From Methylobacterium sp. FF17 (GTDB taxonomy: Bacteria > Pseudomonadota > Alphaproteobacteria > Rhizobiales > Beijerinckiaceae), in contig NZ_CP107532.1 of NCBI RefSeq assembly GCF_025813715.1, forward strand, positions 186,001-250,000: a DNA stretch of 64,000 nt. The letters are read 5' to 3'. The notes beneath the pieces are model-generated. The model did not search any database and was not told where the DNA came from. It saw nothing but the letters and a program-made list of their open reading frames with translations. Position 1 is the stretch's first letter, and each line of letters opens with the position of its first letter. The translations under genes and the position numbers were made by a program. Of the stretch, positions 1 to 64,000 are shown in pieces.

Positions 1-234
1 GCGGACAATCCGGCCGTCAAGCGACGCGTCGCGGCATCGTCCCGAGCGGGGACATGTGCGTTCGGGCGCTGCTCGGGCGCTCTCGCGAGGCAAGCGGACG
101 CCCGCCTTTCCACCCATCGGGCCGGTGACCGGGCGATCCGGGATGCGACGTCGAAGCCTGTCGAGGAGCGGACCCTGGCCCGTTACGCGAGGTTCGATGG
201 ATACGACCGGCCCAATGATCGGAGCTTTCCGACC

Positions 235-417
235 ATGCCAGACGACGGGATCACCTTCGAACGCATTCGGGAACGTGCCTACGACATCTGGGACTGCAAC
301 CATCGGCCGGATGGATTCGACGTGGAGTTCTGGCTCATGGCCAAACGCGAGCTCAATGCCGAGGCGGCCGCGGCGACGACGGCCCGCCGCGAGGACCTCA
401 GCGAACTTGCGTCGTGA
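235..417 (+). CDS. DUF2934 family small protein
   Basis: A 60-residue ORF whose N-terminal half reads RIRERAYDIWDCNHRPDG and then FWLMAKRELNAE, the typical helix-turn-helix-like pattern of DUF2934 proteins, which are short, cytoplasmic and common in Hyphomicrobiales. The function of the family is not known. The ATG follows a stretch without a strong Shine-Dalgarno sequence. It stands alone, convergent with the diguanylate cyclase gene that ends 17 bases downstream. I am fairly sure of the family from the pattern R-x-R-A-Y-x-I-W followed by F-W-x-x-A-x-R-E-L. Confidence 0.7.
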   Translation: MPDDGITFERIRERAYDIWDCNHRPDGFDVEFWLMAKRELNAEAAAATTARREDLSELAS

Positions 418-433
418 GAAGGTCCGGGCTCGC

Positions 434-1957
434 TCAGCCCCCGACGACGCGCAAGGGCTGCCTTTCGCCGGACCGCACGACGGCGGACGCTGCGCAACGG
501 GTCTGGTTGCGACCGCCCGCCTTGGCCTCGTAGAGGGCCGCATCCGCGCGGGCAAGGAGGTCGGCGGCATCGGCGACACCGGATGCCAGCCCGATGCTGA
601 CCGTGACGGCACCCGCACCGATTCCGACGGATGCGACGGCCAGCGTCCTGACCTGGGCATGCACTTCCCCCGCGACGCGCAGGGCGCCGGCCTCGTCCGT
701 GTCGGGCAGCAGGAGAACGAACTCCTCGCCGCCGACCCGGCAGACGAGATCCGAGGGGCGGTGCACGCATGCGGTCAGGCCCCGGGCGAGCCCCTTCAGC
801 ACCTCGTCGCCGACCGCGTGGCCATAGCGGTCGTTGTAGCGCTTGAAGTGGTCCGCATCGACGACGAGCAGCGAGAGCGGCCTGCCCGTGCGGCCTGCAT
901 CGGCGCAGGCTCGCCGGTACGCTTCCTCGAAGCGCCGGCGGTTGGCCAGCCCGGTCAGGGCGTCGGTCTCTGAGAGCCTCGCGAGTTCGGCCTGCATCGC
1001 GGCACGGCGGCGGAGCTCACGCCCGAACAGCACCGACAGGACGACCGTCAGCCCGCACAGGATCAGCACGACCGTGCCTATCACCAGGGCCTTGGCCCTC
1101 CAGCTGGCCTCCACCTCGTCGACCGAGAGTGCCACGTTCAGGATCAGCGGCAACTCGCCGACGCGGGTGAAGGTGTAGAGCCGCCGCACGCCGTCACGGA
1201 CGGAAGTTTCGACGAACGTACCCGCTCCCTCGCGAGCGAACCGGTCGAAGGTCCGGGAGCCGGCGATGTTCACGCCGACGTCGGCCTCCAGGAAGGGGTG
1301 GCGGGTGATGCGCGTGCCGTCCTTCAGGTAGAGGTTGATCGCACCCTCGTTGCCGAGACCGATCTGGTCGAAGAGGCGCCCGAAGTAGGTCAGCTTCAGG
1401 CTGCCCAGCACCAACCCGCCGAAGGAGCCATCGGGCTTGTCGATACGGCGACTGAAGTTGACCATGCGCTCGCCGGTCAGGCGCGAGACGATAGGCCGTC
1501 CGACGTAAAGCCCGAGATGGCGGTTGGCCTTGTGGGCCTGGAAGTAGTCACGGTCGGCGTAGTTGCCCTTGCGCGGGGGCGAGGCGGCGAGGTCCTCGAT
1601 GACGTCGCCGTTCTCGTCGAGGACGAACATCACGCCGAGGTCGCGCGCGCTCGCGGCGCGGTCGAACAGGACGAGCTGGCGCATGGTCGCGTCGAGTCGC
1701 GCCAGGCCAGGCGCCCGCAGGTTGTCCTGGACGGCCTGGAGCGTGAGGTCGATGACCTCGACGTTCCGGGCGATGTCGCGCTCGATGACCTGCAGAAGGT
1801 TGCGGGAGGTCTGCTCGGCCTTGTCCCAGGCGTCACGCCGCAGGTCCATCAGCATCAGGCCCGAGATGACGAGCATGCCGACAGGCGCGAGCACGCCGAG
1901 TGCGATCCAGGTGTGGGCGGAGCGAAGCCGTCGCGCGAGACGAAGCGGCATGGACAT
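434..1957 (-). CDS. membrane sensor diguanylate cyclase (dCache + GGDEF)
   Basis: Predicted inner-membrane enzyme of 507 residues that makes cyclic di-GMP from GTP in response to an extracytoplasmic signal. An N-terminal membrane segment (about residues 14-37) is followed by a Cache-type periplasmic sensor region (PRKGNYADRDYFQAH is typical), a second membrane segment near residues 290-312 and a C-terminal GGDEF domain. The active-site loop is GGEEF, so the cyclase should be active, and an inhibitory RxxD site (RPSD) lies exactly five residues upstream, so product inhibition is likely. I chose the ATG at 1957 because a GAAAGG Shine-Dalgarno lies just upstream; the open frame extends further to 2056 but without a good signal. 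Ligand unknown. Confidence 0.88.
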   Translation of the reverse strand: MSMPLRLARRLRSAHTWIALGVLAPVGMLVISGLMLMDLRRDAWDKAEQTSRNLLQVIERDIARNVEVIDLTLQAVQDNLRAPGLARLDATMRQLVLFDRAASARDLGVMFVLDENGDVIEDLAASPPRKGNYADRDYFQAHKANRHLGLYVGRPIVSRLTGERMVNFSRRIDKPDGSFGGLVLGSLKLTYFGRLFDQIGLGNEGAINLYLKDGTRITRHPFLEADVGVNIAGSRTFDRFAREGAGTFVETSVRDGVRRLYTFTRVGELPLILNVALSVDEVEASWRAKALVIGTVVLILCGLTVVLSVLFGRELRRRAAMQAELARLSETDALTGLANRRRFEEAYRRACADAGRTGRPLSLLVVDADHFKRYNDRYGHAVGDEVLKGLARGLTACVHRPSDLVCRVGGEEFVLLLPDTDEAGALRVAGEVHAQVRTLAVASVGIGAGAVTVSIGLASGVADAADLLARADAALYEAKAGGRNQTRCAASAVVRSGERQPLRVVGG

Positions 1958-2554
1958 CGACGGCCTTTCGCAAGCAGGGTTCTTCGTTGCTTGGTATCTG
2001 GCATGCCGAGGCCTAACGCGAGTTTGAGCCAACCCCGAAAGGTTTGCCGAACGCACTCTTGGCTAACGATTTCCCTACCGGATCGCACGAACAGGGGACC
2101 GGAGGCAGGAACCTTGTCGGACCGGCGATTGGCAACGGAATCGACTTTTCGAGATCGCCGGTGCTTGCTTCGGGTCGCGACTTCCGATCCGCGGGCACCC
2201 GTTCAAGCCCCCGCCTCGGGAACGGCATACCGTATCCCGGGAATGTAGCCTTAAGGTCCGTCGTTTGATCCAAGTGCGAGCCGACGAACCATGGGAGCCG
2301 ACAAAGGTGCATCCTCCGCCGGCTTATTCCGGTCGGCGACGGGATGGATGCAAGGGCGGGTTTTCACGGTCTCGCAGTCATTGACTTCGGAAGGTGTGGA
2401 TCCGGATGTTTGCCTGCGCCGCGACGCGGAGGCGATGTGCCATTCCCCCACGACCTGTCGTATGCATTCGTCAGATGCGTCGTGCGAAGGGTCCAAGCCC
2501 GGGGGCCTTCGCGGAGACACTCGATTGCAAGGCAACCCTGAACTGACGGCGGCC
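1958..2554. other. intergenic region between cyclase and HWE kinase
   Basis: About 600 bases between two divergent sensor genes. The frame of the downstream kinase is open from 2291, so part of this stretch could encode an N-terminal extension, but its composition is not protein-like. I see no RNA gene or clear operator here. Confidence 0.4.
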
Positions 2555-4312
2555 ATGCCCGGCGCTCCGCCCCAAGCGGGCGCTGCCCCCGTCGTCACCT
2601 GGCCTGCCGGGAGCGGTCCGTCGATCCGCGCGGTGCTGGCGCTTTCGCTCGCGGGTATCGCCCTGGCGGCGACCATCGCCCTCGCGGCTTTCGTGACGCG
2701 TTACGCGACGGGGCGCATGGAGGCGGAGGTCGGGACGCAGCTTGCTGAGGTCGCCGGGCACATGGCGTCCAATCTCGACCAAGGCATGTTCGAGCGCTGG
2801 CGTGACATCCAGATCGCCGCCTCCCTCGACACCCTCCGCTCGCCCTCAGGCGCGCTCGCCGACAAGCGTGCCGTCCTGAGGAGCATCCAGGAGACCTATT
2901 CGAACTACTCCATCGTCGGCCTGATCGACGCCTCCGGACGGGTCGTCGCCACCAGCCTCGGGCTCCTGGAAGGCGTGGACGTCTCGGGGCGAAGCTATTT
3001 CAGCGACAGCCGGAACGGGCCCTACGTCGGCGACCTGCACGACGCGGTTCTCCTCGCCAAGCAGCTTCCCCGCCAGTCGCGCGAACCGCTCCGGCTCCTC
3101 GACGTGGCCGCCCCCGTCCGGGACGGCGCGGGCAACTTCGCGGGCGTGGTCGTCGCCCATCTCGACTGGACCTGGGCGCGCGAACTCGCGAGCGGCCTGG
3201 CGCGCTCCCTCAGGGGCCACCGTGCCGGTTCCGAGATCATCATCCTGGGCAAGGACGGGACGGTGCTCCTCGGTCCGGAGGCGCTCCGGGGCAAGCCGCT
3301 TCCGCCCGGGTCCGACGCGGCGGAAGCCGGCGTAGGCCGCATCGGCGCGTGGCCCGACGACGGCAAGGTCTACCTCAGCGCCACCGCTGCGACGGCTGGC
3401 TATCGCGACTACCCGGGGCTGGGCTGGCGGGTGGTCGTCCGCCAGGACGCGGTCCGGGCGCTGGCCTCCGTCGACGAGCTCAGGCGGGGCATCCTGGCGG
3501 CGGGCGGGCTCGTCTCGCTCATCGCCGGCCTTGCGGCCTGGCTCCTTGCCGGCCGCATCGCGCGGCCCATGCGCAACCTCGCCTCGGCCGCCGAGGCCCT
3601 GGGACGCGGCGAGCCGCTGCCCCCCATCGCCGACCCCATCGTCCGGGAAGGTCGATGCATCGCGGACGCCCTTGCCGGCGCATCGGACGGCATCCGTCGT
3701 CGGGACGCGACGCAGCGCCTCCTCATCGACGAGCTGAACCACCGGGTGAAGAACACGCTGGCGACGGTCCAATCGATGGCGGTCCAGAGTTTCCGCGGCA
3801 TCGGCGAGGAAGCGGCCCACCCGCGGCGGACATTCGAGGCGCGTCTGCTCGCCCTCTCGGCGACGCACAACATCCTCACCCAGGAAGGCTGGCACGGGGC
3901 CGACGTGGGGACCCTCTCCGCCGAGGCGGTCAGGCCGTTCGACGACGGGCGCGGACGCATCGTCCGCTCGGGACCCACGGTCTACCTGCGCCCGCAGCAA
4001 GCCCTGGCCCTCTCGCTTGCGCTGCACGAGTTGGCGACCAACGCCACCAAGCACGGGGCGCTGTCCGTCGATGCGGGACGCGTGGAGGTCACCTGGGCAA
4101 TCACCGAAGCGGAGGGTGGCACGGCCCTGACCGTCTCGTGGATCGAGCGGAACGGGCCGGCGGTGCGGGCGCCCGCCCGGTCGGGGTTCGGGACCCGGCT
4201 GCTCCGTCGCGGTCTCGACGACCATGCTGGGCCGGAGATCGCGTTCGCTCCGGAGGGGCTGCGGTACGTCGCCAGCCTGCGCATCGACATGCCATCCCAC
4301 GGGGCGTCCTGA
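2555..4312 (+). CDS. HWE-family sensor histidine kinase with Cache domain
   Basis: Sensor kinase of about 585 residues. A membrane helix near residues 20-45 leads into a Cache-like periplasmic domain, then a second helix (ILAAGGLVSLIAGLAAWLLA), a HAMP linker (RIARPMRNLASAAEALGRG) and a HisKA_2/HWE catalytic module. The phospho-accepting histidine sits in ELNHRVKNTLATVQSMA, the HWE signature; the ATP-binding part has HELATNATKHGAL and ends with GFGTRLLRRGL. HWE kinases of this order often feed the general stress response or light/redox signalling. The frame is open upstream to 2291; ATG 2555 is chosen because the hydrophobic leader begins shortly after it, but upstream starts at 2461 or 2291 are possible. 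No response regulator is adjacent. Confidence 0.82.
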   Translation: MPGAPPQAGAAPVVTWPAGSGPSIRAVLALSLAGIALAATIALAAFVTRYATGRMEAEVGTQLAEVAGHMASNLDQGMFERWRDIQIAASLDTLRSPSGALADKRAVLRSIQETYSNYSIVGLIDASGRVVATSLGLLEGVDVSGRSYFSDSRNGPYVGDLHDAVLLAKQLPRQSREPLRLLDVAAPVRDGAGNFAGVVVAHLDWTWARELASGLARSLRGHRAGSEIIILGKDGTVLLGPEALRGKPLPPGSDAAEAGVGRIGAWPDDGKVYLSATAATAGYRDYPGLGWRVVVRQDAVRALASVDELRRGILAAGGLVSLIAGLAAWLLAGRIARPMRNLASAAEALGRGEPLPPIADPIVREGRCIADALAGASDGIRRRDATQRLLIDELNHRVKNTLATVQSMAVQSFRGIGEEAAHPRRTFEARLLALSATHNILTQEGWHGADVGTLSAEAVRPFDDGRGRIVRSGPTVYLRPQQALALSLALHELATNATKHGALSVDAGRVEVTWAITEAEGGTALTVSWIERNGPAVRAPARSGFGTRLLRRGLDDHAGPEIAFAPEGLRYVASLRIDMPSHGAS

Positions 4313-4429
4313 ACGGACGGGACCGCGGTCTTGGCCCGGCTGACGCACGGCTCTGCAGCTGGCCTTTCGAGTGGCTGCCTAGCCCGGCCCGTGGGCCTCG
4401 TCCGCCTTCGAGGGGCTTAGGCCGTCCGG

Positions 4430-6658
4430 CTAGCCATCACGTCGAGGTCTCAGCTCCACGACGTTGGGCATCTCGTGGCCGGCCGTACCGGACGGCCCGA
4501 GCACCTCTGCGACCTTGCGGGCGAGTTGCTCGCGCTTGAACGGCTTGCCGATGAGCTGCACCCCGTCGTCGAGGCGACCGTGATGGACGATGGAGTTCTC
4601 GGTGTAGCCCGACATGAAGATCACTTTCACCTCCGGGCGGATGGCGGTGATGCTCTCGGACAGCTCCCGTCCGCGCACCTTGCCTGGCAGCACCACGTCG
4701 GTCAGCAGCAGGTCGACCTGCGCCGCATGGAGCCCGAACATCCGGAGGCCCTCCTCGCCGTCGGGGGCCTCCAGAACCCGGTAGCCAAGGTCTGAGAGGA
4801 TGGCGCAGGCGACCTCGCGCACGGCCGCTTCGTCCTCGACCACCAGCACCGTCGCCGACCCGCGCGGCAGGTCGATGGGGGCGGAGGAGCGTGTCGCAGC
4901 GGCGGAGACGGCCATGAGGGCGCGCGGCAGGTAGATCTTCACCGTCGTGCCCTGCCCCGGCTCGGAGTAAACCTTCACGTGTCCGCCGGACTGCTTGACG
5001 AAGCCGAACACCATGGCGAGGCCGAGCCCCGTGCCCTTGCCGTCGGGCTTGGTCGTGAAGAAGGGCTCGAACACCCGCTTCACCACGTCCGGAGCCATGC
5101 CGTGCCCCGTGTCCGAGACAGCCACCATGGCGTAATCCCCCGGCGTCACCTCGGCGTGGTCGCGGGCATACGCCTCATCCAGCACCTTGTTGCCCAGCTC
5201 GATGGTGAGGCGCCCGCCGCCCGGCATCGCGTCCCGGGCGTTCAGGGCGAGGTTGAGGACTGCGCTTTCCAACTGTGCCGGATCGGCCATGGCGGGCCAG
5301 AGCCCTGCGGTCTCGACGTAGCGCACGTCGATGTGCTCGCCGAGCGTGCGGCGCAGGAGCGGCACGAGGTCCGGCATGGTGGCGGAAAGGTCGATGGCCG
5401 AGGGGGCCAGGGGCTGCTTCCGGGCAAAGGCGAGGAGCTGTCCGGTCAGGGTCGCCCCGCGCTGGGCCGCCCAGGCTGCGCGCTCGATCCTCTGCTGGAG
5501 CTTGGGGTCGTCGGCGAGCTTGGAGCGCACAATCTCCAGGTTCCCGAGGATGACCTGCAGCAGGTTGTTGAAGTCGTGCGCGATGCCCCCGGTTAGTTGC
5601 CCGATGGCCTGCATCTTCTGGGCTTCCCGCAGCACGCCCTCGGCCTGGGCACGCTTGGTCATGTCGGAGATGGTCAGCACGAACCCGCCGTCCGGCATCG
5701 GGGTGCGCCGGATCTCCAGGTGGTGGCTGTCGGCGCGCTCGCGCTCGTAGGTGACCGCCTCGCCGGCCTTGCGGCTGCCGTGTCGGACCTGCTCCTCGGT
5801 CTCCAGGGCGGGGCGGCCCGGCTCTGCCGTGTGCTCGACGAAGGTGCCGTAGGCGGTGCCGGGGCGGACCATGGCCTTGGGCAGGTCGAGCAGGACCTGG
5901 AAGCAGTGGTTCCAGTTCTTGAGCTTGCGGTCCGGGCCAAACACGCCGACGCCCTGGCTCAGGCTGTCGAGGGTGGTGCGCAGGCGCAGGACGAGATCGC
6001 GTTGGGCGATCTCCGCCTTGTAGGAGCGCGACCATGCTTGGTTCAGCAGGCGGGCTGCCGTCACCAGGATGAGGACGGCGAGCCCGGAGCCGCCGATGAC
6101 CATCCAGCGCACCCAGGCGGCGCGGGCGTCGTTCTGGGCGACACGCTCGGCCAGCAGCGTCTCCTCGTCGGCGAGCATCGTTGCGAGTGTCGTCTCCGCG
6201 TCTCGCATGTAGGAGCGGCCGGCATCGGAGTTGACGATGCGCAGGGCCGTTTCCAGGCCGGAATCCCTGCGTGCCTGCACGGTCTGGGCGAGTTCCTCAA
6301 GCTTGCGCTGGATGACCGGCGCCAGGTCGCGCAAACGCTTCTGCTGGACCTCGTTGTCACCCGTGAGCTTCTGCATCTCGCCTTGGAGCACGCCGATGCG
6401 GTCGCGGGCGGCGTCGTAGGGAGCGAGGTACTCGTCCCTGCCGGTGAGGACGTAGCCGCGCTGGCCGGTCTCGGCGTCGCGCAGGGCGATGGCGAGGTCC
6501 TTGAGGGTGCCAAGGACGTGATAGCTGTGCTGCGACCACTGGCGTGCCTCGCGGGAGGCGTTGAGGCGTTCCCAGGTCACCGCGCCGACCAAGGCGAGGA
6601 TGGCGAGCAGAACGGCGAGAACGAGGACATTCGCGCGCGCCACGAGGTGCTTGGTCAT
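4430..6658 (-). CDS. CHASE3-PAS hybrid sensor histidine kinase/response regulator
   Basis: A 742-residue hybrid kinase. Order: membrane helix (about 10-28), CHASE3 extracytoplasmic sensor (LRDAETGQRGYVLTGRDEYL is the family hallmark), second helix (WMVIGGSGLAVLILVTAARLL), a PAS-like domain (LDSLSQGVGVFGPDRKLKNW), HisKA with GGIAHDFNN around the phosphorylated histidine, HATPase_c with NLALNARDAM and GTGLGLAMVFG, and a C-terminal receiver domain with acidic pair VVEDE and acceptor Asp in DLLLTDVVLPG. The start at 6658 places the helix at the N-terminus; the open frame to 6775 has no signal-like features. It is convergent with the HWE kinase, sharing a 117-base gap. Signal and output are unknown. 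Confidence 0.87.
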   Translation of the reverse strand: MTKHLVARANVLVLAVLLAILALVGAVTWERLNASREARQWSQHSYHVLGTLKDLAIALRDAETGQRGYVLTGRDEYLAPYDAARDRIGVLQGEMQKLTGDNEVQQKRLRDLAPVIQRKLEELAQTVQARRDSGLETALRIVNSDAGRSYMRDAETTLATMLADEETLLAERVAQNDARAAWVRWMVIGGSGLAVLILVTAARLLNQAWSRSYKAEIAQRDLVLRLRTTLDSLSQGVGVFGPDRKLKNWNHCFQVLLDLPKAMVRPGTAYGTFVEHTAEPGRPALETEEQVRHGSRKAGEAVTYERERADSHHLEIRRTPMPDGGFVLTISDMTKRAQAEGVLREAQKMQAIGQLTGGIAHDFNNLLQVILGNLEIVRSKLADDPKLQQRIERAAWAAQRGATLTGQLLAFARKQPLAPSAIDLSATMPDLVPLLRRTLGEHIDVRYVETAGLWPAMADPAQLESAVLNLALNARDAMPGGGRLTIELGNKVLDEAYARDHAEVTPGDYAMVAVSDTGHGMAPDVVKRVFEPFFTTKPDGKGTGLGLAMVFGFVKQSGGHVKVYSEPGQGTTVKIYLPRALMAVSAAATRSSAPIDLPRGSATVLVVEDEAAVREVACAILSDLGYRVLEAPDGEEGLRMFGLHAAQVDLLLTDVVLPGKVRGRELSESITAIRPEVKVIFMSGYTENSIVHHGRLDDGVQLIGKPFKREQLARKVAEVLGPSGTAGHEMPNVVELRPRRDG

Positions 6659-7072
6659 GACGTCCGTTCCGGTGCTCGCCGTTCGGGATAGGCCCTCGCG
6701 CCCCGGCACCCAAACGGCCGCTGCCCGAATGCCGGATACCCCGTGCCCCGTAAACCTACGCGAGGAGTATGGCACATCACAGGACGATTGCGGCGATTAT
6801 CGATGACCTCAGGGTTGCGATGACCTTCGCGAAGCTGATGCCGGCACCGACCCATGGATATACCGGACGGCCCTCCCTCCCGAGCCTTGGCGGTCGTCGC
6901 ATCCCGCAGGTCGCCCGACGGCCATGCGCCGGCTGGCCGGGCCCGACCCGATGGTCCGTCAGGTATCGGATCGGAAAGCATCATGGTTGTCCGACGTCAG
7001 CACCTGTGGGACAGATCGCGGGTCTTCACGAACGGAGGATGGCTGGTTCATCGTAGCCCCTGAGGAGCGAAG
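6659..7072. other. intergenic region, no feature seen
   Basis: About 410 bases between the hybrid kinase and the PepSY pseudogene. It must hold the kinase promoter, but I see no convincing operator, RNA or coding pattern. The last 15 bases carry GAGGAG, a good Shine-Dalgarno for the ATG at 7073. Confidence 0.4.
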
Positions 7073-7913
7073 ATGAAGCAGACATCCGGACCGGCCAAGA
7101 AGCCGGCAGAAGCGGTGATCAAGGACCTCCGTCGGGCCACGCGTCGGCAGTTCCACGCGGTCACGGGCCTGGTGGCGGGCGGGGGGCTCTTCTTCCTCGC
7201 CGCGACGGGCCTGCCCTGGTCGATCTGGTGGGACCAACAGGTCCGGACCCTGTCGAACGAGGCCGGTGTCGGGCAACCGCAGGCGCTGTGGGCGAACAAG
7301 CCCGTCTCGAACGTCCCTATGCGGGAGATGCTCACCACCACGGGGTGGGCGATGGAGGATGCGCCGGTCCCGGTCTCGAACCCGAGCGCGGCATCCGCCA
7401 TCGGGCTCGCCCGTGCGGTCGAAGTCCTGCGCGGCCTCGGGATGCCGCCCGGGTTCGAGATCTCGCTGCCGGTGGGCGAGACCGGCGTCTACGCCGCGGC
7501 GGCCTACCCGAAGGACGTCACCGCCCAGCGCATGATCACGCTGGACCAGTACACCGGCAAGCCGCTGGTCGACGTGCGCTTCGCCGATCTCGGCGGCGTC
7601 GCCCGAGCCGTCCAGTATGGCATCGGCATCCACAAGGGCGAACACTGGGGCCGGGCCAACCATCTCGCCATGCTGGCCTTCTGCCTCGCCACCATCCTGC
7701 TCTCCGGTCACGGCCGCGGTGATGTGGTGGAAGCGTCGGCCGGCCGGCCGCCTCGGCGTCCCGCCCTAGCCGCGCGACCGTCGCGTCGCCGTGACGGTGA
7801 CGGGCATCGTGCTCGTCCTCGGCGCCCTGTTCCCGCTGACCGGCCTCGCCGTTCTCGGCATGATCGCGCTCGATCTCGCTGTCCAGGCCTTGCGCCCGCG
7901 CCTAGCGCCCTGA
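7073..7913 (+). pseudogene. PepSY-associated TM protein remnant (iron uptake)
   Basis: Remnant of a PepSY-TM membrane protein of the kind encoded beside TonB receptors and implicated in ferric reduction. The opening residues already correspond to the middle of such proteins (FHAVTGLVAGGGLFFLAATG, then GLPWSIWW), so about the first 200 residues are missing. The frame is sound to about 7700 (NHLAMLAFCLATILLS), then the expected sequence AAVMWWKRRPAGRLGVPP continues in another frame from 7716, hits TAG at 7767-7769, and goes on in that same frame (VTGIVLVLGALFPLTGLAVL) to TGA at 7911-7913. One frameshift plus one nonsense codon make it non-functional unless the assembly is wrong. It precedes the TonB receptor remnant. 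Confidence 0.75.
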
Positions 7914-8017
7914 GCGAGCGGCCGGGGCGGGATGCGCCCCGACCCCCGCACACATCCATTCCCTTCTCTCGGTGGTGGCGGTCGCGTCCGCCTGCCGCCC
8001 ACAGACGAGCCACCGCC

Positions 8018-8475
8018 ATGCCCCGTCGCCGTCCTAGCCATCGCGTCCGTGCCCTGGCACTGATCCTCGTCGCCGGCCCGCCGGCCCGCCGGCCATTGCC
8101 ACCGCCCATGCCCAGGGCGGTGGACCGGTCGTCGCCCTCGACGAGATCTCGGTCACCTCCGAGGGCAACGGCACGCAGGGGCCCGCATCCACTCCCCGCA
8201 CCGGCGCTCCTCGGCCTGGGCTGCCGCCTGTCTCAGCCCCGACGCCGCTGGACAGGCCGGTCGGCGAGGTTGTGACCAGCGTCGGGCGTGAGGGCGTGAT
8301 CGACAATCGCGCCGCCACGACCGTGGGCGACATCCTGCGCAACAGCCCTGGCGTGACGGTGCGACAGGGCAACGGCCCCCGTGACGTCGTGGTCTCGATC
8401 CGCGGCAACAACGCCCGCGCCACCGGCGTCTCGCGCAACTTCATCGTCCTGGAGGACGGCTTCCCCGTCACCCAC
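8018..8475 (+). pseudogene. TonB-dependent receptor, N-terminal remnant
   Basis: N-terminal part of an outer-membrane siderophore-type receptor. A signal-like leader begins at ATG 8018 (MPRRRPSHRVRALALILVAG); then a run of GGCCCGCC repeats near 8076-8100 shifts the frame, and the plug domain continues in another frame: LDEISVTSEGNG, then VGDILRNSPGVTVRQG and FIVLEDGFPVT. Homology stops at about 8472, so the beta-barrel (some 600 residues) is gone. Just beyond lies the decamer TGAAGCGGAC (8483-8492) and then the tail of a gene on the other strand, marking a recombination joint. With the PepSY remnant upstream this was an iron-uptake locus. Confidence 0.75.
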
Positions 8476-8695
8476 GCTGCCGTGAAGCGGACATTCCGAG
8501 GGTCTGTGAAGGGTCGATCGCGACCTCTGGCGTCACCTCCTCGAGCCAATCCTGCGCGCTGCGGGCGTCGAGGAACGCCAGGACGTCGAATCCGTCCGAC
8601 GCCAGCGCCTTGCAACTGCGTTCGCGTCGTCCCTCGTCGTCGGACAGGACCATGCCGAAGGGGCGGCCGATCTGTTCGTCCACCCGGCGGGTCAT
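8468..8695 (-). pseudogene. truncated response-regulator receiver downstream of ku
   Basis: A 75-residue ORF whose ATG overlaps the ku stop codon by four bases, so it was translated with ku. Residues 14-57 (GMVLSDDEGRRERSCKALA, then FDVLAFLDARSAQDWLEE) match the first half of a CheY-like receiver: beta-1, the acidic pair and helix 1. The chain breaks off at PEVAI, before the phosphorylatable aspartate, and ends in about 15 unrelated residues contributed by the joint with the TonB remnant. It cannot be a working receiver. The assignment is by pattern only. Confidence 0.5.
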
Positions 8696-9594
8696 GCCGC
8701 CTTCCGGGTCCGGCCGGCGGCGGCCTTGCCCGCACCACGCTTCCGCGCAGGCGTCGATGGCTTCGTCTCCGTCTTGCGCGGCTGCGCCTTCGCCGGCGAA
8801 CCGCCCTTCTCGGAGGCGATGCTACGCTTCAGGGCTTCCATCAGGTTCACGACGTTGCCGGAGGTCGGCGCGCCGGCCTTCGCCTTGCCCTTGCCCTTCG
8901 CGGGCTTCGGCGCCTTGCCCTTCACCAGGGCGATCAGCGCCTCCTCGTAGCGGTCCTCGAACTTCGAGGGATCGAACTTCCGGGTGGAGCGCGCGATCAG
9001 CTCTTCGGCGAGCGCCCGCATCTCGGCCGTCGGATCACCGTCGGGCATGTCCTCGAAGTAGGCCGTCGGCGAGCGAACCTCGTCCTGGTAGCGCAGCAAA
9101 GTCGCCAGCAGGCCCTTGCCGTAGGGTTCGAGCAGGACCACCCGCTCGCGCTTGTAGATGACGATGCGGCCGAGCCCGGCCATGCCCTTCTTCTTCATCG
9201 CATCCCGGATGACGGCGAAGGCTTCGCGCGAGACCTTGTCCTCGGCCGCGAGGTAGTACGGCTTGTCGAGGTAGCGCTCGTCGACCTCCTCGCGCTTGCA
9301 GAACGCCTCGATGTTGATCGTGTGCGTGCTCTCCAGGGCGATCTCGCTGAGCTCGTCGTCCTCGACGGGGACGAGCTCGTCCTTGGCGATTTCGCAGCCC
9401 TTCACCTGATCGTCGCGATCGACGGTGTCGCCGGTGACGGAGTCGACCATCAGCTGCTTGAGACGGTTGCCGGTCTCGCGGTTGATCGTGTGGCACTTCA
9501 GCTCTCTCGACGAGCTGACCGCCGGATACAGTCCGACCGCGCAGGAGACGAGTGAAAGTCGAAGATGACCTTTCCAGTTGGCGCGGGCTGCCAC
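8692..9594 (-). CDS. ku: Ku protein, non-homologous end joining
   Basis: Bacterial Ku of 300 residues, which forms a homodimeric ring on DNA double-strand ends and recruits LigD. The fold-specific opening is present (WKGHLRLSLVSCAVGLYPA), followed by HTINRETGNRLKQ, KDELVPVEDDELSEI and DKPYYLAAEDKVSREAF, all typical of the Ku core. The C-terminal 70 residues are rich in Lys, Pro and Ala (KGKAPKPAKGKGKAKAG and similar), the extended basic tail that helps DNA binding. It is divergent from ligD across a 217-base promoter region, the usual NHEJ pairing. A truncated receiver ORF overlaps its 3' end. Confidence 0.95.
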   Translation of the reverse strand: MAARANWKGHLRLSLVSCAVGLYPAVSSSRELKCHTINRETGNRLKQLMVDSVTGDTVDRDDQVKGCEIAKDELVPVEDDELSEIALESTHTINIEAFCKREEVDERYLDKPYYLAAEDKVSREAFAVIRDAMKKKGMAGLGRIVIYKRERVVLLEPYGKGLLATLLRYQDEVRSPTAYFEDMPDGDPTAEMRALAEELIARSTRKFDPSKFEDRYEEALIALVKGKAPKPAKGKGKAKAGAPTSGNVVNLMEALKRSIASEKGGSPAKAQPRKTETKPSTPARKRGAGKAAAGRTRKAA

Positions 9595-9699
9595 GTCGGT
9601 CTCCTGTGTCCGTCGAAGTATTGTCGCCCGCCGATGTAGCCGTAATTCGGCTTACCGGGAGCTTGACGGTTCAACGAGAGTCCAACTCGACTCGTTCCT

Positions 9700-9721
9700 C
9701 CACAGGCACACCTGTGGATAA
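9700..9721. promoter_or_regulatory. palindrome fused to a DnaA-box-like site in the ku/ligD promoter region
   Basis: CCACAGG-CACA-CCTGTGG is a perfect 7+7 palindrome (9700-9717). Its right arm runs into TGTGGATAA (9713-9721), the complement of the DnaA box TTATCCACA without mismatch. It lies between the divergent ku and ligD genes. It could be an operator for either gene. Binding by DnaA is only an inference from the match. Confidence 0.4.
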
Positions 9722-9811
9722 CTTGCTGACTATTGTAGTTTCCTCCTCCGTTCCTCCCCCGTCCCGGCCCGCCCAGGAACTCGATCCCGCTGGTCCCGTT
9801 TCCTCGAAACG

Positions 9812-12316
9812 ATGACCGAGCTCCTCAAACCGTATCGGGAAAAGCGGGACTTCGAGGCGTCCCCCGAGCCCAAGGGAAAGCGCGGCCGCAAGGCGGCGAA
9901 GGCGCGGTTCGTCGTCCAGAAGCACGATGCGCGGCGCCTGCACTACGACCTGCGTCTGGAGATGGACGGCGTGCTGAAGAGCTGGGCCGTGACGCGCGGA
10001 CCGAGCCTGTCGCCCGCCGAGAAGCGGCTCGCCGTCTCGACCGAGGATCACCCGGTCGACTACCTGGCCTGGGAAGGATCGATCCCGAAGGGCCAGTACG
10101 GCGGCGGGACCATGATCGTCTGGGACACCGGGTCCTGGGAGCCGGTCGGCGATCCGGCCGCCGGGCTGGCGAAGGGCCACCTCGAATTCACCCTACACGG
10201 CGAGCGGCTCGCGGGCCGCTGGCATCTCGTGCGGATGAAGGGCCGCGGCGGCGAGAAGAAGCAGCCCTGGCTTCTCATGAAGGTCGACGACGAGCACGCC
10301 CGGCGCGACGGCGACATCCTGGTCGAGCAAGAGGCCTCGGTCCTGTCGGGCCGGACCAACCGGGATCTCGCGGGCGGCGGAGCCGTGAGAGCCGATCACG
10401 CCGCCCGGGCCGATGTGGTGGCGGAACGGAAGACGAAGCCCCCTGCGTCCCGGTCCAAGGCCGCCCGCAAGGCGATCCTGCCGCCCTTCGTCGAGCCGGC
10501 GTTGGCGACCCTCGTCGACGACGTGCCCACCGGCGACGGCTGGCTGTACGAGATCAAGCACGACGGCTACCGCATGCAGGCCCGCATCGACGGCGGCTCG
10601 GTGAAGCTCCTGACGCGCTCGGGCCTCGATTGGACCGCGAAGTTCGAAGCGACGGCCCTGGCCCTGAAGGCCATGAAGCTGCCATCGGCCCTGATCGACG
10701 GCGAGATCGTCGTCGAGACGGTGGCCGGCGTCTCCAGCTTCTCCGCCCTGCAGCAGGCCCTCGCCACCGGCGATACCGGATCGGCGGCCTTTTACGCCTT
10801 CGACCTGCTCTACCTCGACGGCAGGGATCTGCGCGCGCTGCCCCTGGCTGAGCGCAAGGACCTGCTGCTGCAGAGCCTCGACGACGCTCAGCCGGGCGGC
10901 CTCGTTCGGTTCAGCGAGCACTTGGCCGCCGACGGCGCGGCCATGGCGCGCCATGCCTGCAGGCTCGGCCTGGAAGGCATCGTCGCGAAGCGCGCGGACG
11001 CGCCCTACCAGTCGGGCCGGACCGACGCCTGGCGCAAGATCAAGTGCAGCTCGTCGGAGGAGTTCGTGGTCGCCGGCTTCATGCCGTCGACCACGGCGCC
11101 GAAGTGCGTGGGATCGCTGATCCTCGGGACGCACGAGGACGGCACTCTCGTCCATGTCGGGCGGGTCGGCACCGGCTTCCGCGACGCGGTCGCGCGGGAT
11201 CTCTGGACGCAGCTGGAGCCGCTGCGCCTTCCGGCGCCGCCCTTCGAGGCCGAGCTGCCGCCGCTGGCGCGCCGGAACGCACGCTGGGTCGAACCCAGGC
11301 TCGTCTGCGAGGTGACGTTCCGCGGATGGACGGGCGACCGCCAGCTCCGTCACGCGTCCTTCAAGACGCTCCGCACCGACGTGCGTCCGGACGAGGTGAT
11401 GCGGGAGGCGAAGCCGAAGCCGGCGAGGGCGCGGACGCGAAAGCTAGTCCGAGCGGTCTCGAAGCTGACGCATCCGGATCGCGTGCTCTGGCCCGACGTC
11501 GGCCTGACCAAGGAGGGTCTCGCCGAGTACTACGCGGAGGTCGCCGACGGCATCCTGCCGCACGTCGTGGACCGGCCGCTGTCGCTTCTCCGGTGCCCGG
11601 ACGGTCTCGGGTCCTGCTTTTACCAGAAGCATGCCTGGGCCGGGCTCGAAGAGCGCTACATCCGGCTCGTGGGCGATGAGAAGGCTGTCGTCGTCGGCGA
11701 CCCCGAAGGCCTCCGCGCTCTGGTCCAGTCGAGCGTCCTTGAGATCCATCCCTGGGGCGCGTCGGCCTCCGACCCAGATCGGCCGGATCGTCTGGTCTTC
11801 GACCTGGACCCGGGCGACGGCGTCGCGTGGGCCGATCTCGTGGCCGGCGCCCTGGATGTGCGCGAGCGGATGTCGGCCGCCGGCCTCTCCAGCTTCGTGA
11901 AGACCACCGGCGGCAAGGGGCTGCACGTCGTCGTGCCGCTCGAACCGAAGGCCGGCTGGGACGAGGCGAAGGCCTTCGTTAAGCGGATCGCATCCGAGAT
12001 GGCGAAGGACGCCCCCGACAGCTTCGTCGCCACCGTGTCGAAGAAGGCCAGGGACGGCCGCATCTACCTGGATTACCTGCGCAACCAGCGCGGAGCGACG
12101 GCCGTCGCGGCCTTCTCGACCCGGGCCCGACCCGGTGCGCCCGTATCCGTTCCCGTCGATTGGGACCAGCTCCCGTCGCTCGGGTCCGGCGCGCGCTTCG
12201 ACGTCGCCAGTCTGCCTGGCCGCCTGTCCGCCTTGGGTCGCGATCCCTGGGCCGGGTTCGAACGCGCGGCCCGGCCGTTGGATGCTGCAGGGCGTCGGCC
12301 ACGTCGGAGGACCTAG
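9812..12316 (+). CDS. ligD: ATP-dependent DNA ligase D (phosphoesterase-ligase-polymerase)
   Basis: Multifunctional NHEJ enzyme of 834 residues that trims, fills and seals broken DNA ends with Ku. Domain order is PE-LIG-POL: the 3'-phosphoesterase spans about residues 30-170 (KHDARRLHYDLRLEMDG, with the catalytic His/Asp and then EDHPVDYLAWEG and PKGQYGGG); the ATP-dependent ligase about 225-520, with nucleotidyl lysine K249 in EIKHDGYR and motif IIIa-like FYAFDLLYLDG; the archaeo-eukaryotic-primase-type polymerase about 545-820, with RPLSLLRCPDG, the metal-binding DLDPGDGVAW and TTGGKGLHVVVPL. The order matches rhizobial and Pseudomonas LigD, not mycobacterial. Start ATG 9812. Divergent from ku. 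Confidence 0.95.
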   Translation: MTELLKPYREKRDFEASPEPKGKRGRKAAKARFVVQKHDARRLHYDLRLEMDGVLKSWAVTRGPSLSPAEKRLAVSTEDHPVDYLAWEGSIPKGQYGGGTMIVWDTGSWEPVGDPAAGLAKGHLEFTLHGERLAGRWHLVRMKGRGGEKKQPWLLMKVDDEHARRDGDILVEQEASVLSGRTNRDLAGGGAVRADHAARADVVAERKTKPPASRSKAARKAILPPFVEPALATLVDDVPTGDGWLYEIKHDGYRMQARIDGGSVKLLTRSGLDWTAKFEATALALKAMKLPSALIDGEIVVETVAGVSSFSALQQALATGDTGSAAFYAFDLLYLDGRDLRALPLAERKDLLLQSLDDAQPGGLVRFSEHLAADGAAMARHACRLGLEGIVAKRADAPYQSGRTDAWRKIKCSSSEEFVVAGFMPSTTAPKCVGSLILGTHEDGTLVHVGRVGTGFRDAVARDLWTQLEPLRLPAPPFEAELPPLARRNARWVEPRLVCEVTFRGWTGDRQLRHASFKTLRTDVRPDEVMREAKPKPARARTRKLVRAVSKLTHPDRVLWPDVGLTKEGLAEYYAEVADGILPHVVDRPLSLLRCPDGLGSCFYQKHAWAGLEERYIRLVGDEKAVVVGDPEGLRALVQSSVLEIHPWGASASDPDRPDRLVFDLDPGDGVAWADLVAGALDVRERMSAAGLSSFVKTTGGKGLHVVVPLEPKAGWDEAKAFVKRIASEMAKDAPDSFVATVSKKARDGRIYLDYLRNQRGATAVAAFSTRARPGAPVSVPVDWDQLPSLGSGARFDVASLPGRLSALGRDPWAGFERAARPLDAAGRRPRRRT

Positions 12317-12349
12317 TGGTCGAGATCCTGCGCTCGGCACTCATCGCAA

Positions 12350-12412
12350 GGGGCTGCTTGCGACCCAACACTGCCATTCGAGATCTCTTTGTCGATACCC
12401 TGAAGCGGACAC
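12350..12412. repeat. possible degenerate interspersed repeat copy
   Basis: Holds GCGACCCAACACTGCC and, at 12401-12410, the decamer TGAAGCGGAC that also occurs at 8483-8492 and 19660-19669. The GACCCAACA part resembles the better-preserved copies at 15.3 and 22.4 kb. It lies exactly where homology of the neighbouring oxidoreductase fragment ends, so it marks a rearrangement joint. Similarity is weak. Confidence 0.3.
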
Positions 12413-12439
12413 GACATTCGTTGGGCATGATCAGGCAGC

Positions 12440-12650
12440 CAAGCGCCAGTACGATGGACTGGTGGACCGGAACACCCGCCGTGACGCCGTCCGCCGCAGC
12501 CCAACTCACGCCGTGGGGCGCCCGCGCGATGTCCCCGGCCGCATACACCCCCGCCTCCGTCATCAGATTGGCGGCATCCGTGCGGATGACCGGACCGAAC
12601 GGTCCTTCGTTGAGCGCGCAGCCGAGCCGTTCCGCCAGCGGGCTGTTCAT
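12440..12650 (-). pseudogene. C-terminal fragment of a thioredoxin-reductase-like FAD oxidoreductase
   Basis: About 70 residues that match the end of NAD(P)/FAD-dependent pyridine nucleotide-disulphide oxidoreductases: NSPLAERLGCALNEGPFG, then EAGVYAAGDIARAPHGVSW and ADGVTAGVPVHQSIVL. GVYAAGDIA is the second FAD-binding motif. Everything upstream (first FAD motif, CxxC, NAD site) is missing; the fragment is joined to the start of a PfpI-like gene at about 12650 and loses homology at about 12440 on the other side. It is a dead remnant. Confidence 0.65.
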
Positions 12651-12736
12651 CTGCGTTCGCGGGACTTCGTGAACTCCGGCTCCTCCGTCCCCCAGGGGGC
12701 GATCAGGGTGGCAATGGTCATGCCCTGAAGGGTCAT
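12647..12736 (-). pseudogene. N-terminal fragment of a PfpI/DJ-1 family gene
   Basis: Starts at ATG 12736 behind a GGAGCC-type ribosome site, 38 bases after the catalase gene. The peptide has IATLIAPWGTEEPEFTKSRE, which resembles the first strand and helix of PfpI/DJ-1 type glutamine amidotransferase-like proteins (alarm-type hydrolases often encoded beside SrpA-like catalases). After about 27 residues it runs into the oxidoreductase fragment and stops at TGA 12647-12649. The family call rests on a short match. Confidence 0.5.
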
Positions 12737-12774
12737 GGTTGGCTCCTCTATCGGTGGCGGATAAGGGGTCGGCC

Positions 12775-13857
12775 TCAGGCCGGAATGCTCTCCGGCGAGG
12801 CGGTGTTCTCGGCGGTCACGCCGTTCTCCCGGTGTCGGAAGTCGCTCAGCGCCCGGTAGACCTGGAGCCGCGCCCGCATCACCGAACCGAGCGGCTGGTG
12901 CGCCACGAGGCTGTGCGCGGGGCGGAAGGTCATCACCTCGTCGAAGTAACGCACCCGTTCAGGAGAGTAGGCGTCCTGCCGGGGTAGGTGGAGCGTCGCC
13001 ACCGTACGGTACGGGCTGACCGCGACCGGCCAGTCGACCGACGCGTCCTCAATGGGCTGGCGCTCGGCGTCAGCCCACAGTTAAGCCTTCAATTCGAACA
13101 CCACCTCAGTCTCGCTAAAGAACGCAGCCGCCGCATGGCGGAAACCATCCTCGTCCCCGTGCGGATCAAGGCGCCATTCGGCGAGGTCCCTTTGGGCAGG
13201 CGAAGCCGGGACCGCCCCGAGCTTGGCAACGTAGTCGCCGAACCGCATCGGGGCCTGGCTGAAGTAGCTGTCGGCGAGCGGATGGCTGTAGGGATGGCCG
13301 AGAAAATCGGCCATGGCGCTTTCTGTGCCGAAGGCGTGCAGCATTCGGTTGAGGTTGCGGGCTGTGGCCGCGACAGCGCTCTTCACGCCCTCCGGCAGGC
13401 CCGTCGATTTTCCAATGACCGTGCCGTCCCGCAGGAAGCCCGCCGCCGTGCCCGACGGGAAGGTCGTGCCGGTGGCGAGCACGAAGTCCTGGGTCTCGAC
13501 ATCGTGGCCCGGCAACTTCTCGCCGGGCACCTCGAAGACCTTGATCGACATGCCGCGGTGGGTCGACACCCGGTCGCCCAGGATCTCCCCGGGCCCTTGC
13601 GCGAAGCGCACCGCCACCTTGTGCGTCCCCGATTTGGCGAACAGGCCCTGTGCAAGTTCCGGAGGCAGGTTCTCCGGAACGACCAACTCCCCGACGACGC
13701 AGGCCGAACTCTTGGCGTGGCTCGCGCGTACCGCGTGGCGCTCGCGCTTCTCCACGACCTGCGACTGCTGCGTCATCCCCTGAATGATGCCGTCGATGGA
13801 CTTCTGCTCGTCCGGGGCAGGCGTCTCGATGTCGGGGGCGTAGCGAAGGTATGTCAT
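12775..13857 (-). pseudogene. SrpA-like catalase interrupted by in-frame TAA
   Basis: Haem-containing catalase-family protein (peroxide removal, probably cytoplasmic) of about 360 codons. ATG 13857 opens MTYLRYAPDIETPAPDE; the distal haem region has VRASHAKSSACVVGELV, and the middle has YFSQAPMRFGDYVAKLG. At 13081-13083 the codon after FELKA is TAA; translation in the same frame continues with LWADAERQPIEDASVDW and ends with SVMRARLQVYRALSDFRHREN, which carries the proximal haem Tyr/Arg region (R-x-x-x-Y-x-x-x-S-x-F-R). CAA (Gln) to TAA is a single C-to-T change. The truncated product would lack the proximal haem ligand region. It is divergent from an intact paralogue. Confidence 0.85.
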
Positions 13858-14100
13858 CGGCGTCTCCTCGACGTGTCGTCCGCCTGCGGGATGGTTTGAC
13901 GAAAGCAGGGATCGGGACGTGGGGTCCGAAAGCCGCCGGATCGCGGCCGCGCCTGGGCGGAAAGAATGACCGCACCGCCGAAAAGCCGCGCCAGCCCCCT
14001 GCCGTTCCACACCTCGTTCAGGGGCGATTGAATGCCGCACAACCCGGAACGTCGCCGGGTTAACGGGTGTTCTGTCCTGGCCGCCAGCGGGAGACAGACC

Positions 14101-15177
14101 TTGCGATCACCGGTGCGATACACTCCCGACGTCGAGGCAATGATGCCGAACGAAGGGCAGACCATCGAGCAGCTCAACCAGACCTTCGATAAGATCCTGA
14201 ACCGGGTCGCGGAAGATTCCGGGCACGCCGTGCGTTCAGTTCACGCCAAGTCCCACGGCATCCTCGAAGGTGTGCTCAACATCGATGCCGGGCTTCCGCC
14301 GGACCTGGCCCAGGGGCTGTTCGCCAATCCCGGCGAGCACAAGGTCTACATGCGGTTGTCGACCAACGCCGGCGACATCCTCCCCGATGCGGTCTCCCTG
14401 CCCCGAGGCCTCGCACTCAAGGTGCTGGACGTCGATGGCGAGCGCCTGGCGGATGCAGAGGGGACGACGCAGAACTTCATCATGGTCAACGGCAAGGTGT
14501 TCCAGGCGCCGAACACGGAGAAGTTCCTGGGCAGCCTCAAGCTGCTGGCCGGTACCACGGACCGCGCCGAGGGGCTGAAGGTCGCCGCCTCTACGGTCCT
14601 GCGCGGCGTCAACAAGGCTTTGCAGGCGGTGGGCATCGACAGCCCCACCATCGGTTCCCTGGGCGGTGCGCTCAATGTCGATCCGCTCGGCGAGACCTAT
14701 TACAGCCTGACTCCGTTCCGGTACGGTGACTACATCGCCAAATTCTCGCTGGCCCCCGTCGCGCCGGCTCTGACCGCCCTGACCGGCACTGAGATCGACG
14801 CCTCCGGCCGCCCGAATGCCATCCGCGAGACAGTGCAGTCCAAGATGATCGGCATCGCCGGCGAATGGGAGTTCCGGGTCCAACTCTGTCGCAACCTCGA
14901 ACGCCAGCCGGTCGAGGACCCGACGGTGGAGTGGAAGGAGGACGAGGCACCGTTCCAGCGGGTTGGGATTGTCCGGGTTCAGCCGCAGGACAGTTGGGAC
15001 CCCGCCCGGGTCCAAGCGGTGGATGAGGAGATGCGCTTCAGCGTGTGGACCGGCCTCGCAGCGCACCGACCTCTCGGCAACATCAATCGCGCCCGCAACG
15101 CCCCCTACAGGCATTCGGCCGAGTTCCGCGAGCGGTTCAACCGCTGCCCGATCCACGAGCCGGGCGCGGTGATCTGA
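14101..15177 (+). CDS. SrpA-like catalase family protein
   Basis: Intact paralogue (about 358 residues) of the broken gene to its left; the two are divergent over a 240-base promoter region. Features: SVHAKSHGILEGVLNI around the distal haem histidine, YYSLTPFRYGDYIAKFSLAP, and the proximal segment HRPLGNINRARNAPYRHSAE followed by FRERFNRCP. Expected role is peroxide decomposition or a haem peroxidase activity. The frame is open from ATG 14032, but TTG 14101 is preceded by GGGAGA and aligns with the start of the paralogue, so I prefer it; the longer start would add 23 residues with no homology. Confidence 0.85.
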   Translation: MRSPVRYTPDVEAMMPNEGQTIEQLNQTFDKILNRVAEDSGHAVRSVHAKSHGILEGVLNIDAGLPPDLAQGLFANPGEHKVYMRLSTNAGDILPDAVSLPRGLALKVLDVDGERLADAEGTTQNFIMVNGKVFQAPNTEKFLGSLKLLAGTTDRAEGLKVAASTVLRGVNKALQAVGIDSPTIGSLGGALNVDPLGETYYSLTPFRYGDYIAKFSLAPVAPALTALTGTEIDASGRPNAIRETVQSKMIGIAGEWEFRVQLCRNLERQPVEDPTVEWKEDEAPFQRVGIVRVQPQDSWDPARVQAVDEEMRFSVWTGLAAHRPLGNINRARNAPYRHSAEFRERFNRCPIHEPGAVI

Positions 15178-15264
15178 AGCGACATCCTGAGGTCGCAACT
15201 ACTGTAGGTATCAGGATAGGGCGCGACGGCGATGTCTGTTTCATCGCTAATCCGCTCGAAAGCC

Positions 15265-15346
15265 GACAGGCAGAAATCCGCCCAACATGGTCGTACAGGT
15301 TACAGCAGGCGCCTCCCGGGAGTGGACACAGACCCAAGCTTGTGGA
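15265..15346. repeat. degenerate interspersed repeat, copy A
   Basis: Contains GACAGGCAGAAATC, CGCCCAACATGGTCGTACA and GGGAGTGGACACAGACCCA. The same blocks in the same order, at roughly 70 percent identity by eye, occur at about 22365-22450 (copy B). A shorter relative is near 27990-28021. No ORF or target-site duplication is evident. Confidence 0.5.
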
Positions 15347-15378
15347 CGCAACATTAGCGTAAATCCTATGGACTGGTC

Positions 15379-16704
15379 ATGAAAACACCCGCCGCGGCCG
15401 TTTCGACCTTGACCGCGACTGCCATCGTCGTAGCCGACATGATCGGTGTCGGCGTCTTCACCAGCCTTGGGTTCCAGGTCACCGACATCACGTCCGGCTT
15501 CACACTGCTGCTGCTCTGGTTCATCGGGGGCGTCGTCGCCCTATGCGGCGCGTTCTGCTACGCTGAACTCGCGACAATGTTTCCCCGCTCCAGCGGCGAG
15601 TACAATTTTCTCACCCGCGTCTACGGCCCGGCGTTCGGGTTCATGGCTGGCTGGCTCTCCGCCACCGTCGGTTTCGCGGCACCTGTGGCCCTCGCCGGTA
15701 TGGCGTTCGGGCAGTATGCCAAGGCCGTCCTGCCCGGTGCGCCGCCGCTCCTCCTCGGCCTTGGGGTCATCTGGATCGTCACCGCCGTCCACCTCCGAGG
15801 CACACGCCACGGCAGCGTCCTCCAGGTTGGTTCCACGCTGCTGAAGCTGGCGCTGATCGTCGCCCTTATCGTCGCGGGCTTCACTTACGGCGAGGCTCAG
15901 CCCATCGACTTTGCGCCGCACGCCTTCGACGTCGGGCAACTCTTCAGCGCTAGCTTCGCGGTCAGCTTGGTCTTCGTGATGTACGCCTACACCGGCTGGA
16001 ACGCGGCAACCTACATCGTCGGCGAACTTGCGGATCCACCCCGCAGCCTGCCACGGGCTCTGTTCGTGGGGACTGGCATCGTCGTCGTGCTCTATGTCGC
16101 CCTAAACGCGATGTTCCTCTACACCACGCCGCTCCCCGCCCTCGCCGGCCAAGTCGAAGTCGCGCTGATTGCCGGGCGCCACATCTTCGGCGAAACAGGT
16201 GGTCGTCTCGTTGGCGCGCTAATCTGCTTAGGGCTTATCCCAACGATCAGCGCGATGATGTGGATCGGCCCCCGCGTGACGGTAGCCATGGGCGAGGACA
16301 TGCCGGTGCTCGGGGCACTCGCCCGCCACTCAAGCCGCGGGGTCCCAACGGCCGCAATCCTTCTTCAATGCGCGGTCGCCAGCCTGCTCCTGCTGACGCA
16401 GAGCTTCGAGGCGGTACTGGACTTCATCCAGTTCGCCCTGACCTTCTGCTCGTTCCTGACGGTGCTCGGTCTCGTCAAGCTGCGGATCACACGGCCCGAC
16501 TTGCCGCGATCGTGCCGGGCCTGGGGCTACCCGGTCACCCCGCTGATCTTCCTGTCCATCACGCTGCTGATGATGGTCCACCTTCTGACGGTCCGGCCGT
16601 TCCAGTCGCTAGCAGGCTCCCTGCTGATGCTGGCCGGGCTCCTGCTTCACGTCCTTGCAAGGCGTCAGGATCAGGAAGGAACTCGGCCGACGTCTCCGGA
16701 GTAA
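15379..16704 (+). CDS. APC family amino acid/polyamine permease
   Basis: Inner-membrane transporter of 441 residues with about twelve hydrophobic segments. The first helix carries the APC signature VADMIGVGVFTSLGFQV (unwound G-x-G-V substrate-binding stretch), followed by AELATMFPRSSGEYNFLTR, also typical. It probably takes up amino acids by cation symport or exchange; the substrate cannot be read from the sequence. Homologues include YjeH/YbaT-like permeases. It stands alone, 200 bases downstream of the catalase gene, with a degenerate repeat between them, and is convergent with the methyltransferase gene (10-base gap). Confidence 0.88.
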   Translation: MKTPAAAVSTLTATAIVVADMIGVGVFTSLGFQVTDITSGFTLLLLWFIGGVVALCGAFCYAELATMFPRSSGEYNFLTRVYGPAFGFMAGWLSATVGFAAPVALAGMAFGQYAKAVLPGAPPLLLGLGVIWIVTAVHLRGTRHGSVLQVGSTLLKLALIVALIVAGFTYGEAQPIDFAPHAFDVGQLFSASFAVSLVFVMYAYTGWNAATYIVGELADPPRSLPRALFVGTGIVVVLYVALNAMFLYTTPLPALAGQVEVALIAGRHIFGETGGRLVGALICLGLIPTISAMMWIGPRVTVAMGEDMPVLGALARHSSRGVPTAAILLQCAVASLLLLTQSFEAVLDFIQFALTFCSFLTVLGLVKLRITRPDLPRSCRAWGYPVTPLIFLSITLLMMVHLLTVRPFQSLAGSLLMLAGLLLHVLARRQDQEGTRPTSPE

Positions 16705-16714
16705 GCGAGGCTCT

Positions 16715-17437
16715 TCAGGATTTAGCAGCCCGCAGGACGTCGAGCCGGTATTTGTCGGTCCGCTCCTGCTTCAGGATCTGGGCGAAGCCGCGCGCGCCAG
16801 CGATGAACCCTTCGGCAGCCTCGTCACCGGACAGGGGATAGTGGGTCACACCGGTCCAGTGCACCAGTACGATATCAGCCTCCGGCAGCAGAGCATTCCC
16901 GACCCGTGCGACTAGACGGGCGAGGTCGGGACGGTCGAGGTAGTACGCAACTTCCGAAATCAGGATCAGGTCGAATTTGCCCTCGGGCCACTCGCCGGGA
17001 ACAGCACTGAGCTTGAAGCTGGTGTTCGGGCAGTCAGCGCAGCGTGTACGGGCCTGCTCAAGTACCGATGGCACAACGTCGAGCCCCAGGAGAACCTCGC
17101 AGCGAGGGCAGAGCTGATGAGTGAACACGCCGATCGAGCAGCCTACCTCAAGCGCTGAGGTGTAACGGGACCGCGGCAGGGCCGCCAAGGTGGCCGCGTA
17201 CTTGTCCCGCTCGTAGGCGCTCGTTGCGAACTGCCATGGATCGGAATCTGTGGCGTACATGCCTTTGAAATAGTCGGTATCAAGCGTTTTTGACCGCCGA
17301 CCCGTCGGTGTCTCGGCCGGGCTGGCATTACCTGATTCGGCGCTCAATGATCCGTTCATTCCCAACAACATAGCGGTAGCCACACCGCCGCCGGATTGTA
17401 GCAGCCGGCGACGCGAAGACGTCTTCGTTTCGCTCAT
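16715..17437 (-). CDS. NodS-like SAM-dependent methyltransferase with a Tat-like leader
   Basis: About 240 residues. Residues 60 onward match the NodS family: YFKGMYATDSDPWQFATS, then SAM motif I ALEVGCSIGVFTHQLCP, the acidic GLDVVPSVLEQAR and ISEVAYYLD. NodS proteins N-methylate chitooligosaccharide signals; close relatives in non-nodulating bacteria have unknown acceptors. Oddly, the N-terminus reads SSRRRLLQSGGGVATAMLLG, a twin-arginine-type leader, whereas SAM methyltransferases normally act in the cytoplasm. ATG 17437 is used; an upstream TTG (17476) is less likely. It is a single gene with a 340-base upstream gap. Confidence 0.8.
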   Translation of the reverse strand: MSETKTSSRRRLLQSGGGVATAMLLGMNGSLSAESGNASPAETPTGRRSKTLDTDYFKGMYATDSDPWQFATSAYERDKYAATLAALPRSRYTSALEVGCSIGVFTHQLCPRCEVLLGLDVVPSVLEQARTRCADCPNTSFKLSAVPGEWPEGKFDLILISEVAYYLDRPDLARLVARVGNALLPEADIVLVHWTGVTHYPLSGDEAAEGFIAGARGFAQILKQERTDKYRLDVLRAAKS

Positions 17438-17781
17438 GTCACGCCTTATGAATTCCACGGGTGAGCCAGAATGCAACCTCGCTTGGACGCAGTAGTTCCA
17501 GAGCGAGGCCGGAGATAAGCGATACGCTTACGGATGGAAATTTCATCTTGCGTAGAAACCTGACGGTCGCCTTCCAACTCAAACTAGACATACAGGATAC
17601 TGCAAGCATCATTCGGAAGCCGGCATAGTCCCAAACTTTGCTCTATGCCACAAAATGACCCTTCGCGGACTTCAAGCGCCTGTCAGTTGAAGGTCTGTTC
17701 ACGTGCGAAATTGAACGCTACGCGAAGCGGCACAGCGTCCCCGAAGGTCTACTTGCTAACGACGCTGTCCCTTCAACCGCA
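17438..17781. other. intergenic region, no gene seen
   Basis: About 340 bases, slightly lower in G+C than its surroundings. A short open frame at 17645-17887 runs into the cytochrome gene antisense and has no protein-like features. It probably holds the methyltransferase promoter. Confidence 0.35.
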
Positions 17782-18351
17782 TCATGTCATCCGAGCGAGC
17801 ACGTCCTCCTTCTGGAGCTTGCGGTGCAGGAAGGCCATGACGACGTGGCCGACCAGCACCACTAGGAGCGTGAAGGCCAGCCAATGATGGAGCAGGTCGC
17901 CGGGGGCAACCATCCAGGCGACCTTGTCGTCGCGCCCGGGCATCAGCGGGATGCCGTAAGGCGTGAACGGCTTGCCCGACCCGTACTGGCGCAGCAGCGC
18001 GAGACTGGGCACGACGACCATCAGCGCGTAGATGAGAAGGTGGCCGGCTACCGCAGCGCGGCCCAGGCGCCCCGGATGCGGCGGGCGCCGGGCCAGGTTC
18101 GCTAAGCCCCAAGCGCCGCGCAGTAGCACCAGCATGAACAGGGTGAAGCCCAAGGTGAAGTGGCTGCCGCCGACGATGCGCGTCACCGCATTGTCTCCGG
18201 TGACGACGTACAGCAGCGCGCCTGCGAACTGCCACGCGAACAGCGCCGCCATGAGCCAGTGAAACGCACGGCTCACGCGGCCGTAGCGCCGTGGCGTGTC
18301 GAGCCACCCGTCTTCGACCGGGGCTGTGTCGGTGCCCCCGGCCGTGGTCAT
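17782..18351 (-). CDS. cytochrome b561 family protein
   Basis: Di-haem-type membrane cytochrome of 189 residues with four hydrophobic helices: AFHWLMAALFAWQFAGALLY, GGSHFTLGFTLFMLVLLRG, a third at GHLLIYALMVVVPSLALLR and LLHHWLAFTLLVVLVGHVV. Histidines at the helix ends (FHWLM, SHFTLG, GHLL, LHHW, GHVV) can ligate two haems. It would pass electrons between the quinone pool and a periplasmic or cytoplasmic partner. The ATG at 18351 overlaps the stop of the acyl-CoA dehydrogenase-like gene by four bases, so the two are translationally coupled and probably work together. Confidence 0.88.
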   Translation of the reverse strand: MTTAGGTDTAPVEDGWLDTPRRYGRVSRAFHWLMAALFAWQFAGALLYVVTGDNAVTRIVGGSHFTLGFTLFMLVLLRGAWGLANLARRPPHPGRLGRAAVAGHLLIYALMVVVPSLALLRQYGSGKPFTPYGIPLMPGRDDKVAWMVAPGDLLHHWLAFTLLVVLVGHVVMAFLHRKLQKEDVLARMT

Positions 18352-19496
18352 GGCGCCGTCCCGTCCCATAGGTCCCCCACCATGCCTCCGGCACCGAGGA
18401 TCTCCTGGGCGGCCGCGGTAAGGGCCCGGTCCGGCCCGGGCTGGCGCAGGTAGGTGGCAAGGTCGCGCGAAAGCCGCTCGAGGGGATGCGGGCGCAGGAA
18501 GCCCTGCAGGCCAACCGAGCGCTGGGCGAGTTGCAGCACGTCGAGTCCGGCCCGCTCCACGGCGAGCCGTGCAAGGTTGACGAAGGCAACGATGCGCTCC
18601 GGCGGCAGGACGTCCTTGGACACCGCTTCCGCGGCGCGTTCCACCCACAACCTGGCCCCTTCCACCGCGATGGCACCCTCGCCGAGGCGCGCGAGTTGGT
18701 GCGGGTCGCCGCTACGGCCGGCCACCGCGAGATGCCCGCGCCAGGCGTCGAACACGGACTCGATGCCGCCGAGTTGCACAGCTGCAAACCGCCAAGCGCC
18801 GCCTGAGAAATCCGGTTGGCGGAAGTAGGCGTCCGGATCGCCTACAATGTCCCCCGCCATGACGGCGATGCCAGTAAAGTCGAGGGTGCCGGTGGCCGAG
18901 GCGCGCATGCCGTGGGGCCGCCACGCAGACAAGTCGGCCCGGCTCCCAGGCTGCAGCGGCACAACCAGCATCACTGTGCCGCTTCCGCCTGGACCACGAC
19001 TCGTCACCAGGGCACGGGTGACGTAGCCCGCCCCAGAAGCGAAGGTCTTCACACCGGTCAGCCGCATGCCGTCGGCGCCGTCCTCCAGGCTGAGGCCGCC
19101 GCCGTTAGGCTCGGTGTTCCAGACGCCGAACAGGTGGCCATCACGGGCGTCTTCGAAGAGCCGTTCCCGCTGTTCGGGCGCGCCGTAGCGGGCGACGAGC
19201 TGCAACGCGTTGACGTGTCCCTCGTAGAGCCGCCCCAGCGGCAGGCTGCCGTAGCCTACCAGTCGCAGCACCGCCGCGAGCTTGCGTGCGCCCGGCTCCT
19301 CGCCGAGCCCGGCGCCGCCAGCCAGAGACGGCACAGGCGCTGCGAGCAGGCCCAGGCGGCCGAGGTCAACGACGTCCTCGGTTGGGAAGCCGTCGTCGTG
19401 GTCTTGGGCCCTGGCGCGCGTCGCCGCGGTCGCAGCAATTTGGCGGGCGGCTGCGACGGCATCGTAGGACAGGGCGAGCGGGGTCACTTGATCCAT
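18348..19496 (-). CDS. acyl-CoA dehydrogenase-like flavoprotein
   Basis: A 382-residue protein of the acyl-CoA dehydrogenase fold (FAD). Recognisable parts are the helical N-terminal domain, the central beta-domain with FGVWNTEPNGGGLSL, LTGVKTFASGAGYVTRALV and RPHGMRASATGTLDFTGIAV, and a helical C-terminal domain. Relatives include DszC/SfnB-type monooxygenases that use flavin to oxidise sulphur compounds, so the true reaction may be an oxygenation rather than beta-oxidation. ATG 19496 has GAGGGGGAACGC upstream as ribosome site; the open frame to 19724 is leader. First gene of a two-gene operon with cytochrome b561. Confidence 0.8.
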   Translation of the reverse strand: MDQVTPLALSYDAVAAARQIAATAATRARAQDHDDGFPTEDVVDLGRLGLLAAPVPSLAGGAGLGEEPGARKLAAVLRLVGYGSLPLGRLYEGHVNALQLVARYGAPEQRERLFEDARDGHLFGVWNTEPNGGGLSLEDGADGMRLTGVKTFASGAGYVTRALVTSRGPGGSGTVMLVVPLQPGSRADLSAWRPHGMRASATGTLDFTGIAVMAGDIVGDPDAYFRQPDFSGGAWRFAAVQLGGIESVFDAWRGHLAVAGRSGDPHQLARLGEGAIAVEGARLWVERAAEAVSKDVLPPERIVAFVNLARLAVERAGLDVLQLAQRSVGLQGFLRPHPLERLSRDLATYLRQPGPDRALTAAAQEILGAGGMVGDLWDGTAP

Positions 19497-19659
19497 ATGC
19501 GTTCCCCCTCGAACCCCGGCGGGGTGCAGCCCGCTTCGATAGGTCCGATCCTGGCATGATGCCCAGCCCGGCCGTAGGGCGACATATGGTCCGCAAGCCG
19601 AAATACCTTGCACTCGGCATGTCGGGACCGCGCCATGAGCCGAAGCTCGCCGACTTCCC

Positions 19660-19669
19660 TGAAGCGGAC
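19660..19669 (+). repeat. TGAAGCGGAC decamer
   Basis: Third occurrence of a decamer also found at 8483-8492 and 12401-12410, the other two at gene-fragment joints. Here it lies between two minus-strand genes. On its own it is only a word match. Confidence 0.25.
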
Positions 19670-19740
19670 GTACCGCCTCCGACCCGACCCGGGCGAAGTA
19701 GCCCATCTCCGTCCTCGCCGACATCGGACGTTCGAAGATC

Positions 19741-21891
19741 CTAGAACCGACCCGCCAGGGTCAGCCTTACCGCTGTCGGCTCGACCGAATGGAAGTGCCG
19801 GTCGGCGACACCGTCCGCTGCCTCGCCGGGTAGACGCGAGGTGTAGAAGTAGGTGATCTGGTCGGCATTGGCGTTGGTGAGGTTGAGGACGTCGAGGGAC
19901 AGGCTGATCCCGTTCTCGAAATTGTAGCCAACGCGGCCGTTGAGCAGCGCGGTCGGCTTGGAGCGGACTGAGTTGTCCTCGATCAGGGGGCGCGGTCCGA
20001 AGTAGCGAAAGCGCATCGAGCCGAACCAGCCCAGGCCCTCGCCGAAGGTGAACCCGGCCGACGCGATGGTGGTCGGGGCCTCGGGTACCCGGTTGCCGGC
20101 AGGGTCCCGGTCCGCAAAGCGGGCGTTGGTGACCGTCAGGTCCCCTTCCAGCGAGAGCCAGGGTGTGACCGCGTAGCGGTTAATCCACTCGACGCCGAAG
20201 CGACGGGTGGGGCGGCTCGGCTCGGTGGTGCCGGTGTCGCCCTGGAACAGGTTCTCGGAGGCGAAATCGAGTTGGAACAGCGTCACCGCCGTCTCCAGGC
20301 CGGCGATGCTGCGGTTGCGCAGGCCGATCTCAGACCCCGTCGAGGGCACCAGGAAGGGCGAGCGGCTGATGTTGAACAGCGGGCTTGCCGGATCGACGGT
20401 GGCGGTCACGCCGCGAGCGTCGTTCGAGTGGAAGCCGCCGCCGTAGTTCACGAACAACTCGGTATCGAACCAGGGGCCCAGCACGAGGCCGAGCTTCGGA
20501 TTGACGATGCTATCGCGCGCCTTGCCGGAGTTTGCCGCAGTGTCGGATACGACATCGGCGTAGTAGGTATCCGCCCGGAGGCCGACGCTGGTGCGGAGCC
20601 AGTCGGTCCAGCGTAGCCGGTTCTCGTAGTAGAACGCCCCGCTCGCCTCCAGCACGCGGTCGTCGAGGACGGTCGAGCGATACTGCCGGTTCGTGGTGTT
20701 GAACAGGCCCACCCGGATGCTGTCGGTTCGGGTCTGGACGCCGATCTCGTTCTCCATCGGCATCCCAAACAGGTCGCCCTGGAAGGTATGGCCGAGCTCG
20801 CCGCCGCCGAGTACCCGGTTGTCGCGCTGGCGGAACTGGTCACCGTTCATGGGGTCGTTGAGGAAGTAGGTGAAGTCGTTGAACAGGTTCATCCCGTAGC
20901 GGATGACGTAGGCGTTCGCCCGCGTGATCCCAGCATCGCCGGTCTGGCTCCAACGTCCGGAGAGCGAGAAGCGGCCGGTATCCCCACCATCGGTCGGGTT
21001 CAGGGTGCCGAACCGCCCGATGATGCCCTCCGAAACCGCGCGCTCGGGGATCTGGTTGGTGGCGTTCCACTTCGCCCAGTAGGCCATGCTGGTGAGGGCG
21101 AAGCCGTCCAGCGCCGTGCCCTGGCTATAGCGGACGACGCCGTTGAGTTTGCGTAGGCGGTCCGGCACGTCCCACGGACCGTCATAGGTCTGGGCCTCGC
21201 CGGCCACGAGGAGGGTGCCTTGGCCCAGCGGCGCAGAGGCGATGGTCAACGCCCGCTTGAAACCGAAGGAGCCGAACGAGGTCAGGGCGAGGTTACGGTT
21301 CACCTTGTCAAGATAATCGATCCGCACCGACCCGGCCGAGGCGAAGTCGCCGTCGCGGACGAAGTACGGCCCCTTGTGGAACTCGACGGCGCCGACAAGT
21401 TCGGGGATGAGGAAGTTGAGGTCGGCGTAGCCCTGCCCATGGGCATGGGTCCGCATGTTCACCGGCATGCCGTCGACCGAGATGGCGATGTCGGTGCCGT
21501 GGTCGAGGTTGAACCCGCGCAGGAAGAACTGGTTGGCCTTCCCCTCTCCGGAATGTTGGGTAACGATCAGGCCCGGCACGCTCTCCAGCACCTCGCCGGG
21601 TCGTGTGATGGGGCGGCTGTTGATCTGCGCGCCTGAAATCACTCCAGCGCTCGCCGCATCGACAGTCCTGAGGCTACCCCCGATGCCAGTGACACCGCCG
21701 ACGTACCCTGCGCTCGCGGCAGGCCCGGTCGTATTGGTGGCTGGCGCCTCCGCCGTCACTGAGAGTTCGGCCAGATTGGCTTCTGCTGCCTGGGAAGAGG
21801 CTCGTTGAACCTGAGCGCCGTAGGGTACGAGGCTGGCACAGGATGCGAGCAGAAGGGTTCGGTAGGCGGGCCGTGAACGAACGGGCGGCAT
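19741..21891 (-). CDS. TonB-dependent outer-membrane receptor under B12 riboswitch control
   Basis: Outer-membrane receptor of 716 residues, energised by TonB-ExbBD. After a leader (YRTLLLASCASLVPYGAQV) comes the plug domain, with RPGEVLESVPGLIVTQHSG and NQFFLRGFNLDHGTDIAISV, then a 22-strand barrel ending in aromatic VEPTAVRLTLAGRF, the C-terminal Phe being the BAM signal. A cobalamin riboswitch lies upstream on the same strand, so the likely cargo is a corrinoid or a metal such as cobalt; sequence alone does not separate BtuB-like from other TonB receptors. No TonB or ABC transporter gene is adjacent. Confidence 0.88.
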   Translation of the reverse strand: MPPVRSRPAYRTLLLASCASLVPYGAQVQRASSQAAEANLAELSVTAEAPATNTTGPAASAGYVGGVTGIGGSLRTVDAASAGVISGAQINSRPITRPGEVLESVPGLIVTQHSGEGKANQFFLRGFNLDHGTDIAISVDGMPVNMRTHAHGQGYADLNFLIPELVGAVEFHKGPYFVRDGDFASAGSVRIDYLDKVNRNLALTSFGSFGFKRALTIASAPLGQGTLLVAGEAQTYDGPWDVPDRLRKLNGVVRYSQGTALDGFALTSMAYWAKWNATNQIPERAVSEGIIGRFGTLNPTDGGDTGRFSLSGRWSQTGDAGITRANAYVIRYGMNLFNDFTYFLNDPMNGDQFRQRDNRVLGGGELGHTFQGDLFGMPMENEIGVQTRTDSIRVGLFNTTNRQYRSTVLDDRVLEASGAFYYENRLRWTDWLRTSVGLRADTYYADVVSDTAANSGKARDSIVNPKLGLVLGPWFDTELFVNYGGGFHSNDARGVTATVDPASPLFNISRSPFLVPSTGSEIGLRNRSIAGLETAVTLFQLDFASENLFQGDTGTTEPSRPTRRFGVEWINRYAVTPWLSLEGDLTVTNARFADRDPAGNRVPEAPTTIASAGFTFGEGLGWFGSMRFRYFGPRPLIEDNSVRSKPTALLNGRVGYNFENGISLSLDVLNLTNANADQITYFYTSRLPGEAADGVADRHFHSVEPTAVRLTLAGRF

Positions 21892-22004
21892 AGGACCTCG
21901 GGTGACGTCTGTGGCACGTCACCGCGAAGACGCTGGTCCGCCCGCGACATGCGAACGCCTCGACACCCACCAGGACACCCCGCCCGATGCGTTTCGCGTG
22001 TGAC

Positions 22005-22165
22005 CACGACTGACGGCAGGTCTCCTGGCTCGCGGGTCACCGCCCTCTCATCGTCTTCCCAGATCCTCGCAGATCCAGTGACGTGTTGATGATGGGCTCG
22101 CCGCTTACAGTTGCGGGGGCAGCCGCGGCATCGGGCCAAGGCCCTCACCGCGTTCCCTTTTGATC
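22005..22165 (-). ncRNA. cobalamin riboswitch
   Basis: Reading the minus strand, the region contains in order GGGAACGCGGTGAGG, CCGCGGCTGCCCCCGCAACT (the B12-box core is GCTGCCCCCGCAACTGTAA), CACTGGATC, GGGAAGACG and CGCGAGCCAGGAGACCTGCC. This set and order is diagnostic of the adenosylcobalamin element. It sits about 115 bases upstream of the TonB receptor ATG and should shut that gene off when B12 is plentiful. Confidence 0.93.
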
Positions 22166-22364
22166 CTCCGAGAAGGAACCGTCAGGCACAAGGAGCCCCA
22201 TCAGGCGACACAGCGTCAATGCCGGTTCGAGACTTTCCGGGTCCGTGTGCTCGGTAGGTGACAAGCGAACCTTTGGGAGCGCTCGCTTGGGGCGACCGCG
22301 TAACGCCTGCTTCGAACGTTTGCTGCCTGACAGCGGACCGGCGGAAATCCACCCGAATCGGTCG

Positions 22365-22460
22365 TTGAGCGGACAGGCGGATCTCGACCCAACATAGTCA
22401 TACATGCTGCTGCGAGCGTCGCCTGGAAGCGGTCATAGACCCAGGCTCTGCCGAACGGCA
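22365..22460. repeat. degenerate interspersed repeat, copy B
   Basis: Contains GACAGGCGGATCTCG, ACCCAACATAGTCATACATG and GGAAGCGGTCATAGACCCAG, matching copy A at 15.27-15.35 kb block by block. Immediately to the right CCCAATGCGGTCATTGGG forms a short inverted repeat. No protein-like ORF is present in the 22166-22492 stretch. Confidence 0.5.
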
Positions 22461-22492
22461 AAATTCGGCCCAATGCGGTCATTGGGCCGAGT

Positions 22493-23155
22493 TCATGAAG
22501 AAATCACCCGCACCGGGCGAGGCGGAAAAGCGGCGTTGTCCATCAACTGCATCTCATGCGCCTGCGCCAGGACCGCCATATGCGGCAACGCGTCGTAGAT
22601 CGTCAGACTTTCCAGGGCTCTGTTGCCGCCAAGTGTCAGGATCGGGTTAAAGCCATAGATCTGCCCGACGCCGAGCTTTCCCAGCTTGGCACATGTCGGC
22701 TTGAAAAGCTTTTTGACCGTTGCGTCATATTCATCGAGGGTCGGATCGTCGATCATCATCAATTGGCTGGTGACGGCCATATTGGGATCGAAGGTCTTGC
22801 CGCTTACAAGAGAAGGGCACGACACCTGGCTGCTCACGAGGTTGATGGCGACGTCCTGATACACTTCATTCCATGCGACGATCGTTCCAAACGCCCCGAA
22901 GCCTAGGGCATGTGTCTGTTCGGGTCTGATCTCGTTGTCGCCATCGAAAACAACCTTCATGATCGAAGCAAATCGAGCGGGATCGCAAAACTGAAAATAT
23001 CCATCCAATACGATCCCGGTCCCATACTGCTCCCAGAACTCGATCATGGCGTCCGGGACTTGGCCCCTATGGCGTTCCATGTCGACCGCTTCTCCGTCCT
23101 TGGGAACGCCGAAGTTTTCCACGATCGAAGCAAGCCTGACCTGGTATTCGTTCAT
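22493..23155 (-). CDS. GAD-like/DUF1851 domain protein, probable orphan T6SS-type immunity protein
   Basis: A 220-residue soluble protein. The N-terminal part (VENFGVPKDGEAVDMERHRG, then VPDAMIEFWEQYG) matches the GAD-like domain, and residues 150-215 (LGVGQIYGFNPILTLGGNRA) match the DUF1851/Tdi1 C-terminal domain; the pair occurs in immunity proteins against type VI secretion effectors such as Tde/Tae-type toxins. No toxin gene is adjacent, so it may be an orphan that protects against foreign effectors. Its G+C is visibly lower and its codon choice more relaxed than its neighbours, which suggests transfer. Confidence 0.65.
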   Translation of the reverse strand: MNEYQVRLASIVENFGVPKDGEAVDMERHRGQVPDAMIEFWEQYGTGIVLDGYFQFCDPARFASIMKVVFDGDNEIRPEQTHALGFGAFGTIVAWNEVYQDVAINLVSSQVSCPSLVSGKTFDPNMAVTSQLMMIDDPTLDEYDATVKKLFKPTCAKLGKLGVGQIYGFNPILTLGGNRALESLTIYDALPHMAVLAQAHEMQLMDNAAFPPRPVRVISS

Positions 23156-23480
23156 ATGGCGCTCCCATCACTGCCTTCAAAGTGCATCAATAAATCAGAA
23201 CGACCGTGAGTTTCCTAGGATTCGACACGTCATAGAGCATATCGCCATCACTGCATGACCGGTGTTGGCGCGAAGCGGTCGTCCCTTAAAATTCGCGCGA
23301 ACGTCTGATTTGTTGATTCTGATTCCCAAAAGCAGACCGGGAAAAAGCCACCCTTTTCGGTTCTTCCGCTTACGGAACCAGCCACAAGGCAAGCAGCCGC
23401 CCGCTGACGCTGCGTGAGCGCTAGCGGATGGCGGCCTCGTCACACTGCTCGTTGGAAGATGGGGCGCGCCACTTTGAGGG
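23156..23480. other. intergenic region with a possible terminator
   Basis: Low-G+C stretch upstream of the GAD-like gene. An imperfect stem-loop at 23359-23379 (GGTTC...GGAACC) followed, on the minus strand, by a T-rich segment (GGCTTTTTCCC) could terminate the SnoaL-like gene. I see no coding potential. Confidence 0.35.
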
Positions 23481-23897
23481 CTATGACCAGCCAAGCTCCT
23501 TGACGGCCTGGGCGTCGTTCCAGATTTTCGTCAGCCCAACGATCCTGTCGCCCTCGAACTGCATGATGTAGACGTAGTCGGTCGAAGTGCTCTTGCCCGT
23601 CGGCGGGCACGGACCGCCTTCCCCGGTATGGGTCCCGCGGAAGATACCGTAAGCCGCTACGTTCCGGCGCTCCTCGTCCGTGGCGAAGGATTTCACCTCG
23701 TACCGACCGTCGGGGATGAAGGTCAGAAGCCCCTTCATCCACTCGGTATAGCCTCGTAGCGAGGTGACGCCGGCCAAGGCGTCGGCTTGGGCCGAGAAGG
23801 TCGCGTCAGTGGTGCAATAGCGCTCGCAAGCCTCCCAGCCACCACCTGTCTCGCAGGCGTCGAAGAAGGCCTTCGCAACCGTCGTGATGTCGCTCAT
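23481..23897 (-). CDS. SnoaL-like/NTF2-fold protein
   Basis: A 138-residue single-domain protein of the NTF2-like cone fold: an N-terminal helix (VAKAFFDACETGGGWEACER), then CTTDATFSAQADALAG, GYTEWMKGLLTFIPDGRYEV and a strand ending in YVYIMQFEGDRIVGLTKIWND. SnoaL relatives include polyketide cyclases and many proteins without assigned substrates. The conserved pocket acid/His set cannot be fixed here, so no reaction is proposed. It lies downstream of the molybdopterin oxidoreductase gene on the same strand with a 160-base gap, so co-transcription is possible but not clear. Confidence 0.75.
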   Translation of the reverse strand: MSDITTVAKAFFDACETGGGWEACERYCTTDATFSAQADALAGVTSLRGYTEWMKGLLTFIPDGRYEVKSFATDEERRNVAAYGIFRGTHTGEGGPCPPTGKSTSTDYVYIMQFEGDRIVGLTKIWNDAQAVKELGWS

Positions 23898-24056
23898 GTC
23901 GGGGTCATTCCTTTACCGTCGCTTCGGACGCCGCCTGTCGCGGATGCCCGTCCGGGGACATCCCGCATAAAGGCTCGCTTCGTAAGCCTCCATCGAACCG
24001 AGCAAGACCTTAGACGCAGGCCCCCCGGAAGGACGCCTGCGTTGATCATCGTTCGG

Positions 24057-26219
24057 CTAATTCGCCCGGGCGACTTCGACGAGGTTGTCCGAGAACGACG
24101 GGGCGTGGCCCATGTCGGTGAAGGCGTGCGATGAGATGCTGTTGACCGTGCCCTCGTTGAGCTGGCGCCAGTAGCCAAGCGTCGCGACCACAATGCCGGC
24201 CTTCACGTCCTCGGTGATGCGGGCCACCCCCTTGAATGCGCCGCGATCGTTAGCGACCTGCACCCGGTCACCATTGCGGATGCCACGCGCATCCGCGTCG
24301 TGCTGGCTGATCATCACGAACTGCTCGCCCTGGCCCTTCTGTTTATCCTCCATGTTGGCGTAGCAGGAGTTCAGGAAGTAGTGGCTCTTGGGCGAGACGA
24401 TGTTGAGCGGGAAGCGCTTTGCGAGTTCCGGATCGTTGGTGTGGGACTCGCGCGGGCCAAGATAGTCGGGTAGCGGATCGAGCGCCTCCCCGGGTTGGAA
24501 GCCCTCGTACATCTGCCGGAAGGGCGGGGCGACGAAGTTCGTGGCGCCCTCGACCATGAACATGCACTTGCCGGTCGGCGTCGGGAAGTTACCCTCCCGG
24601 TGCGGGGCGCGGTCGTCCGGCGTGCCGACCTTGAGCCGGGCGAAGCCGTGTTCGCGCATATACTGGAGGTCGATGCCCTCGCAGGCCGGAGCGTTCCAAT
24701 CGACGTAGTGCTCCAGGCACTCCGTGTCAGTCCACTTGAAGTTTTCTTCTTCGAAGCCGAGGCGGGCCGCGAGCTGGCGGAAGATCTCGTTGTTCGGGAT
24801 GGCCTCACCGGGGGCGTCTGCGCACTTGGTGTTGTAGGTCAGGTAGAGGTGGCCCCAGGACAGGATCATGTCCTCCATCTCCGCGCCCATCGTCGCCGGG
24901 AGCAGAATGTCGGCGTAGGATGCCGTGTCGGAGATGAAGTGCTCGGCCGAGACCATGAACAGGTCCTCGCGCATCAGCCCTTCCACGATCTTGTCGGTCT
25001 CGGGCGCCTGCGTGACCGGGTTCGAGTTCCAGCACATCATCGACATGATCGGCGGGTCGAGCTTCAACTCGCCGGTGAGCGCGCGTCCGATCTGCAGGTT
25101 GCTGATGACGCGGGTACCCTCCGGGATCAGGTCGGGCCGGCACATCACGTCGAACTTGTAGGGATGCTCCCAGACACCGAACTGGGTGACGCCGCCGCCG
25201 ACGTGGCGCCAGGCGCCGGTGAGCGCCGGGATGGACGACACCGCCCGGATGGTCTGGCCGCCGCCGTAATGCCGCTCCAGCGCCACGCCCATGCGTATGC
25301 CGACCGGCTGCTCGGTCGCCATCTCGCGCGCGAGCTTGCGGATGTCCTCGGCTGGGACGCCGGTGATCGCGGCGGCCCATTCCGGCGTACGCGGAGCGGC
25401 TCGCTCCTTCAGTTCCTCGAAACCGACCGTGTAGTTGTCGACGTAGTCCTGGTCGACGAGGCCTTGCTCGATGATCGAATTGATCAGCGCCATGGCGAGC
25501 GCGCCGTCCGTGCCGGGCTTCGGCGCGATGTGCCAGTCGGCCGCCTTGGCGGTGCGCGAGGCGTAGGTGTCGATGACGACGACCTTGGCGCCTTGTCTCT
25601 GAGCGTCCTTGACGATGGCCCAGTGGTGCAGGTTCGTGCTGACCGAGTTGCAAGCCCAGATCACGATGTACTTCGAGTGGATGTAGCTGTCCGGATCGAG
25701 GCCCGCCGTCGGGCCTACCGTGAGCAGCCACGCCGTGCAGGAACCTTCGCCGCAGAACGTACGCTCCATGACCGTGGCGCCCATGCGATTAAAGAAGGCG
25801 TCGCCACCGTTCAGCCCGTGCACGAGGCCCTGGTTGCCGAGGTAGCTGTAGGGCGCGATGGCCTCGGGGCCGTATTGGTCGATGATCGCCTTCCATCGCG
25901 TGACGATGGTGTCCAGCGCCTCGTCCCAGGTGATGCGCTCGAACTGCTTGGAGCCCTTCGGCCCGACCCGCTTCATCGGATAGAGCAGCCGGTCCGGGTG
26001 GTAGTGGCGCTTCTCGTAGTCCTTCAGCTTCACGCAGAGGGTGCCGCGGGTCATCGGGTGGTCAGGGTTGCCGCGCACGCTCAGCAGTTCCCCATCCTTG
26101 ACCTCGAACAGCATCGAGCACGTGTCCGGGCAGTCGTGCGGGCAGCCGCCGAAGAAGGTCTCGGTCAGGCTCTCGGCCCGAGTGACCAGCAGGGAGTCGG
26201 GCTTGACGATCTCGTTCAT
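24057..26219 (-). CDS. molybdopterin oxidoreductase (DMSO reductase family)
   Basis: Catalytic subunit-like enzyme of 720 residues with an N-terminal [4Fe-4S] site, C26-x3-C30-x3-C34-x27-C62, followed by the bis-MGD core: ERITWDEALDTIVTRW, YLGNQGLVHG, GEGSCTAW (approximately where the Mo ligand is expected), WACNSVSTNLHHW, CWNSNPVTQAPE and a C-terminal MGD-binding domain (LNIVSPKSHYFLNS, then DADARGIRNGDRVQV). No Tat leader is visible, so it should be cytoplasmic. Substrate is not evident; relatives are annotated as anaerobic dehydrogenases. It is divergent from a MocR regulator across 230 bases with inverted repeats, which suggests control by that regulator. Confidence 0.88.
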   Translation of the reverse strand: MNEIVKPDSLLVTRAESLTETFFGGCPHDCPDTCSMLFEVKDGELLSVRGNPDHPMTRGTLCVKLKDYEKRHYHPDRLLYPMKRVGPKGSKQFERITWDEALDTIVTRWKAIIDQYGPEAIAPYSYLGNQGLVHGLNGGDAFFNRMGATVMERTFCGEGSCTAWLLTVGPTAGLDPDSYIHSKYIVIWACNSVSTNLHHWAIVKDAQRQGAKVVVIDTYASRTAKAADWHIAPKPGTDGALAMALINSIIEQGLVDQDYVDNYTVGFEELKERAAPRTPEWAAAITGVPAEDIRKLAREMATEQPVGIRMGVALERHYGGGQTIRAVSSIPALTGAWRHVGGGVTQFGVWEHPYKFDVMCRPDLIPEGTRVISNLQIGRALTGELKLDPPIMSMMCWNSNPVTQAPETDKIVEGLMREDLFMVSAEHFISDTASYADILLPATMGAEMEDMILSWGHLYLTYNTKCADAPGEAIPNNEIFRQLAARLGFEEENFKWTDTECLEHYVDWNAPACEGIDLQYMREHGFARLKVGTPDDRAPHREGNFPTPTGKCMFMVEGATNFVAPPFRQMYEGFQPGEALDPLPDYLGPRESHTNDPELAKRFPLNIVSPKSHYFLNSCYANMEDKQKGQGEQFVMISQHDADARGIRNGDRVQVANDRGAFKGVARITEDVKAGIVVATLGYWRQLNEGTVNSISSHAFTDMGHAPSFSDNLVEVARAN

Positions 26220-26312
26220 GTTTCCTCCACGGCCGAGCGTCCCGCCTTATTTTTCTGGCGGGCCGGCCCGGTGCGTCAGCAGAATGCACTCAAGTGCAAA
26301 CAATTCCAAATC

Positions 26313-26358
26313 TTGGTCCGGTGGAAGGACCAAAAGAGTGTTGGGCCATGGTACCAAC
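26313..26358. promoter_or_regulatory. two inverted repeats between oxidoreductase and MocR genes
   Basis: TTGGTCC (26313-26319) and GGACCAA (26327-26333) form a perfect 7+7 inverted repeat with a 7-base spacer; GTTGG (26340-26344) and CCAAC (26354-26358) form a second. The repeated word TTGGxCC on both strands is the layout expected for a dimeric GntR/MocR operator controlling the divergent genes. Confidence 0.5.
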
Positions 26359-26450
26359 GGTTTTGTCGCGGATCGGCGCGGTCCGCCTGAGGCTTGGTTC
26401 GTGACGACAGGGACGGGGTACGTCACGGCCAGCAGGCGACCTCGGGCAGG

Positions 26451-27947
26451 ATGGAACGTGTGGAACTGACGCTCACCCTAGACGCCAAGTCCGAGAAGCC
26501 GCTCCAGGCACAGGTGTTCGACCAGGTTCGGGAGATCATCCTGGATGGGCAGATCAAGGCCGGCATGGCTTTGCCTCCAAGCCGATTGCTGGCGGAGCGC
26601 CTCCGCGTGTCCCGCAACACGGTGTTGCTGGCCTATGAACGCCTTGCGGCGGAGGGCTACGTGAGGGCGCGCGGCACGGCGGGCCTGTTCGTGGAGCCGA
26701 TCTCGCCGGATAGTCTCCTCCTGATCCAACAGGGCAGTCGGTCCCTGACGAACGGCCCGGTGCCGGACGCGTCGAGCGAGCCCCTGCTTTGCTTCGCCGG
26801 CTCGCCCGGCGGCGGCGGCGACCGACCCGAACTCGACTTCTGGGTCGGGCGGTCCGATCCGGCGGGGTTCCCGCTGGCCATCTGGCGCCGTATCGTGACG
26901 CGCCTCCTTGCGCGAGAGACGATATACCTGACCGATTACTGCGATCCGGCCGGCCTCCCGGAGTTGCGCACGGCCATCAGCACGCACCTGCGGCGCGCCA
27001 GAGCGGTGGCGGTGACCGAAGATCAGGTCATCGTGACCACGGGTGGGCAGGACGCTCTCAACCTCGTGTTCAACCTGCTGAAGGGACACACCCGGCAACT
27101 CTGCATCGAGAATCCCTGCTACCTCGGAGCCTCGCTGATCTTCAGGAATGCCGGCCTGGCCATCCATCCGGTCCCCGTCGACGGCGATGGCCTACGGACG
27201 GACCTACTGCCCACGGCCAAGGGCAGCCTGCTCTACGTGACGCCGTCGCATCAGTTCCCCACCGGGGCCACCATGCCGCTGACGCGGCGCCTGGCCCTGC
27301 TGCGATGGGCGGAGGAAACCGACAGCTACATCGTCGAGGACGATTACGACAGCGACTTCCGGTACGACGGGCCGCCGCTGACGGCCCTGGCCGGTCTCGA
27401 TGGCGGCCGGCGCGTCTTCTACGCCGGGACGTTCTCGAAGTCGGTAGGCGCTGGCCTCCGCATCGGTTTCGCCACGGTTCCGCGCATGTTCTGGGACGAA
27501 GCGCGGATGCTGAAGGCGCGCATGAGCAACGGCCAGGCCTGGCTTGAGCAGGCCGCGCTCGCCGCCTTCATCGAGGAGGGGCACTTCGACCGGCACCTGC
27601 GCCGCCTGAGGCAGGTCTACAAGGCGCGGCGGGACCGCCTTGTCGGGGCGTTGCGCAGGACGTTCGACGGGGCCGTCGTCCTCGGCGGCGAGAGTGGCCT
27701 GCACCTGGTCTGGCGCCTTCCGCCCGGCTTTCCGCCCGCCCGGCAGATCCAGCTCCTTGCACGCGAGCAGGGCATCGGGGTCTACGCCCTTTCGAGCGGG
27801 GCCGCCTACGATTTCGATCCCGGGGCACGGGACGACATGTTGGTCTTCGGATACTCATCGCTCAACGAAACGCAGATCGAGACAGCAGTCGGCGCGTTGC
27901 AGCGGATATTGCTTGGGCAAGCAGACCGCAACGAAGGCACGGATTAG
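26451..27947 (+). CDS. MocR-type GntR/aminotransferase-like regulator
   Basis: Transcription factor of 498 residues. Residues 10-80 are a GntR winged helix (LQAQVFDQVREIILDGQIKA, then PPSRLLAERLRVSRNTVLLA); the rest is a fold-type I PLP-dependent aminotransferase domain with VTTGGQDALNLVFNLL, VTPSHQFPTGATMP, EDDYDSDFRYDGPPL and the PLP lysine in YAGTFSKSVGAGLRIGF. MocR regulators sense an amino compound or PLP itself. The upstream ATG/GTG frame to 26394 is open, but 26451 starts just before the DNA-binding domain. Divergent from the molybdopterin oxidoreductase, its probable target. Confidence 0.9.
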   Translation: MERVELTLTLDAKSEKPLQAQVFDQVREIILDGQIKAGMALPPSRLLAERLRVSRNTVLLAYERLAAEGYVRARGTAGLFVEPISPDSLLLIQQGSRSLTNGPVPDASSEPLLCFAGSPGGGGDRPELDFWVGRSDPAGFPLAIWRRIVTRLLARETIYLTDYCDPAGLPELRTAISTHLRRARAVAVTEDQVIVTTGGQDALNLVFNLLKGHTRQLCIENPCYLGASLIFRNAGLAIHPVPVDGDGLRTDLLPTAKGSLLYVTPSHQFPTGATMPLTRRLALLRWAEETDSYIVEDDYDSDFRYDGPPLTALAGLDGGRRVFYAGTFSKSVGAGLRIGFATVPRMFWDEARMLKARMSNGQAWLEQAALAAFIEEGHFDRHLRRLRQVYKARRDRLVGALRRTFDGAVVLGGESGLHLVWRLPPGFPPARQIQLLAREQGIGVYALSSGAAYDFDPGARDDMLVFGYSSLNETQIETAVGALQRILLGQADRNEGTD

Positions 27948-27984
27948 GTCTGCTTCAGAGCACCCAACGAAATGGCTTCTTCGG

Positions 27985-28025
27985 AGTAGTTGGGTCGGGA
28001 GCGGACCCAGGGCATGGGTTCCATC
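27985..28025. repeat. short relative of the interspersed repeat
   Basis: GTTGGGTCGGGAGCGGACCC followed by AGGGCATGGG resembles the right-hand part of copies A and B (GGAAGCGGTC...GACCCAGGC). The match is short and the rest of the element is missing. Confidence 0.3.
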
Positions 28026-28041
28026 CGTCAGATTTCGGTGA

Positions 28042-28164
28042 CTAGGTCCGCTGACGGGCATCGTGCCATAGCCAAGCGGCGCTGAGCAGCAGCAGTACGG
28101 TGGCCCCCGCGCCCACCAGCCCCAACGCGTCCAAGCTGTCGGTATACGGAAGTCGCGGGTGCAT
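28042..28164 (-). CDS. possible 40-residue single-pass membrane peptide
   Basis: ATG 28164 opens MHPRLPYTDSLDALG, followed by one hydrophobic helix (LVGAGATVLLLLSAAWLW) and a basic end (HDARQRT). The arrangement is that of a small bitopic membrane protein. It lies between the MocR gene and the defence operon, antisense to both. There is a run of G just before the ATG. I do not recognise it and it may not be real. Confidence 0.3.
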   Translation of the reverse strand: MHPRLPYTDSLDALGLVGAGATVLLLLSAAWLWHDARQRT

Positions 28165-28230
28165 CCCCCAATGGGGGGCAGCCGACATCCGGGTCTGGGC
28201 GTATCGCGAGCCAGATTGACCCAAAAGCAA

Positions 28231-28246
28231 TTTAGGCTATTTAGGC
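28231..28246 (+). promoter_or_regulatory. TTTAGGC direct repeat ahead of the HTH-AAA-subtilase operon
   Basis: TTTAGGC at 28231-28237 and again at 28240-28246, three bases before the ATG of the HTH gene. No Shine-Dalgarno separates them from the start codon, so the transcript may be leaderless or the repeat may be an autoregulatory operator. Only the repeat itself is certain. Confidence 0.4.
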
Positions 28247-28249
28247 AAT

Positions 28250-28609
28250 ATGGTTGGTCGCCCGTCGCGTCGAGATGCCCAAGAGCTCTGCCAGCGCCTC
28301 GAAGGCGCTCGTGCGGATGCCGGGCTGAGCCGTGCTGCCATTGCGCGCGCACTTGGAACCAGCCCCTCCAACCTTCTCAGGTCACTTAGGGCGGGTGGAT
28401 TTTCAGGCGATCTCTCAAGGCGCGTCGAGATGCTGCTTGAGAACGGGGTTTCCGGCATGCGAGACGTGCCCCCCAAGGCACGCGAGGCAGGCGACGACTC
28501 GCTCGACCGGGCGTTGCTTTTATTGCTTGAATTTCGTAGGATGGTTCCGGATCTCGAAAGGGCGCTCGTGGCGGTCCGCCGAGCCGCGAATGCCGAGGAT
28601 GGCCGATGA
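28250..28609 (+). CDS. small helix-turn-helix protein heading an IetAS-type operon
   Basis: A 119-residue protein. Residues 10-60 (LCQRLEGARADAGLSRAAI, ARALGTSPSNLLRSLRAGG) look like a Cro/CI-type helix-turn-helix with recognition helix around SPSNLLRSL; the C-terminal part has leucine-rich helices (LDRALLLLLEFRRM, VPDLERALVAVRRA) suited to dimerisation or partner binding. Its stop overlaps the start of the AAA gene by four bases, so it belongs to the operon. It may be the repressor of the system or a DNA-binding specificity component. The family is not recognised beyond the HTH pattern. Confidence 0.6.
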   Translation: MVGRPSRRDAQELCQRLEGARADAGLSRAAIARALGTSPSNLLRSLRAGGFSGDLSRRVEMLLENGVSGMRDVPPKAREAGDDSLDRALLLLLEFRRMVPDLERALVAVRRAANAEDGR

Positions 28610-29580
28610 CGAGCTCGCGAAACGTCCTGGCGATGATCCGAAGCCATGCCGCCGGTGACAGCGCTCATTTCCTGTCCATCGCGGAACACATCGCGGGCGA
28701 GGCGGCCCGCTCTGGCAAGACGAAGGTCGCCGAGGAAATCACGGCGGCCGTCCAGCGGGCAAAGCTCCAACCCAAGATCTCGAACCCGCCGACTCCGATT
28801 GCGGCCGCACGGGGCGAACTGGCCGGACTGATGCGGGTCACCTATCCGGAGGTCCGCCTGTCGGAACTTGTCGTGGGGCCTGACCTTCAGCGTCGCCTGC
28901 GCCGTCTCGTGCGCGAGCACGACGAAGCCGAGGCCCTGAAGGCGAAGGATCTCTCTCCGCGGCGCAAGTTCCTGTTCTCCGGGCCTCCGGGCACCGGAAA
29001 GAGCATGACCGCAGCGGCCATCGCCGGAGAGCTCGGCCTGCCGCTCTTCACTGTGATGCTGGACGGCATCATCACGAAGTTCATGGGCGAGACCGCCGCG
29101 AAGCTAAGGCTCGTCTTCGACGCGATGCGTGCGACGAGGGGCGTATACCTGTTCGACGAGGTCGACGCCCTGGCCGCACGGCGGGCATCGGAGAATGACA
29201 TCGGCGAGGCTCGCCGGATGCTCAACTCCTTCCTCATGTTCCTTGAGGAGGATAACTCCGGGAGCGTCGTCATCGCCGCCACGAACCTCAGGTCTCTGCT
29301 GGATACGGCGATCTTCCGTCGGTTCGATGCGGCGTTCGTCTACGCGAAGCCCTCCACCGACGAGGCGCGACGGGTCCTGATCAATCACCTCCAGAGCTTC
29401 GCGGTTTCGGACCTTGATTGGACCAGGATCGACGAATGCACGACCGGATTGAGCCAGGCCGACATCGTCTCCGCCGCGGCCGATGCGGCTCGGGATGCGG
29501 TTCTGGACAACTCTTCCGCGCTCACCACCGATATCGTCTGTCAGGCACTGGCTGATCGGGCTAGCATCCACGTAGAGTAG
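28606..29580 (+). CDS. ietA: AAA+ ATPase of an IetAS-type defence pair
   Basis: AAA+ ATPase of 324 residues. Walker A is GPPGTGKS (126-133), pore-like segment FMGETAAKLR (159-168), Walker B YLFDEVDAL (181-189), sensor-1 region IAATN (223-227) and arginine finger RRF (238-240). The N-terminal 80 residues are helical and probably bind a partner. An AAA+ ATPase of this class followed directly by an S8 (subtilisin-like) protease is the composition of the IetAS antiphage pair described in surveys of defence genes. Naming as ietA is by gene content and order, not by a sequence search. Coupled to the HTH gene upstream by a four-base overlap. Confidence 0.75.
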   Translation: MTSSRNVLAMIRSHAAGDSAHFLSIAEHIAGEAARSGKTKVAEEITAAVQRAKLQPKISNPPTPIAAARGELAGLMRVTYPEVRLSELVVGPDLQRRLRRLVREHDEAEALKAKDLSPRRKFLFSGPPGTGKSMTAAAIAGELGLPLFTVMLDGIITKFMGETAAKLRLVFDAMRATRGVYLFDEVDALAARRASENDIGEARRMLNSFLMFLEEDNSGSVVIAATNLRSLLDTAIFRRFDAAFVYAKPSTDEARRVLINHLQSFAVSDLDWTRIDECTTGLSQADIVSAAADAARDAVLDNSSALTTDIVCQALADRASIHVE

Positions 29581-29642
29581 TATTTACGTAATGTAGCGTG
29601 CGGTCGCCAACGGGCGGGCGTACCATCCGGCTGTCGGTGCAC

Positions 29643-32192
29643 ATGGTCGAGCGAACCCCCTACCGCCATATCCATGTCCGGGGCCTCGGGGTCGCCTCGG
29701 CGTCGTTCCGGCCCGTCGTGGGGGGCGGTTCCGACAAGGGCTTTCCGCCGGTCGACAATAGGGCGGCTCATGCGGATATGCTTCGCGATGGTTTGGACAA
29801 GGCCATCGAGCTCATGGATGAGTATCGTTCGGCGCAGAAGGAATCTGGCGTACCGAAGAACAAGCGCGGAATGCCGATTACGGTAGAGGCTCGTCCCGAC
29901 ATCGCCTTGCGGATCGGGCAGAGCCGATCCGGCCAGGGGTTCGCCCTTCTTAACGTCCGGAGAGGGCAATCGGTCGATCCCGAGCGCGGCCCGGAAAATG
30001 ATCATGCCACCTTCTTCACGACGCCCCAGACGCTCGACACCTTCCGTCGCGATCTCGAAAGGTACGCTGCGTGGGAGCCTTCCGAACGGGACCTGTCGAA
30101 CGCGTGGGACGACGATCAGGATGTCCAGCGCCGCCCCCCGCGCTTCAAACTGTTCGAGAGTGCAGCCGGCATTCGTCCGACGACCCTTCTCGACCTCTGG
30201 ACGGACCGGTTCGACCGCTATCCCAGGGCCCGTGGGGAGCATGCCTGGGAAGTCTGGACGCGCATCGATTTCCAGGGCGCCTTCAAACAGGCCGTCGAAG
30301 ATCTCGGATTGCGGAAGTATGGACGGCCATCGGAGTTCATCGATACGGTCGTTCGTGGCCTGATCGCCACGCCCGCCCAGATCCAGGAGGTCGTCCGCGC
30401 CACCGGTGCGGTCGTAGGCCTACGGAGCGCGTCGACCTTCGCATCCGATGACCAGCATCTCCAACCCAGGGACATGACGGGGACCCTCATCGCGCTTGCC
30501 GGCCACATCGTGTGGCCGGGTAAGGACGCTCCCGTCGTGGCAATTCTGGATACCGGCGTCCAGGCGAGGCATCCGCTCCTGGGCGGGGCCCTGCCGGTCT
30601 CTCGCCAGTTCACGGCCGAGCCGTTCTGGGGAACGAACGATCACCATGGGCACGGCACGAAGATGGCGGGCGTCGTGCTCTATGGCGATCTCGCGGCGGT
30701 CCCGACGGACGGACGTCCGCTTCGCATGGCGACTCGCTTGGAGTCCGTGATCGTGACGGGTCCCAAGGGGGCTCCTCCGGTCCCTGCCCGCGATGCCATT
30801 CGCCGTGCCGTCGAGGCCGTCGAAGAGGAGCGGGCCATTCGGGTCTATTGCCTGGCCCAAACCGCGTCGGGCGAGATGGAAGACGGGTTGCCGACCAGCA
30901 CGTCGAGCGTTCTCGATCAACTGGCCTACGGCGACGGGGAAAGGACGCGCCTCTTCTGCGCGGCCGTCGGCAACGTGCCGCATACCGACAACGAACCGTA
31001 TCAGGCCGCATACTACGCCGACCGCAACGCCCAGTTCGGCATCCAATCTCCCGCCCAAGCGCTGAACGCTCTGTCGGTGGGGGCGGTCAGCCTGAAGGAC
31101 ATAAGAACTCCAAAGGCCAACCCGGTCGCACAAGCCGGCGATCTCGCCCCCACTTCCAGGACGGCCCAATCCTGGGCGAAGCTCCATGCGAACAAGCCGG
31201 ACATCGTCATGGAGGGCGGGAATTTCGTGGTCGATGCGGATGGCGTTTTCTGCAGCCCGTCACCGGCTCACTTGGTTCTCACGACATCCGGCCCCGCATT
31301 GACGGCCCCGCTGGCGCTTGTGGGCGAGACAAGCGCCGCAACGGCGGCATGCGCTGGTCTCGCCGGTCGGTTGTTGGCCCGCTACCCGAAACTCCGCATG
31401 GAGACCGTACGGGCGCTCATGGTCCATGCCGCCGAGTGGACGCCGGCGATGCGCGCCCAGCTTTAGGCGGCCAGGAATGCGGGCATTCCGAGGAGCGAGG
31501 CCTACGCGATGCAGATCGGCCGGTTCGGCTGGGGCGTGCCGAACGAGACCCGACTTTTCGAGAGTGCCGGAAACGCCTTGACCCTGATGTTGGAGGACTC
31601 ACTGGAGCCGTATCGGCGTGGGGACGGATCCAGCCTTCCGCTCAAGGAGATGAAGTATTTCAAGCTGCCGTGGCCCGAGGATGCCTTGCGCGCCCTCGGG
31701 GCGACCCAGGTCGAGATGCGCTGTACCCTTTCCTACTTCATCGAGCCCGATCTCCATGCGGTGGCCAGGGACCGGATGGAGCGGTATCCCTCGCACCGTC
31801 TCCGGTTCGACGTGAAGCGGTACGGCGAGGACGACGCCCAGGCACGTGCACGGGTGAACACCCAGGCGGACGAGGGCGACGCCGTGGAGGACACGAGCGA
31901 CGACGGCTGGATACTGGGATCGTTCAGTCGTCATAGGGGGACGCTCCACCACGACATCTGGTCCGGTCCGGCCCACCGGCTCGTTGAGCGAGGCGGCCTC
32001 TCGGTCCTGCCGGTCAGGGGATGGTGGGGGGACACACGTAGGTTCGACCGTGACGGGCGGTCCGTGAACTTCTCCCTGGTCGTATCGATCCGGACCCCCG
32101 AGGCCGGCGGCGGCGACCTGTTCACGGAGGTCGTCGGCAAGATTAAGGCGGCCAACCTCGTTGAGACGCCGGCGGCGGTCGCCGTGACCTGA
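29643..32192 (+). pseudogene. ietS: S8 subtilisin-like protease (IetS type) interrupted by in-frame TAG
   Basis: The frame encodes about 849 residues but is interrupted by TAG at 31464-31466 (codon 608). Before the stop lies the whole catalytic triad: Asp303 in VVAILDTGVQ, His337 in DHHGHGTKMAG and Ser564 in GETSAATAACAG, preceded by a 280-residue N-terminal region (TPYRHIHVRGLG start, typical of AAA-linked subtilases). After the stop the same frame continues AARNAGIPRSEAYAMQIGRF, GWGVPNETRLF and a beta-rich C-terminal domain to 32192. The truncated 607-residue protein could keep protease activity while losing its C-terminal domain. The start is taken as ATG 29643; GTG 29598 is possible. Adjacent AAA gene is 62 bases upstream. 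Confidence 0.78.
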
Positions 32193-32204
32193 CCGAAGCG
32201 CGCC

Positions 32205-34076
32205 TCACGACATCCGGGCCATGACGTCGCCGTGGCACAGATAGGCGTAGGGCGTCGCAGAAGCGTTCCGGTAGCATTCGCGGGCTTCCCGCATCGCCTC
32301 CCCGAGCGTTTGGCCGTTCAGCAAGCCCGTGATCTGATCATGGACCACGGATGAGGCGAGCGAGTCCTGGATGGCCCAGATCGGCGCGAGAATCCCACCG
32401 AACCCCCTGTCCGCCAAGCTTGCCGGCCAACCTCCGACGACACCGAGAGTATGGTTCGCGACACCGATTGAGCATGCGTTCAAGACCGCGAACGTACCGT
32501 CCTCCATCCCGAGGACGACGCCTCCGTTGACCTCCATGTGCGAGACCCACCCATCGCTCATCCGGAGTCCTTCGGACCCGGCTTCGCCCCTTTCGCCGGG
32601 CGGGTTGGCATGACCTGCGAAGTGGAGGATCGAAACGCGCGCGTCCGGTTGCGATCGGCACAGGAAATTTGTGAAGCCCCCGCATGTCGCTTCTCCGATT
32701 TCGGCGCCATGCTCCGAAATCAGCTTCCGGCCTTCCTCCACGGCGTCCGGCAGGCCTGAACCGTCATCGTACTCGGGAACGAAGCTGACGATCCGCCCCT
32801 TCGAGAACCCTTCGAGCATGCCTCCTTCGCACTCGCCGAACCAACGCGCCACCGGATGGGACATGAAGATGTGATCGGCATCCGCGATCCCGGCGTTGGC
32901 ATCGGGATACATCATCTCCCAGGGGACGTGAGGATCGTTCGTCACGAACTGTATCGGAAAGCGCGGACCGTGGATGGCGCGCAGTTCGGCGAAGAGCGAC
33001 TTGAAGTGGCCGGGCGTAGCCTTCCAAATCCGTTCGCCAATGCCTCTCAGCACGTTGGCATGCGTGCGACCCGGTGGCAGTGACGGACATCGATCCAACA
33101 GGTCGCGGGCGAAGCTGGCCGTACCCTCCTTGAGGTGGATTTCCTCCATCCACGATACGGTCTTGAATCGTGTGGGCCCCTGAAGGGCCTTGAGGCTCCA
33201 CATCAGCTTCCCGGGACTTGAGCCCTCCATGATCTTGACCGTCAGGACCGGTTTCTCGGCATTGCGGACGAGTTGGATGCCACGCCCGGCCGGAGGCATG
33301 CCGACCGCGATCCCCTGCGTCCCCGACTTGGTTCCCTTTTGTATCGGTATCCGTCGGACGGCGGCGCCGGCATGACGGTCCTGGTACTCGAACATCACCG
33401 ACATCTTACAGATGCTGCCTACCTCGGCATCCGGCCTGATCCTGCCCCTGAAGACCGCAGGGCGAGACGAGCCGTCCGGCATGATCGCGATGATGCCTTT
33501 CCCATCCTCGGGACGTTCGAAGACGATGGCCGGGAAATTGACCTCGGCGGTCACCTGCACCTCCGTCCACCCGGCCGGCAGGTCCCTGAGTTTCACAGGG
33601 TCACCCTCGGTCATTCCGTCGGGTGTCGGCGCGAGGTCTACCTTGAATTGGAATATCTCACCGGGGGACGCATCCCCGTCCGGGGTCACCGAAGGGTAAC
33701 GGGTCAGTGATTCCGACGGCGGCACCGCGGTGGCGGTCTCGACCCAGGGTGCGTTGGCGCATTCGAATGGCGCGGTCACTTCCAGGTCGTTGCGCAGGCT
33801 TTCGGCGGCGTTGCGGAACATGGCCCCCAGCCCGGCCTTCACCTTTTCGCTCGTCACGCTCCCGGTCAGGGCAATCGCCGTTCCGGCAAGCGTTACCTCC
33901 ATCCCGTAGATCTCGCGTGCGAGCTTGTAGACCGACGAGCGTATCCTCGACCAAGGCTCTTCCTCGACCGTCGGCCCGTCGGTGTCGATGAGCCCGAACG
34001 CGATCCAGTTACCCGCATCCACGACGCCGCCCTTGCGCCATGCCCAAGTCCAATGTCCGGCACCGTCGGTGGTCAT
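32205..34076 (-). CDS. CHAT-domain (caspase-like) protease
   Basis: A 623-residue protein whose C-terminal 250 residues form a CHAT/caspase-like peptidase: DPHVPWEMMYP (381-391) is the typical entry to the domain, catalytic His489 lies in SILHFAGHANP and catalytic Cys535 in FAVLNACSIG. Residues 1-110 and a beta-rich middle part (about 130-285) are not recognised; they may sense the trigger. CHAT proteases of known bacterial systems cleave a partner protein after activation. Its ATG overlaps the stop of the lipase gene by four bases, so the two are made together and the lipase is the obvious candidate substrate or effector. The operon carries a LexA box upstream. Confidence 0.85.
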   Translation of the reverse strand: MTTDGAGHWTWAWRKGGVVDAGNWIAFGLIDTDGPTVEEEPWSRIRSSVYKLAREIYGMEVTLAGTAIALTGSVTSEKVKAGLGAMFRNAAESLRNDLEVTAPFECANAPWVETATAVPPSESLTRYPSVTPDGDASPGEIFQFKVDLAPTPDGMTEGDPVKLRDLPAGWTEVQVTAEVNFPAIVFERPEDGKGIIAIMPDGSSRPAVFRGRIRPDAEVGSICKMSVMFEYQDRHAGAAVRRIPIQKGTKSGTQGIAVGMPPAGRGIQLVRNAEKPVLTVKIMEGSSPGKLMWSLKALQGPTRFKTVSWMEEIHLKEGTASFARDLLDRCPSLPPGRTHANVLRGIGERIWKATPGHFKSLFAELRAIHGPRFPIQFVTNDPHVPWEMMYPDANAGIADADHIFMSHPVARWFGECEGGMLEGFSKGRIVSFVPEYDDGSGLPDAVEEGRKLISEHGAEIGEATCGGFTNFLCRSQPDARVSILHFAGHANPPGERGEAGSEGLRMSDGWVSHMEVNGGVVLGMEDGTFAVLNACSIGVANHTLGVVGGWPASLADRGFGGILAPIWAIQDSLASSVVHDQITGLLNGQTLGEAMREARECYRNASATPYAYLCHGDVMARMS

Positions 34077-35461
34077 GCCCTGGCGCCCGGATCGAGGACC
34101 AGGAAGATGTCGTCGACCGTGGCCAGTCCCTTTCCGCCGACCGATGCACGGTAGAGTCCTGGCTCCAGCGACACCTCGGCACGGAAGATGCCGTCCCGTG
34201 GTCGAAGGAAGACGGTGCGTGGCGCCGCCGGCTCATCGATCCGTTCGACGGTCCCGTTTAGGGACTGGAGGTATCCGGTCGGCACGGCTTCCAGGTGCAC
34301 GGGCTCATCGGCGCGATAGGCGTCCTGTATCGACAGGCGGATCGGTGCGCCGCCGGCGTGGCCGGTGCGGAACTTGCCAAGGTCGATGCCGGCACCCGTC
34401 ATCACGCCCTTCAGGTGGTCGAGGGCCGCCGGCACGGACTGCAGGGCGGAGTGAGACGTCGCGACATACGTCACGGAGGCCTCCTTGTCGCCGATGGGAA
34501 TGGCCGAGACCCGGGGTACCGTTCCGTCGCCGCCATGATCCTTGCCCTCATGGGCCCGTACGGGGGTCAGTACCTCGTCCTTCAGGGAAGCGGATTGCCA
34601 GGTCGGCTGGTTGATGCCCACGACCGGGCGAATGTTCATCCCCGATGCCAGGTAGCCCTGGATGCCATCGTTCGATGCCCGCGCTGCCTGCATCTCGTCG
34701 TGGAACGCCTTCGCCCTGAGAACGCGGGCGGCATCGAGATGCGGAAGGGCGATCTCGGAGATGCGGGCCAGTTCGGTGCCGCCGTGCTCGACAAACGGGT
34801 AGACAGGCAGGAGTTGGTAGGCCGAGTCGAAGGACCGAAGGGCGTCCGTGCCGTCGAAGGCCGACACGGAACCGACCTTCCAGGTGAACCCGTTGCAGAG
34901 GAAGTCCACCGCGTTGCCCGCACCTCGATAGGGCGTGCCGAAGCTGACCATCGTGCGGACGATCTTCCAGCCCTCAAGGCACTCCATGAAATATCGGCCG
35001 ACGAGCCCGCCCATCGAATGCGAGACGAGCACGATCTTGGCGTTCTCGTTCCCGCTGCTCGTCTTCCACTTTGCGAGCCACTGCGGGGCGACCCTCGCCA
35101 GCTTCCGTGCGGAGACGCGGTTGTCCCGACGCCAGTCGTAGGGGAACTCGAAATAGTTTTCGCCGCGGGTCAGCCCGAGACGCGAAACGAGGTCTGCGCC
35201 GAGGCGGGAGTACCCGCCCTGTTTCCAGAGACGCGGAATGATCTCGGGGTTTGGAACCAGCCCCGACGCGACGATGCCGTCACCGAGATCCTCGTCGCCG
35301 TTGTCCTCGCCCGTCAGTCTAAGGCGGTCGAGGTTCTCGCCGATTATGGTTCCCCAGAGCGCGCCAGGTGAGGTGCCCCATAGGGGCTTGCCATCCTTAG
35401 TCAGGACGGAACCGATCAACCCGGGCAGCACCACGACGACATCACCGAAACCGCCTGCCAT
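34073..35461 (-). CDS. LCAT-type alpha/beta-hydrolase (phospholipase/acyltransferase-like)
   Basis: A 462-residue alpha/beta-hydrolase resembling lecithin:cholesterol acyltransferase. The oxyanion region VVVLPGLIGSVL opens the protein; YFEFPYDWRRDN is the lid/LCAT signature; nucleophile Ser149 is in VLVSHSMGGLVGRYF; the acid is Asp312 in GGDGTVPRVSA; His337 follows in VATSHSAL. The C-terminal 110 residues (from about 350) are a beta-sandwich-like extension. There is no signal peptide, so the enzyme would act on the inner face of its own membrane, as expected for a suicide effector. Start ATG 35461 has GGGGGAG eight bases upstream. First gene of the operon with the CHAT protease. Confidence 0.85.
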   Translation of the reverse strand: MAGGFGDVVVVLPGLIGSVLTKDGKPLWGTSPGALWGTIIGENLDRLRLTGEDNGDEDLGDGIVASGLVPNPEIIPRLWKQGGYSRLGADLVSRLGLTRGENYFEFPYDWRRDNRVSARKLARVAPQWLAKWKTSSGNENAKIVLVSHSMGGLVGRYFMECLEGWKIVRTMVSFGTPYRGAGNAVDFLCNGFTWKVGSVSAFDGTDALRSFDSAYQLLPVYPFVEHGGTELARISEIALPHLDAARVLRAKAFHDEMQAARASNDGIQGYLASGMNIRPVVGINQPTWQSASLKDEVLTPVRAHEGKDHGGDGTVPRVSAIPIGDKEASVTYVATSHSALQSVPAALDHLKGVMTGAGIDLGKFRTGHAGGAPIRLSIQDAYRADEPVHLEAVPTGYLQSLNGTVERIDEPAAPRTVFLRPRDGIFRAEVSLEPGLYRASVGGKGLATVDDIFLVLDPGARA

Positions 35462-35610
35462 TCAGGTCTCCCCCGCTTGTGTCACCGCCGATACGAATAC
35501 CGCTGGTCGTGCCGATTGCTCGATCTCCGCCGGTCCGTGGACGCCGATCCGCCGACATGATCGCCGGGTCGGACGAGGACGCTTCGGGGCAGGATCGGTG
35601 ACGGGGTCGG

Positions 35611-35631
35611 ATTATAGAACGTACGACGAAC
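35611..35631 (-). promoter_or_regulatory. promoter with LexA (SOS) box for the lipase-CHAT operon
   Basis: On the minus strand the sequence is GTTC-GTCGTAC-GTTC directly followed by TATAAT (35616-35611). GTTC-N7-GTTC, equal to GAAC-N7-GAAC on the plus strand (35617-35631), is the alphaproteobacterial LexA site, and TATAAT is a perfect -10 hexamer. LexA bound here would cover the core promoter. The lipase ATG is about 150 bases downstream. No -35 hexamer is clear. Confidence 0.7.
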
Positions 35632-35824
35632 AAAACCAGCTGACGACGTTACGTATGGAATGATCCGATGCGAGCTTAGCCGTGGATTCGGTTAAGGCAC
35701 CATGGGTCCGCACGCTTGTCCGGAAGGGCCGTACGACCGCCGGAGGGTGGAATGCACGCCAAGTGTCGCACGGACCTATCCGCTACCTTGTTCGCCCTGC
35801 CTTCCCGTACTCCGTGGCCGGACA

Positions 35825-38800
35825 CTACACGGTACGGGGATCATTCGGCCGGCTCGCGGACCTCCGAGGGGGCCGGCCAGTTTCGGGCGAGGCGGCCGAA
35901 CACGCCGGCATCGGCCCAGGCCTGGCGGGAGCCGACGACGTAGAGGTTCTCCTGGGCTCGGGTCGCCGCGACGTTGAGGATGTTCGGCGGTCCCCCCGCC
36001 CACCCGCCCACCCGCGCGCGCCGCGCTGGGTCGGCATCGGCGCCCCGAGGACGAGGATCACGCTGTCGGCCTCGCGGCCCTGGACGGTGTGGATCGTGCC
36101 GACGCGCTCGCGCGTCCAGCGATAGGGGTCCATTGTCCAGCGGGACAGTACCCCGGCCGCCGTGATGCGTTCGCGCAGGCGCTGGGCCACGATGAGGAAC
36201 GGGCTGATCACGTAGAGATCGACGGCCGGTACTTCGGCCGCCGACAGGCGACGCAACATGTCGATCACGGCGACGCCCTCGGCGTCCGACCACTTGTCCT
36301 CGGTCCGCCCGCCGGTGACGTCGACCCAGTGCGATCCCCCCAGGACGTCCCGGATGACGGACGCCCGGCGCGGCGTCGCGTGGACCATCAGGCCCTGGTA
36401 GGCGACCTCGTTCGAGAGGGTGAACATCGGATCGGCGCAGCGCCGGTGGACCAGCAGGGGGAAGCCGACCCGCACGGAGCCGACGGTCTGGCGGAACTCG
36501 GCGACGTAGGTGGCGGAGGCGTCTGCGACCGCCTGCACCGAGGCCTTGGGGGCGTTCCAGCGGCCGGGATCGATTCCGAAATCGGCGCAGATGGTCTCGG
36601 AGAGCTCGGTCGGCAGGGACGTCACCGGCTCGATCTGCAGGGGGTCGCCGACGACGACGGCGCGTCGTGTCCGCGTGATCGCCCCGATGGCGGCCTGGGG
36701 CACGGCCTGGCCCGCCTCGTCGACGAGGAGCCAGCCCAGCGTCTCGGGCGGCAGGTAGCCGAGCATGCGGGTGACCGAGGCGAAGGTGGTCGAGACGACA
36801 GGGACCACGAGGAACAGGGTGGCCCAGAGGTCGGGCATGTGCGGCTTGGTCTTGGGCTGCCAGGCGTTCCGGCCGATGAGCGCCTTGAATAGGTTCTCCA
36901 GGTTGCTCCGGATGGGCTCCGCCGCCGCATCGATGAAGGCCTTGTGGAGCGCCAGGGCGAGTTCGAACACACGGTCGCGCTGGCGGTGGGCGGCCATGTC
37001 GAGCCATGGCGCCGCCTTCTGGACGGTGTCCCGATCCCTTGCGAAGAACGCCGCGTCGACGATGCCGGTGCCGCAGCGTGTTCGCATGAGCTTCACCCGA
37101 GCCTCGGCAGTATCACGGGCGGCGGTCGCGGCCCGGAGGGCCTCCTTGCCCGAGGCCTTGGAAGCCTCGGCCTCGCGCAGCCGGTGCCGGGTACGATCCG
37201 CCTCGCCGAACGCCCGGCGTTTCTCGGCGTCGGCCCTGTCGACGGCCTTGGAGAGTTGCGCGTCGCTCGTCGCCCAGTCCTTGGCAGAGGTCGTCCGGAA
37301 GACGCGCGCTAACAGGCCGGGCCGACGCGGGGCATGGCCCGCCCGGGCCTGATGGGCGCGGTCCCGGGCCTGCGATGCGACGGCGGCCGCATCCGTCGCC
37401 TCGCGGTGTTCCCGTTCGCTCGTGGCCGCCCCGGCATCCGCCCCGGCGACCGCCCGACGCGCCTCGTTGACCGCGTCGCGCAATCGGGGAAGGGTGCCGA
37501 CGACCTTGCGGGCGGCCTCGATCTCGGCGAGGAAGTCGCGGACCCGGGTCACCTCCTCCGTGAAGGCCGTGCGGGCCTCGCGCCAGCGCTTGAGCGCGTC
37601 CGTGCGATTGCGCGGCGGGTTTTCGCGCTCGACCACGACGGGGCGCCGCCTGCGCTTGCGGGTCGAGTCCGCGGGGTCGGGCTCCTCGATCCATTGCGGA
37701 CTTCCGGCGGCCTCGGCGAGGTAGGCGCGCAATCCCTTGTCCGGGTCGATCCACATCGCCTCCCGGAAGGTGAAGCGGTTCGAGGCGTTCCCGAGCACGG
37801 CGGCGATCAGGCCCCAGGCCTCGACGTCGCCAGAGACGTTGTCCGCGACCGTCTTGAAGTAGCGCAGGCCGGTGGCGTCGTCGGCGATGGCTTTGAGGGC
37901 CGGCAGTTCGCGGCTGACGTTCTCGACGGCCTTGTTGTTCGAGGAGGCGACCAGCATCTCGAAGCCGCGCAGGCGGAGGTCGACCCTATGGACCGGGACG
38001 GTCGCGGTGCCGATCCTCGGCCGGTACCCGGATGCGGGAAACGCCTTCTCGGGATCGTCGAAGCCGCACATCGCCCCGGCACGCCGAACGACGAGCGAGG
38101 CGACCATGTCCCGCAGGAGCGTGGTCTTGCCGGTGCCGGGCGGCCCGTTGACGGGAAACAGGTCGACGCCTTCCAGGTCGGACATCGCGAGGTTCACGGC
38201 GCCCTGCTGGAGCAGGACGAGGGGATGGCGTCCGGCCGCGGGCCATCGGCCGATAGGGAACCGCGCCGGCGCCACCGCGGCGGCGATGACGGTGTCGTCG
38301 GCCAGGACGTCCTTGCGGGCCTTCGGCTTGTCGATGCCGAGGTATCGGCGGAGGTTTGTCGTGGTCTTGCCTTCGACGACCTGGCGGCGGGCGCTCGCCA
38401 GGTCTTCCAGGTAGAAGCTGCCGAGAAGGGGGGCGTCGGGCGGGTCCTGCGCCATCCAGTAGTGGTAGACCCTCATCGCAAAGGAGGGTGGCTCGATCAG
38501 GCTCGAATGCAGGCCCAACTCCGAGACCAGCCAATCGAATGCGGCCCGGATCGCACGCCCGTCGAGGGGAACGGGTTTTCCGTCGTCGCCGGCGCGGCGG
38601 ATGCGGCGGTCGAGGCCTTCGTTCAGGCGCGTCTCGGCCTCCGGCCATCGCCCGAGCCCGACGAGGTCCCGCCGCAGGGCGAGGGGCAGGCCCCAGGCGA
38701 AGCTGGAGATAGCCGTCGCCTCGCCCTCCGCCACCGGCACGCCGGCCTTGTCGAGGGTCACGGTCGCGATGGCCGCGAGCCCGGCGGCACCGCGACGGTC

Positions 38801-39403
38801 CTGGTTCTTGTCGACGAAGACCGACAGCAGGGCGTTCGTGGCCTCGTCCATGCGGATCGCGCCGAGGACCACCTGATAGAACAGTTGCTTCTGGGGCCTC
38901 GCCCTCTCGCCCGGTGGTTGCCAGGGCATGGATTGGGTGATGTCGGCGATGCGTCGCTGGTCCCCGTCCGCCATGTCGGCCGGCTTCCGGTAGGTCATCG
39001 GCGAGAGCACCTCCAAGGCCGTCCAGGCCGAGAGGATGTCCTCGGGGCGGTCGCGGACGGGTCGAGAGGTCGGTTGCGGTCCCGGCCTCGTCCAAGGCGG
39101 CGGCTCGCTGTCGAGACGCGACGTCGATGCCGTCGGCTCGTCTTCGGGCGGTGGCGATGGACGTGCACCTGCTGAGTTCGACCCCGCCGCGGCTTCCTCG
39201 CCGGCGCCACGTCGCCTCTGCCGGCCAGGCTCGCGGTTCGGGTTCGCGAGGGCCTTCTCGACCTTTGTGCGGAGCTTTTCGGCGCTAGGCGTCGTGCGAT
39301 GACCCAGTTCCGCCAAGAGCGCATCGAGGATGTCCCGGTCATCCTTCGTGGCTTCGAACACGCGTTCGAGGTCGGTCACGCGCAACGGCTGATAGGGTCT
39401 CAT
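35825..39403 (-). CDS. Upf1-like superfamily 1 helicase with coiled-coil insert (3' frameshift)
   Basis: A protein of about 1190 residues. Residues 1-120 hold a charged, Pro-rich linker; the helicase begins near 400 with Walker A NGPPGTGKTTLL (GPPGTGKT 420-427). A long Ala/Arg/Glu-rich insert (about 600-810) is likely coiled coil. Motif II is LLVDEAGQA, motif III VVVGDPLQIEPV, and motif V VGTIHTVQGREADSVIL. The expected motif VI, NVAATRAQENLYVVG, lies in a different frame that ends at 35841, so there is a frameshift between about 35992 and 36021 in a G/C repeat tract; the predicted tail after GARGWAGG is not native. Such helicases are frequent in defence islands. Faces the lipase operon in the same direction with a 360-base gap. 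Confidence 0.8.
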   Translation of the reverse strand: MRPYQPLRVTDLERVFEATKDDRDILDALLAELGHRTTPSAEKLRTKVEKALANPNREPGRQRRRGAGEEAAAGSNSAGARPSPPPEDEPTASTSRLDSEPPPWTRPGPQPTSRPVRDRPEDILSAWTALEVLSPMTYRKPADMADGDQRRIADITQSMPWQPPGERARPQKQLFYQVVLGAIRMDEATNALLSVFVDKNQDRRGAAGLAAIATVTLDKAGVPVAEGEATAISSFAWGLPLALRRDLVGLGRWPEAETRLNEGLDRRIRRAGDDGKPVPLDGRAIRAAFDWLVSELGLHSSLIEPPSFAMRVYHYWMAQDPPDAPLLGSFYLEDLASARRQVVEGKTTTNLRRYLGIDKPKARKDVLADDTVIAAAVAPARFPIGRWPAAGRHPLVLLQQGAVNLAMSDLEGVDLFPVNGPPGTGKTTLLRDMVASLVVRRAGAMCGFDDPEKAFPASGYRPRIGTATVPVHRVDLRLRGFEMLVASSNNKAVENVSRELPALKAIADDATGLRYFKTVADNVSGDVEAWGLIAAVLGNASNRFTFREAMWIDPDKGLRAYLAEAAGSPQWIEEPDPADSTRKRRRRPVVVERENPPRNRTDALKRWREARTAFTEEVTRVRDFLAEIEAARKVVGTLPRLRDAVNEARRAVAGADAGAATSEREHREATDAAAVASQARDRAHQARAGHAPRRPGLLARVFRTTSAKDWATSDAQLSKAVDRADAEKRRAFGEADRTRHRLREAEASKASGKEALRAATAARDTAEARVKLMRTRCGTGIVDAAFFARDRDTVQKAAPWLDMAAHRQRDRVFELALALHKAFIDAAAEPIRSNLENLFKALIGRNAWQPKTKPHMPDLWATLFLVVPVVSTTFASVTRMLGYLPPETLGWLLVDEAGQAVPQAAIGAITRTRRAVVVGDPLQIEPVTSLPTELSETICADFGIDPGRWNAPKASVQAVADASATYVAEFRQTVGSVRVGFPLLVHRRCADPMFTLSNEVAYQGLMVHATPRRASVIRDVLGGSHWVDVTGGRTEDKWSDAEGVAVIDMLRRLSAAEVPAVDLYVISPFLIVAQRLRERITAAGVLSRWTMDPYRWTRERVGTIHTVQGREADSVILVLGAPMPTQRGARGWAGGRGDRRTSSTSRRPEPRRTSTSSAPARPGPMPACSAASPETGRPPRRSASRPNDPRTV

Positions 39404-39533
39404 CTTTTTCCCGACTTGGAATCGTTAACGGCATTTTCCGGGTCGGCTCATCCGGTGTCCAGCGAATGCTTCCCTCGCTCCCGGCGGACATGATCCTCGA
39501 TTGCTCCGGCATGTCGTCGAGGTGACCGCTTCT

Positions 39534-40910
39534 TCACGTCTCGACCCCAGCCTTGAAGGTCATTCCGTTCCCGGCCAGCGAGGCCTCGGTCCGGGTCTGG
39601 CGCTCCCATGCCAGGATCAGGGCGTCCGCCGCCCGGAGGTCTTTGGAGGAGGCCCCGGCGACCGTCAGGCGGTGGGGGCCCAGCATCCAGGTCTCGCCCG
39701 CCCGGCACACGCTGGGCTCGTCCGTCACCTGGATGTCGCGCGCCTCCTCCTCCTCCTCGGGCGGCGGCGCCAGGACTGCGGCGTAGTCCTGCACCTCCTG
39801 CTCGGAGAACCCGATGTCGAGGAGCGACAGGTCGAACTCGAACTCCCCGGCCTGGATCGCCTCCTCGATGAAGGCGAGCTGTTCCGCCACGACCCTGTCG
39901 TTCCACCCCGAGTTCAGGGCGACCTTGTTGTCGGCGAGCACGAGGGCGGCGCGCTGCGCATCGCTCAAGCCCGGGCGGCGGATCACCGGGACCTCGGCCA
40001 TCTTGAGGCGCTTGGCCGCCTCCAGGCGCCCGCGGCCCGCGATGATGGTGTCGTGCTCGTCCACGATGAGCGGGACGAGGAAGCCGAACTGCCCGATCAG
40101 CGCGACGAGTTGGGCGATCTGGTCCTCGCCGTGCGTACGTGCGTTGGCCGCGTACGCAGTCAGGGTGCGCACCGCGACGAGTTCGGTCCGCGCGTACCGG
40201 TTCGGACCCTCGGTGCGCACCGACAAGCCGTTGTCAGTCATGGGAAACCCCGAGGTGCGTACCCAAACGATTTCTGTGTGACTCCGTCGCCCTTGCGCCC
40301 ATGCGACCTCCGGGATCGGCGCATCCGGGAAGGACCCGTGACGGGGGGCCTGGCCGACGATTCGATGACCCGTCGCCTGCTCGACGGCGCCGTGCGCACC
40401 TCGGCGGTGGTCGAAGGTACGCACCACCCGGTCGACGAGCGCGCTATCGAGGTCGAGCTCCCCGTCCGCGCACTTGACGACCCGCCTGTTGGGGCTGGCC
40501 TCGGGCACGGCATGGGCGACGGCCTGGCATGCGGCCTCGACGGTCATGCCGGCGTGCACCAGCGCCACGATGGCGAGGGCGGGGGATCGGGACAGGCCTG
40601 CGTGGCAGTGGACCAGGATGCGCTGCGGGGCGCGCTCGTGGAGGAAGCTGAGGAATCGGCGCACATGGAACCGCGTGCAGGCCTCGATGCCCCGGCGGTT
40701 CAGGCTGCCATCGAAGCTGGTGGTGCCGTCCCATTCCGCGTCGTTGAAGGACAGGCGAAGGTGGGGCACGCCGGGAAGCGGCTGGACGGGCCAAGCCGGG
40801 CTGTGGACTGACACGACGGCATCGGGGTGCCAGGCATCGAGAGCGCGTCGAGCGAGGACGTGGAGACCTGCACGGGGCGCCTTCCGGAAAGGCGGGGGCC
40901 CGGTACGCAA
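39534..40910 (-). CDS. dual-specificity-type phosphatase fused to a ParB-like domain
   Basis: One uninterrupted frame of 458 codons with two modules. Residues 1-190: a cysteine-dependent phosphatase with general acid region FNDAEWD (Asp57) and P-loop HCHAGLSRSP (Cys102, Arg108, a perfect HCx5R). Residues 224-458: a ParB/sulfiredoxin-like domain (NARTHGEDQIAQLVALIGQF, IIAGRGRLEAAKRLKM, VIRRPGLSDAQRAALVLADN), as found at the front of phage ParB-methyltransferases, but the methylase part with its DPPY motif is missing. ATG 40241 is an internal start that would give the ParB part alone (235 residues), so this may be two genes that have lost the stop between them rather than a functional fusion. 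Confidence 0.7.
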   Translation of the reverse strand: MRTGPPPFRKAPRAGLHVLARRALDAWHPDAVVSVHSPAWPVQPLPGVPHLRLSFNDAEWDGTTSFDGSLNRRGIEACTRFHVRRFLSFLHERAPQRILVHCHAGLSRSPALAIVALVHAGMTVEAACQAVAHAVPEASPNRRVVKCADGELDLDSALVDRVVRTFDHRRGAHGAVEQATGHRIVGQAPRHGSFPDAPIPEVAWAQGRRSHTEIVWVRTSGFPMTDNGLSVRTEGPNRYARTELVAVRTLTAYAANARTHGEDQIAQLVALIGQFGFLVPLIVDEHDTIIAGRGRLEAAKRLKMAEVPVIRRPGLSDAQRAALVLADNKVALNSGWNDRVVAEQLAFIEEAIQAGEFEFDLSLLDIGFSEQEVQDYAAVLAPPPEEEEEARDIQVTDEPSVCRAGETWMLGPHRLTVAGASSKDLRAADALILAWERQTRTEASLAGNGMTFKAGVET

Positions 40911-40955
40911 CGCGCGGGCCCCCAGTTGCCATGTTCCGCACCCCTCGTTGAAAGG

Positions 40956-40984
40956 GCACGCTCTACCGTGGTTGGTAGGCGTGC
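40956..40984 (-). terminator. possible stem-loop terminator
   Basis: GCACGC (40956-40961) pairs with GCGTGC (40979-40984) and CTACC with GGTAG inside, loop GTGGTT. It lies 20 bases beyond the stop of the minus-strand hypothetical gene. There is no long T-run, so it is only a weak terminator candidate. Confidence 0.35.
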
Positions 40985-41003
40985 ATCCCGCTATTCCCGG
41001 ACC

Positions 41004-41393
41004 TCAGGCGGCGAGGCCGAGGCGGTCGACCAAGGCCTGTCGCGCACCGGCGGCAGGGATGTTGCGGCCCTCCACCATGATGGCCATCGCCTCTCCGACG
41101 ACTTGCTTCAGGGTGACGTTGAGGAAGTCCATCGAGCCCTGCTCCCGGATGCGCGCCGGAATTCCGGCGCGCATGATGACCGTGGCCAGGGCCTGAGCCA
41201 GCGCGCTGTCGACGGATCGGGGATCAGGCAGGCCCGCATCCCGGCGCTTGGCTCGCTCCCGACGCTTGCGATCCGCAGCGTCCCGACGGGTGCGGGCCCT
41301 CTCGGCCGAGGGGTTCTCGATGGGTGTGGGCACGCTCGCACCCGGGACGGGGAAGTGCGTTAGCATTCTCGCGACGTCGTAGGCGGTGGTCAT
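41004..41393 (-). CDS. hypothetical protein, phage/plasmid region
   Basis: A 129-residue protein starting at ATG 41393 (MTTAYDVARMLTHFPVPG). The middle is very basic (ERARTRRDAADRKRRERAKR), a possible nucleic-acid-binding helix; the C-terminal half is helical (SALAQALATVIMRAGIPARI, VGEAMAIMVEG). I do not recognise the family. It lies between the ParB-fusion gene and the polymerase-like gene, all on the minus strand, which suggests one replication/maintenance module. Confidence 0.55.
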   Translation of the reverse strand: MTTAYDVARMLTHFPVPGASVPTPIENPSAERARTRRDAADRKRRERAKRRDAGLPDPRSVDSALAQALATVIMRAGIPARIREQGSMDFLNVTLKQVVGEAMAIMVEGRNIPAAGARQALVDRLGLAA

Positions 41394-41580
41394 GATGGCG
41401 GGCTCCGAGGAGGACCCCACCATGATCGCCGGGCACACGCATGGCACAAGGACGCGTCACACATGAACCATCGGGCGCGCCGACCGATGAAGCCCCCAAC
41501 AAATCCAACGTCTTCAACCACCATTTCACCAACACGGGTGGGTGAAATCCGTTGGTCAAATGGGCATGCGCTGCGCCGCC

Positions 41581-41630
41581 TCAGGGCATGACCCTGACAT
41601 GAAAGAACCCCCCACCTTGAGGGTGAGGGG
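41581..41630 (-). terminator. two stem-loops downstream of the polymerase-like gene
   Basis: TCAGGG-CATGA-CCCTGA (41581-41597) is a perfect hairpin, and CCCCCCACC-TTGA-GGGTGAGGGG (41608-41630) a second with one mismatch. Read on the minus strand, the second is followed by TTCTTTC, so it can terminate transcription from the polymerase-like gene, whose stop is at 41705. Confidence 0.5.
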
Positions 41631-41704
41631 TCCATCGAGGTTGTGGTGCAACGCCGAGCCCGAGAGCCCCCATATATTAGCAGAGCGCTCGCAATAGACA
41701 ACGC

Positions 41705-43789
41705 CTATCTGAACGCCTGTCGGGCCAGCATGCGCTTTCTTTCGTCGCTGAGGGCCCTCACCCTGTCGGCCAGCGCGCCGACGTTGGCGATGCGTTCCTC
41801 GCGCGACATCGTCGACCATGCCTTGGTCGGAGCCGGAACCGGAGCGCTGGGCCCGTTCGTGGAAGACAGGGACGCAGGGATAGCCTCGACCCTCGCTTGC
41901 GGGGGACGAGCAGGACGCAGCGCAGGGACGGGCGCCACGGCCTCCTGCCTCACGGGTGCGGGGGAATCTACCCTGGATGGGGGACGTGCCCAGCTGCTCC
42001 CCACAGGAGCAGGAGGGGGCGGAGATTCCCTCAGGAGCGCAGCGGCGTCAGCGGCGGCCTTGGCCTCGGCCCGCACCTGTCTGAGGGCGACCTGGAGGAA
42101 GGCCGGGAAGGGTGTGGGGGCGGAGGAAGGGGGAACGTCAGGGACGGGTGCGGGCGGAGCAAGAGGGGTCGGAGAAGGGGTAGCCAGGACCACGGGGCGG
42201 AGAGAAGGACGACGGGGCGGAGCAACTCTCACCTGTACGACGGGGCGGAACGGGGCCTCCGGAGAGGGGGTGGCCAGAAGGGACGGAGCAAACCCCGAAG
42301 CCTTCGGCAAGCGGCTCTCCTTCCCCTCAGGGAGCGGGGCGGTCACCCCGGCGGCAGGACAGCTCACGGGCTCCGCAAAAGGGGTCTCCAAGACGGATAG
42401 GGTATTCCCCTGCCCCTCCGGAGAAGGGGCGATCTCGGGCTCCGCAGGAGAGGTCTCCCCCAGGGAAGGAAGGACACCCACGACCCCCGGGACCACCCCC
42501 AAGGGGGTATATCGGATCGTTTGGTCCGAACTCCTTAGAAAGACTGGTGAAAAGGTCGAAATCGTTTGAGCCATCACGTCCCCCATTATGGCGGTCACCG
42601 CGACGCCTTTGGAACCCGGTGCGATGAACGAGTCGTGCACGGGCAGGACGCCGATCTGGGCGGCCCGACACCGCTTCATCACTTCGTGCGCCATGCCGGA
42701 ATCGATGTTCATGAGCTTGATGCCGGCATCGCTCCCGATGTCGTCGGCGATGAGGGGATTGGCCGCCTGCACGGCCTCGACGATGCGCCTCGTCTCCGCG
42801 GGCCCATAGACCCATACGGGCTCGCCATCCTCGTCCATCTCGTACCGCTTCTCCAGCAGCGCGCCGATGCCCTTCGGGATCGTCTTGGCGTTGAGCACGA
42901 CGTTGAGCGCCAGTTTTCCGGCGTCCCGATGCCATGCTTTCGTGACGTACGGATCATGCTGGAGGACGTGGCCGCGCATGGCGTACAGGAGCCGCGGATG
43001 AATGGCCGAGAAGTCCGGCTCGATGGCCAGCTCGCCGTTGATTAGGAGCTCGGCCCTCCTGGACTTGGGCAGGCTCTGCCACCATCCGTACCAGCGTCCG
43101 TGCCGGTCCCAGCGTCCACGCCCATACACCCGGTAGACCGCGGGGGTTGGGGTGGGCCTGACGCACGTCCAGGTCTCGCCGTTCCGCTTGACCTTCCGCG
43201 CATGAAGGTGGTGCGCCGAGCGCCTCCAGTCCTCGGGGTTGGCCTTAGGGCTGATTCCGACCTCGATGCCGCCGAGATAGCTATTGATGTCCTCGACCTC
43301 GGCCACGAGGCGCCGGGTCAGCGCTGTCTCGCGGTAGTTGATGCGGGTGCCATCCTCGTCCTTCAGGACCAGGGGGCAGCGGGTGCCGACGTATGACAGG
43401 TCGACGCCTTCCGCGAGGGACATGAGCAGGTCCGTAGCGATCATGCGGCTTTGGTGGCCGTGGGTCAGGTGTGAGCCGGGCTTGCTCCTCATCTCCTCGA
43501 TCAGGCCGGCCTCGGCGATCTCGGCGACGGCAAGCCTGACGTTTGAGTAGGAGTAGTCCGTGCCTTCGTACCGGCCTTCGGCGGCGTAGAAATCCCGCGA
43601 GCGGGAATACGAGACCCACGGCCGGTCGGAATCGCCGGCGAGGACGAGGGATGCCAGGACCGAGTTGCGGGCCCGGCGGTAGGACGAGCGACCGAGTTCA
43701 GTGAGGCCGGCGGCGGAGGCGAGGTCGTCCGTGGCGCGCCAATGGAAATCGAGGGCGCGGGCATCAAGACAACGGGGGTCGAACGACAT
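41705..43789 (-). CDS. protein with a family A DNA polymerase-like palm domain
   Basis: A 694-residue protein not obviously in a named family. Residues 80-120 look like a winged helix. Residues 250-400 carry, in order, counterparts of the three Pol I palm/finger motifs: motif A IEPDFSAIHPRLLYAMRG (Asp259; compare DYSQIELR), motif B HRDAGKLALNVVLNA (Arg288, Lys292) and motif C VLPVHDSFIAP (His385-Asp386; compare VHDE), with the helix MNIDSGMAHEVMKRC before motif C as in Pol I. There is no 3'-5' or 5'-3' exonuclease domain. Residues 430-640 are Pro-rich and low-complexity, and a charged helix ends the protein. It could replicate a phage or plasmid. The second metal ligand at motif C is Asp386, with Ser in place of the Glu. 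Confidence 0.6.
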   Translation of the reverse strand: MSFDPRCLDARALDFHWRATDDLASAAGLTELGRSSYRRARNSVLASLVLAGDSDRPWVSYSRSRDFYAAEGRYEGTDYSYSNVRLAVAEIAEAGLIEEMRSKPGSHLTHGHQSRMIATDLLMSLAEGVDLSYVGTRCPLVLKDEDGTRINYRETALTRRLVAEVEDINSYLGGIEVGISPKANPEDWRRSAHHLHARKVKRNGETWTCVRPTPTPAVYRVYGRGRWDRHGRWYGWWQSLPKSRRAELLINGELAIEPDFSAIHPRLLYAMRGHVLQHDPYVTKAWHRDAGKLALNVVLNAKTIPKGIGALLEKRYEMDEDGEPVWVYGPAETRRIVEAVQAANPLIADDIGSDAGIKLMNIDSGMAHEVMKRCRAAQIGVLPVHDSFIAPGSKGVAVTAIMGDVMAQTISTFSPVFLRSSDQTIRYTPLGVVPGVVGVLPSLGETSPAEPEIAPSPEGQGNTLSVLETPFAEPVSCPAAGVTAPLPEGKESRLPKASGFAPSLLATPSPEAPFRPVVQVRVAPPRRPSLRPVVLATPSPTPLAPPAPVPDVPPSSAPTPFPAFLQVALRQVRAEAKAAADAAALLRESPPPPAPVGSSWARPPSRVDSPAPVRQEAVAPVPALRPARPPQARVEAIPASLSSTNGPSAPVPAPTKAWSTMSREERIANVGALADRVRALSDERKRMLARQAFR

Positions 43790-43930
43790 GCGGGAGGGGC
43801 TCTCTGGCCCGCGACAGGCACCACACCGACGCGGGACAGGCGATGGTCACCCCGGATTTGCCCTTTTACCAGACGGCCTTAGCTACCCCTTGACGCTCTC
43901 GGCGGTGCGAGGGTCAGCATGGGACCTCAT

Positions 43931-43982
43931 GGGCCGATTTGGCGATCTGAGCCATGGGAGATGGGCTCGTTTCAATCGGCCC
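43931..43982. repeat. stem-loop 1 in the divergent region
   Basis: GGGCCGATT (43931-43939) and AATCGGCCC (43974-43982) are perfect 9-base arms. Inside, GAGCC and GGCTC pair again around CATGGGAGAT, so the element is a nested hairpin. It lies about 140 bases upstream of the polymerase-like gene. Confidence 0.6.
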
Positions 43983-44082
43983 TAAGAATCCAACCACCCA
44001 TCCTGCGAGGTGCCTGGCGAGGCTGCCAGTGGCCATCATTGGGAAAAAGTATATTCGCAGTCTCAAATGGCGGATCAGACCG

Positions 44083-44146
44083 CCCATGCGCCAAACGCTG
44101 GCTGCCTCATGGGAAGCCATGGGGCAGCCAGCGTTTGGCGCATGGG
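44083..44146. repeat. stem-loop 2 with 24-bp perfect arms
   Basis: Two perfect 24-base arms (44083-44106 and 44123-44146, cores AAACGCTGGCTGCC and GGCAGCCAGCGTTT) enclose a 16-base loop in which CATGG and CCATG pair again. A stem this long in a divergent promoter region is not a terminator. The stretch 43790-44358 holds no gene; besides the two stem-loops, TTGGGCA (44246-44252) and TGCCCAA (44292-44298) form a spaced inverted repeat near the start of the next gene. Confidence 0.75.
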
Positions 44147-44358
44147 GTCACAGGACGGGGGATTCGGACCTCGCATGCCGTCCGGCCGGATGGGCCGGTC
44201 AACCTTGACGTCGGCCAGCCCTAACGAGCTGGTAGCCCTAAAGAATTGGGCATACCAGATTTTGTGGTTGCAAGCCCCGATGGCACAATTCTGCCCAACG
44301 AATCCTGCGGAGGATTCGACCGGTCCCAACGCGGACCTTGCCTGTGGGGGCATCCACC

Positions 44359-44664
44359 GTGTTCGACGACACCTTTGACACCCTGACCGAAAACCCGCGC
44401 GCCGGGCAGATCCGCCCCCGGCCCTGCGCCACCGACGATTACCTCAACGACAAGGCCGACATCCTGGACCTCATCCGCAGGCGCATCGCCGAGCGGGAAC
44501 TTGAGCCCAAGGACATCCGGAAGACCATCAAGGGCTGGCGCCCGGAAGAGCACTGCCGCGTCACGAGCGGGTTTTACGACTGCGACATCAGCCAGCGCCG
44601 CGCCTACCAGCTCGCGGCCGCCGTCGGGCTCAGGCGGACGAAGTCGCTCCCCTGGGGCCTCTGA
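44359..44664 (+). CDS. hypothetical protein at the head of the lysis region
   Basis: About 101 residues from GTG 44359 (VFDDTFDTLTENPRAG), with GTGGGGG nine bases upstream; a longer TTG start at 44338 is possible. The middle is charged and helical (DKADILDLIRRRIAERELEP) and the end reads SGFYDCDISQRRAYQLAAAV, which resembles a helix-turn-helix. I do not know the family. It is the first plus-strand gene after the stem-loop region and may be an early regulator. Confidence 0.5.
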   Translation: MFDDTFDTLTENPRAGQIRPRPCATDDYLNDKADILDLIRRRIAERELEPKDIRKTIKGWRPEEHCRVTSGFYDCDISQRRAYQLAAAVGLRRTKSLPWGL

Positions 44665-44805
44665 AATCGTCGGCCATCGCGGAACCACCCGGTGACCATG
44701 TGTTGGCGGATGCACGGCCGGGCGGTCCCCTAGGATCACGGTGCACCCCGGCGATCTGCCCCCAGCCTCCTCATCGGAGCGCCGTCCTCGATCCCCCGAG
44801 ACGGC

Positions 44806-45376
44806 ATGCCCCGCACCCGAATCCTCGCCCTCGACCTCGCGACCGTAGGCGCTGCCGCATGGACGGTCGGCGAGCTCGGTCGCGTCGACACGATGCATTT
44901 CGATCTGCGCGAGCGGGCCGGCGTCTCCAAGGCCAAGCAGGCCTCGTCCCACGGCGCCCTGTTCGTCGCCCTGCATGCCCTCGTCACCGACCTGATCGAC
45001 CTGGCGGACCCCGAGGTCATCGCGGTCGAGAAGGACACCGGCCGGGGCTACTCGATCCTCGTCATGCTTGGGGGGCCTGAGGGCCATCGCCGAGCTCGCT
45101 GCGGCCGAGCGGGGCATCCGGTGCATCACGGATCTCGACGCCTCGACCGCACGGGCCCTGGCCGGCGTCGGTGGCGGCGCCACCAAGAAGGAGGTCGCCG
45201 GCGCCCGGGCGCGGATGCTGTTCGGCCTCCCCACCCAGACCGATGACGAGGTCGACGCCGTCATCCTCCATGCCGCGGTCGAGGCCCGCCTCAAGGCCGA
45301 GGCGATCCAGGCCCTCCTGAAGTCCACCCCCCGTCGCAAGGCCCCCCGGGCCCTCACCAAGAGGAGGGCCGCATGA
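44806..45376 (+). pseudogene. RuvC-like resolvase frameshifted in a G6 tract
   Basis: A phage-type RuvC-fold nuclease of about 190 codons. The first frame (ATG 44806) gives RILALDLATVGAAAWTVGE with the first catalytic Asp and ADPEVIAVEKDTGRGYSILV with the Glu; after a run of six G near 45070-45075 the sequence continues one frame over as LRAIAELAAAERGIRCITDL and DEVDAVILHAAVEARLK, which holds the last two acids. One inserted G explains the break. It may be a sequencing error, a true mutation or slippage. The stop overlaps the start of the holin-like gene by four bases. Confidence 0.7.
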
Positions 45377-45612
45377 GGCTCGTCGACAACATCGAGTGCG
45401 TCCTCAAGCACGCATGGTCGCTCAAGTTCACCGCGCTGCTCCTGGTTCTCGATACCGCCCAGGGTAGCGTCGCCTTCTTCGCCGGTTCCGAGCTCGTCAG
45501 CCCGGTCACCCTGACCGCCGCGAACATCGGGCTCGGGCTGGCGTCATTCCTCGCCCGCTGCGTCGCTCAGGAGAAGGTGTCCGGCTCGGCCGCACCGGGA
45601 GGCGAGGCATGA
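45373..45612 (+). CDS. small membrane protein, holin-like
   Basis: A 79-residue protein with two hydrophobic segments (LKFTALLLVLDTAQGSVAFF and LTAANIGLGLASFLARCVAQ). The size, topology and position directly before the endolysin gene, overlapping it by four bases, are those of a phage holin or holin-like protein that lets the endolysin reach the wall. No sequence signature fixes the family, so the role is from context. Confidence 0.65.
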   Translation: MRLVDNIECVLKHAWSLKFTALLLVLDTAQGSVAFFAGSELVSPVTLTAANIGLGLASFLARCVAQEKVSGSAAPGGEA

Positions 45613-46214
45613 ACCTGCTCTCCCTCTTCTCCCGCCTGCGCCGTCCCGCGCTCGCCGCCGCCATCGCCGTGGCGCCGATGGCCCCGGCCCGGGCCGCACC
45701 CATCGTGGTGCCGGTCTCGGTCGCCGCGGCCCCCGCCGTCCGTCGCAAGACCAAGGGACGCCTCGTCGCCGGGACCGCGCTCGCGACCCTTGTCTGCACC
45801 GTCATCACCGGCTTCGAGGGCATGCGGACGACGGCCTACCGGGACGTGGTCGGGATTCCGACCGCGTGCGTGGGCGAGACGAAGGGCATCCGCATGGGCA
45901 TGACCTTCACCAAGCCCCAGTGCGAGGCCATGCTCCTCAAGCGCCTGACCGAGGACTTCGGGCCCGCCATCGAGAGGTGCGTCACCCGTCCCATGGGCGA
46001 CGACTTCTACGCGGCCGCGATCTCGCTCGCCTACAACATCGGCGACGGCGGCTTCTGCAAGTCCAGCATCGTCCGGCTCTACAACGCCGGGGACCGCCGA
46101 GCCGCCTGCAACGCCTTCCTCCTCTACGACAAGGGCGGCAAGCCGCCCCGCGTCATCGCCGGGCTGGTCAAGCGCCGCCAGGCGGAGCGGGCCCTGTGCC
46201 TGAAGGGAATCTGA
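45609..46214 (+). CDS. GH24 phage lysozyme (endolysin)
   Basis: Endolysin of 201 residues that cuts the MurNAc-GlcNAc bond of peptidoglycan. A hydrophobic N-terminal leader (LAAAIAVAPMAPARAAP) and a second hydrophobic stretch (LVAGTALATLVCTVITGF) suggest signal-arrest export. The GH24 core begins at GFEGMRTTAYRDVVGIPTAC with the catalytic Glu and the Asp eight residues on, followed by VGETKGIRMGMTF and SLAYNIGDGGFCKSS and GLVKRRQAERALCL, the usual GH24 C-terminal signature. Part of a lysis cassette with the holin-like and spanin genes. Confidence 0.9.
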   Translation: MNLLSLFSRLRRPALAAAIAVAPMAPARAAPIVVPVSVAAAPAVRRKTKGRLVAGTALATLVCTVITGFEGMRTTAYRDVVGIPTACVGETKGIRMGMTFTKPQCEAMLLKRLTEDFGPAIERCVTRPMGDDFYAAAISLAYNIGDGGFCKSSIVRLYNAGDRRAACNAFLLYDKGGKPPRVIAGLVKRRQAERALCLKGI

Positions 46215-46272
46215 CGACGCGCCTCCCCAGGGACGGCGCTGCCGTCTCAGCCTTCATCCACGGAGCCAACCT

Positions 46273-46509
46273 ATGACCCCGCATCACGCCGCCTTCCTCA
46301 TCGTCGTCGCCCTGCTCCTGTTCTGCCGCCTGAACACCCTGATGCGGATTGCGATGGCGGCAGGCCTGGTGGGCATCGCGAAGGACGGCACCCTGCTCGG
46401 GTCCGTCGCGTCGATGCTGTCTCTCCTGTTCGCGGTCGCCCTCGTCGCGCAGGCCACATGGCGCCTGATCCCCCGGCGTAAGGCCAGGTCGCTGCGGGGG
46501 GCTCGCTGA
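46273..46509 (+). CDS. second small membrane protein of the lysis cassette
   Basis: A 78-residue protein with an N-terminal hydrophobic helix (AAFLIVVALLLFCRLNTLM), a second (LLGSVASMLSLLFAVALVAQ) and a basic tail (RRKARSLRGAR). It sits two bases before the inner-membrane spanin gene. It could be a holin or antiholin; the family is not recognised. Confidence 0.6.
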   Translation: MTPHHAAFLIVVALLLFCRLNTLMRIAMAAGLVGIAKDGTLLGSVASMLSLLFAVALVAQATWRLIPRRKARSLRGAR

Positions 46510-46511
46510 TC

Positions 46512-46964
46512 ATGTCCATCCTGATCAAGGCCGGCCTCGCCGTCGTCGCGTTCCTCGCCCTCGCATGGGCCGGCATCGCCACCTACGACCACGTCTACGA
46601 TGCCGGCGTCGCGGCCGAGCACGCCAAGACCCAGGCCGTCGAGACCAAGCTGGACGCCATGACCGACCGTGCCCTGCAGGCCGAAGCCACCGCCAAGGAC
46701 AACGAGACCGCGGCCCTCGCTTTGGGGCAGTCCCTGACCGATCAGGCCGCGGCCTACGACGCCCACGACGCCAGCGCGAAGTCCGACGCCGACGCCTACA
46801 CCGCGGCCCTCGATGCCGCCCGTCGGGCCCGCTGCCCGGACGTGCCCGATCCCATCCCCGGCGCCATTCACGGCGCCCTGACCGGAATCGTCACCCCCGA
46901 GGACGCCCCCCTGCCGGGCAGCCTCAAGGCGGCCATCCGCGACCTGAAGCGGAGGGGCAAGTGA
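46512..46964 (+). CDS. inner-membrane spanin (Rz-like)
   Basis: A 150-residue protein with one N-terminal membrane helix (AGLAVVAFLALAWAGIATY) and a long Ala/Asp-rich periplasmic helix (EHAKTQAVETKLDAMTDRAL and onward), the layout of i-spanins such as lambda Rz, which pair with an outer-membrane lipoprotein to fuse the two membranes at lysis. The following gene encodes such a lipoprotein and overlaps it by four bases. Assigned by topology and position, since Rz proteins diverge quickly. Confidence 0.7.
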   Translation: MSILIKAGLAVVAFLALAWAGIATYDHVYDAGVAAEHAKTQAVETKLDAMTDRALQAEATAKDNETAALALGQSLTDQAAAYDAHDASAKSDADAYTAALDAARRARCPDVPDPIPGAIHGALTGIVTPEDAPLPGSLKAAIRDLKRRGK

Positions 46965-47245
46965 CCCTCCGATTCCTGGCGCTGATGGCGCTCCTTTCCC
47001 TCGCGGCCTGCGCCGAGAAGCCGGTGCTCGAAGCGCCGCGCCCGATCATCCAACGGGTGGTCGTCGACCCGACGCCGGTCCCGGACCGCCTCCTGACCTG
47101 CCGGGCGCAGCCGGCCCTCCTCGACGAGGACGCGCCCCAGTCCGCGCTGGCCCCGACCTACGTCGACGAGCGCGCGGCCGGGCAGGACTGCCGCACCAAG
47201 CTCGCCGCCGTCAGGCGAACCCTCAGAGGAAAGCCCGTTCGATGA
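46961..47245 (+). CDS. outer-membrane spanin lipoprotein (Rz1-like)
   Basis: Starts at GTG 46961 inside the stop of the i-spanin gene (GTGA overlap). The leader MTLRFLALMALLSLAACAE ends in a classic lipobox LAAC, so the mature protein of about 80 residues is acylated and anchored to the outer membrane. The mature part is Pro-rich near its start (EAPRPIIQRVVVDPTPVP), as in Rz1. Unlike lambda, the gene follows the i-spanin gene rather than lying inside it. Confidence 0.72.
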   Translation: MTLRFLALMALLSLAACAEKPVLEAPRPIIQRVVVDPTPVPDRLLTCRAQPALLDEDAPQSALAPTYVDERAAGQDCRTKLAAVRRTLRGKPVR

Positions 47246-47580
47246 ACTTCAGTTGGGACATCAACATCGGCCACATCGTGATGGTCGTCGTGCCCCTGCT
47301 CGGCGTCATCGTTGGATACGTGACGCTGAGGGTGAAGGCCGAGTCCAACGACACGGCCACCAAGAACCTCGGCACCCGCGTCGACGCCTACGGCACCGCG
47401 CTCGCCGACCTCCGTCTCCACGTCGAGGCGACGTGCGTGAAGAAGGACGACCTGCAGCGGGTCGAGGACAGGATCACCGACCGCATTGGGACCGTCGAGC
47501 ACACCGTCCGGAACACCTCCGCGACCATCCTGGCGGCGCTGACGAATAACGCCCGACCGGAACGGGGGACGCGTCCATGA
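47242..47580 (+). CDS. membrane-anchored coiled-coil hypothetical protein
   Basis: A 112-residue protein with an N-terminal membrane helix (IGHIVMVVVPLLGVIVGYVT) followed by a predicted coiled-coil-like segment (CVKKDDLQRVEDRITDRIGT). It overlaps both neighbours by four bases, so it is part of the same lysis-linked operon. Similar small phage proteins are often annotated only as hypothetical. Function unknown. Confidence 0.6.
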   Translation: MNFSWDINIGHIVMVVVPLLGVIVGYVTLRVKAESNDTATKNLGTRVDAYGTALADLRLHVEATCVKKDDLQRVEDRITDRIGTVEHTVRNTSATILAALTNNARPERGTRP

Positions 47581-48077
47581 GGTGGGCCGCCAGCCGGATC
47601 TCGATCCTCTACATCCTCGGGGCGGTCATCTGGTCCGTCTACGCGGTCGCGTGCGGGATCAGCTATGGACGTCCCCTCGATCTGGTGGGTTGGGCGCAGA
47701 CCCCGCGCGTCGCCGCCGGGCAGCCGCTGGTCGTCGGCTATACGGTGACCCGCCGGCAGATCTGCGAGCTCACCCGCTACGTTACCATCATCGACGGGGG
47801 CGGCCATCGCCATGAGTTCCCCGCCGAGTACCGGCCGGCGCTCGGTCGCCCGGGCGATACCGAATCGTTCTTCGTGGAGCGGGTGGTGCCGTTGTCCGCC
47901 ATCCCCGGTCCCGCCCGGTACCGCGTGATCCTGGCCTACGAATGCCCGATCTCGGTCGGGCCCGTCCTCGTGCCGAACCTGTTCCACCAGGCCTCGCCGA
48001 ACACCCTCATCCTTCCCGACATCGAGTTTGAGATCCTGGCGCCCCCGCCCGATGAGGCGACCCATGACGCCGGGTGA
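47577..48077 (+). CDS. membrane-anchored beta-rich hypothetical protein
   Basis: A 166-residue protein: N-terminal membrane helix (ISILYILGAVIWSVYAVACG) and a beta-sandwich-like extracytoplasmic domain (AAGQPLVVGYTVTRRQICEL, YVTIIDGGGHRHEFPAEYRP). Position in the overlapping lysis-linked operon suggests a phage-encoded envelope protein. I do not recognise a family. Confidence 0.6.
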   Translation: MRWAASRISILYILGAVIWSVYAVACGISYGRPLDLVGWAQTPRVAAGQPLVVGYTVTRRQICELTRYVTIIDGGGHRHEFPAEYRPALGRPGDTESFFVERVVPLSAIPGPARYRVILAYECPISVGPVLVPNLFHQASPNTLILPDIEFEILAPPPDEATHDAG

Positions 48078-48222
48078 CGTCGCCTACATCCTCACCCTGG
48101 CGGGCCTCCTTCGGGCCGGCATCCTTGCCGATCCGGTCCCGGACTATCGACAGGAAGACCTCCGATGGTGGCCGGCGTTCGATTGGGACCGCTACCTCGG
48201 CATCGACCGGATGGCGGCCTGA
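48064..48222 (+). CDS. small hypothetical protein, possibly truncated by an in-frame TGA
   Basis: A 52-residue ORF from ATG 48064, overlapping the previous gene by 14 bases (MTPGDVAYILTLAGLLRAGI, ending FDWDRYLGIDRMAA). After TGA 48220-48222 the same frame continues for 53 codons with protein-like sequence (HLIKRGLFQVAWEMHRGKPR, TGKGIVHYARELGVRPPAIS) to TGA 48382-48384. A full-length version of about 106 residues, broken by one nonsense codon, is therefore plausible. Function unknown. Confidence 0.45.
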   Translation: MTPGDVAYILTLAGLLRAGILADPVPDYRQEDLRWWPAFDWDRYLGIDRMAA

Positions 48223-48438
48223 CACCTGATCAAGCGGGGCCTCTTCCAGGTCGCCTGGGAGATGCACAGGGGGAAGCCGCGTCCGACGACGAAGCTCACG
48301 GGCAAGGGCATCGTCCACTACGCCCGCGAGCTCGGCGTGCGGCCGCCCGCCATCTCCAAGCAGGGTCTGCTGCCAGGTTTCTGAGGGCCCGGAACGCAGC
48401 GTAACTAAAACGTAGCTCAGACCTCTTCACTACACTTT

Positions 48439-48467
48439 GGGCCTGTTTCCATCGCTGGAGCAGGCCC
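48439..48467. terminator. bidirectional stem-loop terminator
   Basis: GGGCCTG (48439-48445) and CAGGCCC (48461-48467) form a perfect 7-bp stem with a 15-base loop. It lies exactly between convergent gene clusters (ends at 48384 and 48476) with T-rich stretches on either side, so it can serve both. Confidence 0.6.
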
Positions 48468-48475
48468 TTAGCGTT

Positions 48476-48898
48476 TCAGTCGCCCGTCGAGAACTCAGCC
48501 GCCCCACGCGCGCAGGGCGTCTTCCCATACCACTCCATCACCGCGCCCTCCTCCAGGGCCACGCACCACCGGCCGAGGTCGCCCGCGTCCCCGCACCAGG
48601 CGTCCTGCCGTAGGAGTGCCTTCCCCTTCCGCCGGATGACCACTGCGTCCTTGGGGGCCCGATTGTCGGTGATGGAGCATGTGATCTGGACGTCGTCGTG
48701 GCCGGCCTTGGCGTTCTGCGAGACCTGCATCCCCGTCGTGTGCGTGAATGGACCGGCTTCCTGAACGACGCCCACGTACCAGTGCGGCGCGGACCATGGC
48801 CCCTCGTCGGCGACCGCGGCGGTCGTGATCAGGACAATGAGGATGGCGAAGGCGCTACGCGTGATGGATCTCCAGGTGGGATGGGGACGGCCCAGCAC
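48476..48898 (-). CDS. small secreted hypothetical protein
   Basis: About 140 residues from GTG 48898, overlapping the upstream gene. The N-terminus has a basic start and hydrophobic core (SAFAILIVLITTAAVADEGP) with a likely signal-peptidase site after AVA. The mature part has paired cysteines (ITCSITDN, AWCGDAGDLGRWCVALEEG, KTPCARG), suggesting disulphides in the periplasm. Last gene of a five-gene minus-strand operon behind an AAA+ ATPase. Family not recognised. Confidence 0.55.
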   Translation of the reverse strand: MLGRPHPTWRSITRSAFAILIVLITTAAVADEGPWSAPHWYVGVVQEAGPFTHTTGMQVSQNAKAGHDDVQITCSITDNRAPKDAVVIRRKGKALLRQDAWCGDAGDLGRWCVALEEGAVMEWYGKTPCARGAAEFSTGD

Positions 48899-49209
48899 GA
48901 GCCGTCGGGCAGGAAGGACACGGAGGCGGCCGCGCGGATCGGGCTGCCGTCGGGAAGCGTGAATTCGTCGGACCGGTAGGGATCGAACCGAACCCGCAGC
49001 GCGCCTTCCGGGAGGCCCGATTCGGCGGGGACGCCCCGGGCGAGGGCGACCACCTCGCGGGCCTGCCGCTCGCGAATCCGGCGCACGCCCGGGAGGGAGA
49101 CGATGAACCGGACGTCCCTGAGGGTCAGGGATGGGACGTGGCCGACGACCCAATTTCTGACGCGGACGGACCAGCAGCGCCGGCTCAAGTTGCGGTAGAC
49201 GTCCGTCAC
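48829..49209 (-). CDS. hypothetical protein of the AAA+ operon
   Basis: About 126 residues from GTG 49209, which overlaps the stop of the preceding gene (GTGA). It has a charged helix (VRRIRERQAREVVALARGVP) and a C-terminal beta-rich part (LRVRFDPYRSDEFTLPDGSP, then SVSFLPDGSCWAVPIPPG). The frame is open far upstream, but only the part after 49209 looks coding because the preceding gene occupies the rest. Function unknown. Confidence 0.5.
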   Translation of the reverse strand: MTDVYRNLSRRCWSVRVRNWVVGHVPSLTLRDVRFIVSLPGVRRIRERQAREVVALARGVPAESGLPEGALRVRFDPYRSDEFTLPDGSPIRAAASVSFLPDGSCWAVPIPPGDPSRVAPSPSSLS

Positions 49210-49427
49210 CGCTGCGGCATGGGCAGGGGGGCGAACGCCAATGCCAGGCTCTCCGCCTCGGCGGCGATGCGCATCGCCGCCTCCGGGTGCAGCATGCCGG
49301 CATCGACGAGGCGCGCCGCCCAGATGACCCTCGCCCGGAACCCGCGCGCGACGAGACGGCAACTCCTTCCCATCTGCCATGCGGCCTGGATGCGATCCGC
49401 CGTCGCGTGGAGGTCAGGGACGCACAT
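49206..49427 (-). CDS. small hypothetical protein of the AAA+ operon
   Basis: A 73-residue protein, mostly helical and Ala-rich (HATADRIQAAWQMGRSCRLV, EAAMRIAAEAESLALAFAPL). It overlaps the gene upstream by 14 bases and the one downstream by four, a tight phage-like packing. No family recognised. Confidence 0.5.
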   Translation of the reverse strand: MCVPDLHATADRIQAAWQMGRSCRLVARGFRARVIWAARLVDAGMLHPEAAMRIAAEAESLALAFAPLPMPQR

Positions 49428-49662
49428 GCTCGCGGCCTCCCGTCTCCAGGGCGAGATCCAGCGCCTCGGCCGCCTGCTGGGCGGCCTCGACCGGGGTCAT
49501 CGCCTTGTGGCGAACCGCAAGCTGAAGCGCCTCCAGATGGCTGCCGCAGACGCGGGCCGCATCGACGGAGACGCGACCGGCGAGCGCCTCGGCGCCGAGG
49601 TGACGCTGGCAGAGCTCGACGAGGGCGGCACCGTGTTCGCCGGGGATCGTAGTGGAGCGCAT
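49414..49662 (-). CDS. small hypothetical protein of the AAA+ operon
   Basis: An 82-residue protein of predicted helices (HGAALVELCQRHLGAEALAG, SHLEALQLAVRHKAMTPVEA, AAQQAAEALDLALE). ATG 49662 lies 21 bases after the AAA+ gene. Because it directly follows the ATPase it may be an adaptor or partner of it, but nothing in the sequence proves that. Confidence 0.5.
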   Translation of the reverse strand: MRSTTIPGEHGAALVELCQRHLGAEALAGRVSVDAARVCGSHLEALQLAVRHKAMTPVEAAQQAAEALDLALETGGREHVRP

Positions 49663-49683
49663 GGGGTATTCTCCTGTTCGGGA

Positions 49684-51297
49684 TCAGTGGCGGGGGGCCA
49701 GGCCGTCGCGGCCCGCTACGATGGTTTCGCAAAGCCGACGAACGCGACGCACGCTTCCCCCGTCGAAATGCTGCTCGATCAGGGCTTCCTCATCGCCATC
49801 CAGGTCCGGGAGCCAGCGCTCGTCCAGGCCACGCTCGGCCCGGATCTCCGCCATGATCCCGCGAACGAGGACTGGGAGGTCCTCGCGCCGGGGGCTCGGC
49901 ATGGAAAAAATCCGGAATCGGTCGACCAACGCGCTATGGTCCTTCCGCAGTCCCGTCAGGCCGTTGGCCGTCGCGATCCAGGAGATCCCCGACAGGTCGA
50001 CCGGGTGCTCGACGTAGGGGTCGAAGAAGGTCTGGGGGTCGGCCGTTAGCGTCAGGAGGCCGTCCAGCATCGAGCCGTTCTGCCTGCCCGATGCGGCCTT
50101 CTCGATCTCGTCCAGGACAATGACCGCGCACGCCATGCCAAGCCGCTTCAGGAGCTGCAACGGCACGGATGCGCGACCGGTCCCCCATTGGCGGGATGTG
50201 CCATTTAGGGACGAATCGCTGACGCCACCGCAGGAAAGGATTTGCCATCCCAGCCCGAGGACCTCGGCCAGGCGCCGGGCCAGCCGCGACTTGCCCGATC
50301 CCGGCGGCCCGACGATCAGGAGCGGGCGCAGGTGGACGTGCGGCCGCCCGGCGAGGTCCCGCAGCACCGCATCGACGACGTCGGCGGCGTAGGGGAACTC
50401 GCCGACGAGGATCTCCCGCGCCCGGGCGAGGTCGGGCACGCGGACGAGGGGCCAGCGGCGGCAGGCGAACGGCGCGTACTCGGACCGGGCGGTCGTCGCG
50501 TTCGTCGCGTTCAAACCGCCGATGCGGTCCTCGCCGGCCTTGGCCGTTCCGGGCAAGTGATCCGTCGTCGCCAGGACCAGTAGCGACGGGCCGCTGCTGG
50601 TCCGGGCGGCCTCGATGGCCTTGAGGCCGGCCTTCGCCTTCGCCTCCTTCGCCCATTCCGGCTCGGCCTGCGGGAGCGTGCCCGTAAAGGCCGCGCGTCC
50701 GAACTCGATGCAATCGCGCACGAAGCCGGTAGGACCGCCTCCGGGGCGCCACTCCTGGAATCTCCACGGCTCATCCGCGTGAAGGGAGGCCCCGACGGCG
50801 CAGTAGAGCAGGTCGTCCTCGGCGCGCTTCCGCAGGCGGGCGTGGCGCCATGCGATGTCGGCGGTCTCGGCCCGCGCCTCCCTGTCGCCTAGGTCAGCGA
50901 GCAGGAGCCTCACGGTGTCGAAAAACTCCTCCTCGCGTCCGTCCGGGCCGAGGTCGAGGTCCCTGTCGATGGCGGTGTGGACGTACGTGATCCGGCCGAG
51001 GATTCCCCGCGCCTCGTGCAGATCGCTGGCGAACCGGGTCTCGGCGGCGATCCGGTCGCCCTTGTTGCCGACGCAGGTGTTCGCCGCCCGCCACAGTCCC
51101 CGGACGAGCTCGTAGAGCGGCGCCGATCCCCCGCACTGGGCGAGCATGATCTCTCGGCCCCCGTCGAAGACGCTGGGGCAGATCGAGAGGATCACTGCCT
51201 GGATGTGTCGGGCGTGGCTGTTGCGGTGGAGCGGCGTGCCGAGGAGCAGGTCGCGCACGGACGGCGCACCCGCCCCGTCACGGGGGGTCTTTCGCAT
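49684..51297 (-). CDS. AAA+ ATPase (Lon/ClpX-like core) in phage region
   Basis: A 537-residue protein. The first 280 residues are helical and not recognised. The AAA+ module follows: Walker A GPPGSGKSRLARRLAE (about residue 330), Walker B AVIVLDEIEKAASG (about 392), sensor-1 ISWIATANGL and arginine-finger region LVDRFRIF. DEIEKA is the Walker B form of Lon and Clp-type unfoldases, but there is no protease or zinc-binding domain. It heads a five-gene operon of small proteins. A role in remodelling phage or host complexes is possible; none can be assigned. Confidence 0.75.
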   Translation of the reverse strand: MRKTPRDGAGAPSVRDLLLGTPLHRNSHARHIQAVILSICPSVFDGGREIMLAQCGGSAPLYELVRGLWRAANTCVGNKGDRIAAETRFASDLHEARGILGRITYVHTAIDRDLDLGPDGREEEFFDTVRLLLADLGDREARAETADIAWRHARLRKRAEDDLLYCAVGASLHADEPWRFQEWRPGGGPTGFVRDCIEFGRAAFTGTLPQAEPEWAKEAKAKAGLKAIEAARTSSGPSLLVLATTDHLPGTAKAGEDRIGGLNATNATTARSEYAPFACRRWPLVRVPDLARAREILVGEFPYAADVVDAVLRDLAGRPHVHLRPLLIVGPPGSGKSRLARRLAEVLGLGWQILSCGGVSDSSLNGTSRQWGTGRASVPLQLLKRLGMACAVIVLDEIEKAASGRQNGSMLDGLLTLTADPQTFFDPYVEHPVDLSGISWIATANGLTGLRKDHSALVDRFRIFSMPSPRREDLPVLVRGIMAEIRAERGLDERWLPDLDGDEEALIEQHFDGGSVRRVRRLCETIVAGRDGLAPRH

Positions 51298-51387
51298 CGG
51301 TATCTCACCAATTTGGCGCCAGTGGTCGAAGCCGACTGATCGCAGGAGAAACCTCTCTAGCAGGGCCCCCTTAAGAGGATAGCCGCG

Positions 51388-51927
51388 TCAATCCTCGCAA
51401 TTGTCTGCATCTATCCTTGGACGCAGGGCACGCCCGGTCCGAACCCGCTTCAGGCCGTCCAGGGCATTAGCGGCGGCGCGCATCGCGTCGTCGAGGCGGT
51501 CGACGTCGCCGTTGCCCTCGGTGTGGGCGTCGGCGTAGTGCGCGAGGGCGTGGAGGAGCCGGCCGATGCCTTCAGCGTCTTCGTGGCAGCTCATCGCCCC
51601 GAGCGTCCGGAGCACGACTGGATGCAGGCCGGACCTGGTGATGCGGTCGCGCTGGACCGACCGTCGGTTGAGGCGGAACGCTTCCGAAATCGCGTAGGTC
51701 CACCCTTGAGGCCAAAGCCTGGACGCAGCCGCCTCCACCGCCGGGGCGAGGGCCGCGTTCACGGCAACGGGATCGAGCGGCTTCGGTACGCCGTCCTCGA
51801 CGGCATGGGGCGTCCTTTCGGGATCGTACGCCAGCGCCGTCGGGCCGCCGCCGAGGAAGCCGACGGCAGTCCAGCCGGGCGGGACGGGAAAGACGTCGGG
51901 GTCGACGTAGGTGAGGAGGATCTCCAT
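51388..51927 (-). CDS. hypothetical protein
   Basis: A 179-residue soluble protein from ATG 51927 (MEILLTYVDPDVFPVPPGWT). The N-terminal third is beta-rich and the remainder helical (VNAALAPAVEAAASRLWPQG, IGRLLHALAHYADAHTEGNG). It is 90 bases upstream of the AAA+ operon on the same strand and could be transcribed with it. The family is not recognised. Confidence 0.5.
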   Translation of the reverse strand: MEILLTYVDPDVFPVPPGWTAVGFLGGGPTALAYDPERTPHAVEDGVPKPLDPVAVNAALAPAVEAAASRLWPQGWTYAISEAFRLNRRSVQRDRITRSGLHPVVLRTLGAMSCHEDAEGIGRLLHALAHYADAHTEGNGDVDRLDDAMRAAANALDGLKRVRTGRALRPRIDADNCED

Positions 51928-52321
51928 CCCGCCCGGATATCACGAGACCGTAAACGAAGGAGGCCAAGCGCGGTGGCGGGCCTCCTTCGTGTGCTCCCGC
52001 CCCCGGGAATGCGCTCAAGAAAAAGGGTTGTTTTGTTCGACGTCGGCAGGGCCCTCTCCCCGAATCGACGGTGCGTGCGTATTTTCGGCTGGTGCCCATG
52101 GACAAGGCGCGGCTGCCGGTGATGGGGGTAATCCAATCATGCCGGGCCCACGGCCAAAGATGTCCCGTCACTCCTCGCCGAACTCTCTCGCGAGGCTGAC
52201 GCATGTCCGAAGCACACTCACGAACGAGGACCTCGGCGCTCCCTTCATTGCGTGGCGCCGGCATCGAGCCCGCCAGCGCCTCTTCAGGTCCTGGCCAATG
52301 GTTCGCTGACGCTCCCCGTCC
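51928..52321. other. intergenic region, no feature seen
   Basis: About 390 bases between two minus-strand genes. It probably holds the promoter of the 179-residue protein and operon. I found no RNA gene, repeat or operator that I could defend. Confidence 0.35.
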
Positions 52322-52558
52322 TCAGCCGAGCCTTTTGCGGACGAGTCGGAGGGCTTTGTCGATCCGCTCCTCCGACGTGGCTTTAAGGGCGAAATCCGCG
52401 AACGCAGAGTCTTCGTCGAACAGGTTTGAAAATTCCTCCTCGCAGGCACCGAAGAAGGCGTTCTCCGCCTCGATCTGGCGGTCGCTGCCCCAGTCATCGT
52501 CGTCCAGCGGGCGTGCGCTTTTCGCCAGCGCGTCAAGATCCGTCAGCGTCACGCTCAT
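52322..52558 (-). CDS. small acidic hypothetical protein
   Basis: A 78-residue acidic protein starting at ATG 52558 (MSVTLTDLDALAKSARPLDD). It is rich in Asp/Glu in its first two thirds (DDDDWGSDRQIEAENAFFGA) and basic at the end (RIDKALRLVRKRLG). Such charge patterns occur in small phage or antitoxin-like proteins, but no family is recognised. It is divergent from the next gene over 290 bases. Confidence 0.5.
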   Translation of the reverse strand: MSVTLTDLDALAKSARPLDDDDWGSDRQIEAENAFFGACEEEFSNLFDEDSAFADFALKATSEERIDKALRLVRKRLG

Positions 52559-52848
52559 GGATGGAGCCTCGCATCTCGCACCCCAGACCGCAACTGGCCT
52601 AAGCCCCCGGCAACCGTCGATGCTCACCGATCGGTGAATCCGGGCGACCTGCAGCAGGTGCAAGGCCCGCATTAAGTTCCTGCCCGAGGAGGGCCGATCC
52701 GGCGAGGACTCCCAGGACCAACGCTCCGTCGGCCGAGAGAGGCGCTACCCACCTCGGATTTGATTGATTCGATCCGTTCAAATGCGACCTTCCGATTCCG
52801 CGAGCGGTAATTCGGCCAAGCTACGGTGCCCCCGATCCGGAGACACCG

Positions 52849-53322
52849 ATGCCCTACATCCGCGGCCCGTCATGGCGCCCCCGCAAGATCTTCGGCCACC
52901 AGGTCCAGGCGCTTCAGACGACGAAGAACCTCGACCTAGAATGCGACACCGAGTTCCAGCAGGCGAACCTGACTGACCGGGCCCGCGAGATCATGCTGCA
53001 ACTCAAGCTGACGGCATGGTTCATCCGCCGGCCCAACGAGAAGGCGACCTTCGCGACGCTGGTCTTATTGGACGGCCACCATGAGGCAAGCAATCGCCTC
53101 CTGAAGGAGACGTGCCCGTATCAGGGAACGCCCCTGACGACCGACGAAAAGCCCGAATACCTTTACTACGGGCAATACCACTACTCGTTCGTGGACGGCC
53201 GGGTGCAGACCTACATGAACGGCAACAAGGACTACCTCTGGAAGCAGGTGAGCGATTACCTCGATTGGATGGCGATCCCGGCTGAAGACAGGAAAGCCCT
53301 CGAAGAGATCTCCGCCCTTTAG
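52849..53322 (+). CDS. hypothetical protein
   Basis: A 157-residue soluble protein from ATG 52849. It is rich in aromatic residues in the C-terminal half (PEYLYYGQYHYSFVDGRVQT, then DYLWKQVSDYLDWMAI) with a mixed alpha/beta pattern. Slightly lower G+C than its surroundings. First of three plus-strand genes leading to tRNA-Arg. Function unknown. Confidence 0.55.
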   Translation: MPYIRGPSWRPRKIFGHQVQALQTTKNLDLECDTEFQQANLTDRAREIMLQLKLTAWFIRRPNEKATFATLVLLDGHHEASNRLLKETCPYQGTPLTTDEKPEYLYYGQYHYSFVDGRVQTYMNGNKDYLWKQVSDYLDWMAIPAEDRKALEEISAL

Positions 53323-53364
53323 CGCCGACCCCGCGCAACCATCCAGGACCTTCCGGAGACGACC

Positions 53365-53859
53365 ATGGACGAGATGACCTTCCAGACCAACGGGCTGATG
53401 ATGCAGCTCGCCGAGATCCGCGAGCGCCAGGCGGCCAACGAGGCTGCACGGGCCACCGCTTCCAGCCTGACCGAGGTCGGGAAAGTCGAGGCCGAGGACG
53501 AGCAGATCGCGATGGCGTTGTGGTCGGCCCGCATGTCCTGCCGGGTCATGCCCGATACCCCACCCGAGGAGATCGTGCCCATCCTGGCGGTCCGCGTGGC
53601 TGACGCGGGCGCGCACTTCTTCAAGGACAAGCCCAAGGTCGATGGTCACGCGAAGTGGTGCTCGGAGGTCGAGCGCCATGGCGGTCCGAGCATCGACCCG
53701 GATTGGCTCCGTGCCTACATGACCGATCACCTCGCAGGTCGCGAGCGGGCCATCGATGCCATCGTCCAGCAGGCCATGGTCATCAGGGACGGCCGGGTGA
53801 TCCCCCCGGGCGGCGTCCTGATGGACGTCGACACCGGCAAGCCCATCCGAACGGCATGA
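53365..53859 (+). CDS. hypothetical protein coupled to a VbhA-like antitoxin
   Basis: A 164-residue protein (MDEMTFQTNGLMMQLAEIRE). The first 60 residues are a long helix suited to coiled coil; the C-terminal part has DPDWLRAYMTDHLAGRERAI. Its stop overlaps the start of the VbhA-like antitoxin gene by four bases, the position a toxin would normally take in reverse order, but there is no Fic motif (HxFx[D/E]GNGR) in it, so it is not a Fic toxin. Confidence 0.55.
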   Translation: MDEMTFQTNGLMMQLAEIRERQAANEAARATASSLTEVGKVEAEDEQIAMALWSARMSCRVMPDTPPEEIVPILAVRVADAGAHFFKDKPKVDGHAKWCSEVERHGGPSIDPDWLRAYMTDHLAGRERAIDAIVQQAMVIRDGRVIPPGGVLMDVDTGKPIRTA

Positions 53860-54083
53860 CGACACCGGATGAGCAATCCCGTGCCAGGGACGTTCGCGCC
53901 GCCCTCGCGTCGGCCCGCATCGAAGGGGTGAAGATCACCCCCGACGCGATGGCGATCTTCGATGCGTACGTTGCCGGGACCATCGATGACGTCGAGATGG
54001 CCCGGCACGTCCTGTCGCTATGCGGTCCGACCCCGCAGCCGGACACACTGGTTTCAGGTGAAGTCGTCCTCAGGTCGTCCTAG
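53856..54083 (+). CDS. VbhA-type antitoxin, orphan
   Basis: A 75-residue protein matching the antitoxin VbhA domain: ARDVRAALASARIEGVKITP, then DAYVAGTIDDVEMARHVLSL. The stretch SARIEG fits the anti-Fic inhibitory motif [S/T]xxxE[G/N], whose glutamate blocks the ATP site of Fic AMP-transferases. No Fic gene lies in the window, so it is an orphan, either the remnant of a toxin-antitoxin pair or an inhibitor of a Fic protein encoded elsewhere. Start ATG 53856 overlaps the upstream stop. Confidence 0.7.
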   Translation: MTTPDEQSRARDVRAALASARIEGVKITPDAMAIFDAYVAGTIDDVEMARHVLSLCGPTPQPDTLVSGEVVLRSS

Positions 54084-54128
54084 CTCGACGGAAGTTTCCT
54101 GGGGCGAAACCTAAGTCCTTGATAAAAC

Positions 54129-54205
54129 TGGCGACCCCGGTTGGGCTCGAACCAACGACCTGCCGCTTAGAAGGCGGCTGCTCTATCCAGCTGAGCTACG
54201 GAGTC
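54129..54205 (-). tRNA. tRNA-Arg (anticodon TCT)
   Basis: A complete cloverleaf on the minus strand: acceptor GACTCCG/CGGGGTC, D arm AGCTCAGCTGGATAGAGC, anticodon arm CCGC-CTTCTAA-GCGG with anticodon TCT, T arm GTTGG-TTCGAGC-CCAAC and an encoded CCA. Its 3' end faces the phage-derived block, the usual orientation for integration of phages and islands at tRNA genes. Confidence 0.95.
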
Positions 54206-54311
54206 GGGACGCCGGTCCCCCCTCTAGCACCCCCCTCCGGAGCTGTCATCCGCCCTACGAAACCCACGCGTTCCTCCTGCACGGACCCACAGAGCGGGCC
54301 CTCGCAGGCCC

Positions 54312-54351
54312 GGCAGGCCGGCGACGCCGGCAGGCCGGCGACGCCGGCAGG
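54312..54351 (+). repeat. 17-base tandem repeat
   Basis: GGCAGGCCGGCGACGCC is present twice in tandem (54312-54328, 54329-54345), followed by a partial third copy (GGCAGG). The unit is itself rich in GCCGGC palindromes. It lies between tRNA-Arg and a small SOS-box gene. Confidence 0.7.
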
Positions 54352-54438
54352 GTCGGTTGCCCGGCGCTGAGATTCCTCGACGGGGATACCGGTGTCCCGA
54401 ATCCAGCCCCAGAGTGATGGCACAGGCTTGTGAATTCC

Positions 54439-54666
54439 TCACGGCCGAGGGCGATCGGAAGCGGGCCAAGGACGCGGCCTGGATCTTTGACGCTCCCGCC
54501 CCAGCTTGCGCGCCAAGTCTGCCGGTCGGGCCGCCCGAATGAAGCGGTGGCCGGCATCCTTCGACACGGTGGCGATCTTCTCCATCGCGTCGGCGAGGGC
54601 CCTGCGCAGGGTATCGCGCGCGTCGCCGCCGGACGACTCCATGTAGGCCCGCTCGATCTCGTCCAA
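54439..54666 (-). CDS. small conserved helical protein behind an SOS box
   Basis: About 75 residues from TTG 54666. The sequence LDEIERAYMESSGGDARDTL followed by RRALADAMEKIATVSKDAGH is a pattern I associate with small hypothetical proteins of Methylobacterium and relatives. The start is uncertain: an ATG at 54689 belongs to a different frame, so the gene may also carry a 5' frameshift. A LexA box lies 25 bases upstream of the TTG, so it is probably damage-inducible. Function unknown. Confidence 0.45.
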   Translation of the reverse strand: MDEIERAYMESSGGDARDTLRRALADAMEKIATVSKDAGHRFIRAARPADLARKLGRERQRSRPRPWPASDRPRP

Positions 54667-54691
54667 CGTGTGCTCACTCGATTCTTCATAA

Positions 54692-54706
54692 GAACAAATA
54701 GAGAAC
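54692..54706. promoter_or_regulatory. LexA (SOS) box
   Basis: GAAC-AAATAGA-GAAC on the plus strand is an exact GAAC-N7-GAAC alphaproteobacterial LexA site. It lies just upstream of the small minus-strand gene ending at 54439. Confidence 0.7.
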
Positions 54707-55246
54707 AAAAGAATCGGGGATTTTGATCCTGCAACGGTGCGCAAACAGCGAGGTCCAGTGGCGATCGGTCGCGATCGCGCCGGCCGGAGCGCCGAGTGGA
54801 ATTCGGCAACTCTGGTACACCTCCCCACGGGACGTCGCGGGTGAGTCTAGAACGGGCCGGCTTCCCGCACTGCTCGCTGATATGCCGAACCATCCGTGCC
54901 ATCAGCGAGGCCTCGGATGCCGCGCCGCGCGACCCTCCGCCACCCGGCTTCGAGAGGTCCCTGGCCCCAGCGCTTCCATCGCGTCGGGCACGATACGATT
55001 CGGCACTGCAGCCCGAACCCACGTGGCCTAAGCGCATGGGCACACTGAGACCGAACCGAGTTCGCTCGTCGCGATTCGATTGATCGACGGGCCCAGCCAA
55101 CCGGATCAGGGCTCCTGAACCCGGCAGGCGCGCGGCCCTGCCAGCCTATCGAGGCAACGTCCGCCTCGGCCGATGGGCTGCGAAGGCCCCTCAGGATCGT
55201 GGCGTCGCTCGCCCCGATCACTGCACGATGGAGCGTTGACCCGGTG
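54707..55246. other. intergenic region, no gene seen
   Basis: About 540 bases between the SOS box and the flavodoxin-like pseudogene. Several short open frames exist on both strands but none has protein-like composition or a recognisable motif. Confidence 0.35.
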
Positions 55247-56164
55247 GTGGATCTGAAAGCCGACATCGACGCCCTGTCGCTGGAGCCGCGCCCGCTCTAG
55301 GTCCTCGTCGTCGCGGGCTCGGCCCGGCGGCTCGACGCCTGCCCCGGTCTCGATGGCAAGGCGCGCTTCCTGATGCACCGGATGGTGGGCCGGTTGTCGG
55401 CGGACCTGCAGGTTGACCACGTGGATATCGGCAACGAGCACGGCAAGCCCAAGATCCAGGGCTGCAACGGCTGCGTCGGATCCTCGATGGCCCTCTGCGT
55501 CTGCCCCTGCAACTGCTAGAGGCCGGACAGCGACCACCAGCCCGACCTGATGTGGAACGAGAAGCTCTACCAGCGCTTGGCCCGGGCCGCTGTCCGGGCT
55601 TTCATCGGTCCGGTCTGGTGGTACGGGCCCACGACGAACCTCAAGGCGATGTTCGACCGCCTCGTGTGCATGAGCGGCGGAAACCCGCGCCCGGATCTCA
55701 TCGACAAGAAGAGCACCCTCGAGGCGCAGGCCCTTGAGCGTTCCCCACTCTGGAGGGAACTGACCCGGAACCACCTTGAGGGGCGCACCGCCGCCTTCTT
55801 CTGCTACGGCAACGAGGGCAGCAACGAGGTCGAGTCCGACGGGCGCCCACGCATTCTCGCACACAAGGCCTGCTTCGGTCCCGACGCCGAGCCGTACCGG
55901 GGTGACGAGCGTCTCGCCTATCAGGGTCTGGTCTGGTAGTGCCGCTACAGCGGGATCGAAGTCCCGGACGCGCTCTGGCGCTACGCCAGGACCGGCCTCG
56001 ATCGCGCCGACGCGGACGATCAGGCCGACGACATGGCCGGGGAGAAGGCCGCCATGGCGACGTTCGACGCCTGGGTCGCGCAGGTCGTGCGCCCCGTGCG
56101 CGAGAAGGGGCCGGTCGGCGGGACGGAAGAGGCCGAGCGCGCGGCCCGGTCGACGACCGACTGA
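55247..56164 (+). pseudogene. flavodoxin/NADPH-dependent FMN reductase-like gene with three in-frame TAG codons
   Basis: A single frame of 305 codons from GTG 55247 to TGA 56162-56164, broken only by TAG at 55298-55300, 55517-55519 and 55937-55939. Translation shows the flavodoxin-like opening VLVVAGSARRLD, a Cys-rich insert (QGCNGCVGSSMALCVCPCNC), then FIGPVWWYGPTTNLKAMFDR, which is the FMN-binding WP-x-Y-type loop of NADPH:FMN reductases, and a C-terminal part (YSGIEVPDALWRYARTGLDR). From the context the stops replace, in turn, an unknown residue, an aromatic or other residue after CNC, and probably Gln before CRYSG. No frameshift is present. Confidence 0.8.
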
Positions 56165-56231
56165 CCCGCGCGGGCCGGCAGCGTCAGGACTGCGCCGGCT
56201 CTGCCCCGCGCAGTCCCTCCGCAGGGAGTTG

Positions 56232-59200
56232 CTAGGCGGCCTCCGCGATCCGGTCCTGGTGCACGATCGACGTGGCATCGCCATGTTGCTTGAGCGGCCG
56301 GTTCCCGCCGAGCCGGCGCAGCAGGACGTAGAACACCGGCGTCAGGAACAGCCCGAACGCGGTGACGCCGATCATGCCGGAGAACACGGCCACGCCCATG
56401 GCGCTTCGCATCTCCGAGCCGGCGCCGGTGGCCGTTACCAGGGGCAGGACGCCCATGATGAAGGCCATCGAGGTCATCAGGATCGGGCGCAGCCGCAGGC
56501 GGCTCGCCTCGATGGCGGCCTGGATCGGGGTCCGGCCGGCGAATTCCAGTTCCCGGGCGAATTCCACGATCAGGATCGCGTTCTTGGCCGAGAGGCCGAC
56601 GAGCACGATCAGGCCGATCTGCGTGAAAACGTTGTTGTCGCCCGCCGAGAGCCAGACGCCGAACATCGCCGCGAGCAGGCCCATCGGCACGATCAGCAGG
56701 ATCGCGAGCGGCAGCGCGAGGCTCTCGTACTGGGCCGCGAGCACGAGGAAGACGAGGAGCAGGGCGAGCGGGAACACCCACATCCCGGAATTGCCCGCGA
56801 TGAACTCCTGGTAGGTCAGGTCCGTCCATTCGAAGGCGAAGCCGCGCGGCAGGGTCTCGGCCGCGATGCGGGCGGCCGCCGCCTGGGCCTGGCCCGACGA
56901 GTAGCCAGGGGCCGCGCCCGCGTTGATGTCGGCGGAGAGGAAGCCGTTGTAGCGCATGGCGCGCTCCGGCCCGGCCGTCTGCCGGACGCGGAGCAGGGCC
57001 GCGAGCGGCACCATCTCGCCCGAACCCGCCCGCACCTTCAGCGCCCCGATATCGTCCGAGCGGGCGCGGAAGGGTGCGTCGGCCTGGACCCGGACCGAGT
57101 AGGTGCGGCCGAACCGGTTGAAGTCGTTGACGTAGAGCGAGCCGAGATAGATCTGCAGCGTGTCGAAGACGTCCGTGACCGGGATCCGGAGTTGGCGCGC
57201 CTTCGTCCGGTCGATGTCGGCGAAGAGCTGCGGCACGTTCATCTGGAAGCTGGAGAACAGGCCGGCGAGTTCGGGCGCCTGGGCGGCCTTGGCCATGAAC
57301 GCCTTGGTCGCCTCGTTCAGCGCCTCGTAGCCGAGGCCGGCCCGGTCCTCGATCTGCATCTTGAAGCCGCCGATGGTGCCGAGGCCGTTGACGGGCGGGG
57401 GCGGGAACATCGCGATGAACGCCTCGGGGATCGCCGCGAACTTCTTGTTCAGCGACTGCGCGATGGCGCCGCCGTTCAGGGACGGCGACTTGCGCTCCTC
57501 GAAGGGCTTCAGGGTCGAGAACACGATTCCCGAGTTCGAGCTGTTGGTGAAGCCGTTGATCGACAGGCCCGGGAAGGCGACGGCGCTCTCGACGCCGGGC
57601 TCCTTCAGGGCGATTTCGCTCATGCGGCGGATCACGTCCTCGGTCCGGTCGAGGGTGGCGCCGTCCGGCAACTGCGCGAAGCCGACGAGGTACTGCTTGT
57701 CCTGGCCCGGCACGAAGCCGCCGGGAATCTGGCGAAACAGCACCACGGTCAGGCCCACGAGCACGAGGTAGAGCACCATCATCGCGCCCTTCCGGGAGAC
57801 GACGGCTCCGACGCCGCGCCCATAGCCGTCCGAGGCCCGCCCGAAGGCCCGGTTGAAGCGCCGGAAGAACCAGCCGAGCAGCCCGTCGAGGATTCGGGTC
57901 AGGCGGTCCTTGGGGGCGTGGTGGTCCTTGAGCAGGAGGGCCGAGAGGGCCGGCGAGAGGGTCAGTGAATTCACGGCCGAGATGACGGTCGAGATCGCGA
58001 TGGTGAGGGCGAACTGCTTGTAGAACTGGCCCGTCAGCCCGCTGATGAAGGCGAGCGGCACGAACACCGCCACGAGCACCAGGGCGATGGCGATGATCGG
58101 CCCCGAGACCTCGCGCATGGCCTGGTAGCTGGCGTCTCGCGGCGATAATCCGCTCTCGATGTTCCGCTCGACGTTCTCCACCACCACGATGGCGTCGTCG
58201 ACCACGATGCCGATGGCCAGCACGAGGCCGAACAGGCTCAGCGCGTTGATGGAGAAGCCGAAGGCATGCATCACCGCGAAGGTGCCGACGATGGAGACCG
58301 GCACGGCGAGAAGCGGGATGATCGAGGCGCGCCAGGTCTGCAGGAACAGGATCACCACGAGGACGACGAGGGCGATGGCCTCCAATAGGGTATGGATGAC
58401 GGCCTCGATGGAGGCGCGTACGAACTGGGTCGGATCGTAGACGATCTCGTAGTCCACCCCCTCGGGCATGTTGCGCTTGATCTCCGCCATGGTCCGGCGG
58501 ACCTCGTCGGAAATCTGGATCGCGTTGGACCCGGGCGACTGCGAGATCGGCAGGGCGACGGCGGACTTGTTGTCGAGGAGCGAGCGCAGGGCGTAGTCGG
58601 AGGCGCCGAGTTCGATCCGGGCCACGTCGCGCAGGCGGGTGATCTCGCCGCCCTCGCCGGTCTTGACGACGATGTCGCCGAACTGCTCCTCGTCGGTCAG
58701 GCGCCCCTCGGCATTGAGCGAGAGCTGGAGGTCGAGGCCCGGGATCGCCGGCGAGGCGCCGATGACGCCGGCCGCCGCCTCGACGTTCTGGGCCTGGATC
58801 TCGCGCACGACATCGCCGGCCGAGAGCCCGTGCTCGGCGACCTTCTGCGGGTCGAGCCAGATCCGCATCGCGTAGTCGCCGGAGCCGAAGAGCTGGACCT
58901 GGCCGACGCCATCGAGGCGGGCGAGCCGGTCCTTGATGTTCAGCACCGCGTAGTTGCGCAGGTAGGTCATGTCGTAGCGCCCGTTGGGCGAGACGAGGTG
59001 CACCACCATGGTCAGGTCCGGCGAGGATTTCACCGTGACGATGCCGAGCTGGCGCACGATGGCCGGTAGGCGCGGCTCGGCCTGCGAGACGCGGTTCTGC
59101 ACGAGCTGCTGGGCCTTGTCGGGGTCGGTGCCGAGGCGGAACGTGACGGTGAGCGTCATGATGCCGTCGGTCGTGGCCTGGCTCGACATGTAGAGCATGC

Positions 59201-59426
59201 CCTCGACGCCGTTGATCTGCTCCTCGATCGGCGTCGCCACCGTCTCCACGATGACCTTCGGGTTGGCACCCGGGAAGGTCGCCCGCACGACGACCGAGGG
59301 CGGCACCACGTCCGGGTACTCGGAGATCGGCATCGCGAAGAGCGAGATCAGGCCCAGGATGAAGATGAGCACCGAGAGCACGCCGGCGAAGATCGGCCGG
59401 TCGATGAAGAACTTCGAGAGGTTCAT
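56232..59426 (-). CDS. RND (HAE1) multidrug efflux permease
   Basis: Inner-membrane proton-driven pump of 1064 residues, AcrB/MexF type. The start is MNLSKFFIDRPIFAGVLSVL, the standard RND opening; TM4 carries the proton-relay pair in IGIVVDDAIVVVENVERNIE; the porter domain has GVGQVQLFGSGDYAMRIWLD and FKMQIEDRAGLG; the last helices end FLTPVFYVLLRRL. It works with the adaptor encoded just upstream and an outer-membrane channel that is not in the window (no TolC-like gene is adjacent). The start at 59426 has GGAGGG upstream. Regulated by the divergent TetR protein, by position. Confidence 0.93.
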   Translation of the reverse strand: MNLSKFFIDRPIFAGVLSVLIFILGLISLFAMPISEYPDVVPPSVVVRATFPGANPKVIVETVATPIEEQINGVEGMLYMSSQATTDGIMTLTVTFRLGTDPDKAQQLVQNRVSQAEPRLPAIVRQLGIVTVKSSPDLTMVVHLVSPNGRYDMTYLRNYAVLNIKDRLARLDGVGQVQLFGSGDYAMRIWLDPQKVAEHGLSAGDVVREIQAQNVEAAAGVIGASPAIPGLDLQLSLNAEGRLTDEEQFGDIVVKTGEGGEITRLRDVARIELGASDYALRSLLDNKSAVALPISQSPGSNAIQISDEVRRTMAEIKRNMPEGVDYEIVYDPTQFVRASIEAVIHTLLEAIALVVLVVILFLQTWRASIIPLLAVPVSIVGTFAVMHAFGFSINALSLFGLVLAIGIVVDDAIVVVENVERNIESGLSPRDASYQAMREVSGPIIAIALVLVAVFVPLAFISGLTGQFYKQFALTIAISTVISAVNSLTLSPALSALLLKDHHAPKDRLTRILDGLLGWFFRRFNRAFGRASDGYGRGVGAVVSRKGAMMVLYLVLVGLTVVLFRQIPGGFVPGQDKQYLVGFAQLPDGATLDRTEDVIRRMSEIALKEPGVESAVAFPGLSINGFTNSSNSGIVFSTLKPFEERKSPSLNGGAIAQSLNKKFAAIPEAFIAMFPPPPVNGLGTIGGFKMQIEDRAGLGYEALNEATKAFMAKAAQAPELAGLFSSFQMNVPQLFADIDRTKARQLRIPVTDVFDTLQIYLGSLYVNDFNRFGRTYSVRVQADAPFRARSDDIGALKVRAGSGEMVPLAALLRVRQTAGPERAMRYNGFLSADINAGAAPGYSSGQAQAAAARIAAETLPRGFAFEWTDLTYQEFIAGNSGMWVFPLALLLVFLVLAAQYESLALPLAILLIVPMGLLAAMFGVWLSAGDNNVFTQIGLIVLVGLSAKNAILIVEFARELEFAGRTPIQAAIEASRLRLRPILMTSMAFIMGVLPLVTATGAGSEMRSAMGVAVFSGMIGVTAFGLFLTPVFYVLLRRLGGNRPLKQHGDATSIVHQDRIAEAA

Positions 59427-59521
59427 GCCGCCCTCCTGGGCGCACGGGGAGAGAGGGCGGTCGCGAGGCGGCCGCCGGGAACGCAGAGGCAATCGGGGAT
59501 GGGAGCGGCGTTCGCCGCCCG

Positions 59522-60811
59522 TCAGTTCTGCGCGAGCCGGCGCGGCACGGGCGCGGGATCCTGTGGCCGGACGCCCATGGCGACCGGTTCGGGCCGCAGG
59601 AGCATGCCGGGCCGGAGGCGCTGCAGGCCGTTGACGACGATGCGCTCGCCGCCGGACAGACCCGACGTCACGACGCGAAGTCCGTCCACGGCCCGCCCCA
59701 GGGTGATGGCACGGAACTCGGCCCGATCATCCGCGCCCACCACGAGGACGAACTTCTTGTCCTGGTCGGTGCCGACCGCCCGCTCGTCCACGAGCAGCAG
59801 CGCGTCGGGCGTCGCCTGGCCGAGGCGCATGCGGGCGAACTGGCCGGGGATGAGGTGCCCGTCGCCGTTGGCGAAGCTCGCGCGGACCCGGATGGTGCCG
59901 CTGCGCGCATCGACCTTGTTGTCGATGAACTGGAGGTGCCCGCGCGCCCGGACGCCGTCGTTGGTGAGCATCTCGACCGGGATGCGGTCGAGCCGGCCGC
60001 GCTTGCCCGAAGCTTCCTTGCCCGAAGCTTCCTTGCTCGAAGGTTCGGCGAGGGAGGCCAGGGCCCTGAGGACGACGGTCTCGTCCGCGTCGAAGCTGGC
60101 GTAGACGGGATCGACCGAGACCAGCGTGGTCAGCACGGCGGCGCCTGCGCCGGTGGCGACGAGGTTGCCCGGCGTGATCTCACGGCGTCCCACACGTCCG
60201 CCGACCGCTGCCCGGACCTGCGTGTAGCCGAGGTTCAGCCGCGCCGCCTCCAGCGTCGCCTTCGCCGCGTCGACGTTGGCCTTCGCCTCCTTGAATGCGT
60301 TGGCGCGGACGTCGAGGTCGCGGGCCGTGACGATGCGCTGGTCCGACAGGCGCTGCCCGCGCTCGAGGTCGCTCGCGGTCAGGGCGAGGCGTGCCTCGGC
60401 GCCCGCGACCTGTGCCTCCAGGCGCTGGACCTCGGCCGCGTAGGGCGCCGGATCGATGGTCACCAGGAGGTCGCCCGGCTTGACGAGTTCGCCCTCGGTG
60501 AAGTGCGTGGCCTGGATGGCGCCGCCGACGCGGGCCCGCACGTCGACCCGGTCGACGGCCTCCAGGCGGCCGGAGAATTCGTCCCAGAGAACCACCGCGC
60601 GGGACGCGACGGTGGCGACCGGAACCGGCATCGCCTGCTCGGCCGGCGGGGTCGCGGCGATCGCCGCGGTGCCCCGCGTCACCCAGGATGGGAGGATCTG
60701 GACGGATGCGCCCGCCAGCGAAACGAGGGCGACGCCGGCCGCGAGGCTGCGCCGGAGACCGGAACGAGTAAAGAGAGAGTGAGGCGCAGGGTTCACGACC
60801 GGCTCCAACAT
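59522..60811 (-). CDS. RND efflux periplasmic adaptor (membrane fusion protein)
   Basis: A 429-residue adaptor that links the pump to the outer-membrane channel. N-terminal membrane leader (LRRSLAAGVALVSLAGASVQ); lipoyl domain (VRARVGGAIQATHFTEGELV and later LGYTQVRAAVGGRVGRREI), alpha-hairpin in between, beta-barrel (FADE-type SFDADETVVLRAL) and membrane-proximal domain (GERIVVNGLQRLRPGM). A short repeated linker (KEASGKEASGK) from a 15-base DNA repeat interrupts the beta-barrel region. First gene of the efflux operon. Confidence 0.92.
   Translation of the reverse strand: MLEPVVNPAPHSLFTRSGLRRSLAAGVALVSLAGASVQILPSWVTRGTAAIAATPPAEQAMPVPVATVASRAVVLWDEFSGRLEAVDRVDVRARVGGAIQATHFTEGELVKPGDLLVTIDPAPYAAEVQRLEAQVAGAEARLALTASDLERGQRLSDQRIVTARDLDVRANAFKEAKANVDAAKATLEAARLNLGYTQVRAAVGGRVGRREITPGNLVATGAGAAVLTTLVSVDPVYASFDADETVVLRALASLAEPSSKEASGKEASGKRGRLDRIPVEMLTNDGVRARGHLQFIDNKVDARSGTIRVRASFANGDGHLIPGQFARMRLGQATPDALLLVDERAVGTDQDKKFVLVVGADDRAEFRAITLGRAVDGLRVVTSGLSGGERIVVNGLQRLRPGMLLRPEPVAMGVRPQDPAPVPRRLAQN
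60002..60046 (+). repeat. 15-base in-frame tandem repeat inside the adaptor gene
   Basis: CTTGCCCGAAGCTTC occurs at 60002-60016 and 60017-60031, and a diverged third copy at 60032-60046. It encodes the repeated residues EASGK on the minus strand. Length variation here would be in frame. Confidence 0.75.
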
Positions 60812-60812
60812 C

Positions 60813-60828
60813 TGTAGAGTTCGCTACA
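60813..60828. promoter_or_regulatory. palindromic operator candidate for the TetR regulator
   Basis: TGTAG-AGTTCG-CTACA is a perfect 5+5 palindrome with a partly symmetric centre, in the 88-base gap between the divergent efflux operon and its TetR gene. It is the expected size and place for a TetR-family operator. Confidence 0.5.
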
Positions 60829-60899
60829 CATGTCGGCGTGGACGTCGGCCGTCAAGAGACTTATCTACCACTCGATATAAAAGTTGGAGCGTACAGACA

Positions 60900-61499
60900 A
60901 TGGCGATGGGGCGGCCCCGGTCCTTCGATAGGGACAAAGCCCTCGATGAGGCGATGGAGGTGTTCTGGCGCCACGGCTACGACGGCGCGAGCCTCGCCAT
61001 GCTGACGAAGGCGATGGGCATCAAGGCGCCGAGCCTCTACGCGGCCTTCGGCAGCAAGGAGGGCCTGCTCAAGGCCGCCCTCGACCGCTACGCCCTCAGG
61101 CGATCCGACCACATGCGCTACGTGCTCGCCGGCGCGACGGCGCGCGACGTGGCGGAACGGTTCCTCAGCAGCATCGCCGAGAGCCATACGGATCCCACCA
61201 ATCCGCCGGGGTGCCTCCTGGTCCAGGGTGGCCTCGCCTGCGGAGCCGGTTCGGAGAACATTCCCTTCGAACTGGCGTCCCGCCGGGCGCAGACGGAGAC
61301 GGAACTCCTCGGGCGCTTCGTCCAGGCGAAGGCGGAGGGCGACCTCCCGGAGGAGGCGGACCCGGTGGCCCTGGCGCGATTCCTGTCCACGGTCGCCTCC
61401 GGCATGGGCGTCATCGCGTCCTCCGGCGCGAACCGCGACGCCCTGCGCGAGGTGGCGCGCGTCTCGCTCGGCGCCTTTTCCGGAAGCGGGAACGCCTGA
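60900..61499 (+). CDS. TetR-family repressor of the adjacent efflux pump
   Basis: A 199-residue regulator. Residues 8-55 are the TetR helix-turn-helix (FDRDKALDEAMEVFWRHGYD, GASLAMLTKAMGIKAPSLYA, AFGSKEGLLKAALDRY). The C-terminal ligand domain contains GCLLVQGGLACGAGSENIPF, typical of the TetR_C subgroup linked to efflux pumps and to AcrR-like sensing of toxic compounds. Divergent from the pump operon, with a palindrome in the shared promoter, so it very likely represses the pump and itself. Confidence 0.92.
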   Translation: MAMGRPRSFDRDKALDEAMEVFWRHGYDGASLAMLTKAMGIKAPSLYAAFGSKEGLLKAALDRYALRRSDHMRYVLAGATARDVAERFLSSIAESHTDPTNPPGCLLVQGGLACGAGSENIPFELASRRAQTETELLGRFVQAKAEGDLPEEADPVALARFLSTVASGMGVIASSGANRDALREVARVSLGAFSGSGNA

Positions 61500-61511
61500 G
61501 CGATACGAGGA

Positions 61512-61685
61512 TCAAAGCCCCGGACGCACTTCGGTGCGATCTGCCCGGCCGGGGATGCGGGCGATGGCCTTGATCTCGAAGTCGAATCCGGCCAGCCAGG
61601 TCACGCCCACGGCGGTCCAGTTGGGATAGGGCGCGGTGCCGATCGCGCGATCGCGCACGGCCATCACCGTCTCGAACTGCGCCTC
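61512..61685 (-). pseudogene. RidA family C-terminal fragment
   Basis: The last 55 or so residues of a RidA-type protein: EAQFETVMAVRDRAIGTAPY, then PNWTAVGVTWLAGFDFEIKA and IARIP. PNWTAVGV is the conserved substrate-pocket segment of the family. The N-terminal two thirds are absent; at about 61685 the sequence switches to a fragment of a TetR-like gene on the other strand. Convergent with the TetR gene. Confidence 0.65.
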
Positions 61686-61767
61686 CGACGAGCCCCGCGC
61701 CGTTCTCGCCAAAGCGGTCGAGGCGTTCCGCAGCCTCGTCTCCGGCCTGCTGGTGCCCGGAGCCTGA
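61681..61767 (+). pseudogene. C-terminal tail of a TetR-like regulator
   Basis: In the frame ending at TGA 61765-61767 the translation is ASDEPRAVLAKAVEAFRSLV followed by SGLLVPGA, which resembles the last helix of TetR-family proteins. No start or DNA-binding domain is attached. It abuts the RidA fragment, so the two mark a deletion joint. Confidence 0.35.
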
Positions 61768-62091
61768 GGGAGCGGGCGCCATCCGCGCCACAGATCGCAG
61801 CACCATTGCCGCGCAGTACCGGCCCGTAGATCCGGTCGACCAGTTCCGGGGATTTGCCGTCGAGGCACAGCGCCGTGGCGCCGGGCCCGGGCGCGACGAT
61901 TCTAAGGCCATCGAACGGGATCAGGATGGGAACCGGCGCGTCGAGCGGTTCGGACAAACAACCCGCCCGCAACGCATGCGTCTCGGGCCTGTTCAGGCAA
62001 CCCTCCGGGACGAACGACCGTTCGCACGACGAACACCCCGCGTTGCGCAAACGCCAAGCGATCACGTTGTCTGAAGCCGGAAGAGCCTATC
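61768..62091. other. intergenic region, no gene seen
   Basis: About 320 bases between gene fragments and the next small gene. Short frames on both strands have no recognisable features. It may be further decayed sequence. Confidence 0.35.
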
Positions 62092-62373
62092 ATGGACCGC
62101 CCCCGCCGCGTCGGCCTGCCCTGGTACGAACCGCAGCACTACGCGTTGCTGCGCCAAATCCTTTCTGACGGCGCGAAGCTGCCGGTGCACTATGAGGCGT
62201 GGCGGGTCTCCACCGAGCAGGTCGAACAGGTGGTCCAAAGTAGCGGCGTCGACGTCGTACGCGTGCCGATCGAACCGGATGCGTTCACGGCCTGGTGTGA
62301 GCGCACGGACTCCGCGATGGATAGTGCCGCTCGCACCCGGTACGCCGAAGAGGTCCTTGTTCGCAAAGTCTGA
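62092..62373 (+). CDS. small conserved hypothetical protein
   Basis: A 93-residue soluble protein from ATG 62092 (MDRPRRVGLPWYEPQHYALL). It is predicted mixed alpha/beta: HYALLRQILSDGAKLPVHYE, VEQVVQSSGVDVVRVPIEPD, FTAWCERTDSAMDSAARTRY. The pattern is like small uncharacterised proteins of Methylobacterium. It stands alone between fragments and the molybdopterin oxidoreductase gene. Function unknown. Confidence 0.6.
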   Translation: MDRPRRVGLPWYEPQHYALLRQILSDGAKLPVHYEAWRVSTEQVEQVVQSSGVDVVRVPIEPDAFTAWCERTDSAMDSAARTRYAEEVLVRKV

Positions 62374-62533
62374 AGGTGTCCCAGAGTGCGAGACCTGCGA
62401 TGACATCGCTCGCGTCAGCTGGGATCTTCGAACCGCATCAGATCCCGGCCGATCATCCTGATGCCTTCATGAAAATCATGAAGACGCGATGGTTTCCATG
62501 ATTTCCCAGGCCTGAAGCGCGCGAGCGCTGCCC

Positions 62534-64000
62534 TCACCCTGTCGCGTATTCGAGTTGCGGCGCCCGCACCCGGTCATCGTCGGCCTGCACGGTGACCGGG
62601 ATGGTCTTGGCCGCCGGAGTCTTGCTGCCGATGGCGTAGTGCCAGATCGGCAGCAGCACGTTGCATTCGGGATAGTAGCCGCCGATGCAGCCGATGGGGA
62701 TGTCGTAGGCGACGACCAGCATATCGGAAAGGCTGCGGTCGATCCCGTCGTCGGCCACCGTCCTGAGGGTCACGGCCTGCCCGATCTTCAGCCCGAGCCG
62801 GTCGATGTCCGAGCGGTTCATCAGCACCACCTTGCGGGTGTTCTTGATGCCCCGGAAGCGGTCGTCGTAGCCGTACACGGTGGTGTTGAACTGGTCGTTC
62901 GAGCGCAGGGTCATCAGGCGCAGCACGTCGTGCCCCACCTCCGGCATGTCCGTGTCCTCGTCGAGGCCGCTCGGGGTCACGATGTTGGCCCGGCCCGTCT
63001 CCGTGTGCCACTGGCGCTTGCGCGCCGGCAAGTCGCGCTGGAAGCCGCCCGGCTCCCACATCCGGCGTTCGTAATCCCAGAACGAGTCCGGCAGCGTGTC
63101 GGAAATCGCTTTGCGGATCTCGGCGTAGTCCTCCTGGTAGGTATCCCAGGGCACGCGTGGATTGGGGTCGAGCACGCGCCGGGCCAGCTCGCAGATGAGC
63201 CGGATCTCGCTGATGAGGTGCGGCGAGGCCGGCCGGCGCACGCCCCGGTTGCCGTGGATGCAGGCGGAGGTGTCCTCCATCGAGAGAACCTGCTGTCCCA
63301 GCTTCGTCTCGTCGATCTCGATGCGGCTGATCACCGGCAGGATGTAGCTGACCGCACCCGGCAGCAGGGCCGAGCGGTTGAGCTTGGTGATCACGTTGAC
63401 GGTCAGCCGCAGTCGGCGCCAGGCCGGCTCCATCTGGCCGTGATCGGGAATCGCCCGGACGAAGTTGCCGCCGAGCATGACGAACGCCCGGACCTCGTCC
63501 TTCAGGACCGCCTCGCAGGCCTCGATCGTGTTGTAGCCGGCCTCGCGGGGCGGCGCGAAGCCGAACTGCTCGCCGAGCCGGTCGAGGGGGAAGAGCTCCG
63601 GCTTCTCGGTGATCCCCACCGTGCGCTGGCCCTGCACGTTCGAATGGCCCCGGATCGGGCAGATGCCGGCGCCCACGCGGCCGAGATTGCCGCGCATCAG
63701 CAGGAGGTTGACCAGCATCTGCACGGTCTCGACCCCGGCCCGGTGCTGGGTCAGGCCCATGCCGTAGACGCCGATCACAGCGTGCGAGCGGCCGTAGACG
63801 GTCGCGGTGGCCTCCATGTCGGCGCGGCGCAGGCCCGAGCGCCGTTCGAGCTCGTCCCACCCTTGCGCGCGCAGCCAGTCGGCGAAGGTGTCGAAGCCGT
63901 GGGTGTGCTCGGCGATGAAGGCTTCGTCCAGTACGGCCGGGCCGCCGGCCGCCCGCGCGGTATCGTGCATCTCCAGCACGGACTTGCAGATGCCGGCGAG
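62534..64000 (-). CDS. YdeP/FdhF-type molybdopterin oxidoreductase, partial
   Basis: C-terminal 489 or so codons of a large molybdopterin oxidoreductase; the 5' end lies beyond the right edge. Seen: VIGVYGMGLTQHRAGVETVQ, GNLGRVGAGICPIRGHSNVQ and GQRTVGITEKPE (typical of the FdhF/YdeP branch), FVMLGGNFVRAIPDHGQMEP, and a C-terminal MGD-binding domain with RSNDQFNTTVYGYDDRFRGI and GCIGGYYPECNVLLPIWHY. YdeP in E. coli is linked to acid resistance; formate is not proven as substrate. The N-terminal iron-sulphur site cannot be judged here. Confidence 0.88.
   Translation of the reverse strand, partial: LAGICKSVLEMHDTARAAGGPAVLDEAFIAEHTHGFDTFADWLRAQGWDELERRSGLRRADMEATATVYGRSHAVIGVYGMGLTQHRAGVETVQMLVNLLLMRGNLGRVGAGICPIRGHSNVQGQRTVGITEKPELFPLDRLGEQFGFAPPREAGYNTIEACEAVLKDEVRAFVMLGGNFVRAIPDHGQMEPAWRRLRLTVNVITKLNRSALLPGAVSYILPVISRIEIDETKLGQQVLSMEDTSACIHGNRGVRRPASPHLISEIRLICELARRVLDPNPRVPWDTYQEDYAEIRKAISDTLPDSFWDYERRMWEPGGFQRDLPARKRQWHTETGRANIVTPSGLDEDTDMPEVGHDVLRLMTLRSNDQFNTTVYGYDDRFRGIKNTRKVVLMNRSDIDRLGLKIGQAVTLRTVADDGIDRSLSDMLVVAYDIPIGCIGGYYPECNVLLPIWHYAIGSKTPAAKTIPVTVQADDDRVRAPQLEYATG

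Follow-up and report, generated by a model that had tools for sequence, protein, structure and literature searches.

A LCAT-type lipase and CHAT protease operon facing an IetAS operon resembles a DNA-damage-linked self-destruct switch

Gene content of the locus

The window (the whole 64-kb stretch of Methylobacterium sp. FF17 DNA analyzed here) carries a lipase gene followed by a gene for a CHAT-domain cysteine protease (Table 1). As originally predicted, the two genes are coupled, with both ORFs in place and overlapping by 4 nt. The lipase matched Pfam LCAT (E 2e-14) and, in a PDB profile search, human group XV phospholipase A2 (PLA2; E 3.4e-9). Its AF2 model (pLDDT 80.5) had lysosomal PLA2 or LCAT as all ten best Foldseek matches and includes a C-terminal beta-sandwich domain (residues about 374–456). 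The Ser149/Asp312/His337 triad is intact, being invariant across 23 lipases and kept in all eight lipase locus copies; together with the relationship to PLA2G15/LCAT, it places the protein in the LCAT/group XV PLA2 family. On direct reading, the sequence opens with the first strand of its fold and so leaves no apparent signal peptide, again as predicted.

The protease passed the Pfam CHAT cut-off barely (25.5 vs. 24 bits; E 1.1e-5), and PDB sequence searches with it returned no matches. Its His489/Cys535 pair was invariant in 16 CHAT proteins and kept in all nine CHAT locus copies, and a CHAT fold with such a pair puts it in the CHAT protease family. The N-terminal part, which the original prediction had cast as a sensor, appears instead to comprise a BON-like domain (about 42–100) and an Ig-like sandwich (about 122–248), both modeled with modest confidence. 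No NTPase was recognized there, so the protease is not an obvious stand-alone sensor.

Facing this pair is an operon on the plus strand (28250–32192) encoding a small HTH protein, IetA, and IetS; an HTH-like ORF was found 5' of ietA in 7/7 loci. The AAA ATPase IetA followed by the S8 subtilase IetS is the arrangement of the IetAS defense system, with the window copy of IetS broken by a single in-frame stop after the S8 domain. A MkoC-like helicase gene also lies upstream of the lipase in a related locus, L094 (PADLOC 4.4e-55), and its 3' end is frameshifted in the window. With a stop in IetS and a frameshifted neighbor, the window copy may be decaying.

Table 1. Features of the locus in window coordinates
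Feature	Position	Strand	Length	Basis
Small HTH protein, overlaps ietA	28250–28609	+	119 aa	Pfam HTH matches below cut-off
IetA-type AAA ATPase	28606–29580	+	324 aa	PADLOC IetA 4.8e-64; AAA 2.7e-27
IetS-type subtilase, N-terminal part including S8 domain, up to in-frame TAG	29598–31466	+		S8 1.4e-39; IetS 9.9e-29
Rest of IetS, same frame beyond the stop	31509–32192	+	227 aa ORF	IetS 5.4e-8
CHAT-domain cysteine protease (His489/Cys535)	32205–34076	-	623 aa	Pfam CHAT
LCAT/group XV phospholipase A2-like lipase	34073–35461	-	462 aa	Pfam LCAT, PDB profile, AF2/Foldseek
TATAAT, -10-like hexamer touching the LexA-type box	35611–35616	-		Direct reading; conserved in L094
LexA-type box GTTC-N7-GTTC	35617–35631	-		Motif search, conservation in L094, lexA comparison, survey of loci
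MkoC-like SF1 helicase, neighboring defense gene, not claimed as core	35825–39403	-		PADLOC MkoC 2.3e-47

Neither lipase nor CHAT matched a PADLOC model, and no gasdermin model was among the PADLOC matches of ten neighboring genes. No MoxR, vWA, or VMAP genes were among the ten genes scanned between 24 and 44 kb of the window. An AAA_5 protein is encoded 14 kb from the pair (49684–51297).

Recurrence of the convergent block and of the lipase family

Copies of the convergent block were found in DNA of Methylobacterium-like, Bradyrhizobium, Rhizobium, and Agrobacterium origin. A convergent IetS gene lay beside CHAT and lipase genes in eight loci (the window, L094, L180, L090, L091, L109, L110, and L089), seven of which likewise held IetA, and the locus copies kept the lipase-then-CHAT order with intergenic gaps of -29 to +61 nt. 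The same convergent order was found in these eight loci plus L190, with CHAT identity between lineages of about 30–41%. At L190, a canu-like caspase/MBL-nuclease operon occupies the lipase's place. In L109 and L180, an AAA ORF immediately precedes the lipase; these two ORFs, one with an M41 domain, matched IetA models weakly (4e-26 and 5e-27) and were left out of the IetA counts.

We also analyzed IetS phylogeny, with ORFs of <600 aa (L126, L138, and L139) and L121 (the window again) left out and the window IetS represented by its first piece. The IetS proteins encoded next to CHAT formed one clade, nine rows against 15 others (100/99.9). Searches with IetS alone in 397, 242, and 111 genomes gave matches in 62 distinct genomes; matches above 1000 bits came from five genomes, all with CHAT and lipase. 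One genome, G1013, was picked by IetS alone, and CHAT and lipase were then found there. Conversely, all nine lower-scoring IetS loci fetched lacked both CHAT and lipase. The lipase–CHAT pair of the original prediction is real, but the unit is larger than a two-gene operon and, by phylogeny, takes in the convergent HTH-IetA-IetS operon.

This linkage has exceptions. At L089, lipase and CHAT are open, but the IetA match is absent and about 230 residues are missing from the N-terminus of IetS, which suggests that the pair may do without IetAS. Lipase–CHAT pairs without IetAS in the stretch examined were also found at L003, L005, and L111. In favor of the larger unit, comparison of the window with L094 revealed a mosaic, with synonymous divergence high from the C-terminal half of the lipase through CHAT and IetS and low on both sides; this tract is, however, a single recombination event, inherently contiguous, and it was absent in the Bradyrhizobium pair.

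The LCAT–CHAT adjacency recurs in other genomes, so we rejected an accidental juxtaposition. More broadly, the lipase family is repeatedly paired with caspase-fold proteases or STAND-type genes. Among the 31 of 80 lipase loci that scored at least 115 bits, a caspase-fold protease adjoins the lipase in eight and a STAND-type or VMAP gene in ten more; in this tally, the neighbors of L002, L010, L022, and L031 were left out of the Pfam scan, and at L027, L028, and L030 the STAND match fell below the Pfam cut-off. A CHAT gene adjoins the lipase in 5/6 Bradyrhizobium lipase loci, a VMAP-M2 gene adjoins a family member in Lentzea (L015), and one protein, P0017, is a lipase–CHAT fusion. Among relatives there are caspase folds joined to STAND-type domains, and TCAD7 is present in some distant CHAT relatives.

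Distribution is patchy. Full-length CHAT was present in 2/99 relatives (own genome counted), and the lipase in 6/242 Bradyrhizobium genomes and, at E ≤ 1e-20, in three of a class-wide sample of 337 genomes, the own genome among them. The lipase alignment gave no matches in 15 genomes of family f28, and a scan of viral contigs with it gave 21 pattern matches, none of which was confirmed. This patchiness and the defense neighbors detected around the pair with PADLOC agree with the defense setting proposed originally.

A LexA-type box upstream of the lipase

A GTTC-N7-GTTC motif adjoining TATAAT, predicted upstream of the lipase, is present at 35611–35631; the box reads GTTCGTCGTACGTTC, and TATAAT comes directly after it. 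The motif is not rare in the 64-kb window (four found vs. 1.62 expected, with 10/100 shuffles reaching four), and this count alone would leave chance possible. However, both the own genome and G007, the source of L094, carry this motif about 70 nt 5' of the HTH-coding part of lexA. Moreover, between the window and L094 the box sits inside a 50-column block with only two differences, both in the N7 spacer. Searched in both orientations, the 500 nt 5' of the lipase contained an exact box in four of eight loci, against a simulated chance of 0.012–0.029 per region; the box was absent at L090, L109, L110, and L089. For L180, the lipase start was shifted to a downstream ATG fitting the alignment, which puts the box at -100 (vs. 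-25 from the first start). Other spacers of 3–12 gave 0 or 1 of eight loci, but one of 136 control tetramers (CCGA) likewise reached 4/8. Because the box is found near lexA, is conserved in L094, and recurs in half of the loci, we consider it more than a chance occurrence, although this alternative is rejected with less certainty. Of the SOS control originally proposed, what stands is a LexA-type operator motif in the promoter, as expected of a LexA regulon member; the support consists of motifs, and these are not at every locus.

A proposed self-destruct module and its precedents

The conserved unit resembles a DNA-damage-linked self-destruct switch, perhaps directed against phages. The reading that we prefer, with our confidence evenly divided for and against it, is a five-gene abortive-infection module in the order HTH, IetA, IetS facing CHAT and lipase, with the pair as the executioner half, IetAS as the likely trigger, and LexA arming the whole. 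The lipase, our proposed membrane effector, would be a cytoplasmic group XV PLA2/LCAT-like phospholipase held inactive, and the BON-like and Ig-like domains may keep CHAT near the membrane or its target. CHAT would then cut the lipase or switch it on otherwise, and the active lipase would hydrolyze inner-membrane phospholipids of its own cell and so keep phages from spreading. As CHAT has no recognized NTPase, the trigger probably comes from the IetA/IetS pair, giving a putative order of IetS, CHAT, lipase. In Methylobacterium-like strains, LexA would repress the operon, and DNA damage would therefore arm the module. By analogy, the precedent for activated pro-enzymes would count for a CHAT-activated lipase; in the lipase, neither a loop blocking the active site nor a cut site was shown. 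A bolder version, about which we are rather doubtful, is an SOS-armed two-protease cascade in which IetAS senses infection and acts through CHAT on a latent phospholipase that dissolves the membrane, the IetAS–CHAT core being constant and the effector exchangeable (phospholipase or MBL nuclease).

Lipase and CHAT could instead be a self-contained two-gene abortive-infection system, with IetAS a separate defense system sharing the island, a reading that we regard as possible but short of probable. Elsewhere the lipase has CHAT, C14, or STAND-type neighbors and no IetAS, all nine other-clade IetAS loci fetched lack the pair, and lipase and CHAT remain open both in the window, where IetS is broken by a stop, and in L089, where IetS is shortened. 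Against this independence are a single IetS clade that keeps one convergent order across such divergent CHAT proteins, and a genome located by IetS alone. IetAS is a Ti-plasmid stability pair, and 4/9 loci (L089, L090, L091, and L190) are on plasmids typed as conjugative, which would suit an addiction module in which IetAS and CHAT–lipase kill cells losing the replicon; we think this improbable, as 5/9 loci are in genome assemblies, two of these on 5.7- and 6.2-Mb contigs, and the LexA boxes suggest damage rather than loss.

The polarity within the pair might also be reversed, CHAT degrading or sequestering the lipase until a trigger removes the protease. Gene order and the short gaps between the genes resemble, in our reading, toxin–antitoxin operons, but relatives that join caspase folds to STAND-type domains, and the studied canu pair, whose caspase activates its enzyme, make such restraint more improbable still. 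LCAT-fold proteins are often metabolic, and an ordinary lipid metabolism enzyme beside an unrelated protease gene would need nothing further; given the patchy distribution and the defense neighbors, we find this very hard to credit.

If the five-gene module is real, phospholipases would join pore formers and nucleases among proteolytically activated suicide enzymes, the IetAS family would gain a possible downstream target, and such a module would be tied to the LexA network. The natural swap of a nuclease operon for the lipase, together with natural losses of IetA or CHAT, makes the order of action directly testable.

Bacterial gasdermin systems likewise use a membrane effector for suicide that is triggered by a protease. 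The effector proposed here differs in being a predicted lipid-cutting enzyme of the LCAT type rather than a pore former. In Craspase (TPR-CHAT/Csx29), the N-terminus of the protease differs, and neither TPR nor a CRISPR effector was seen here. The IetA and IetS proteins match the PADLOC models of IetAS, but they belong to a separate IetS clade with a convergent CHAT–effector operon attached, so that IetAS alone is not the whole system. Gasdermin systems are mentioned in PMC12799240 and PMC13236601. The former describes the canu caspase–nuclease systems (Tuck et al., Science 2025), in which caspase-activated pro-nucleases were shown. There too a caspase-family protease shares an operon with the enzyme that it activates, and L190 holds a canu-like operon; the window effector, in contrast, is a phospholipase-type hydrolase rather than an MBL nuclease, and no gating insertion was shown in it. 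Also close is the prediction by Kaur et al. (eLife 2020, 10.7554/eLife.52696) of caspase-superfamily proteases acting together with neighboring alpha/beta-hydrolase genes in VMAP/MoxR-vWA and GTPase conflict systems. Our locus shares the pairing of a caspase-fold protease with an alpha/beta-hydrolase gene that marks the VMAP/MoxR-vWA ternary system, but without a recognized MoxR-vWA, VMAP, or STAND neighbor; its partner is the IetAS operon, its CHAT has BON-like and Ig-like parts, and its promoter carries a LexA-type operator. Our literature search, with most subscription papers and bioRxiv outside its scope, found no description of this assembly. The original proposal of an undescribed system therefore holds only in part: the kind of pairing was already predicted, and its assembly with IetAS seems new.

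Lipase, CHAT and the convergent IetAS operon

The original prediction had coupled the lipase to the CHAT protease, and this adjacency recurs across genomes. The lipase was present in 6 of 242 Bradyrhizobium genomes, and a CHAT gene adjoined it in five of the six (loci L109, L110 and L111 by HMM; TPR-CHAT in L112 and L114 by Pfam); the sixth, G943, has a degraded locus, and the searched stretch showed no sign of CHAT. Natural lipase-CHAT fusions also occur (protein P0017 and locus L066, with weaker HMM evidence in L069 and L065). Among the 31 of 80 lipase loci scoring at least 115 bits by the lipase HMM, the directly adjoining same-strand gene encoded a caspase-fold protease in eight, either CHAT (L003, L005) or C14 (L007, L012, L014, L017, L019, L021), with STAND-type domains fused to the C14 partner in five of the latter six. 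A STAND-type or VMAP gene adjoined the lipase in 10 (L004, L009, L015, L016, L020, L025-L028, L030; STAND matches in L027, L028 and L030 fell below the Pfam cut-off) and a TPR or TPR-PIN protein in two (L011, L029), while the partner was either unscanned or not recognised in the remaining 11. PADLOC models matched neither the lipase nor the CHAT protein of the window.

In the window, a small HTH gene is followed by IetA (AAA) and then IetS (S8 subtilase), convergent with CHAT. The same order was found in L094 (genome G007), L180 (G1013), L090 (Rhizobium acidisoli plasmid), L091 (Agrobacterium Ti plasmid), and L109 and L110 (Bradyrhizobium contigs), and was kept on Bradyrhizobium plasmid L089, which lacks IetA and carries a truncated IetS. 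Since CHAT identities between lineages were low (34-41%; 30-33% for L180), the block is not a recent copy.

Coordinates of features in the window and related loci
Locus	Position	Strand	Feature
Window	22493-23155	-	GAD-like/Tdi1-type T6SS immunity-like protein
Window	29598-32192		IetS
Window	35617-35631		LexA-type box GTTCGTCGTACGTTC
Window	35825-39403		MkoC-like SF1 helicase
Window	39534-40910		Dual-specificity-phosphatase-like part plus ParB/type II methyltransferase-like part
Window	41705-43789, 44221-45411, 56020-59445	-	Large ORFs; no Pfam family at cut-offs used
Window	54692-54706	-	Further LexA-type box, AT-rich spacer; tRNA-Arg nearby (54129-54205)
L090	1577-6584		Tn7-like TniQ, TniB and DDE transposase adjoining lipase-CHAT-IetAS block
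L113 (decayed, Bradyrhizobium)	7550-10665		Convergent IetS and lipase fragments; no CHAT or IetA traces in stretch searched
L180	13680-15875		AAA-M41 (FtsH-like) protease gene upstream of lipase
L190	4131-13322		Caspase gene, 421-aa gene, MBL-type protein
L191 (Ti plasmid)	5593-11687		Metallophosphoesterase gene overlapping CHAT gene, possibly another CHAT-effector pair; two further CHAT genes convergent

IetS linkage and the lipase position

Because six of the eight lipase-bearing loci had been found via lipase or CHAT (one more being the window), we searched independently by IetS alone. Matches were obtained in 18/397 order genomes, 35/242 Bradyrhizobium and 11/111 of the window's genus (62 distinct genomes). 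Scores were bimodal, with five genomes above 1000 bits (G000, G007, G1013, G813, G871) and the next at 649. All five carried CHAT and lipase, although only G1013, chosen by IetS alone, was a test case, the other four being known beforehand. Conversely, both genes were absent from all nine lower-scoring loci fetched (L181-L189), and in the order sample the 17 other IetS genomes showed no overlap with the six having a CHAT match at 1e-10 (each search sampled 397 genomes, and the genomes named by the two are consistent). In the IetS tree, the eight linked proteins and that of L190 were separated from 15 others (support 100/99.9).

Agrobacterium plasmid locus L190 carries CHAT, IetS and IetA with no lipase match. 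At the lipase's position, directly upstream of the CHAT-IetAS block, lies an operon that, judged by its genes, looks canu-like (caspase-nuclease); its MBL-type protein matched PADLOC LmuA (1.2e-62) and Avs1a (1.7e-41). This position would fit an effector swap; as the operon has its own caspase, it may also represent an additional system lying next to CHAT-IetAS.

Window and L094 were compared by synonymous differences (pS per 50 codons). Divergence was low across the helicase (0.02-0.29, except for 0.65 in its last 50 codons, which are frameshifted), the HTH gene (0.35, 0.13), IetA (0.08-0.27) and the first 250 residues of the lipase (0.13-0.25). High values were seen over lipase residues 251-450 (0.33-0.49), in CHAT (0.34-0.66) and in most of IetS (0.36-0.59), where two 50-codon segments gave 0.25 and 0.19. 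The simplest reading of this pattern would be a single recombination tract spanning the lipase C-terminal half, CHAT and IetS. A Bradyrhizobium pair lacked such contrast (dS 0.58-0.70), so the mosaic evidence is n=1.

Proposed control and mechanism

SOS control by LexA, as originally proposed, may act at the window promoter. The box abuts the start of TATAAT, and the promoter shares with L094 a 50-column block with only two differences, both inside the box spacer. Motif counts genome-wide were 168 versus 61 for a backward control in G000 and 149 versus 81 in G007, and in both a LexA-type motif lies ~70 nt upstream of the segment of lexA that encodes the HTH. An exact box lay no more than 500 nt upstream of the lipase in 4/8 loci (window, L094, L180, L091), with a chance of 0.012-0.029 per locus and with window and L094 being close kin. 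Exact boxes within 800 nt 5' of ietA occurred in 3/7 (L109, L110, L094); L090 and L089 lacked one 5' of the lipase, and L090 also 5' of ietA.

Gene anatomy, linkage, catalytic residues and operator motifs are direct observations. On the proposed mechanism, LexA would control the operon, IetAS would be the trigger, and the lipase would stay latent until CHAT activated it to attack the membrane, providing phage defence. A gating loop was not demonstrated in the lipase. Against this mechanism, one in-frame TAG interrupts the window IetS immediately after its S8 catalytic domain (relatives are intact), and the window helicase, which L094 likewise carries upstream of its lipase, has a frameshift close to the 3' end when compared with L094, where both genes are intact. 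Since lipase and CHAT remain open in the window and L089 despite IetS/IetA damage, IetAS may be dispensable, or the pair harmless without it.

Comparison with known systems

The precedent that has been studied, in PMC12799240, is a gated nuclease switched on by trypsin or caspase partners, and its authors consider further proteolytically activated enzyme classes possible. The system had been called undescribed; the IetAS-CHAT-lipase assembly, effector swap and LexA link were indeed not found in the literature searched (most subscription papers and bioRxiv lay outside its scope), but caspase/alpha/beta-hydrolase pairing had already been predicted. A 2021 paper lists alpha/beta-hydrolases among effectors hydrolysing membrane lipids, and Kaur et al. 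2020 (10.7554/eLife.52696) state that VMAP-protein caspase domains are always accompanied by a neighbouring alpha/beta-hydrolase gene. Because a VMAP-M2 gene adjoins a lipase-family member in L015, the window lipase family probably belongs to that same VMAP-linked hydrolase group.
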